Virus record (IMG/VR): IMGVR_UViG_3300009154_000276 | Coordinates: 1-24,249 of that record | Source of the DNA: a virus | DNA: 24,249 nucleotides | Direction: 5' to 3' (one strand) | Shown here: positions 1 to 24,249 of the stretch, piece after piece | Layout of the letters: each line of letters begins with the position of its first letter | Numbering within the stretch: the first letter of the stretch is position 1 | Notes under the pieces: generated by a model | Told to the model about the DNA's origin: nothing | What the model saw: only the letters and a program-made list of their open reading frames with translations | Databases searched by the model: none | Position numbers and translations under genes: made by a program

Positions 1-3000
1 CACGTTCACTGTCACCGGCAAGGTGCAGAACATTGATCAGGCTCGGAGCGAGCTTGCCCGCCTGCAAGGCGACTTGAGCAAGCTGGATGAGTCTCAGCGA
101 AGGCCGATCGCGGGCAATCTCGTCAAGCTCGGAAAGCTTGTTGAAGCCGGCGACGTGACATCGCTAGACACGATCCGCAAGCTGATCACCCAGATTGAGA
201 ACACGATCGGCAAGAAGCTCAAAATCAACCTGAGCACATCGGACGCTGACAAGAAGGCGACCGAACTGAAGGGCCGCCTGGACGCCCTCCGCGAGGAATT
301 AAGGTTCACCGTTACGGGCGGCTTCTCTAATGCCGGCCAGATCGAAGCCGAGGTATCCCGAGTCACCGCCGACATCCAGAAGCTTGACGCCGCGCAGAAG
401 ACCGCGTTCGGCCAGCGAGCCATGCTGGTCATCGACCTTATCGGTCAAGGCAAGATTCAAGACGCTGCCATCGAGGTGAAGAACCTCCGCTCAGACCTTG
501 ACCAGCAAATGGAACTCAAGGTCAAGACGGACGCGGCCCAGAAGGCTGTCGATGACTTCAAGGCAAAGATGGATCAGGTGCGTGAGCAGAACGCATTCGT
601 CATCACCGGTCGCCCGCAGAACAGGGAGCAGGCCGAGTCGCGGGAGTCGAACCTGCGAGGCGAGGTCGGACAGCTCAAGGGTGTGCAGCGAGGCAAGTTT
701 AGGGGTCTGCTCGAGGACGCGGCGGTGGCCCGCGAGACCGGCGACCTCGTCAAATACAACGACGCCCTTGACAAGATCGACGCGAAACTGGGGAAGGCAA
801 AGAGGTTCAACATCAGGACGGCAGAGGCCAAGAAGAATCTTGAAGACCTCAACAAAGACCTCCGCTCAATCGCCGACGCCCTCGGCCCGCCGGTCGGCAT
901 GAATAGGCTGAAGGAGGCTACGCAGGCGGCAGACGCCGCCGTCCAGAAGCTCGGCACGAGCCTTGACAAGACGAGGCTTGAGGCCGACATCGGCCAACTC
1001 CGCGTCGACCTCGGCGCTGCCGAGGGGCTTCCTGCCGGTGCCATGAAAGATCAGGCGATCGACAGTATCTCGACCAGGGCGGAAGGCATTGCGCAGGACG
1101 CGGGGCGGGTTGCCGGCAGTGATGCCGCCATCGAGAAGGCCAGAGTTCGCATCGCTAGCCTCAACGATGCGTGGGCGCAAGCAGTCCGCGGCCTGCCGGA
1201 AACAGAAGCCAAGGCAGACGCCTTCTTCACCGGCATAATGGCCGACATTGGCAAGCTTGACCTTGCCGACAGGATCAGTCTTGACCCGATCATCGCAGAG
1301 GTCATGAATCTCATTCAGACGGGAGCCGGCATCTCGACGGTCACCGCGAGGATGTCGGAGCTTGAGGCCGCGACAAAAGAGTTGGCATCCGCCGGCAAGG
1401 TCTCCACAGCGATCGAAAAGCTTTCGCCAACCCTGTCGCGTTCTGATCTTGAGGCGAGGCTGGCTGCCGCAAAGGCCGCAGCGACTTCGCCAACCCCTCT
1501 GACGACCCCAGGCGAAACGGTTGACGATGTCGGCCGCGAGGTTGAGCTGCGTGGCTCCCTCGGCAAGGACTTGGCAGATTCTTCGCGTGGTCTTGATCTG
1601 CTCAAGGGCGGGATCACGACGCTGAAGAGCCAGATCGACGCCCTGCCGGAGAGTGTTCGGGCGAGGTTCATCCCCGCAATCCGCGATGCGGAGAACGAGT
1701 TCGTCAGGCTCTCTACGTCATCGTCTGCATTGCCAGGGCAAATCGATGCCGCACGGCAGAGGGTGCAGCAACTTGCCACAGAAGCCTCTCGCGCCGCCCA
1801 GGCGATGAACTTCTCGGCGTCATTCGGCGGCGCGGGAGCGACGGGCGTCAGCCTCGGATTGGATCAGAGCGCCCTCCAGGGTTACAACGCGCAGTTGCAG
1901 ATTCTGCAAGGGTATATGTCTCGAATTCCATCCGAGGCTGCTGGGCCTGCTGTAGCGGCATTCAATCAGCTTCGCAACGCAATAGCCCAGGCATTCGATG
2001 CGGGCACGATAAACACCGCCGAGACACGGCGAGAACTGGCTGCGCTTTTGCAGGCAACGTCGCAGACGACAGCGGCCCTAGCTGGAGTCAGTGCGGGTCG
2101 TATCGAGCGAGATATGCAACGAGCTGGCGACATAGGCCGCCAGGGATTCGACAGGTTCGCGCTGGCAGCGAATCAAGCCGGCTACGCGATCGACGACTTC
2201 TTGTCCTCGACGGGCGGCCTGGAGTTCAAGCTGCGCGCGATCAGTAATAACATCACTCAACTCGCGTTCATCCTCGGCGGCACGACGGGGCTGTTCATCG
2301 GCCTCGGTGCGGTCATCGCGGGCCAAGTCGCTATCGGTATCATCAAATGGATAAACAACGGCCGAACCGCCGAAGACCAAACAAAGGCACTCAACGAAGC
2401 CCTGGCTCGCCAGAAAAGCCTCGTCGAGGAGCTGGCCGAAGCGTTTAGGTCACTCGGCGACTCGGCGACTCGCGGCATATTTTCCGAGCAGGCGCAGCAG
2501 GCAAAGGATTTTGCTCGTGAAGTAGACAACATACTCAAGAAGCAGAGAGAGCTTGGATTGCAGCGGGTTGTCAGCAACGACCCTACGATTCAGCGCGAAC
2601 GAGCAGAGCAGACAAAGCTCAAGAGAGAGATCGAGAAAGAAGAAAATCCAACAGTTAGGGTTGGCAAGCAGCAGCAACTACGAGCATCGGAGGAGAGAGA
2701 GCGGAGGCGGACGCAGCTCATCGGTGTGCAACCGCCGCCGTCGGCAGCGGAGATTCGCAGGGAAGTTCGGCTGCGGGCGACAGTGCCCTTTAGGAATGCA
2801 GCCGAAGGCATACCAGAAGGCACCGACGTAGGGTCAAGGGTGGCCCAGGCGGACGCCATTCGGCCGGCAGTCGATCGGCTCAAAGAGATTGTCTCTGAAG
2901 GCAACTCGTCATTTGACTTTGGTCGGTTTGAGCTGGCGAGCCGACAGCTTGAGGCACTCGGCAATCTTCTTGACAGGCTTGACAGGGCGATTGGCGATGC

Positions 3001-5065
3001 CGTCGCGCAGGCCGCCACAGATGTCGCGAAAGCGTCACGCGGCCCGGCCGAACAAATTCGCCAAGCCCAGGAAGAGGTCGCGGGGGCGATCGAGCTTGGT
3101 CTGCCTGGGGCAAGGCTGTTCGGTGAAGAGCTTAACAAATCCGCAGAGCAGCTCGAGAAAGCATACAAGAATCTTGAGAACGCTGCGGCAGGAAAAGACG
3201 AAAGCGGTCGCGACATCGGGCCGGCTGAACAAAAGGCTCTCGTCGATACCGCAAGCGCCGAAATCAACACCATCCAGGCCGAACGCGCCCGCATCGCCGC
3301 CCAGTCTGACGCCCTCCGCTACGAACGCACCGTTGACCCGCAGCGGCAGATCGACGCTCGCATGGGCCGCGCCACGGGCAATCTGGGGGCCGCCGGCCTT
3401 GAGGACGGTCGAATCGCTCGCCGGATGCGGGAGATTGAGAACGAGCGCGAGACGATTCGGCAGCGATCGGCCCTCCCCGAGTTCCAGACGCCCGAGATGG
3501 TTCGCGGTCTGCAAGACGCCGAGCAGGCTCTCAACGAAGAGGCCGCCGCAATCGAAGCCGCGACGATCGCAATCAAGATATTCGCCGATGCTTTGAATCG
3601 TGCCTCGGAGGAGGCCAAAGGCAACCTAAACTCGGCGCAGCAGCGAGCCGACGAGGCCCGTCGTGCCGATCTGGGCAACAGCACGCCGCAGACTCAGGAG
3701 GCCCGCAAGCAGGCAGAGGCCGACCTTGAGCGGCAGAGAGAAGCCGAGCGTGCTGCACAGACAGAGATCGCAGTCGAGCGGGATCGGCTGGAGCAGATGC
3801 AGAAACCAGATGCAGAGCGGATTCAGCAGATCGACGAGGAGCTGAAGAGCGGTCGCAGCCCAGGCGACGAGGCTAGGACTCGGCTTGCCGAAGAGCGTTC
3901 AGCGCTGGAGGCGGATGTCAGCGGCAACAACTCGGCGGCCGCCGCGGATGTCGCTCGCGCGAGGAAGAGGAGCAGGGCCGCCGTGGCCCGAGAACGGACA
4001 TTGAACGATTTGGTAAATACAGCAAGAGACCTCGGCATTGACCCGACCGGCCTTGATGAAAAACAAATTCGCGATGCCATGCGAGATTCTGGCCGCGGCG
4101 ACCTTGCGGACGATTTTAATCGCCGCAACGACGAGGACAACGCCGCGATGGCGGCTGCCGGATTCACCTTTGAGGAGCGAGGGGCTGGATTCTGGGATAC
4201 CGTCACGAAGGCAGGCGAGGAACTCGCCGCCGCCTTGGCGCGTCAGGCCGAAGTCGTCAACGAAGGCGCAGCAAGACTCGCCGAAATGGATGCTCAGATC
4301 GCAGCCGTCCCAGAAGGCGACGGTCGCGAAGACCTAATCCGCGAACGCGAAGCCCTCCAAGCCAAGATGGAGGACGACGCGAGGGCGAGCCAAGCGAAAG
4401 TCGATGCCGCCCGAGACGCCAGCACACGCGAGGCCGAGCAGGCCAAGTCGGGCGAGCGTGGCCGCGAACTAACGCGAACTCCAGAAGAGAAATTCAAAGC
4501 CGAGACCGAACAGGGTCTCGCCGATATCCAGACATACTTCGAGAGGCGGGCAGAGGAGAACAACGGTATCCGCCCTGCCGGCGATGCGAAGGCCCAGGCA
4601 GATGCCGAGGAGCGTTTTCGCAAGGATCGCGAGAAGGAGGCCCGCACGGCCACGTCGGAGGGCCGCGGCGCTGAGCTAGGCATGACCGAACGAGATCGCT
4701 TCCGCCGCGACTTCAAGGAAGGCGCAGGGAAAGATATCAACGCCCGCGCCAAGGAACTCCGCGACCAAGGCGTCGATCCGACGAAGTTCCTCAAGCAAGC
4801 CGTCTCCAATCAGCTTGAGTCTGTTGCCCCCATGCTCAAGCAGTTCCAAGACGAGCGGCAGACCGCCCTGCTGCAAGGCCCGTCTCGAGCAGCTCTCAGC
4901 GTCTCCGACGTTTCGACGAGCCAGGGGGCCAGCGAACTGACCCGCCTCATTCGTGGCGACGATTCGGCGAAGGACGTGAACCTCGCGGAGCTGCGGAAGC
5001 AGTCAGGCTACCTTGAGGACATTAGGAACGACCTCAAGGCTAACAACCCAGGAGTTCTCCTCTAA
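1..5065 (+). CDS. Phage tail tape measure protein (5' end outside window)
   Basis: Sets tail length and travels through the tail tube during DNA ejection. At least 1,687 residues are visible. The frame is open to the left edge (codons from base 2), and the GTG at base 23 lies inside a repeat unit, so the true start is upstream. From the left: three tandem ~97-100-residue helical repeats, Ala/Glu/Lys-rich coiled coil, then around residues 720-777 (counting from base 23) a motif typical of tape measures, GYAIDDFL followed by LRAISNNITQLAFILGG and a hydrophobic Gly-rich stretch to about IIKW, a probable membrane-active segment. A very long charged coiled coil follows, with a C-terminus ending in LEDIRNDLKANNP, also usual for these proteins. 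At roughly 0.15 nm per helical residue the visible part implies a tail over about 250 nm. The stop overlaps the next start (TAATG). Family assignment is confident from length, composition and the hydrophobic motif. Confidence 0.9.
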   Translation, partial: TFTVTGKVQNIDQARSELARLQGDLSKLDESQRRPIAGNLVKLGKLVEAGDVTSLDTIRKLITQIENTIGKKLKINLSTSDADKKATELKGRLDALREELRFTVTGGFSNAGQIEAEVSRVTADIQKLDAAQKTAFGQRAMLVIDLIGQGKIQDAAIEVKNLRSDLDQQMELKVKTDAAQKAVDDFKAKMDQVREQNAFVITGRPQNREQAESRESNLRGEVGQLKGVQRGKFRGLLEDAAVARETGDLVKYNDALDKIDAKLGKAKRFNIRTAEAKKNLEDLNKDLRSIADALGPPVGMNRLKEATQAADAAVQKLGTSLDKTRLEADIGQLRVDLGAAEGLPAGAMKDQAIDSISTRAEGIAQDAGRVAGSDAAIEKARVRIASLNDAWAQAVRGLPETEAKADAFFTGIMADIGKLDLADRISLDPIIAEVMNLIQTGAGISTVTARMSELEAATKELASAGKVSTAIEKLSPTLSRSDLEARLAAAKAAATSPTPLTTPGETVDDVGREVELRGSLGKDLADSSRGLDLLKGGITTLKSQIDALPESVRARFIPAIRDAENEFVRLSTSSSALPGQIDAARQRVQQLATEASRAAQAMNFSASFGGAGATGVSLGLDQSALQGYNAQLQILQGYMSRIPSEAAGPAVAAFNQLRNAIAQAFDAGTINTAETRRELAALLQATSQTTAALAGVSAGRIERDMQRAGDIGRQGFDRFALAANQAGYAIDDFLSSTGGLEFKLRAISNNITQLAFILGGTTGLFIGLGAVIAGQVAIGIIKWINNGRTAEDQTKALNEALARQKSLVEELAEAFRSLGDSATRGIFSEQAQQAKDFAREVDNILKKQRELGLQRVVSNDPTIQRERAEQTKLKREIEKEENPTVRVGKQQQLRASEERERRRTQLIGVQPPPSAAEIRREVRLRATVPFRNAAEGIPEGTDVGSRVAQADAIRPAVDRLKEIVSEGNSSFDFGRFELASRQLEALGNLLDRLDRAIGDAVAQAATDVAKASRGPAEQIRQAQEEVAGAIELGLPGARLFGEELNKSAEQLEKAYKNLENAAAGKDESGRDIGPAEQKALVDTASAEINTIQAERARIAAQSDALRYERTVDPQRQIDARMGRATGNLGAAGLEDGRIARRMREIENERETIRQRSALPEFQTPEMVRGLQDAEQALNEEAAAIEAATIAIKIFADALNRASEEAKGNLNSAQQRADEARRADLGNSTPQTQEARKQAEADLERQREAERAAQTEIAVERDRLEQMQKPDAERIQQIDEELKSGRSPGDEARTRLAEERSALEADVSGNNSAAAADVARARKRSRAAVARERTLNDLVNTARDLGIDPTGLDEKQIRDAMRDSGRGDLADDFNRRNDEDNAAMAAAGFTFEERGAGFWDTVTKAGEELAAALARQAEVVNEGAARLAEMDAQIAAVPEGDGREDLIREREALQAKMEDDARASQAKVDAARDASTREAEQAKSGERGRELTRTPEEKFKAETEQGLADIQTYFERRAEENNGIRPAGDAKAQADAEERFRKDREKEARTATSEGRGAELGMTERDRFRRDFKEGAGKDINARAKELRDQGVDPTKFLKQAVSNQLESVAPMLKQFQDERQTALLQGPSRAALSVSDVSTSQGASELTRLIRGDDSAKDVNLAELRKQSGYLEDIRNDLKANNPGVLL
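5..886 (+). repeat. Three tandem ~97-100-residue repeats inside the tape measure gene
   Basis: Units begin at bases 5, 305 and 596 (300 and 291 bp apart), each opening with a beta-like F-[TV]-[VI]-T-G motif (FTVTGKVQN, FTVTGGFSN, FVITGRPQN). Each continues with an amphipathic helix rich in Asp/Gln, a conserved QK or QR turn, and a second helix ending near a short K-[FL]-[NK]-[IV] strand. A degenerate fourth unit may follow from about base 887. The right-hand boundary is approximate. The DNA has diverged while the protein pattern persists, so the duplication is old. The left edge cuts the array, so the number of units is unknown. Confidence 0.7.
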
Positions 5066-6159
5066 TGCCCAAGCTCGTCTCCGAACTCGCGCAGGGCAAA
5101 TCATTCAGCCGCAGTGCCGAAGGTGGCGGGCTTGCCGATCAGGCCACGCGAACGTGGAAGATTCTGCTCAACTCGCCGAACGAGTCATTCATCCTTTCGG
5201 AAGCTATCGGCGTCAACATCGGCGACCCTCTGGGGTCGCTGAACCCGATCCCGTGCGTCAGCATCGATGTCAAGGCAGACGGCGAGAGCCGCATGGTGCG
5301 GATCGTCACGGCGCAGTATCGCAGTAACCCCGGTATCGGCAGCGTAGACCCAGGCACGCAGTCGCCGACATTGCGTCCAGCGTTGTATTCGATGACAACG
5401 TCGCTGACGGAGATCGCTGCGTGGGGCGGCGCGCCGGTGACGAACGGCGAGTCTGGCGCGTGGATTCCGGCGGTGAACCCTGTCGGCGATCTTGTGGATG
5501 GGGTTACGCGACTCGAGCCGGTCGTGAACATCAACATCGATCAGTATTCTTCTTCGGACATGAGCCAACTGCTGGCTTACTGCGGATATGTAAACAGCGA
5601 CATATTCACGTTCTCGAATCTAAGCGTCGGCATTCACTGCTGTATGCTTCAAAGCATTTCGTCGCAGTCCATTGTTGAGCAATTTGGAGACGTGACGTTC
5701 AGAGGCTTCAAGGTTACGTTCGGGTTTGCTGTTAGGGCGCACTGGACAATCACTCGAGGTGGCTTCCAGGCCATTGGATGGGATATGGCCGTGCCGCAGA
5801 CGGGGTTTAATGTCATCAACTACGGCCTATCGTCACCAGATGTCGTTGACGTTGAAGCATTGACTCTTCAGCACGACGAAACCGGCAAGGTGCAACTCAA
5901 TAGCGCCGGAACGCCACAGACCTACGCTTTTGGGACTCAGACCAAAAGGACGAGGGCGATGGTTACGGTGCCCGCGACCCAAGGCGGATGGACACAGAGG
6001 CCGTCCGCCCAGCCGGTCGCACTCAACGACGACGGAACGCCGCGAAACACACGCGCGTTTCCGGTAGCCGAGAAAGTCCTCATCAACCGCATCTGCATCC
6101 AGCCCGAGATGGCTTTCGGCACTAACTTCTCAAACTTCGGCATACGCTGGTTCTCGTAA
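5065..6159 (+). CDS. Putative tail structural protein downstream of tape measure
   Basis: A 364-residue protein starting with an ATG that overlaps the tape-measure stop (TAATG), with an AGGAG motif 10 bases upstream, so translation is probably coupled. No signal peptide, membrane segment or catalytic motif is seen. Composition is that of a beta-rich virion protein: many Thr/Ser/Val/Gly residues, alternating hydrophobic strands (for example VVNINIDQYSS, VTFRGFKVTFGFAVRAHW) and no coiled coil. In siphophages the gene after the tape measure usually encodes a distal-tail or baseplate component, and that position is the main argument here. I do not recognise the family. A distal-tail (Dit-like) or hub-associated role is inference only. 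Confidence 0.7.
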   Translation: MPKLVSELAQGKSFSRSAEGGGLADQATRTWKILLNSPNESFILSEAIGVNIGDPLGSLNPIPCVSIDVKADGESRMVRIVTAQYRSNPGIGSVDPGTQSPTLRPALYSMTTSLTEIAAWGGAPVTNGESGAWIPAVNPVGDLVDGVTRLEPVVNINIDQYSSSDMSQLLAYCGYVNSDIFTFSNLSVGIHCCMLQSISSQSIVEQFGDVTFRGFKVTFGFAVRAHWTITRGGFQAIGWDMAVPQTGFNVINYGLSSPDVVDVEALTLQHDETGKVQLNSAGTPQTYAFGTQTKRTRAMVTVPATQGGWTQRPSAQPVALNDDGTPRNTRAFPVAEKVLINRICIQPEMAFGTNFSNFGIRWFS

Positions 6160-6173
6160 GGAGCAACCGAATC

Positions 6174-6758
6174 GTGGCACTCACGCTTCCAGTAACACGC
6201 GACATCGTTGTTTCCGAGAAGCGGAACTACGTCCTGTCCTATGCGTTCTGCGATCTCGGCGTCGTGCCGCTTGACGGCAACATATTCGCGAAGGCATACG
6301 CGAAGTTTTCGGAAAGCTCGCTTTTTGAGGGTTTCATTGGGGCAAGCGCGGCAAGGCCGACCATAAGGTTCTTCTCGCCTGGGGAAAAGCTATATAAAAA
6401 TTCTGGAGTCACGCGGCCAGGAAGAATGATAAACGATTACACGGCGCTAATAGACTACGGAGTTGCCACCGAAGTCAAGGACGCTGATGCCCCCAGCCTA
6501 CCGCACTCGATATCCAGCGGCGTCTTGAACGTCGTGATTCCGTTTGGCGCAACCTTCTCGCGGTACGTTGACCCCGTCACGGGCGTTATGAGCAGGGATG
6601 ATATGTACCTGCCGAATGACCCGGCGCGGTACTACTACTTGATAATGGACGGCGACACACTGATCGGCAGCGGGACGATTTTCATCACCATCGATCTCGG
6701 CAAGCCCACCGTGGACAAAAACCAGAAGCCGACCGTCTGCTCGGTGAAGGTAGTGTGA
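6174..6758 (+). CDS. Hypothetical tail-region protein, 194 aa
   Basis: Begins with GTG, chosen because an AAGGAG motif sits 10 bases upstream, immediately after the previous stop. The protein is soluble-looking, mixed alpha/beta, with no signal peptide or membrane helix. Its C-terminal third contains strands such as YYYLIMDGD and GTIFITIDLG. It lies 3 bases before the next gene in the same run of tail genes and is presumably a minor virion or baseplate protein. No family or active site is recognised. Confidence 0.65.
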   Translation: MALTLPVTRDIVVSEKRNYVLSYAFCDLGVVPLDGNIFAKAYAKFSESSLFEGFIGASAARPTIRFFSPGEKLYKNSGVTRPGRMINDYTALIDYGVATEVKDADAPSLPHSISSGVLNVVIPFGATFSRYVDPVTGVMSRDDMYLPNDPARYYYLIMDGDTLIGSGTIFITIDLGKPTVDKNQKPTVCSVKVV

Positions 6759-6761
6759 CTT

Positions 6762-7538
6762 ATGGCCGAGTCCGAAAAATACCTGATCGGCGAGAGCCTT
6801 CGCAACAAGCTGAGAAGCACGATCGCGAAGGTGGACTCGATCTCGTTTGGCGGGCCGGTGAGCCGGATTCCGACGGCGCTTGAAGACGGCGGCTCTAGCT
6901 TTTCGCCAAAGGCATTCCGCGTCTGCACCGTCGCGGGCGCGTGGCCGATCGACACCTCCAAGAACGTGACGTTCTATGGCGTCACGGCAACGCCGAACAC
7001 GGTCAGCGTTCTCAACAAGATCGTCAGCCTGCCATCGCCAAAAAGCACGGCGACAACCCGCATCGTCAACGTCGCCAAAGACGGCACCCAGTGGTATCTC
7101 GTCTCGTTCCAGATGTCGTCGAAGACGGCGGTCATGGCAACGGCAACGCAGACGATCACGTTCATGGGAAGCGCGACGACGCAGTCAATTACGTTTCTCA
7201 GCTCCGCCGAAACGAAAAAACTGACCTTCGCCGGCCCCGGCGAGGACAAGACGCTGACTTACATTGCGACCGCAACGGATGTCGATGTGATTTCGGGCGT
7301 AAGCGCGAGCCTTGATACGACAAATTGCAAAATATCTGTCAACACGACAACCACGAAAATAAAAGCGGCCGGAACTCCGACAACGGTCACATTCAAGACT
7401 TCGGGTGCGACCCAAACGGCAACCGTGGTGTCGATGGCAAATACGCAGACCGCCACAATCACGACATCGGGTTCCACGCAGACGGCGACAATAATGACTG
7501 GCACATACACGGCCACCTACGTTTCGCTGGAGATATAG
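6762..7538 (+). CDS. Thr-rich repeat protein, likely tail or fibre component
   Basis: A 258-residue protein whose first ~100 residues are a mixed domain. The N-terminal helix MAESEKYLIGESLRNKL resembles the start of many phage tail proteins. The rest is built from 11-residue repeats rich in Thr/Ser/Gln: two blocks of four, with pattern x-T-Q-[TS]-x-T-[FIV]-x-x-x-[AG], joined by about 30 residues. Such regular short beta repeats suggest a beta-solenoid or beta-roll shaft or spike. A weak AAGGT precedes the ATG, and the gene starts 3 bases after its neighbour. The position among tail genes supports a virion role. The exact function is unknown. Confidence 0.65.
   Translation: MAESEKYLIGESLRNKLRSTIAKVDSISFGGPVSRIPTALEDGGSSFSPKAFRVCTVAGAWPIDTSKNVTFYGVTATPNTVSVLNKIVSLPSPKSTATTRIVNVAKDGTQWYLVSFQMSSKTAVMATATQTITFMGSATTQSITFLSSAETKKLTFAGPGEDKTLTYIATATDVDVISGVSASLDTTNCKISVNTTTTKIKAAGTPTTVTFKTSGATQTATVVSMANTQTATITTSGSTQTATIMTGTYTATYVSLEI
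7143..7505 (+). repeat. Two blocks of four 33-bp (11-aa) repeats
   Basis: Block one covers 7143-7274 (units ATQTITFMGSA, TTQSITFLSSA, ETKKLTFAGPG, EDKTLTYIATA). Block two covers 7374-7505 (TPTTVTFKTSG, ATQTATVVSMA, NTQTATITTSG, STQTATIMTGT). Both keep an exact 33-bp period without gaps. Codons differ between units, so selection appears to act on the protein pattern. A spacer of about 99 bp separates the blocks. Confidence 0.75.
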
Positions 7539-7539
7539 C

Positions 7540-8196
7540 ATGGCGTGCATCTGCTGCGGAAAAAGCTACTGCCACAAAAAAAGCCCGTGCGACCGGAACC
7601 TCAGAATCCAGGTTTCTTGGTGTGGAGTTACGGGGATAAGCTCTCAAGTAAAACCACTCGTGAACGGGTTGTGCGGCAACCGCCTCGGCGAGGGTGATTC
7701 TGGAAACGGGTTTTTTAGGTCAGACTATCTTGGGGATTGCCCTGGTCAGAGCATTGGAGACGGAAGATACACAAACAACTGGATCAACGTCCTGCTGGGA
7801 ACTGGGTATGTGTTGAATCAACGATTCAACGGTCTTTCGTGCTGTCGAAGAACGTCCGTAGACGGCGCGACGATTGAGGGTGGCAGTGTAATTGTGAGCA
7901 TCACTAGGTGGATGGCCGCTCGATGGGACTTCAGCTTCCCGACACTAAACGGCGCGGCCTCTCTCACCAAGAGATACTCATTTGAAGACCCCGGTGGTGC
8001 TGGATCGTGCTGGGGCGCGTTTTCCGGCATATGGAACTCATGCAAGGACACCGAGCCCGTTCTTCAACTGCTGGGCACAGACGTGGAGCCAGGAAAATTC
8101 TGCTCGTCAAACGAGACAGAGGGTGGATACGCAGCAGTAGACGGCCCGTTTGCTACGGCGGAATGTCAGACCAGATGCGAGAACCCACTGCCGTGA
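7540..8196 (+). CDS. Cysteine-rich hypothetical protein, 218 aa
   Basis: Starts with ATG one base after the previous stop, with GGAG 7 bases upstream. It contains 15 cysteines (about 7%). The N-terminus has a dense cluster, MACICCGKSYCHKKSPC, that looks like a metal-binding knuckle. More pairs or single Cys follow (SCCRR, SCWG, SCKD, ECQTRC at the C-terminus). No signal peptide or transmembrane segment is seen. The central region is Gly/Asn/Ser-rich and beta-like. Zinc binding is the likely use of the N-terminal cluster. A minor tail or baseplate role is inferred from context only. Base composition is somewhat more AT-rich than its neighbours. I do not recognise the family. Confidence 0.6.
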   Translation: MACICCGKSYCHKKSPCDRNLRIQVSWCGVTGISSQVKPLVNGLCGNRLGEGDSGNGFFRSDYLGDCPGQSIGDGRYTNNWINVLLGTGYVLNQRFNGLSCCRRTSVDGATIEGGSVIVSITRWMAARWDFSFPTLNGAASLTKRYSFEDPGGAGSCWGAFSGIWNSCKDTEPVLQLLGTDVEPGKFCSSNETEGGYAAVDGPFATAECQTRCENPLP

Positions 8197-8636
8197 TTAA
8201 ATGCCACAGGTCACATCTTTTCGAGCGCTGCATCGAGCGGGGCTACACGCTTGAAGAAGTAGCGCCGTGCGTGGTCGCGCAAGATGGCGACGAGTTGACC
8301 GTCGATGTCGATAGCCCTTTTTACCCAAGATTTTCGCGAGTGGTCGCGCTAGCCCCCCCTGTCGCAACGCATGGCCCAGGCACCGAACTCAAGAAACTGC
8401 TGGCCGGCTGGCCGTTCCGAATCACAGCTTCGCCAGATTGCTCCTGCAACAGTGTTGCCGGCGAGATGGATTCCTGGGGGCCAGACGAATGCGACCGCCC
8501 TGAGAGGATCGAATACATCCTGGCCGCCATGCGGGAGAACGCCGAGAGGCGCGGATTGCCGTTCCTTGACGCCGCAGGCCGTTTTCTCATCAAGCGTGCT
8601 ATCAAGAATGCACGCAAATCTCACGTTGACCAATAA
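8163..8636 (+). CDS. Conserved phage-type protein with Cys motifs
   Basis: The N-terminal block CHRSHLFERCIERGYTLEEV, followed shortly by a PCVV motif and a QDGD turn, and the C-terminal block with PDCSCN, a Cys before ERIEYIL, and RAIKNAR match a pattern I recall in uncharacterised phage proteins near tail genes. Function is unknown. The five or more spaced cysteines suggest metal binding. The frame is open upstream to 8007, but that part lies over the Cys-rich gene and reads as shadow. Candidate starts are ATG 8163, ATG 8175, or GTG 8193, which overlaps the previous stop as GTGA. None has a convincing ribosome-binding site, so the start is uncertain. Confidence 0.65.
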   Translation: MSDQMREPTAVIKCHRSHLFERCIERGYTLEEVAPCVVAQDGDELTVDVDSPFYPRFSRVVALAPPVATHGPGTELKKLLAGWPFRITASPDCSCNSVAGEMDSWGPDECDRPERIEYILAAMRENAERRGLPFLDAAGRFLIKRAIKNARKSHVDQ

Positions 8637-8660
8637 AGACTACTAAGACACACTATACGC

Positions 8661-8879
8661 ATGGCAACCCCACCAAAAGAGTTCGTCTTCTCCGACGACG
8701 ACGACGAACAGGTCGAGGGGGGCGGCATCCCCGATGAAGATGGGTGGATTCACCTCAAGGAGAAGCCGGATGGACTTGGCAACGGAGATTCTGGAAAGCG
8801 CAAAGCCGTCGCCAGCAAGCCTAAGTTGGTTTCAGGGTCTGTCAAAAGAACACCAAGACGCCGTCCTGGCCGTTCGTGA
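8661..8879 (+). CDS. Small acidic N-terminus ORF overlapping next gene
   Basis: Encodes 72 residues beginning MATPPKEFVFSDDDDEQVEGG. The first half is acidic and protein-like. The second half, where it overlaps the next gene by 110 bases in another frame, becomes basic and low in complexity (KRTPRRRPGRS), as out-of-frame shadows do. No clear ribosome-binding site precedes the ATG. It may be a short real gene with a read-on tail, or the front part of a protein completed by frameshifting into the downstream frame. No family is recognised. Confidence 0.4.
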   Translation: MATPPKEFVFSDDDDEQVEGGGIPDEDGWIHLKEKPDGLGNGDSGKRKAVASKPKLVSGSVKRTPRRRPGRS

Positions 8880-9018
8880 GCAGTGGCGGAAGACCGCCGA
8901 CTCGACGGGTGTCTCCGCATCTCAGATGGCGAGGACAATCGTTGAGAAGCTCACAGCTCGTGGCTACACACCTTCAAAATGGAAGCAAATCCAGCGATGG
9001 CTGACTCAGGAGGTCTGA
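8770..9018 (+). CDS. Small helical protein, putative DNA-binding (HTH-like)
   Basis: ATG 8770 is chosen over the longer frame from 8734 because AAGGAG (8757-8762) lies 7 bases upstream. The 82-residue product is all-helical: an N-terminal helix, then WFQGLSKEHQDAVLAVREQW, then SASQMARTIVEKLTARGY and a terminal helix KWKQIQRWL. The pattern (W-x-x-L-x-x-E-x-Q, then an Ala/Ile/Leu helix, RGY, and a WL end) matches small helix-turn-helix-like phage proteins that I recall next to phosphoesterases. It overlaps the phosphoesterase gene, suggesting coupled expression. The DNA-binding role is inferred. Confidence 0.7.
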   Translation: MDLATEILESAKPSPASLSWFQGLSKEHQDAVLAVREQWRKTADSTGVSASQMARTIVEKLTARGYTPSKWKQIQRWLTQEV

Positions 9019-10175
9019 CAGGTGACATCCTTTCGGCCGCGGCGGCCGCCGCATCGCCGAAGCCGGCCGCCGACGCAGAACAGGTGACGCAGCGTCGTGA
9101 GGGCGACGTGCTCGAGGCGCGTTCGACGAGCCGCCGCATCAAGACGGTCGATGATCTCCTCCAGCACATCGAAGCCGACTTATTCAAGATGGAGGTAGCT
9201 GCGAGTGAAGCCACGAAGTGGGAGGTCGCCACTGCTGGCGACAACGGCGAGCCAACGGTCACTGAGCTGCACCGCGTCTGGGTGCGGCTCAAGCCCAAGG
9301 CAGGGCCGGGGATCAAGGAAGCCGTCGAGGCGATGATCGCGGCGGCTGGGCTCCCGCGGGCGAAGCAGAAGCCGATCAAGCCAAAAGGGCGTGGCGACCT
9401 CTGGCAAGTTCTCGTCGTCGCCGACGCGCACTTTGGTAAATACGCCTGGGCGAAATCGACGGGCCATGAGGACTACGATCTGTCGCTGGCCGAGAAGATG
9501 GTCGGCGATGCGGGGATGTCCCTGCTAGATACCGGCGACACATATCAGCCAGCCCGCCGCACGATCCTGTTCCTGGGCGACCTGTTCAACGCCGACGGCC
9601 CAGCGGGAAACACGACGGCCGGCACGCCGCAGGACAACGACGGTCGCTTCCAGAAGATGATTCAAGTGGGCTGCGACACGCTCCTGTCGCTGGTCGAGCG
9701 ATCGGCGTCCACCGTTCCGACCGACGTGCTCGTTGTCAACGGGAATCACGACGAGACACTGACGGCCGCGTTCCGCAGGATTCTTCAAGAGCGGTTTCGC
9801 AACGACGGGCGGGTCGCCATCTCGCCGCACTACACGCGACGGCAATACGTCACTCACGGCAGCAACCTGATCGGCGCGGCCCACGGCGACAAGGCGAAGA
9901 AGCGGCTGCCGCAGATCATGGCGATGGAGGCGTCGTCCGAATGGTCGCGGTGCTGGTATCGAGAGTTCCACACCGGCCACCTCCACGCCCAGGCCGCCGA
10001 GCGGTCTATCGAATCGGTGGATTCTGTGGTGCTGCGAACAGCCCCGTCGATCACGCCACCAGACGAGTGGCACTCGGCGAGCGGGTACATCTGCTCACGG
10101 CAGTGCATGGAAACCTTCATCTACCTCCCCGAGGGCGGACTGACCGCCATGCACGTTGCGGGGCCGACACGATGA
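8979..10175 (+). CDS. Calcineurin-like metallophosphoesterase
   Basis: A two-metal phosphoesterase of the calcineurin/Mre11 superfamily. All signature motifs are visible: D149-x-H151 (VADAHFGK), GD201LFN, G-N256-H257-D258-E, H302 in AHGD, and the terminal G-H334-L-H336 (HTGHLH). The first ~130 residues form a separate N-terminal region, with an Ala/Pro-rich linker followed by helices. Substrate is unknown. Phage members are thought to act on nucleic acids or nucleotides, but there is no SbcC-like partner nearby. ATG 8979 overlaps the upstream gene by 40 bases. ATG 8997, with a weak GGAAG 11 bases upstream, is an equally reasonable start. The stop overlaps the deaminase start (ATGA). Confidence 0.92.
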   Translation: MEANPAMADSGGLTGDILSAAAAAASPKPAADAEQVTQRREGDVLEARSTSRRIKTVDDLLQHIEADLFKMEVAASEATKWEVATAGDNGEPTVTELHRVWVRLKPKAGPGIKEAVEAMIAAAGLPRAKQKPIKPKGRGDLWQVLVVADAHFGKYAWAKSTGHEDYDLSLAEKMVGDAGMSLLDTGDTYQPARRTILFLGDLFNADGPAGNTTAGTPQDNDGRFQKMIQVGCDTLLSLVERSASTVPTDVLVVNGNHDETLTAAFRRILQERFRNDGRVAISPHYTRRQYVTHGSNLIGAAHGDKAKKRLPQIMAMEASSEWSRCWYREFHTGHLHAQAAERSIESVDSVVLRTAPSITPPDEWHSASGYICSRQCMETFIYLPEGGLTAMHVAGPTR

Positions 10176-10651
10176 GCGACATCGACCGCCTCCACGACGC
10201 CTGCCGCTACGCCGTGCGGCACTCGCACGACCCAGACACTCAGAATGGTGCCGTGCTGGTGGCGGCCGGCGGCACGGTCTACGCCGCCAACTGCGTCCCG
10301 CCTGGGGTGGGACGCCCAGAGCATCGGCTCGCGCGGCCGTTCAAATACGACTTTATTGAGCACGCAGAGAGGGCGGCGATCTACAAGGCCGCTGAGATCG
10401 GCTTGGAGACGGCGGGGGCAACGCTCTACTGCCCCTGGTTCGCCTGCACAGACTGCGCCAGGGCGATCGTCTCGGCGGGCATCCGCGAGGTCGTCGGCCT
10501 GATCGCCCTCCGCAACGCCACGCCTGCCCGATGGCTGCTCAACGTGGAACTGGCCGAGAAAATGCTTGAGGAGGCCGGCGTCAGCCAGCGGCTGCTGGCC
10601 GGCAGCGTCGGGGTCACAATTCGATTCGACGGGAGGGATTTGCCATGCTGA
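10172..10651 (+). CDS. dCMP/cytidine deaminase-family protein
   Basis: A zinc-dependent nucleotide deaminase of 159 residues, probably converting dCMP to dUMP for thymidylate synthesis. The catalytic H64-A-E66 motif and the zinc pair C92-x-x-C95 (CTDCARAI) are intact, and the N-terminal SHDPDTQNGAVLV matches deoxycytidylate deaminases. ATG 10172 overlaps the phosphoesterase stop (ATGA), and the C-terminus overlaps the kinase gene by 7 bases. The longer frame from 9941 lies over the phosphoesterase gene and is not believed. With the next gene it forms a nucleotide-supply pair. A general cytidine or other deaminase specificity cannot be excluded without the allosteric residues being compared. 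Confidence 0.92.
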   Translation: MSDIDRLHDACRYAVRHSHDPDTQNGAVLVAAGGTVYAANCVPPGVGRPEHRLARPFKYDFIEHAERAAIYKAAEIGLETAGATLYCPWFACTDCARAIVSAGIREVVGLIALRNATPARWLLNVELAEKMLEEAGVSQRLLAGSVGVTIRFDGRDLPC

Positions 10652-11184
10652 TCGGACTCTGCGGGCCGGCTGGAGCCGGTAAGAATACGTTGGCGAATTT
10701 TTTAACTGATTCAAACGGCGGCCCGTTCGCTCAGGTTGCCTTCGCCGACCCACTCTACGAGTGCGTCTCGGCGATCACGGGCCTCTCCGTCTCACGCCTC
10801 AAGGATCGCGACGTGAAAGAGGCCGTCATCCCCTGGCTCGGCAAGTCGCCCAGGCAGTTGCTCCAGACCCTCGGCACCGAGTGGGGGCGAGGCACCGTCC
10901 ACCCCGAAATATGGATTCGCATCGCGATGGAGCGTGCAGCCCACCACTTGACCTTCAATGGCGTTGTCATCACCGACGTTCGGTTCGACAACGAGGCACA
11001 GGCCATCGTTGACGCGGGCGGCGAGGTCTGGCGGGTCGCACGCCCAGGCTGGCGGTGCCTTGCCGACGAATCGGCCGCGCACTCAAGCGAAGCTGGGGTG
11101 AGCGACCATCTGATCACCAGAACCATCGACAATTCGGGCTCCCTGGATGACCTCAAGCTGCAACTCAACGCTGCTACAATTTAA
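10645..11184 (+). CDS. Deoxynucleoside monophosphate kinase
   Basis: A 179-residue P-loop kinase that would phosphorylate dNMPs with ATP. Walker A is G7-P-A-G-A-G-K13-N-T15. Motifs typical of the phage dNMP kinase group (related to T4 gp1) are QLLQTLGTEWGR, then VVITDVRFDNEAQAI and the following G-G-E-V-W-R-V strand. A C-terminal HxSE-like region (AAHSSEAGVSDHLI) is also usual in the family. The ATG follows GGGAGG and overlaps the deaminase by 7 bases. Acting after the deaminase, it fits a dNTP-supply role. The Asn in the Walker A motif instead of Ser/Thr before the final Thr is a tolerated variant. Confidence 0.9.
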   Translation: MLIGLCGPAGAGKNTLANFLTDSNGGPFAQVAFADPLYECVSAITGLSVSRLKDRDVKEAVIPWLGKSPRQLLQTLGTEWGRGTVHPEIWIRIAMERAAHHLTFNGVVITDVRFDNEAQAIVDAGGEVWRVARPGWRCLADESAAHSSEAGVSDHLITRTIDNSGSLDDLKLQLNAATI

Positions 11185-11206
11185 ATAGGCTACCGGCCTA
11201 TATTTT
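11185..11206 (+). terminator. Weak hairpin with short T-run after the kinase gene
   Basis: ATAGGC (11185-11190) pairs with GCCTAT (11196-11201) around the loop TACCG, followed by ATTTTG. It starts directly after the kinase stop codon. The 6-bp stem and four Ts are weak for an intrinsic terminator, so an attenuator between the nucleotide cassette and the fibre array is as likely. Confidence 0.35.
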
Positions 11207-11224
11207 GTCGTCGCGGAGTCGCAG

Positions 11225-11533
11225 ATGAGCAGCGAATCTTTCGTCGAGGCCGCGTTTCGCGTGGCCGAGCGTTTCGGCGTTCCCCTTGTCCTTCTGGCGG
11301 TTGTCCTATGGTTCGCAAGGGACGCGGCCGTGACGCTCCACAGCACGGTCTTGGTGCCGATCGTGAAGTCGCACACCGAGTTTCTGGACTCGACTCGAGA
11401 GACTCTGGACGAGATCGGAAAGACGCAAATGAAGCAGGCAGAGACGCTCCAGGCGATTGCCGCCGACCAGCACGAGATCAAGGCCGCAGTGGTCAAAAAG
11501 ACCGGGCAGCATGGCGAATCAGCCACGAACTGA
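11225..11533 (+). CDS. Small single-span membrane protein (possible holin-like)
   Basis: 102 residues. After an amphipathic N-terminal helix, one hydrophobic segment spans about residues 17-35 (FGVPLVLLAVVLWFARDAA). A charged helical C-terminus follows, with heptad-like spacing (LDEIGKTQMKQAETLQAIAADQ). The arrangement resembles single-span holins or other small phage membrane proteins with a coiled-coil tail. No endolysin is next to it, so a lysis role is not proven. GGAG lies about 6-9 bases before the ATG. It is the first gene after the hairpin at 11185 and opens the fibre array. Confidence 0.6.
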   Translation: MSSESFVEAAFRVAERFGVPLVLLAVVLWFARDAAVTLHSTVLVPIVKSHTEFLDSTRETLDEIGKTQMKQAETLQAIAADQHEIKAAVVKKTGQHGESATN

Positions 11534-11542
11534 GGTGATGCT

Positions 11543-11908
11543 GTGGCAAATTTCAGCCAGCTTCCAGGTGAATTAGGGCTAACTTTTATACCTGGAGACG
11601 AATGTTCAATCGCAGTGAACCTGCAAAGGTCAGTCGCCGGCTACACGTTCACGTCATTTATCTATCAGACCGACACTTCTACAACGGGCGGCGGGACGGG
11701 CCTGCTGAACAGCATCGGGAAGACGGTCGTGGCCCCGACGATTTCGATATCTAGCACCACTGCTGGGTCGATGATCGTCGGACTTTCAGAGGCCCAGACT
11801 GGGGTTCTTTCCCCAGGAACCAACTACCGCTGGTTCCTTCGGTGGGTCGCCCCCGGCGACATTACTCGCACGATTGTTAGCGGCACCGTCACGCCAGTGG
11901 CCCCATGA
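11543..11908 (+). CDS. Small beta-sandwich tail protein, paralogue of the gene at 15367
   Basis: 121 residues starting with GTG (GGTGA motif just upstream). The sequence is all-beta and shares a pattern with the protein at 15367: an N-terminal G-D/S-x-x-S-x-x-[IV]-x-[FL] strand, GY-[TF]-x-x strand, SIGL/NIAL-like strand ending in S-E/D-x-Q-T-x-x-L-x-x-G-T-Y/N, then W-x-L-x-W-x-[AT]-P-G and a final R-T-x-x-S-G-T-V strand. I recall this pattern from phage baseplate or fibre-associated proteins (BppU N-terminus-like), but naming is tentative. The stop overlaps the next start (ATGA). Confidence 0.7.
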   Translation: MANFSQLPGELGLTFIPGDECSIAVNLQRSVAGYTFTSFIYQTDTSTTGGGTGLLNSIGKTVVAPTISISSTTAGSMIVGLSEAQTGVLSPGTNYRWFLRWVAPGDITRTIVSGTVTPVAP

Positions 11909-14265
11909 GCGACATCTCTGTCACAGTCACGAACGCCGGCGCGACCGGCGTCTCCGTCGTTAACGGAGATGCGTTCAATACCGTTGTTGGCGACGGCGGC
12001 TCTGTGAATGTTTCGATTGGCGAAGTCACTCCCGGCAACGGAACGATCGTATCCGGCACGCTGACAATCAACAGTGTTGTTACGCTGCCAGCAGGCTCGT
12101 CGGCGTATGTGAAGAACGACGCCGGGACGGCCTATGCGGCGAAGCTTGACATCGGCCTGCCGGCGGGGCCGGCGACGAGCATCAACATTGGCAACACAAC
12201 GACCCTGTCTCCTGGGTCGAACGCCACCGTATCTGGCGTAGCCAATGGCAGCAACCTCACGCTTTCGTTTGGAATTCCTCGAGGTGCCAGCGGACTCAAC
12301 GGCGCTACGCCAAGTTTCTCCATAGGAAACGTGACGACTGGCGCGGCCGGATCGTCCGCGTCTGTCACTGCAACGACCGCCAACAGCGGAGCAAATGTCA
12401 CCCTAGACCTAACGATCCCACGCGGCAATCAGGGCACGAACGGGACGAACGGGACGAACGGCACGAACGGGACGAACGGTGTTACGCCGAGCTTCGCCAT
12501 TGGCAATGTGACGACTGGTGCAGCCGGATCGTCTGCGGCGGTGACGGCAACAACAACAAATAGTGGGGCTAACGTCACGCTAGACCTGACGATCCCGCGA
12601 GGGGATCAGGGCGTCAACGGCACAAACGGAACGGACGGAACGTCATTAACGCTTTCCGATGCCACGCCAGCCAACCTCGGGACGGCCTCTGCGGGAAGCA
12701 GCAACCTCGCAAGCAGAAGTGATCACACGCACGCGCTGCCGATTATCGCATACGCGAACCTGTCTGGCGTGCCCAGCAACTTCCCGACAAACACCACGCT
12801 CGTCTCGGGTTTGTCTGCTGGGTACGCGACCATCAATCACGGCCACAACTACGTTCAATCATTCAACAACTTGACTGGCAACCTCACGCTGGTGGCAGGA
12901 AGCAACGTCACGCTGACTGCAAACGGCTCGACCCTCACGCTGTCCAGCACTGGCGGGCTCGGTGCAAACGACTCAATCGATGGCGGCGACTACGTCGGGG
13001 AAATCTTCAACGGAATCACGATAACGTCGCAGCCTCTCAGCGCCAGCTCTGCGACGGCCGTTGTCTCATGGTCGTCGCAAACTTCGCCTTCTAATCTGAC
13101 CGTTTCGGGCTTGTCTTATGCAAATGGCGCATTTTTCGCGCTTGGAACCGGCAAAGTTGCAACATCGTCAAATCTGTCGGCGTGGACTAGCGCGAACCTC
13201 CCGCAGAACTTTGCTGCATCGGAGATGTCCTACGGCAATGGGGCGTATGTTGCTGCTGGTAAATCTTCATCCGCAGGCGGCATACCGTTCCCGGTCGCTA
13301 GGAGCACTGACGGAGCAACATGGTCATCTGCGTCTGGCGACACTTCTTTCAGCTACGACTTTTCTTCTATTGCATATGGCGGCGGCCTGTTTGTCGCAAT
13401 GCTGCAAGCACAGGCAAACTCGACGTACATCGTCAATTATTTCACGTCGCCAGATGGTTCGTCGTGGACGATGCGATCGATGCCGTACAACTCGGGGAAC
13501 GCGGTGCGAACCAGCGCGGTTTCTGACATTGCATATGGCAACGGCGTTTTTGTTGCCACTGTAAATTCAGTGAATCTTGACACTCGGTCTAATGTCCACA
13601 CGCAATATCTGACCAGCACCGACGGACTGACTTGGACGATTCGAGATTTGCCTTCCGCTTGCTGGAGTGGCGGCATTGCGTTTGGCAATGGCGTGTTTGT
13701 TTTGCTACCGCTTGCTGTTGGGAATCCTTACCCAGAAACAACTAACACTCTCTATACGTCAACAAATGGCGTGACATGGACTGCCGTGACGCTACCAGTG
13801 GCGAACTATTGGTCGCGCGTCAGATGGTGCGGCGGTGCGTTTGTGGCAACGAGGGGTGCTTTCGGTGTTGGAACCGGAACCGGCACAGACGTTATATGGA
13901 GTAGCACCGGGGCGTCGTGGACGCTCGGGTCGCTGCCGTCCTCTGGCGATTGGTTCTACGTCGCTGGTGGCGGCGGAACGGCTCTCGTAGCGTCGTCGTC
14001 GGCAATGGCAAAAGCGACTGTCGCGGCAGGCTCTGTCTCGTTTTCGACGGCAGCGACGATAGCGGGCGGGGCGACGTTGACGTATCAGTGGCAGGTCAGC
14101 ACAGACACCGGCTCGACTTGGTCGAACATCAGCAGCGCGACATCATCAACGCTGTCTCTTAGCGGCCTTACGATCAGTGATAGCGGCAAGCGGTATCGAT
14201 GCGCGATTTCCGCAACCGGCTCGGCTACCGCCTATACCCAACCAGCCATCCTCACGGTCACCTAG
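11905..14265 (+). CDS. Large tail fibre with collagen-like stretch and beta-propeller
   Basis: 786-residue fibre or adhesin. N-terminal Ser/Thr/Gly-rich beta region (residues 1-130), two copies of a 59-residue repeat (135-252) with a GTN collagen-like insert at about 177-191, a fibre motif DHTHALP near 272, and a Gly/Thr-rich shaft to about 380. Residues 400-690 hold six to seven units with [ILV]-x-[YF]-G-N-G-x-F-V-A then S-x-D-G-x-T-W, Asp-box-like, as in sialidase-type beta-propellers. The last ~78 residues (from about 709) are Ig-like, with YQWQVSTDTGSTW and GKRYRCAIS. ATG overlaps the previous stop. A host-surface-binding role is inferred from these modules. No enzymatic residues are recognised. 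Confidence 0.85.
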   Translation: MSDISVTVTNAGATGVSVVNGDAFNTVVGDGGSVNVSIGEVTPGNGTIVSGTLTINSVVTLPAGSSAYVKNDAGTAYAAKLDIGLPAGPATSINIGNTTTLSPGSNATVSGVANGSNLTLSFGIPRGASGLNGATPSFSIGNVTTGAAGSSASVTATTANSGANVTLDLTIPRGNQGTNGTNGTNGTNGTNGVTPSFAIGNVTTGAAGSSAAVTATTTNSGANVTLDLTIPRGDQGVNGTNGTDGTSLTLSDATPANLGTASAGSSNLASRSDHTHALPIIAYANLSGVPSNFPTNTTLVSGLSAGYATINHGHNYVQSFNNLTGNLTLVAGSNVTLTANGSTLTLSSTGGLGANDSIDGGDYVGEIFNGITITSQPLSASSATAVVSWSSQTSPSNLTVSGLSYANGAFFALGTGKVATSSNLSAWTSANLPQNFAASEMSYGNGAYVAAGKSSSAGGIPFPVARSTDGATWSSASGDTSFSYDFSSIAYGGGLFVAMLQAQANSTYIVNYFTSPDGSSWTMRSMPYNSGNAVRTSAVSDIAYGNGVFVATVNSVNLDTRSNVHTQYLTSTDGLTWTIRDLPSACWSGGIAFGNGVFVLLPLAVGNPYPETTNTLYTSTNGVTWTAVTLPVANYWSRVRWCGGAFVATRGAFGVGTGTGTDVIWSSTGASWTLGSLPSSGDWFYVAGGGGTALVASSSAMAKATVAAGSVSFSTAATIAGGATLTYQWQVSTDTGSTWSNISSATSSTLSLSGLTISDSGKRYRCAISATGSATAYTQPAILTVT
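12307..12660 (+). repeat. Two direct 177-bp coding repeats in the fibre gene
   Basis: Unit one starts at 12307 and unit two at 12484. Both encode a TPSF[SA]IGNVTTGAAGSS block and end with LDLTIPRG followed by a collagen-like N/D-Q-G stretch. Protein identity is high while many third codon positions differ, so this is an older duplication kept in frame. Confidence 0.85.
12433..12477 (+). repeat. Five 9-bp tandem repeats encoding Gly-Thr-Asn
   Basis: Five contiguous GG[CG]ACGAAC units give (GTN)5 in the fibre, a collagen-like Gly-x-x run. A shorter version (NGTNGTDG) recurs at the end of the second 177-bp unit. The 9-bp length keeps the reading frame, so slippage would change shaft length without a frameshift. 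Confidence 0.9.
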
Positions 14266-14269
14266 ACAC

Positions 14270-15208
14270 ATGGCTAATAAAGTAAAACCAGCGCGGTCGT
14301 GGGTGGCAAACTATGTGCCAACCGTGCTTGACGCCAACGAGCTGGCGATCAACTGGGTGGACGCGAAGGCGTACACGAAAGACCCAGGCGGCAACATTGT
14401 CAGCATCACTCTCGGTGGTGGCAGCAGCGGTGGCGGTGGTGCCGACGCTGTGCTGCGGGCATTATTCGTCCCCGCTGCGCCAACAAGCGTGACGGCAAGT
14501 GCCGGCAACGCACAGGCAGTCGTGTCGTGGACTGCGCCAACCGTTTTGTCGGTCACGCCAATCACTGACTATGTCGTGCAGTTCAGCAGCAATTCCGGTT
14601 CTTCGTGGACAACTTTTGATGATGGCAGCAACACGTCAACAAGTGCGACTGTCACTGGGTTGACCAATGGCACTGCGTATGTGTTCAGAGTGGCTGGCGT
14701 GAACGGCGTGGGCGTCGGGAGCTACTCCACGGCATCAAATTCGGTGACGCCGAGTAACGCAGTGTTCCGCGCGATCCCGACTCTGACGAGCAACACGTCG
14801 GATGGAACGGCAGAGGCAAACACGGTTGGCGGTGGTGCTGTTTGGAATTTGTTTGACGGCAGTAGCAGCGAATACAACACGGCACGAAACGGCTCGGACA
14901 CGCCAAAGAGGTATTTTCAATACACGTTCGCCGGTGGCGTAAAGTCTTACATCGGCGGCTACACGTTCACTGGGATGGGCAGCAGGGACTACAGCATTGG
15001 CGGGTGGGAGTTTTCGGGTAGTAACGATGGATCGACGTTCACGCTGCTTGACTCGCAAGTCATCTCATGGCAAAGCGGCGGGCAAACGAAGTCTTTTACG
15101 CTGGCGTCACCGGCGAATTACTCGACTTATCGATGGACTCTTACGCCTGACGGCACGAGCGACTCGTTTGCTGGCCTGAGTGCGGTGCAGTTAAACGCTG
15201 TGTCGTAA
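14270..15208 (+). CDS. Fibronectin-III fibre protein with discoidin-like C-terminus
   Basis: 312 residues from ATG 14270, four bases after the previous stop. The longer frame to 14177 lies over the large fibre and is not used. N-terminus MANKVKPARSWVANYVPTVLDANELAINW is a probable attachment module (about 1-60, ending in a Gly-rich hinge). Residues ~64-165 are a fibronectin type III domain (AAPTSVTA, VSWTAPT, ITDYVVQFS, ATVTGLTNGTAYVFRVAGVN). Residues ~165-312 look like an F5/8 type C (discoidin) sugar-binding fold: GGYTFTG, W-E-F-S-G-S-N-D-G-S-F, RWTLTPDG. A homologous but divergent pair of domains recurs at 18335. Predicted host-receptor binding. Confidence 0.78.
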   Translation: MANKVKPARSWVANYVPTVLDANELAINWVDAKAYTKDPGGNIVSITLGGGSSGGGGADAVLRALFVPAAPTSVTASAGNAQAVVSWTAPTVLSVTPITDYVVQFSSNSGSSWTTFDDGSNTSTSATVTGLTNGTAYVFRVAGVNGVGVGSYSTASNSVTPSNAVFRAIPTLTSNTSDGTAEANTVGGGAVWNLFDGSSSEYNTARNGSDTPKRYFQYTFAGGVKSYIGGYTFTGMGSRDYSIGGWEFSGSNDGSTFTLLDSQVISWQSGGQTKSFTLASPANYSTYRWTLTPDGTSDSFAGLSAVQLNAVS

Positions 15209-15211
15209 AGC

Positions 15212-15370
15212 ATGAACGACAACGAAACCATCACCGTCGCCCTTGCCTACGCGGCTCTCGCGTTGGTCGGCCCCGTCATCCTTACGCGGTTGCTCCAGTG
15301 GGCCGAAAGCGACGAGGCGCAGAATCTGGCATATGAGATCGGCATGGCAATTGAGGGGGCGACACGATGA
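15212..15370 (+). CDS. Small membrane protein, 52 aa
   Basis: Short gene from ATG 15212, three bases after the previous stop, to a stop overlapping the next start (ATGA). The product begins MNDNETITVALAYAALALVG. A hydrophobic helix covers about residues 7-28, followed by a charged amphipathic tail (QWAESDEAQNLAYEIG). It sits directly before the small beta-sandwich gene, just as the membrane protein at 11225 does. No family is recognised. Holin-like or membrane-anchoring roles are guesses. Tight coupling on both sides supports it as real. Confidence 0.6.
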   Translation: MNDNETITVALAYAALALVGPVILTRLLQWAESDEAQNLAYEIGMAIEGATR

Positions 15371-15693
15371 GCAGCACATACAGCTTGCTACCCGGCACAA
15401 TGAATCTTGCCTTTAAGAAGTCTGGAGACTTCTCGACTCTGATCGACTTCGACGGCACTACTCTCGTCGGCTACACCGTAACGGCGAGCATGACGAGCCT
15501 CGTCACTGGTACTACCGTGATACCATTCTCGACGACGATCACCGACGCCTCCTCTGGTCAAGTCAACATCGCACTCACAGACACGCAGACCGCCTCTCTC
15601 GCCGCTGGCACCTACGGCTGGCAACTGGGTTGGACGGCACCCGGCAGCGTGCAGCGGACTGCTCTGAGCGGCACCGTGGAGGTCTACGCATGA
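15367..15693 (+). CDS. Small beta-sandwich tail protein, paralogue of the gene at 11543
   Basis: 108 residues, all-beta: LPGTMNLAFKKSGDFSTLIDF, then GYTVTASM, NIALTDTQTASLAAGTYGW, LGWTAPGS and RTALSGTVEVYA. Each block corresponds to one in the protein at 11543, although sequence identity is modest. GAGGGGG lies upstream, the start overlaps the previous stop (ATGA), and the next gene starts the same way, so the three genes here are a coupled set. Baseplate or fibre-attachment role is inferred from family resemblance and neighbours. Confidence 0.72.
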   Translation: MSSTYSLLPGTMNLAFKKSGDFSTLIDFDGTTLVGYTVTASMTSLVTGTTVIPFSTTITDASSGQVNIALTDTQTASLAAGTYGWQLGWTAPGSVQRTALSGTVEVYA

Positions 15694-15965
15694 CGCAGAT
15701 CACGGCGAGTGTTTCGTCGCAGCCGATCACGGCGACAGTCAACGCCTCGGGGAACATCTCCGCGAGCGTCGGCTCGTCTGTCGTGACGGCAAATGCTGGC
15801 GGTGGCATCGGGCCGCAGGGGCCAGCGGGCAATGCTGGTGCTGGTCTCGGAGACCTTGTTGATGTGAACTTGTCGAGTGTGCAGGACGGTGATGTTTTGC
15901 GGTATGGCGCGACGAAGTGGCACAACGTCAACGAAATTCAACTTACAGACGGCGGAAATTTTTAG
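15690..15965 (+). CDS. Short collagen-like fibre protein
   Basis: 91 residues from ATG 15690, chosen because GGAGGT lies 6 bases upstream and ATGA overlaps the previous stop. The longer frame from 15630 reads over the upstream gene. The N-terminus is a repetitive Ser/Thr/Val beta region (ITASVSSQPITATVNASGN), followed by collagen-like GPQGPAGNAGAGLG, then a fibre motif DLVDVNLSSVQDGDVLRYG and W-x-N-V-N. Such DGDVLRY segments are usual in phage fibre shafts. It parallels the front part of the large fibre at 11905, as a miniature version lacking the adhesin domains. Confidence 0.7.
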   Translation: MTQITASVSSQPITATVNASGNISASVGSSVVTANAGGGIGPQGPAGNAGAGLGDLVDVNLSSVQDGDVLRYGATKWHNVNEIQLTDGGNF

Positions 15966-15983
15966 TCCAAGGAGGATTTTGCG

Positions 15984-17072
15984 ATGTCGAACGTCATTCG
16001 GATAAAGAGAAGAAACGCAAACGGTGCCGCAGGCGCGCCGTCAAGCCTTCAGCAAGCGGAGCTTGCTCTGAATGAAGCAGACGGCGTTCTCTACGCTGGC
16101 TTCGGAACCGGCGGTGCGGGCGGCAGCGCGACTACGATCGCATCGATTGGCGGCACAAACTGGGCGAGCAAGGCGTATGTCACCAGCGCGGTCGCTGCCG
16201 TGGACGTTTCCTCGCAGCTTGCCAGCTACGCTCTCCTCGCATCGCCAACGCTAACCGGCACGCCAAACTCGACGACCCCCAGCACGTCTGACAACTCGAC
16301 TCGCATCGCAACCACCGCGTATGTCCAGGCTCAGTCCTATGTGACGACGGCTGCGAGGCTCGACCAGTTCGCCGTGCCGACGAGCAGCGTGTCGATGAAC
16401 TCGCAGAAGATCACGAACCTCGGGACGCCAACAGCCGACGGCGATGCCGTCAGTAAGTCCTATGCCGACGCTCTCCGCAGCGGACTTGACGTGAAGCAGT
16501 CAGTGCGAGCCGCTACCACGGCGAACATCACGCTCTCAGGCACGCAGACGATCGACGGCGTGGCCGTGATCGCTGGAGACCGGGTGCTGGTCAAGAATCA
16601 GTCATCGGGCTTGCAGAACGGCATCTATGTCGTCGCGGCTGGCTCGTGGTCGCGGGCTACGGACGCAGACGCAGACTCAGAGATCAATCCGGGGATGTTC
16701 TGCTTCGTCGAGGAAGGCACGGTCGGCGCGGACACGGGCTGGGTCTGCTCGAACAACGCTCCGACGACCGTCGGCACCACGGCCCTAACTTTCGCTCAGT
16801 TCAGCGGTGCAGGCTCGTTCTCTGTGGATTCGACCCTGACCAAGACCGGCAACTCGATCGGCCTGACCTCGGGCATCGCCACCGCTGGCACCTACACGAG
16901 CGTTACGGTTGACACCTACGGTCGCGTGACGGCGGGCAGCACCCCAGCGATGCAGTCGCAGATCACGGCAGTCGGCCTGCTCAAGGGGGCGGGTGCGGGC
17001 AGCGTGTCGGCGGCGGTGGCAGGGACGGATTACCTCGATGGCAACAGCACTCTTGATTGCGGAAGCTTTTGA
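15984..17072 (+). CDS. Tail fibre protein with Mtd-like N-terminal module
   Basis: 362 residues with the best ribosome-binding site of the array (AAGGAGG 8 bases upstream). The N-terminus VIRIKRRNANGAAGAPSSL, then ELALNEADGVLYAG, fits the conserved N-terminal attachment module of many phage fibres (as in the Bordetella phage tropism determinant and others). The middle has ITNLGTPTADGDAVSKSYAD and VKNQSSGLQNGIYVV, both frequent in fibre shafts. The C-terminus carries TVDTYGRVTAGSTP and a short Gly/Ala end. Predicted trimeric, beta-rich shaft. It probably links the fibre cluster to the baseplate. No receptor-binding domain is recognised at its C-terminus. Confidence 0.8.
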   Translation: MSNVIRIKRRNANGAAGAPSSLQQAELALNEADGVLYAGFGTGGAGGSATTIASIGGTNWASKAYVTSAVAAVDVSSQLASYALLASPTLTGTPNSTTPSTSDNSTRIATTAYVQAQSYVTTAARLDQFAVPTSSVSMNSQKITNLGTPTADGDAVSKSYADALRSGLDVKQSVRAATTANITLSGTQTIDGVAVIAGDRVLVKNQSSGLQNGIYVVAAGSWSRATDADADSEINPGMFCFVEEGTVGADTGWVCSNNAPTTVGTTALTFAQFSGAGSFSVDSTLTKTGNSIGLTSGIATAGTYTSVTVDTYGRVTAGSTPAMQSQITAVGLLKGAGAGSVSAAVAGTDYLDGNSTLDCGSF

Positions 17073-17075
17073 TCG

Positions 17076-18332
17076 ATGGCGAACACGATCCGTAACCTTT
17101 ACTCGAACACGGCAGGCAACACGCCTTCGTCGCTTGGCAACGGCGTCATCGCCCTGAATCAAGCCGATGGCAAGTTGTTCTACCGCTCGTCTGCCGGTGT
17201 CGTCACGGCACTGGCAACAGGCAGTGGCGGTGCAACGCAGGTGTACGAGTACGCGACGACGGCGAACTTCCCTGCCACTGGCAGTGCTGCTCAGTTGGTT
17301 ATCGCGACCGACACGGGGCGAGTCTATCGTTGGGCGGGTGCTTCTTACATCGAGATTGGCCCTCTCGGTGGTGCCGCGACTGACACGCGGTGGGATTTGT
17401 TCTTGCCTGCCGCCCCAACAAGCGTGACGGCGATGTCTGGCGATACGCAAGCCACATTGTCTTGGACTGCTCCAACTGTGGCTGTTCCAGTGACGGACTA
17501 CCTCGTCCAATACTCTTCCAACTCTGGGTCTTCTTGGACGGCGTTTAGCCGATCTGCTTCTACTGCCACAAGTGCGACGGTCACAGGGCTAACCAACGGA
17601 ACAAGCTATGTGTTCCGCGTAGCGGCGGTTAACGGTGTTGGCACCGGAAGTTACTCATCAAGCAGTAACAGTGTCACAGTGGGTGGAGATCCCTATTTCT
17701 CGTCAGTTGCGCTGTTGCTCCGAATGGACGGCACAGGAAACACGTTTACGGATTCCAGCGGCACGCCAAAGACGATCACAGCCAGTGGCAACGCAACGCA
17801 ATCGACTGCCCAGAGCAAGTTTGGTGGAAAGAGCGCGTATTTTGCGGCATCTGGAGATTATCTCTCGATGTCTGGCGTAAACGTAGGCACGTCGGATTTC
17901 ACGATTGAAATGTGGGTCAAGACGGCAAGCAGCGTGCAATACGCACAGCTTATAGGTAACGAAAATGCCTCAACAAACGAAGGATTTTCCCTGCTCATAA
18001 ACAACAACTCCTCTACTGGCGGACAGATCGCTCTGTACCGCGGAGGCTTGGTTGTTTCAACGCCTTCTGGCGATTACTCAGACGATGCTTGGCATCACGT
18101 TGCGGTGAGTAGAAGCGGAACAACTGTGAGGTTGTACGTTGACGGCACGCTTGCCTCAACAGGAACATCATCGTCAAGTTTTTCGTCGACTGCGCCAATG
18201 TATATCGCCTACAACAGCCAGTTTCCGCCGAGAAACATGATTGGCTATATAGACGATGTCAGAGTCAGCACCGTGGCAAGGTACACAGGATCAACGCTCA
18301 CCGTCCCAGCAGCGGCATTTACTAACTTTTAA
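17076..18332 (+). CDS. Fibronectin-III fibre protein with LamG-like C-terminus
   Basis: 418 residues. N-terminal module MANTIRNLYSNTAGNTPSSLGNGVIALNQADGKLF is a relative of the preceding protein's N-terminal pattern. A T-x-x-V-Y-R-W-x-G-x-S-Y-x-E-I-G-P element follows (about 85-100), then a linker DTRWDLFLPAAPTSVTA. A fibronectin type III domain covers ~108-204 (SWTAPT, TDYLVQYSSNSGSSW, TSYVFRVAAVN). The last ~205 residues are a LamG/concanavalin-like jelly roll: LLLRMDGTGNTFTDSSG, FGGKSAYF, DFTIEMWVK, WHHVAVSRSG, VRLYVDGTLA, IDDVRV. The family binds glycans, so this is a likely receptor-binding fibre. It shares 26 identical bases with the next gene at the domain junction. Confidence 0.85.
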   Translation: MANTIRNLYSNTAGNTPSSLGNGVIALNQADGKLFYRSSAGVVTALATGSGGATQVYEYATTANFPATGSAAQLVIATDTGRVYRWAGASYIEIGPLGGAATDTRWDLFLPAAPTSVTAMSGDTQATLSWTAPTVAVPVTDYLVQYSSNSGSSWTAFSRSASTATSATVTGLTNGTSYVFRVAAVNGVGTGSYSSSSNSVTVGGDPYFSSVALLLRMDGTGNTFTDSSGTPKTITASGNATQSTAQSKFGGKSAYFAASGDYLSMSGVNVGTSDFTIEMWVKTASSVQYAQLIGNENASTNEGFSLLINNNSSTGGQIALYRGGLVVSTPSGDYSDDAWHHVAVSRSGTTVRLYVDGTLASTGTSSSSFSSTAPMYIAYNSQFPPRNMIGYIDDVRVSTVARYTGSTLTVPAAAFTNF

Positions 18333-19500
18333 ACATGGCACTCTCCCTCCCAGCATCACCGACAGTCGGTCAACTATCCGTTCAAAACGGCCGCACCTAC
18401 ACATGGAGCGGCTATGCGTGGGAGTTGACGCTCGCTGCCATCGGCACAACTACGGCCGAATACGCGGCTACGACCGCGTTCCCCTCGCCGGGCGTTGCCG
18501 GAATCTTGTATGTGGCGACAGACACGGCAAAAACATATCGCTGGACGGGCAACTCTTACGCGGAGCTTGGCCCGGTCGGCGGCAGCGTGGCCGACACGCG
18601 GTGGGATTTGTTCTTGCCCGCTGCGCCGACCAGCGTGACGGCATTTGCTGGCAATGCGCTGGTGACAGTGTCATGGACTGCACCAACTGTTCTGGCGCAG
18701 ACACCGATCACCGACTACACCGTGCAGTATTCGACAAACTCTGGGTCGTCTTGGACAACGGTTAGCAGGTCGGCATCAACGGCAACGAGCGCGGTCGTCA
18801 CAGGACTAACAAACGAAACAAGCTACGTTTTCCGCGTGGCGGCGGTGAATGGAGTCGGAACCGGCAGCTACTCAACGGCAAGCAGCGCTGCGACACCGGC
18901 GTCGTATGTTTTCCGCGCGATCCCGGTTCTTACGAGCGCGACATCCAGCGGCGTTGCATCGGCCAGCGCAACTCTAAACACCCAATTGCAGGCTTGGCGC
19001 GCGTTTGATAAGACGACTATCAATGACAACACCTACTACGCATCACCTGGTAATTGCGTTGGACATTGGATTCAATACGACTTTGGCAGTGGCGTATATA
19101 GCAACATTGGGGGGTACTCTATTACCTCGCGCTACAACACTGAATACGGTGATTCTACTTATGGAGAATCCCAAGCCCCAGTTAGTTGGACTTTTTCTGG
19201 TTCAAACAATGGAACAGACTTTGTAGTTTTGGACACTCGCACAAACTATCAATCGTTTACTTCAAATGGGCAGCCCAGAACATTTACATTATCAGCCGCG
19301 GCAAATTATCGCATATTTCGATGGACGTGGACAGCTAACACACCCTCTACCGCAGTAGTCATTCCCAAGCTTCAGCTTGTTTCCCCGTAAAACCTGACTT
19401 TTAACCGTGGCACTCTCATTCCCATCATCGCCAAGTGTCGGTCAATTGTCCTCGCAGAACGGTCGCACGTTTACTTGGACAGGTTCGGCGTGGGACTTGG
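18325..19500 (+). repeat. Duplicated start region of two adjacent fibre genes
   Basis: Copy one begins at 18325 and copy two at 19397, offset 1,072 bp. Both have ACTTTTAA, two bases, a start codon (ATG or GTG), then GGCACTCTC and the same MALS-x-P-x-SP-x-VGQL-S-x-QNGRT-[YF]-TW protein start over about 90-100 bp. In copy one the TAA of the repeat is the stop codon of the upstream gene. In copy two it is a non-coding remnant. Confidence 0.75.
18335..19390 (+). CDS. Fibronectin-III fibre protein with discoidin-like C-terminus (second)
   Basis: 351 residues. N-terminus MALSLPASPTVGQLSVQNGR then Y-T-W-S-G-Y-A-W is shared with the next gene. A second Y-R-W-T-G-N-S-Y-A-E-L-G-P element and DTRWDLFLPAAPTSVTA are shared with the previous gene. 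Fibronectin type III domain at ~91-189. The C-terminal ~160 residues are discoidin-like, similar in pattern to those of the 14270 protein (GGYSITS, SWTFSGSNNGTDF, RTFTL, YRIFRWTWT). The C-terminal part is visibly AT-richer than its surroundings, consistent with separate acquisition. No ribosome-binding site is visible, so translation probably depends on coupling with the previous gene (stop 2 bases upstream). Confidence 0.82.
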   Translation: MALSLPASPTVGQLSVQNGRTYTWSGYAWELTLAAIGTTTAEYAATTAFPSPGVAGILYVATDTAKTYRWTGNSYAELGPVGGSVADTRWDLFLPAAPTSVTAFAGNALVTVSWTAPTVLAQTPITDYTVQYSTNSGSSWTTVSRSASTATSAVVTGLTNETSYVFRVAAVNGVGTGSYSTASSAATPASYVFRAIPVLTSATSSGVASASATLNTQLQAWRAFDKTTINDNTYYASPGNCVGHWIQYDFGSGVYSNIGGYSITSRYNTEYGDSTYGESQAPVSWTFSGSNNGTDFVVLDTRTNYQSFTSNGQPRTFTLSAAANYRIFRWTWTANTPSTAVVIPKLQLVSP

Positions 19501-19685
19501 CTACCAACGTCGCAGCGCATGCTTCATCGCACGGCTCAAGCGGCGGTGATCCGATAACTCCCGCCGCCATCGGTGCGGCTGCGACAAGTCACTCGCACGC
19601 GGCAAGCGACATAACCAGCGGGACGCTCGCGCAGGCCCGCCTAGATTTCATCCCGATTCATCCGTTTCTATTGATGGGAGGCTGA
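19407..19685 (+). CDS. Short fibre protein sharing its N-terminus with the previous gene
   Basis: 92 residues from GTG 19407, the position aligned with the ATG of the upstream paralogue. The first ~30 residues repeat that paralogue's N-terminus (MALSFPSSPSVGQLSSQNGR). Then comes a fibre motif set HASSHGSSGGDPITPAAIG and SHSHAASDITSGTLAQARL, standard in phage shafts. There is no C-terminal adhesin domain, so this is either a short stand-alone piece or a fibre truncated by the recombination that made the duplication. The next gene follows after one base. Confidence 0.65.
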   Translation: MALSFPSSPSVGQLSSQNGRTFTWTGSAWDLATNVAAHASSHGSSGGDPITPAAIGAAATSHSHAASDITSGTLAQARLDFIPIHPFLLMGG

Positions 19686-19686
19686 A

Positions 19687-20016
19687 ATGCCACAGACACA
19701 CAAAGTTCTCGGACAGTTAAACCCATCAGCTACGACGCTGACGACGCTCTACACGGTGGCGGCGTCTACCAGCACCATTGTTTCGACACTGTCGATATGC
19801 AACCAAGCCGCAACGTCAGCAACGTATAGAGTCGCCATTCGGCCTGCGGGTGCGACGGTGGCGGCGCAGCACTATCTGGTGTACGACTCGGCGATTCCGG
19901 CCAACGATACAATCACGCTCACTCTCGGCATTACTCTCGCTGCAACAGATGTGATCAGCGTCTACGCAAGCTCGGCCACTCTGTCGTTCGGCGCGTATGG
20001 AGTGGAGATCACATGA
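19687..20016 (+). CDS. Small tail-fibre-region protein, 109 aa
   Basis: ATG preceded by GGGAGG (5 bases). All-beta sequence of a phage type I recall next to fibres: VLGQLNPSATTLTTLYTVAA, then STLSICNQ, TYRVAIRPAG, YDSAIPANDTITLTLGITLAATDVI, VYASSA. The regular strand pattern suggests a small beta-sandwich used for fibre assembly or as a virion accessory. Exact function is unknown. Its stop overlaps the next start (ATGA). Confidence 0.7.
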   Translation: MPQTHKVLGQLNPSATTLTTLYTVAASTSTIVSTLSICNQAATSATYRVAIRPAGATVAAQHYLVYDSAIPANDTITLTLGITLAATDVISVYASSATLSFGAYGVEIT

Positions 20017-20858
20017 GCAGGCGACTGACTAGCGGAACATCGCTGCGAGGTGCTGCGCTGTCGTCGGCAATTTGGCCGTCTCGCATTGCTGTGCAGTACC
20101 TAATTGCTGGTGGTGGCGGCAGTGGTGGGGCTGGCCCTCGCGGTGGGGCTGGCGGGGCTGGCGGATTTCTTACCGGCACATTCCCAGCGGTCGTTGGCGT
20201 GACCTATTCGTTCGTTGTCGGCGGCGGTGGCACTCTTGCCTATGCCTACGGCGCAAGCTCCTCAACACCCGGAACAACAGGAACATCAACAACTGCTCTC
20301 GGCCTAACGGCAATTGGCGGCGGGTTTGGAGGAGGTGGAGACGGCACTCCTGCTGGTGGTTCCGGCGCGAGCGGCGGCGGATCATATGGGTCTGCGGCGT
20401 TTGGATTTGGTTCGCAAGGTACCCAAGGCTTTAACGGAGGTTATGGATACGCAGGCGGTGTCTATGCGACCGGAGGCGGTGGTGGTGCCGGGGGTGCCGG
20501 AGGCAGCGCAACAACGTCCGCCGCCGGAAATGGCGGGTCGGGTGTCAGCAGCAACATAACAGGCAGTTCATTAGGTTACTGCGGCGGCGGCAGCGGCGCG
20601 AACTACCTATCTGCCACGGCTGGCACTGCAACGGACGGCGGCGGCAGCGGTCGAAACACATCGCCATCAAATCAAGCCGCCTCGCAGGGCGCGGCAAATC
20701 GCGGTGGTGGTGGAGGAGCGGGCGGTAACGGTGGCAGCGGCGTGGTCATCATTCGCAGCCCTTCCCCAGCAATTTCAACGACAGGATCGCCGACAGTCAC
20801 TCCTGTTGGCAGCGATTACGTTTACACATTCACCGGATCGGGGAGTATCACCTTCTAA
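20013..20858 (+). CDS. Glycine-rich adhesin
   Basis: 281 residues, more than a quarter Gly, in many poly-Gly stretches (GGGGSGG, GGAGGAGG, ATGGGGGAGGAGG). The early QYLIAGGGGSGG with TYSFVVGGGG and the late GGGGGAGGNGGSGVVIIR are typical of phage glycine-rich tip proteins. The layout recalls polyglycine-sandwich adhesins of T-even fibre tips (gp38), in which Gly-rich runs are separated by variable loops that contact the receptor. The short C-terminal domain ends in YVYTFTGSGSITF. GGAG precedes the ATG. Starts and ends overlap neighbours, as in the rest of the array. Probable receptor-binding tip. Confidence 0.8.
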   Translation: MSRRLTSGTSLRGAALSSAIWPSRIAVQYLIAGGGGSGGAGPRGGAGGAGGFLTGTFPAVVGVTYSFVVGGGGTLAYAYGASSSTPGTTGTSTTALGLTAIGGGFGGGGDGTPAGGSGASGGGSYGSAAFGFGSQGTQGFNGGYGYAGGVYATGGGGGAGGAGGSATTSAAGNGGSGVSSNITGSSLGYCGGGSGANYLSATAGTATDGGGSGRNTSPSNQAASQGAANRGGGGGAGGNGGSGVVIIRSPSPAISTTGSPTVTPVGSDYVYTFTGSGSITF

Positions 20859-21148
20859 TGGCACACTTCGCCGAGTTGGACGAGAACAATGTCGTCACAT
20901 CTGTAGCAGTGGTCGCCAACGAGGTGCTTCTCGTTGACGGCGTTGAGGTCGAGTCGAATGGTATTGACCTCATGGAGTCAATCACAGGGCATCGGCGGTG
21001 GGTGCAGACATCGTACAGCGGCAAATTCAGACTTAATTACGCCGGGATTGGTTATCTGTGGCGAGATGACTTGCAGGGCTTTGTCCCGCCATGTCCCGGC
21101 GAGGGATGGACGCTTGATGAGGCTACTGGGACGTGGGTGGAGCCTTGA
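20858..21148 (+). CDS. Small conserved phage protein (MAHFAELDENN family)
   Basis: 96 residues whose start MAHFAELDENNVVTSVAVVANE, centre WVQTSYSGKFRLNYAGIGYLW and end FVPPCPGEGW then WVEP match a family well represented in marine podoviruses, myoviruses and cyanophages, usually near fibre or lysis genes. Function is not established, but a fibre-associated or virion role is likely. The start overlaps the glycine-rich adhesin stop (TAATG). In this copy the usual Pro/Lys-rich C-terminal block is kept with a Cys. Confidence 0.85.
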   Translation: MAHFAELDENNVVTSVAVVANEVLLVDGVEVESNGIDLMESITGHRRWVQTSYSGKFRLNYAGIGYLWRDDLQGFVPPCPGEGWTLDEATGTWVEP

Positions 21149-21270
21149 GAGCAGTCCTGTCGAAGTGCCTCGCAGCCATCGCCATCGCAATAGCCATCGT
21201 CGCGCAGGCTCTCATGTTCGCTGCCGAGACCCTCGGAGACATGAGCGATGAGTGGAACTCCGACTCCTAG
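21133..21270 (+). CDS. Small membrane protein, ~41-45 aa
   Basis: A short frame running out of the end of the preceding gene. Start is either GTG 21133 (GAGG 10 bases upstream) or TTG 21145, which overlaps the previous stop as TTGA. The product is mostly one hydrophobic helix (LSKCLAAIAIAIAIVAQALMF) followed by an acidic tail ending in DMSDEWNSDS. It ends with TAG inside a CTAG shared with the integrase stop on the other strand. Holin-like or Rz1-like roles are guesses. Reality is moderately likely from coupling and composition. Confidence 0.5.
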   Translation: MGGALRAVLSKCLAAIAIAIAIVAQALMFAAETLGDMSDEWNSDS

Positions 21271-22121
21271 ACAACCTTGGGCAGGACGCTCGGGGCCGGC
21301 ACGCCTGGGCTGACGATCCTGGGGTCAAGGTATTTTTTCGTGACCGCAGGACTCGAGTGATCAAGCAGCCGCTGGGCTGACCCGCCGGCCGCCTCGTAGT
21401 AGCTCGCCGTAGTCTTCCTGATCCTGTGGAACTTGCACCGCCGATCGCTGGGCAGTCCAGCTCGCTGAAGGATGATCTTCAAGATTCGCCAAAGGCATGT
21501 GCGGTGCCGATCCCAAGGAATCGCCGTGTCGTCGGGGCCGCGGCGAATCGCCAGAAGGGCGTCGGCGCATTCGACGCTGATTTCGCGGAGGATGTCCCGC
21601 CGCCGCCCCTTGCGCTCCTCGGCGCGGAAGATCACGTTGCACCCGCGAACGTCGCCGGCCCGCACATCAACGACCGAAGCTATCCGTTCGCCCGTGTCGT
21701 AGCAAAGAAGTAGGATCGCCTTCCACACCGCCGCCGCGGGAAAGCCGCCGATGCGGCCCTGCTCCTGGGCGGCGGCAGCCAGGATCGCCTTCATCTCGTC
21801 GGTCAGCCATGCCTCGGGGATTCGCTCTGGCACGATAATCCGCGGCACCTGCGGCCAAGTGTCGCAGAGCTTTCTGCGGGCGCAGAACTCCCAGAGAGCG
21901 CGAACCTGGGCGCGATCCTTGGCTGCCGTGGCCGCCGACAGCTCGCGGATGCGGCGGGCCAGAAACCGGGCCACCGACAACTCCTCGAGATCGGTGGTCT
22001 CTGGCGGACGCCCGAGCACATCGCCCCAGGATCGCAGCGTGTATCCGTATAGCGTGATCGTGCGGTCGCTGACGCCTGTCAGCGGCGCGTAGAGATCACG
22101 CAGGACGTGGTGCAAGAGCAT
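21267..22121 (-). CDS. int: Tyrosine recombinase (phage integrase)
   Basis: Site-specific recombinase of the lambda Int/XerC family that would integrate and excise the phage. From ATG at 22121 the protein has 284 residues: N-terminal core-binding (SAM-like) domain with helices to about 100, then the catalytic domain with R146 (DTGERIASV), K171, H232-x-x-R235 (FHRIRKT), H255 (LLDHSS) and Y264 (KKYLD), a full catalytic set. ATG 22121 is chosen because AAAGGAG sits 9 bases upstream. The frame extends 18 codons further to 22175, through the terminator T-run. No typical N-terminal arm-binding domain is evident, so it is a short integrase. It is transcribed towards the fibre array, convergent with it. 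Confidence 0.93.
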   Translation of the reverse strand: MLLHHVLRDLYAPLTGVSDRTITLYGYTLRSWGDVLGRPPETTDLEELSVARFLARRIRELSAATAAKDRAQVRALWEFCARRKLCDTWPQVPRIIVPERIPEAWLTDEMKAILAAAAQEQGRIGGFPAAAVWKAILLLCYDTGERIASVVDVRAGDVRGCNVIFRAEERKGRRRDILREISVECADALLAIRRGPDDTAIPWDRHRTCLWRILKIILQRAGLPSDRRCKFHRIRKTTASYYEAAGGSAQRLLDHSSPAVTKKYLDPRIVSPGVPAPSVLPKVV

Positions 22122-22130
22122 GGGGTGTCT

Positions 22131-22145
22131 CTCCTTTAAAAGGAG
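22131..22145 (-). promoter_or_regulatory. Integrase ribosome-binding site inside a perfect inverted repeat
   Basis: On the minus strand CTCCTTT, T, AAAGGAG reads as a 7-1-7 inverted repeat, 9 bases before the integrase ATG. The AAAGGAG half is the Shine-Dalgarno motif. A transcript could fold with CTCCT pairing to AGGAG over a 5-base loop, hiding the ribosome site. It could equally be a DNA operator. Confidence 0.5.
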
Positions 22146-22162
22146 TACCACTTCCATGCGAG

Positions 22163-22199
22163 AAAAAAAGAACACGCGCCCCCCCTTGGGGGGGCGCGT
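22163..22199 (-). terminator. Strong intrinsic terminator upstream of integrase
   Basis: Twelve-base-pair stem: ACGCG plus seven C (22174-22185) against seven G plus CGCGT (22188-22199), with the inner C-G pair closing only two bases (effectively a tetraloop). On the minus strand the stem is followed after four bases by seven T (complement of the A-run at 22163-22169). It would end transcription from the small gene at 22218 before integrase. Confidence 0.8.
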
Positions 22200-22217
22200 T
22201 GGGAAAGAAATTTTCCC

Positions 22218-22421
22218 TTATGAGAGTTCCGAAAACTTTTCCGGCGTCAGGACAAAAGCGCTTGTTAGGCGGCAATGAGGCCACTGTGAGCCAATTGTTC
22301 GCAACCACTTCTCGCGGGCCTTCTCTGCGGCCTGGGCGGGTGTGGGCGTCACCACGACGATCTCGTCGGCATCGAGTTGAGACTCTGACTCCCATTCGCA
22401 AATCACCGTGTAGCGAGGCAT
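22218..22421 (-). CDS. Small protein upstream of integrase, 67 aa
   Basis: 67 residues with a good ribosome-binding site (GGAGGT 8 bases before the ATG). Sequence MPRYTVICEWESESQLDADE, then IVVVTPTPAQAAEKAREKW, reads as strand, strand, helix, strand, a compact alpha/beta fold rather than shadow coding. Directly after its stop come a GGGAAA/TTTCCC hairpin and the strong terminator, so it is probably a one-gene transcript. It has no helix-turn-helix, so an excisionase role is not supported, although position between the control region and integrase suggests a related accessory. No family is recognised with confidence. Confidence 0.65.
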   Translation of the reverse strand: MPRYTVICEWESESQLDADEIVVVTPTPAQAAEKAREKWLRTIGSQWPHCRLTSAFVLTPEKFSELS

Positions 22422-22471
22422 CAGCAGGCACCTCCATGTGTCTTCCTTGTGGGGGCTGGCTTTTTGCCGGC

Positions 22472-22502
22472 CCGTGTGGCACCATGCGTCGGTTCCACAC
22501 GG
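22472..22502. repeat. Perfect 8-bp inverted repeat in the control region
   Basis: CCGTGTGG (22472-22479) and CCACACGG (22495-22502) are exact inverted copies separated by 15 bases, with half-site centres 23 bases (about two helical turns) apart. The spacing suits a dimeric DNA-binding protein or recombinase arm sites. The likely candidates are the tandem-wHTH protein encoded at 22629 or the integrase. Confidence 0.5.
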
Positions 22503-22507
22503 CTGTA

Positions 22508-22527
22508 TTCAAATCCCCTATCCTCCA
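22508..22527 (+). other. Possible attP core resembling a tRNA 3' end
   Basis: TTCAAATCCCCTATCCTCCA reads like the T-loop, T-stem 3' side, acceptor 3' strand and discriminator of a tRNA. No matching 5' half is present (no GGAGGAT upstream on the plus strand, no T-stem partner). A bare tRNA 3' end in the control region of an integrase-bearing phage is the usual form of an attP. Chance similarity over 20 bases is possible. Confidence 0.3.
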
Positions 22528-22628
22528 CTCGTCAAGAGGGGGGCCGTGACGATTAGGCGAAAGTTGGCTTTTGGGCAGGCCACGCGGGTATTCTTCATCG
22601 GCGGCCAGATCGCCAGAAGGCAGACAGC

Positions 22629-23168
22629 ATGGCAAAGAAGCAGATCGATCAGGCAATCGGCTCCTGGGAGGCCGCGTGCCTCTTGGGCGTGCATTGGACA
22701 ACCCCCGCCAGAATGGTGGGGAAGGGGCTCCTGACGAGCCGCACCCTGGCATCCCCGGTAGTCAGCGACCCCGAGCGTGTGTTCAGCATCTACTCCCTTG
22801 CTGAGTGCGAGGCCGACTGGGAGGAATACTCTGAGCAACTCAAGCAGGGCGGCTCCGGCAAGCGGCCTCGTGCTGGCGTTGACCTCCGGCCGCCGATGGT
22901 CAAGGCATTGGCCGCGCTCAAGCACCAGATCGCATTCGGCGATGCCGTCTCGACCGGCGAGGCCGCGGAGATCATGAACGTCCATTGGACGTTCCCGCCG
23001 AGGATGGCGCAGCAGGGGAAGATCGTGGCGAGGATTCTCGTCAACGCGAGAAATAACCGCAGCCGATGCTGGATTTTCTCGCGAGCCGCCTGCGAAGCTA
23101 ACGTGTCCCTCGCCCGCCGGCTGCAAACGGCCGGCACGAAAAAAGGTCGGCACAGAAACCTCGCTTGA
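22629..23168 (+). CDS. Protein with two tandem winged-HTH-like domains
   Basis: 179 residues with two related units. Unit one (about 12-70) has SWEAACLLGVHWTTPARM, then KGLLTSRTL and IYSLAECEADW. Unit two (about 108-165) has STGEAAEIMNVHWTFPPRM, then QGKIVARIL and IFSRAACEANV. The shared pattern EAA-x-[LI]-[LM]-x-V-HWT-x-P-x-RM with a wing and a C-terminal CEA helix resembles MerR/excisionase-type winged helix-turn-helix folds, but the HWT core is unlike the usual one. They are joined by a basic linker (KQGGSGKRPRAG). The start has AGAAGG upstream. It divides the control region from the helicase and may be an excisionase, repressor or activator. Family certainty is moderate. Confidence 0.7.
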   Translation: MAKKQIDQAIGSWEAACLLGVHWTTPARMVGKGLLTSRTLASPVVSDPERVFSIYSLAECEADWEEYSEQLKQGGSGKRPRAGVDLRPPMVKALAALKHQIAFGDAVSTGEAAEIMNVHWTFPPRMAQQGKIVARILVNARNNRSRCWIFSRAACEANVSLARRLQTAGTKKGRHRNLA

Positions 23169-23193
23169 CCGATCTTCATTAGTAGCCTAATAT
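23165..23193 (+). promoter_or_regulatory. Near-consensus sigma70 promoter for the helicase
   Basis: TTGACC (23165-23170), 17-base spacer, TAATAT (23188-23193). Start of transcription would be near 23200. It lies over the stop codon of the upstream gene and 28 bases before the helicase ATG, with AAAGGAG (23205-23211) between. Box spacing and match are the best in the window. Confidence 0.75.
23178..23191. promoter_or_regulatory. Small palindrome overlapping the helicase -10 box
   Basis: ATTAG (23178-23182), TAGC, CTAAT (23187-23191) is a perfect 5-4-5 inverted repeat covering the spacer and the first half of TAATAT. A repressor binding here would block the promoter, and the wHTH protein just upstream is the obvious candidate. 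Five-base arms are short, so chance is possible. Confidence 0.35.
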
Positions 23194-23220
23194 CCTGCCC
23201 ACGCAAAGGAGTGCAGCAGG

Positions 23221-24249
23221 ATGCTCTGGACACATCAGAAGGAAGCGATTGAGTGGGCGAGCGGTCGCCGTGACGCTCTTCTGTGGCTCGGAATGGGCTG
23301 CGGAAAAACGCGAGTGGCGCTCGAGATCATCAAACTGGCGATGCTCGCCGGCTCTTTTCGCCGCATCTTGGTCGGCTGCCCGAAGGCAGTGATCCCTGCC
23401 TGGGCGAAACAGGTGGCAATGTGGCTGCCAGAGATTCGCATCGTCCTGCTTGACCGCGGCACATCGGCCGACAAAGGCCGGCAGATCATTGCCGCGATGG
23501 CTGATACGTCTGCCGTGATCATTGTCGGCAACTACGAAAGCCTGTGGCGGATCAAGGAGATCGAAAAAGTCTCCTGGGACTGCTTCGTCTGGGACGAGGT
23601 TCACCGGCTCAAGTCGCCGTCGGGGGCCGCGAGCAAGTGGGCGGCGAAGATGGGCAAGCGGAATCCGACCGCGAAGCGTATCGGCTTGAGCGGCACCCTG
23701 CTCGCGCAAAGCCCCCTTGACGCCTACGGCACTTGGCGAGCCGTCGAATCGCCGGAGTGTACCACTTTTGGTACGACCTACTCGCTCTTCAAAGCGACCT
23801 ACGCGATCACAAATCCTGCGATCCCCGGCATGGTCATCGGCTGGCGGAACAAGGAACAGTTTGCGGCCCGCGTTGCCGCGACGACATTCCAGCGCAGGAG
23901 CGAGGATGTTCTTGACCTCCCGCCGATCCATCACATTGAAGTTCCGGTGGAGATGTCTGCCAAGGAGGGCCGCGTCTACACCCAGCTCGAGAAGGATTTT
24001 TGTGCCGAGGTCGATGGCGGTTTCATAACACCGCAGAACGCGATGGTTGGCCTGCTCCGAATGCTCCAGGCCACGAGCGGATTCATGAGGCTCGACGATA
24101 CCGTCTCTGCGAGGCAGATCGACGAGGTGCCGTCGAAGCGGGCTGCGTTCGCCGAGATGCTCGAGGATATGCCCGAGCATGAGCCGCTGGTGGTGTTCTG
24201 TCGGTTCCGGTCGGACATCGACAGCGTTCTCCACGTTTGCGAGCAACTG
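23221..24249 (+). CDS. SNF2-like DNA helicase (3' end outside window)
   Basis: An ATP-dependent DNA translocase or helicase of superfamily 2, 343 residues visible with no stop before the right edge. ATG 23221 has AAAGGAG 9 bases upstream. Motifs: Q-like HQ at 5-6, Walker A G24-M-G-C-G-K-T30, DEVH box D125-E-V-H128, motif III S157-G-T159, and the start of the C-terminal helicase lobe (LVVFCRF near 325-332). The order matches SNF2/DEAD-type phage helicases used for replication or recombination. The antisense frame over the same DNA is a shadow. Driven by its own promoter, it probably starts the early or replication operon to the right. Confidence 0.93.
   Translation, partial: MLWTHQKEAIEWASGRRDALLWLGMGCGKTRVALEIIKLAMLAGSFRRILVGCPKAVIPAWAKQVAMWLPEIRIVLLDRGTSADKGRQIIAAMADTSAVIIVGNYESLWRIKEIEKVSWDCFVWDEVHRLKSPSGAASKWAAKMGKRNPTAKRIGLSGTLLAQSPLDAYGTWRAVESPECTTFGTTYSLFKATYAITNPAIPGMVIGWRNKEQFAARVAATTFQRRSEDVLDLPPIHHIEVPVEMSAKEGRVYTQLEKDFCAEVDGGFITPQNAMVGLLRMLQATSGFMRLDDTVSARQIDEVPSKRAAFAEMLEDMPEHEPLVVFCRFRSDIDSVLHVCEQL

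Follow-up and report, generated by a model that had tools for sequence, protein, structure and literature searches.

A fibre locus of an uncultured tailed phage, most likely built from exchangeable anchor, connector, and tip modules

The DNA analysed here is most likely a tailed-phage fibre locus in which small adhesin genes appear to be built from exchangeable parts. The window (IMG/VR record IMGVR_UViG_3300009154_000276 of an uncultured virus, positions 1-24,249; 24,249 nucleotides) contains three confirmed open reading frames of this kind: gene A, 14270-15208 (312 aa); gene B, 17076-18332 (418 aa); gene C, 18335-19390 (351 aa). According to alignment and module HMMs, the order of modules is N_A, FN3, CBM32-like tip in A; N_B, Link, FN3, LamG tip in B; and N_C, Link, FN3, discoidin-like tip in C. 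The fibre system exceeds these three genes and comprises two cassettes, with a collar-like anchor gene at the head of each. Features are listed below in order of position.

11543..11908, + strand: putative p132/LtfC-like collar (fibre anchor) homologue, head of cassette 1 (family profile against PDB)
11905..14265, + strand: large fibre/stalk gene, cassette 1 (phrog_4120 minor tail protein, 4e-12; hypervariable among relatives)
14270..14464, + strand: gene A, N-terminal anchor piece of type N_A (N_C instead in L005; retained in L098)
14465..14758, + strand: gene A, FN3 domain (Pfam fn3, 3.6e-13; crossover relative to L005 at about 14636-14644)
14759..15205, + strand: gene A, CBM32/discoidin-like tip (Z 15-16.6 to CBM32 structures; phrog_17517, 2e-13)
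15367..15693, + strand: second putative p132/LtfC-like collar homologue, head of cassette 2 (same family as 11543)
15984..17072, + strand: cassette 2 fibre gene with B-type N-terminus (phrog_11518 tail fiber, 5e-46; N_B module match)
17076..17399, + strand: gene B, N-terminal anchor N_B and Link module, the latter at 17244-17396 (alignment, module HMMs)
17382..17407 and 18593..18618, + strand: 26-base block in two exact copies; the window has no longer exact direct repeat
17400..17687, + strand: gene B, FN3 domain (Pfam fn3, 1.9e-15; nearest FN3 in L097, 86%)
17688..18329, + strand: gene B, LamG (concanavalin-A-like lectin) tip (Pfam Laminin_G_3, 2.3e-23; relatives at 23 viral loci)
18335..18610, + strand: gene C, N-terminal anchor N_C and Link module, the latter at 18458-18607 (N_C DNA common with the 19407 gene, Link with B)
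18611..18904, + strand: gene C, FN3 domain (Pfam fn3, 4e-14; nearest FN3s in L008 and L005, 83%)
18905..19387, + strand: gene C, diverged discoidin/CBM32-like tip (F5_F8_type_C, 2.6e-6; phrog_17517, 9e-22)
19407..19685, + strand: short gene D, N_C anchor and conserved C-terminus ending ARLDFIPIHPFLLMGG

The FN3 domains of A, B, and C score 50, 57.3, and 53 bits, respectively, with Pfam fn3 (PF00041), all above the gathering cut-off of 25 bits. Gene A was modelled from a 16-row alignment (pLDDT 76), and its FN3 superimposes on solved FN3 domains, for instance on 4n68 with Z 14.6 and rmsd 1.8 across 96 residues. Residues 259-401 of gene B match Laminin_G_3 (PF13385) with 83.4 bits, above the gathering cut-off of 27.6 bits. 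A Pfam search gave no significant F5/8 match for the C-terminus of A; in the model this region aligns with CBM32 domains over 124-134 residues at rmsd 2.2-2.5 A (VIA-align), among them 4a42 (Z 15.7), 7blg (Z 15.6), and 4a41 (Z 15.5) with rmsd 2.3-2.5. As modelled, tip A is a CBM32/F5-8C jelly-roll fold of predicted carbohydrate-binding type. Tip C shares phrog_17517 with tip A, matches F5_F8_type_C (PF00754) with 28.0 bits against a curated cut-off of 28.2 bits, and matches the CBM region of the GH92 enzyme 7nsn (1e-8); it is 61-63% identical to tips in L006 and L007 and 39% identical to tip A. Judged by these comparisons, tip C is a diverged homologue of the CBM32/discoidin-like domain of tip A. 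An earlier note on this DNA had described three fibres with one common FN3 core and different ends: the different ends are borne out by Pfam, PHROG, and the tip A model, and 'one core' should read one FN3 family. The structure prediction it had proposed yields FN3 and CBM32 folds for A; the single-sequence model of C (pLDDT 35) yields no fold for its tip.

Gene C reads as a chimera relative to A and B: it has Link and FN3 in common with B, FN3 and, in diverged form, the tip with A, and the N-terminal piece with the 19407 gene (gene D). The N_C DNA of C and D is alike over 106 nt at 75% (18322-18427 and 19394-19499). The two genes heading the cassettes, 11543 and 15367, are paralogues with 33% identity. 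Their family profile matches the PDB entries 8hqz (L-shaped tail fibre assembly, E 1.4e-4) and 7qg9 (T5 p132, E 0.01), and 3 of 15 family members match Pfam LtfC (best 1.6e-4); the similarity to p132/LtfC is weak, and gene 15367 alone does not reach it. In T5, p132 makes up the dodecameric collar bearing the L-shaped fibres, and its fold is of the Ig type, linked to the N-terminus of BppU (PMC10038345). Both genes are present in the related records that span both positions, and a two-collar, two-array fibre arrangement on the particle may reasonably be inferred.

Relatives were collected by scans that returned 54 loci with gene C, 3 with tip A, and 23 with tip B; about 50 distinct architectures from seven modules occur among these loci, which were fetched through fibre or tip matches, a sampling that enriches for shared modules. 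Gene 5065 as a query gave 23 close relatives at 69-90%, of which the fibre regions were examined where present. Conserved flanking genes (11225, 81-93%; 15367, 75-79%; the integrase, 70-95%) surround fibre genes that vary in number, order, and domains; examples are an 18-FN3 protein in G014 and G016 and an N_C-FN3-LamG-FN3-discoidin protein in G011. In 14 related records that match the fibre, this stretch differs between conserved flanking genes. Gene 11905 finds only partial identity of 31-36% in phages with neighbouring genes 80-99% identical. Searches of the isolate phage collection with gene C and gene 5065, and of viral contigs with gene 7540, gave no match. In a host search, the genome collection contained no relative of the conserved 5065 protein; in mixed bacteria the fibre profile gave matches of FN3 or LamG type and no others, and none of the 78 bacterial loci carried another window gene.

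The most informative loci are four, L005, L098, L095, and L097. In the first three, single modules are replaced, and each shares a fragment with a window gene next to a non-homologous remainder, the pattern of domain mosaicism. L005 is near-isogenic with the window (flanks 92.2% and 90.5% nt) and carries the FN3 and tip block of A (14463-15823, 85.5%) on N_C, not on N_A, which agrees with the earlier note's suggestion that N-terminal pieces are exchanged. The window stretch 17207-19607 is missing from L005, so that B, C, and most of the 19407 gene are gone; a single gene of 129 aa replaces B, C, and D and joins the N-terminus of B to the last 25 residues of D (92% identical there). L098 has the N_A and FN3 of A at 62% aa followed by a LamG tip, and is 56% identical to B over FN3 and tip. 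Its gene order 11543-11905-A-15212 is kept and its downstream gene 15212 is 77% identical; DNA homology stops at 14751 (the end of FN3) and resumes at 15210, just past the stop of A. L095 has tip A alone at 91% aa, without FN3 and behind a Thr-rich linker, with homology from 14761. Exchange of tips, also proposed earlier, is upheld by L098 and L095; colinear relatives free of tip exchange were looked for as a refutation, and relatives with exchanged tips were found instead. The contig of L095 contains no further window gene, and its IMG sample number is the same as that of L005.

Triplet comparisons place crossovers within the FN3 block or at its edge. Both tests treat sites as independent, and L005 and L097 were picked after the alignments were seen; with this, L005 sides with C in the left part of FN3 (informative sites 9:45) and with A in the rest (49:0), with a breakpoint at 14636-14644 (permutation P 1e-4, the minimum for 10,000 shuffles), and L097 sides with C to the left of the 26-base repeat (13:27) and with B to the right (46:15; Fisher p 2.8e-5), where its best breakpoint falls some 30 nt 3' of the repeat (P 0.001). 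In a scan of 19 genes, most of them too diverged to inform, L097 was the only one significant after correction (1.7e-4 x 19 = 0.003). The FN3 of B is 75-77% identical to those of A and C, and each FN3 has its best match in another phage (83-86%); since the nearest FN3s lie in other phages, the copies in A, B, and C were drawn from a shared pool and are not recent copies of one another. Taken from these alignments, re-combination of modules among relatives extends to anchors and tips.

The 26-base repeat was given a larger part in the earlier note, as a boundary before FN3 and a likely recombination point. The repeat is exact, but it does not mark where B/C homology starts: the alignment runs from B aa 53 and C aa 37 until FN3 ends, with an overall nt identity of 69%, and homology begins about 150 nt upstream. 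B/C homology continues on both sides of the repeat, which therefore does not separate shared from unshared DNA. It encodes DTRWDLFLP, a motif retained in other phages, and 24 of its 26 bases are identical in the relatives G001 and G002. Given the amino-acid alignment, an identical run of at least 26 has P = 0.053 (0.019 when codon columns are shuffled freely); with this value marginal and the best breakpoint in L097 lying downstream, the 26 bases are at most a candidate for the crossover itself, and the repeat alone is weak evidence. A role as a general DNA recombination site was rejected, codon identity in 46 FN3 genes being 0.382 at the junction and 0.383 in the rest.

We consider it likely that the fibre genes were assembled from exchangeable modules swapped by homologous recombination, with docking to host-surface glycans as their likely role. 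The N-terminal piece (N_A/N_B or N_C) would probably dock on the virion fibre, followed by an optional Link module, the FN3 connector, and a C-terminal tip of carbohydrate-binding type (LamG or CBM32/discoidin). Similar FN3 blocks and conserved flanking genes would offer the homology for recombination between phages, by which anchors and tips may be swapped and whole genes gained or lost. The genes would form a set of side-fibre adhesins, presumably anchored by the two p132-like collar proteins; their tips would likely dock to host-surface glycans, and a swapped tip could recognise a different glycan and so change host range. A, B, and C may not all be expressed, nor need they share one particle. 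A bolder version, which we hold to be doubtful, has FN3 kept chiefly as a universal splice platform or homology arm, with free exchange of anchors and tips feeding two collared arrays on one particle.

Copying of one ancestral fibre gene within the genome, followed by divergence and without exchange between phages, would suit the adjacent position of the homologues A, B, and C, the likeness of B and C over Link and FN3 (69% nt), and the 106 nt common to C and D, which include DNA immediately 5' of the start codon. Such local duplication is nevertheless improbable as the whole account: the FN3s are closer to those of other phages than to their paralogues, tip A is 88-92% identical to L005 and L095 and tip C closer to L006 and L007 than to tip A, and the triplet tests in L005 and L097 indicate crossovers. 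More improbable still is a site-specific, shufflon-like switching of tips within one genome by a neighbouring tyrosine recombinase or another system, for which the phage-integrase-family gene adjoining the cassette (21267-22175) could be cited. Inverted sites and reversed silent tips were looked for in the window; no substantial inverted repeats surround the tips, the best pairs measuring 16-30 nt at 70-94%; all fibre matches are on the + strand, and reversed silent tips are absent. The gene at 21267-22175 looks like an ordinary phage integrase, and it is 70-95% identical in relatives with quite different fibres.

Rather unlikely, yet with more in its favour than either of these, is a passive role: FN3 and LamG would add rigidity or decoration to the particle, or tether it to mucus or polysaccharide, and would not determine host range. 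Neck and major tail proteins are known to carry added carbohydrate-binding modules (PMC6669499), and T5 can do without its L-shaped side fibres (PMC10038345). That terminal domains are quickly replaced between near-identical phages, and that the genes are linked to collar-like anchors, fits recognition better, and two such modules bound the host in PMC6669499. Module exchange by homologous recombination between phages, with recognition as the probable role, remains our preferred reading.

The general principle of mosaic receptor-binding proteins is already known, and the locus is a strong new example of it. Domain-mosaic phage receptor-binding proteins have a conserved N-terminus and non-homologous C-terminal binding domains exchanged between close phages (Smug et al. 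2023, PMC10684548). The window genes resemble these proteins in having fragments common to otherwise unrelated proteins and differ in that the exchanged modules are of FN3, LamG, and CBM32-like type and sit in short genes in tandem, in an uncultured phage group; the main text of that study never uses the words 'fibronectin', 'laminin', or 'concanavalin'. As with LtfA/LtfB, the branched L-shaped tail fibres of the T5-like phages DT57C and DT571/2 (PMC4728585), there are several adhesin genes, here with different predicted recognition domains, and gene gain and loss. As with T5-type fibres on the p132/LtfC collar (PMC10038345), a putative p132-like collar gene is nearby; unlike T5-type phages, there are two collar paralogues instead of one, and the fibre genes have no demonstrated kinship to T5-type Ltf. 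Siphophages of the lactococcal 936 group likewise carry reusable sugar-binding 'bricks' on structural proteins (PMC6669499), with another host group and other modules; here the modules are predicted C-terminal tips of dedicated small genes. LamG/concanavalin-A-like domains occur in cyanophages and Rhizobium phages (e.g. Synechococcus phage S-SKS1), and 381 phage records match gene B, best over the tip, with identity below 60% and none covering 80% of B. A literature search on phage, discoidin, and fibronectin together found nothing relevant.

The window, L005, L095, L097, and L098 form a natural series in which anchor, connector, and tip are separately replaced, and the crossovers mapped at or inside FN3 make the idea of the connector as a recombination platform testable. 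The locus also suggests a fibre arrangement with two collars, in an uncultured group for which the isolate phage collection gave no relative. Within this group the position of gene B is itself variable: most related records have short tipless genes where B stands; L097 has homologues of A, B, and D and lacks gene C; and in the wider relatives L007, L010, L011, L015, and L097 a tipped B-like gene is followed by a D-like gene. Close relatives mostly carry the short form at the B position, and wider relatives the tipped form.

The discoidin-like tip of the first fibre gene (14759..15205) is nearly identical across two very different phages, a contig that carries this tip but no other genes of the window (L095, 91% at the amino acid level) and a near-isogenic relative (L005, 86–88%). 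The names of both contigs bear one common IMG sample number, 3300027963, which, together with the near-sameness of the tip, suggests its exchange between phages inside one habitat. A relative of the window, L090 (12678-18971; L092 likewise), encodes at this locus a protein of 2098 aa in which some 18 FN3 domains stand in tandem, alongside a single LamG and, at the C-terminus, a discoidin-like domain.

Further genes in the window
8979-11184, genes resembling those for a phosphoesterase (PdeM, weakly), a dCMP deaminase and a dNMP kinase
11543-11908, collar-like gene 1, weak profile similarity to T5 p132/LtfC fibre collar
15367-15693, collar-like gene 2, weak profile similarity to T5 p132/LtfC fibre collar
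22096-22752, minus strand, ORF with matches in relatives
22629-23168, plus strand, ORF with matches in relatives, 67–96% conserved

The collar-like genes are paralogues, and close relatives keep p132/LtfC-like genes at both positions. The genes at 8979-11184, placed between the tail genes and the fibre cassette, are likewise kept in the relatives. The highly conserved 364-aa product of 5065-6159 (69–90% in 23 viral contigs) had no relative in PHROG, Pfam, isolate phages or the genome collection, and is a possible marker for an undescribed phage group. The two ORFs near 22 kb overlap on opposite strands; 22629-23168 is probably the real gene.

Follow-up and report, generated by a model that had tools for sequence, protein, structure and literature searches.

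The gene at positions 22629-23168 of the window, which is the entire 24,249-base IMG/VR virus record without an attached host genome, encodes a protein with two predicted wHTH units in one chain, and this tandem protein is conserved in dozens of uncultured phages whose hosts are probably Planctomycetes. Judging from sequence profiles and from a structural model, both domains are members of a known superfamily, the Xis/MerR type (HTH_17), together with the phage excisionases and BldC; each domain is ordinary, and the fused twin form is new. The protein may well be a Cox/Apl-like one, the product of the first gene of an early operon, controlling divergent promoters and possibly excision. For a module that is conserved among uncultured phages, the analysis yields an attachment site, a probable class of function and a probable bacterial target, the tRNA-Ala(GGC) of Planctomycetes. 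The features of the region were as follows.

21267-22121, minus strand: tyrosine integrase (Pfam Phage_integrase, E 3.9e-9; PHROG integrase, E 2.2e-22; alignment of 10 relatives).
22174-22199, minus strand: hairpin resembling a terminator, between the integrase and the small ORF.
22218-22421, minus strand: small ORF of 67 aa (MPRYTVICEWES...) between attP and the integrase, with homologues in 65 of 73 loci.
22472-22502, no strand assigned: upstream inverted repeat with 12-nt arms, 92% complementary, and 7 nt between them.
22508-22529, plus strand: predicted attP core, TTCAAATCCCCTATCCTCCACT, all 22 nt of which match the 3' end of tRNA-Ala(GGC) of Planctomycetia.
22629-23168, plus strand: tandem-wHTH gene (ORF of 179 aa with an ATG start, internal homology, relatives and a model with pLDDT 83.3 and pTM 0.78).
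22650-22844, plus strand: N-terminal wHTH domain, residues 8-72 (modelled strand 8-10, helices 12-19 and 25-31, strands 37-42 and 50-56, helix 57-72).
22932-23129, plus strand: C-terminal wHTH domain, residues 102-167 (modelled helices 109-116 and 122-128, strands 134-138 and 146-151, helices 152-157 and 159-167).
23133-23156, plus strand: basic tail, residues 169-176 (G-x-K-x-G-R-x-R), conserved in the family.
23165-23193, plus strand: promoter-like site TTGACC-17-TAATAT before the helicase (1 found, 0.3 expected).
23221-24249, plus strand: SNF2/DEAD-type helicase running past the window end (Pfam SNF2-rel_dom, E 5e-17; PHROG DNA helicase, E 1e-68).

The gene is real, because relatives of its product with 31-96% identity were found in dozens of contigs. 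The two halves of the protein are homologous: in local alignment they scored 89, whereas shuffled sequences (n=5,000) averaged 23 and never exceeded 48, and the shared EAA...VHWT-x-P-x-RM, wing and CEA helix that had been noticed in an earlier, sequence-only reading of this DNA were corroborated. Across relatives, the positions A, EA, H, T, P, G and S are common to both domains. The VHWT core, which that reading had singled out, is indeed present in the window protein but it is typical of the closest clade only; among the 39 family members compared, H22 is invariant while the W and T vary. The tail residues G169, K171, G173, R174 and R176 are kept in at least 92% of the same 39 members. We found no literature on this tandem wHTH family among open-licence papers.

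The NCBIfam profile TIGR01764 ('excise') matched the C-terminal domain of the window protein at residues 108-132 with an E of 1.2e-5 and 25.5 bits, below the curated cut-off of 28.8 bits, and among 39 diverse relatives it matched 33 with an E of at most 0.1, the best one at 3e-9. The PHROG families 'excisionase and transcriptional regulator' and 'excisionase' were detected in 23 and 17 of the 39 relatives, respectively. A Pfam search with the window protein alone gave no match, PDB sequence-profile searches gave nothing significant (the best was Cox, 4lhf, with E 0.84), and a search of annotated phages returned a single, insignificant match. An AlphaFold model built from 15 sequences, which gave the scores listed above (an earlier model from four near-identical sequences, with pLDDT 38, was unusable), predicted two wHTH units, each half consisting of an HTH, then a two-strand wing and then a helix. 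When the whole model was compared using VIA-align, TraN of pIP501 ranked first and matched over both domains (Z 7.1-7.2, 96-102 residues, rmsd 2.4-2.9). Single-domain matches were BldC (Z 4.9) and Pukovnik Xis (Z 4.4), over about 51-54 residues at 1.3-2.4 A, and chains of the MerR family also aligned with the model domains. All the structural matches had Z < 8, values that are weak by themselves but agree with the sequence profiles. The top Foldseek matches in the PDB, tandems of KH domains, were rejected as chance because their rmsd was 11-15 and their TM about 0.2. The protein departs from the classical MerR layout, as the second wHTH is followed only by the short basic tail before the protein stops at residue 179; the C-terminal dimerisation helix and the effector-binding domain of that layout are absent. 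The excisionase families matched by profile search (TIGR01764, PHROG) and the modelled fold support the earlier proposal of a tandem wHTH protein of a predicted DNA-binding type.

TraN (PDB 4p0y, 4p0z and 4pm3) resembles the window protein in having two MerR/excisionase-like wHTH domains in one chain. TraN is a monomer described as an internal dimer, one HTH lying at either end; it binds DNA through both motifs and represses its operon (PMC4981023, PMC10877727). The window protein had been taken at first for an unrecognised form, and this was only partly right: its domains are of the known HTH_17 superfamily and the tandem 'internal dimer' is known in TraN. However, TraN chains have 114-117 residues, whereas the window protein has 179, with a linker and a basic tail; TraN is encoded in a conjugation (tra) operon, whereas the window gene lies beside phage integrase and replication genes; and no sequence similarity between the two was detected in the PDB profile searches. 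Pukovnik Xis and BldC, with which each domain of the model aligns, have a single domain, and BldC, unlike the window protein, is a developmental regulator and not a phage protein.

The IMG/VR database was scanned with the integrase and with the helicase as queries, and not with the wHTH protein. All three genes were carried by 69 of 83 contigs, and their order, integrase (on the opposite strand), wHTH and helicase, was the same in 69 of 69; therefore, the three genes constitute a fixed module of one phage lineage. Four further contigs had the integrase and the wHTH gene only, seven had only the integrase, whose match was no more than about 560 bases from the contig end, and three had distant helicases (26-40% identity) without integrase and wHTH. 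Wherever a phage contig was long enough to show this, the wHTH gene adjoined the integrase. In the window the integrase is divergent and located upstream on the minus strand, so that the claim that the gene faces an integrase holds. The gap between the wHTH gene and the helicase was 10-143 nt across loci, and genes for an HNH nuclease, a Prim-Pol and a UvrD-type helicase were found 3' of the helicase in the relative L002. The wHTH gene would thus seem to head an early operon, with the replication genes after it on what may be a single transcript.

The integrase start (about 22121) was picked by eye, as an ATG with a good ribosome-binding site. The palindrome CTCCTTTTAAAGGAG, at 22130-22150, extends across what is likely to be the integrase's Shine-Dalgarno site (minus strand, by eye) and could form a hairpin able to hide it. 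Tail-to-tail pairs of homologous integrases, convergent with each other, were observed in nine contigs, e.g. L074 (3965-4849, plus strand, and 4815-5744, minus strand), L075-L078, L104, L107 and L157.

The attP core, which was absent from the sequence-only reading, sits between the integrase and the wHTH gene, and its identity to the tRNA end makes 22508-22529 the likely attP. The 19-nt attP pattern was present in 34 of 397 genomes of the class of the L031 metagenome-assembled genome (MAG), the reversed control in none of them, and ARAGORN called a tRNA-Ala(GGC) at the pattern site in 17 of the 20 loci fetched. In 43 of 73 loci the core CTATCCTCC preceded the wHTH start by 33-131 nt, and many other loci had a second tRNA-like end, CGCCTCCACT, before the wHTH gene. 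When 118 genomes were searched with one pattern for a host tRNA fitting this second attP class (..CCGCCTCCACT), none matched. In L085, L094, L099 and L113 the second class, upstream of wHTH, had the form TAGAGTGTTGCCGCCTCCACTCTA, an inverted repeat around the tRNA-like end. Just 3' of the attP core (e.g. in L072, L111 and L163) a loop of variable length and then the complement of the tRNA end come after that end (TCCACTT...AAGTGGA), a hairpin that is perhaps a terminator for the tRNA restored after integration.

The Planctomycetia MAG contig L031 carries the module, and its wHTH protein is 91% identical to that of the window; therefore, Planctomycetes are the likely hosts. It follows from the map that recombination at attP would leave the integrase at one prophage end and the wHTH gene at the other. 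No intact integrated prophage was found in the planctomycete genomes searched, which yielded only small elements or remnants with other integrases (G219), an otherwise isolated tandem gene (G052) and an unfused version (G389). The integrase and attP together are a candidate integration tool for Planctomycetes.

The excisionase profiles, the modelled fold and the place of the gene beside a tRNA-type attP and an integrase support, as a putative one, the lysogeny-switch or directionality role put forward from the sequence alone. Cox of P2 and Apl of 186 are excisionases that also control lytic and lysogenic promoters (PMC7498355). Their wHTH/HTH proteins are encoded, as in the window, at the head of the early operon before the replication genes and near att and the integrase. 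Because both the gene place and the domain type are the same, we favour a Cox/Apl-like role carried out by a built-in dimer. One molecule would set both its domains on neighbouring half-sites in the integrase-attP-early promoter region, and the bound protein would repress or tune the divergent promoters, its own included. Its accumulation during the lytic cycle would then lead to bending of the att DNA and to excision of the prophage by the integrase. The tandem protein presumably binds DNA and controls promoters; since its divergence tracks the helicase more closely than the integrase, regulation is better supported than a role in excision, which is the least certain part of the proposal. In contrast to the two fused domains of the window protein, Cox and Apl have one domain per chain and oligomerise on direct repeats, and no such repeats were found here. 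Over the 160 nt preceding the wHTH gene, the family as a whole showed no excess of direct repeats at 10-11 bp, one helix turn; an excess at 9 bp came from scattered loci, and no operator was recognised. If the fused protein steers excision, it would provide a simple single-chain system for relating the number and spacing of half-sites to the direction of recombination, a question usually blurred by many cooperating copies.

Two inverted repeats, at 22472-22502 and 23178-23191, had been proposed as binding sites, a proposal that is not supported, since neither one is conserved across the family. The first, described as widely spaced, proved to have arms just 7 nt apart. Its pairing is kept in the close clade only, with changed arm letters (the paired arms are GTCGGGCACC/GGTGCCCGAC in L062 and CTGGCACC/GGTGCCAG in L064), and is missing in distant relatives; the automatic repeat test across loci allowed no mismatch and misses the window's own copy. 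Because the arms change while the wHTH recognition region hardly changes, this repeat is probably not the operator of the protein and was rejected as such, a hairpin or a clade feature being more likely. The repeat at 23178-23191 lies inside the promoter-like site, whose hexamers are kept in the close clade while the repeat is not.

A dedicated excisionase, binding beside the att core and needed for excision, without promoter control, appears improbable. The excisionase-family profile matches, the predicted domain fold like that of Pukovnik Xis, the 33-131 nt between the gene and the attP core and its constant company with this integrase family in the phages all speak for such a protein. However, the gene heads the replication operon and not that of the integrase, no phased direct repeats were found near attP, and the planctomycete genome G219 has two wHTH-helicase pairs in elements with other integrases. 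In addition, the wHTH protein diverges in step with the helicase (partial r 0.74) more than with the integrase (0.34), and for this difference the bootstrap interval is -0.59 to -0.19; the result is a pointer only, because attP between the genes could allow integrase exchange and the entries of the distance matrices are not independent. A dedicated partnership with this integrase is therefore not indicated.

The same tracking of the helicase would suit a protein acting as a regulator only and taking no part in recombination. Like TraN, it would be an internal dimer that represses the early/replication operon together with its own gene, and another protein, e.g. the 67-aa product, would be the directionality factor; we consider this rather unlikely, if a serious alternative. 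The closest whole-protein fold match is TraN, a repressor (PMC10877727), and the promoter-like site stands directly before the helicase. The small ORF beside the integrase, moreover, is widely kept among the loci, 63 of its homologues lying between the integrase and the wHTH gene on the integrase strand, and its product is a possible partner or alternative directionality factor. Yet that product matches no known family and nothing in it points to DNA binding, while for the tandem protein the sequence profiles name excisionases first, and the integrase stands beside its gene wherever a phage contig is long enough.

The fixed pairing with the helicase gene at 10-143 nt and the correlated divergence could also indicate a replication-origin binding protein, which loads or guides the adjoining helicase. 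This we regard as very improbable, since the region showed no iterated sites of the origin type, both the fold and the profiles indicate a regulator or excisionase, and the helicase is of the SNF2 type and not a replicative hexamer.

The origin of the Cox/Apl-like candidate, with its built-in dimer, may be reflected in genome G389, where a homologue of the integrase is divergent from two consecutive small genes with a single HTH_17 domain each. Both matched HTH_17 (E 1.5e-11 and 8.9e-8) above the Pfam cut-off, and their tails resemble that of the fused protein: GKGRPRQ forms the end of one product, and GFGRVRN occurs close to the end of the other. This two-gene state suggests, as far as sequence comparison goes, that the tandem protein arose by fusion of adjacent genes. 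It is conceivable, if somewhat short of probable, that the lineage of planctomycete phages fused two adjacent excisionase genes into a built-in dimer, a single molecule of which governs the early-promoter switch as well as the direction of recombination, and that the unfused state survives in a relative. A tandem HTH_17 gene was also observed in L202 (8918-9514), directly after a tRNA-His gene and with its open frame overlapping the tRNA; the region is otherwise ordinary chromosomal, and the gene is perhaps the remnant of an element. Elsewhere in the window, at 14177-19390, successive ORFs with repeated segments (AAPTSVTA...VSWTAPT and relatives) were noticed by eye, as in mosaic tail-fibre genes.
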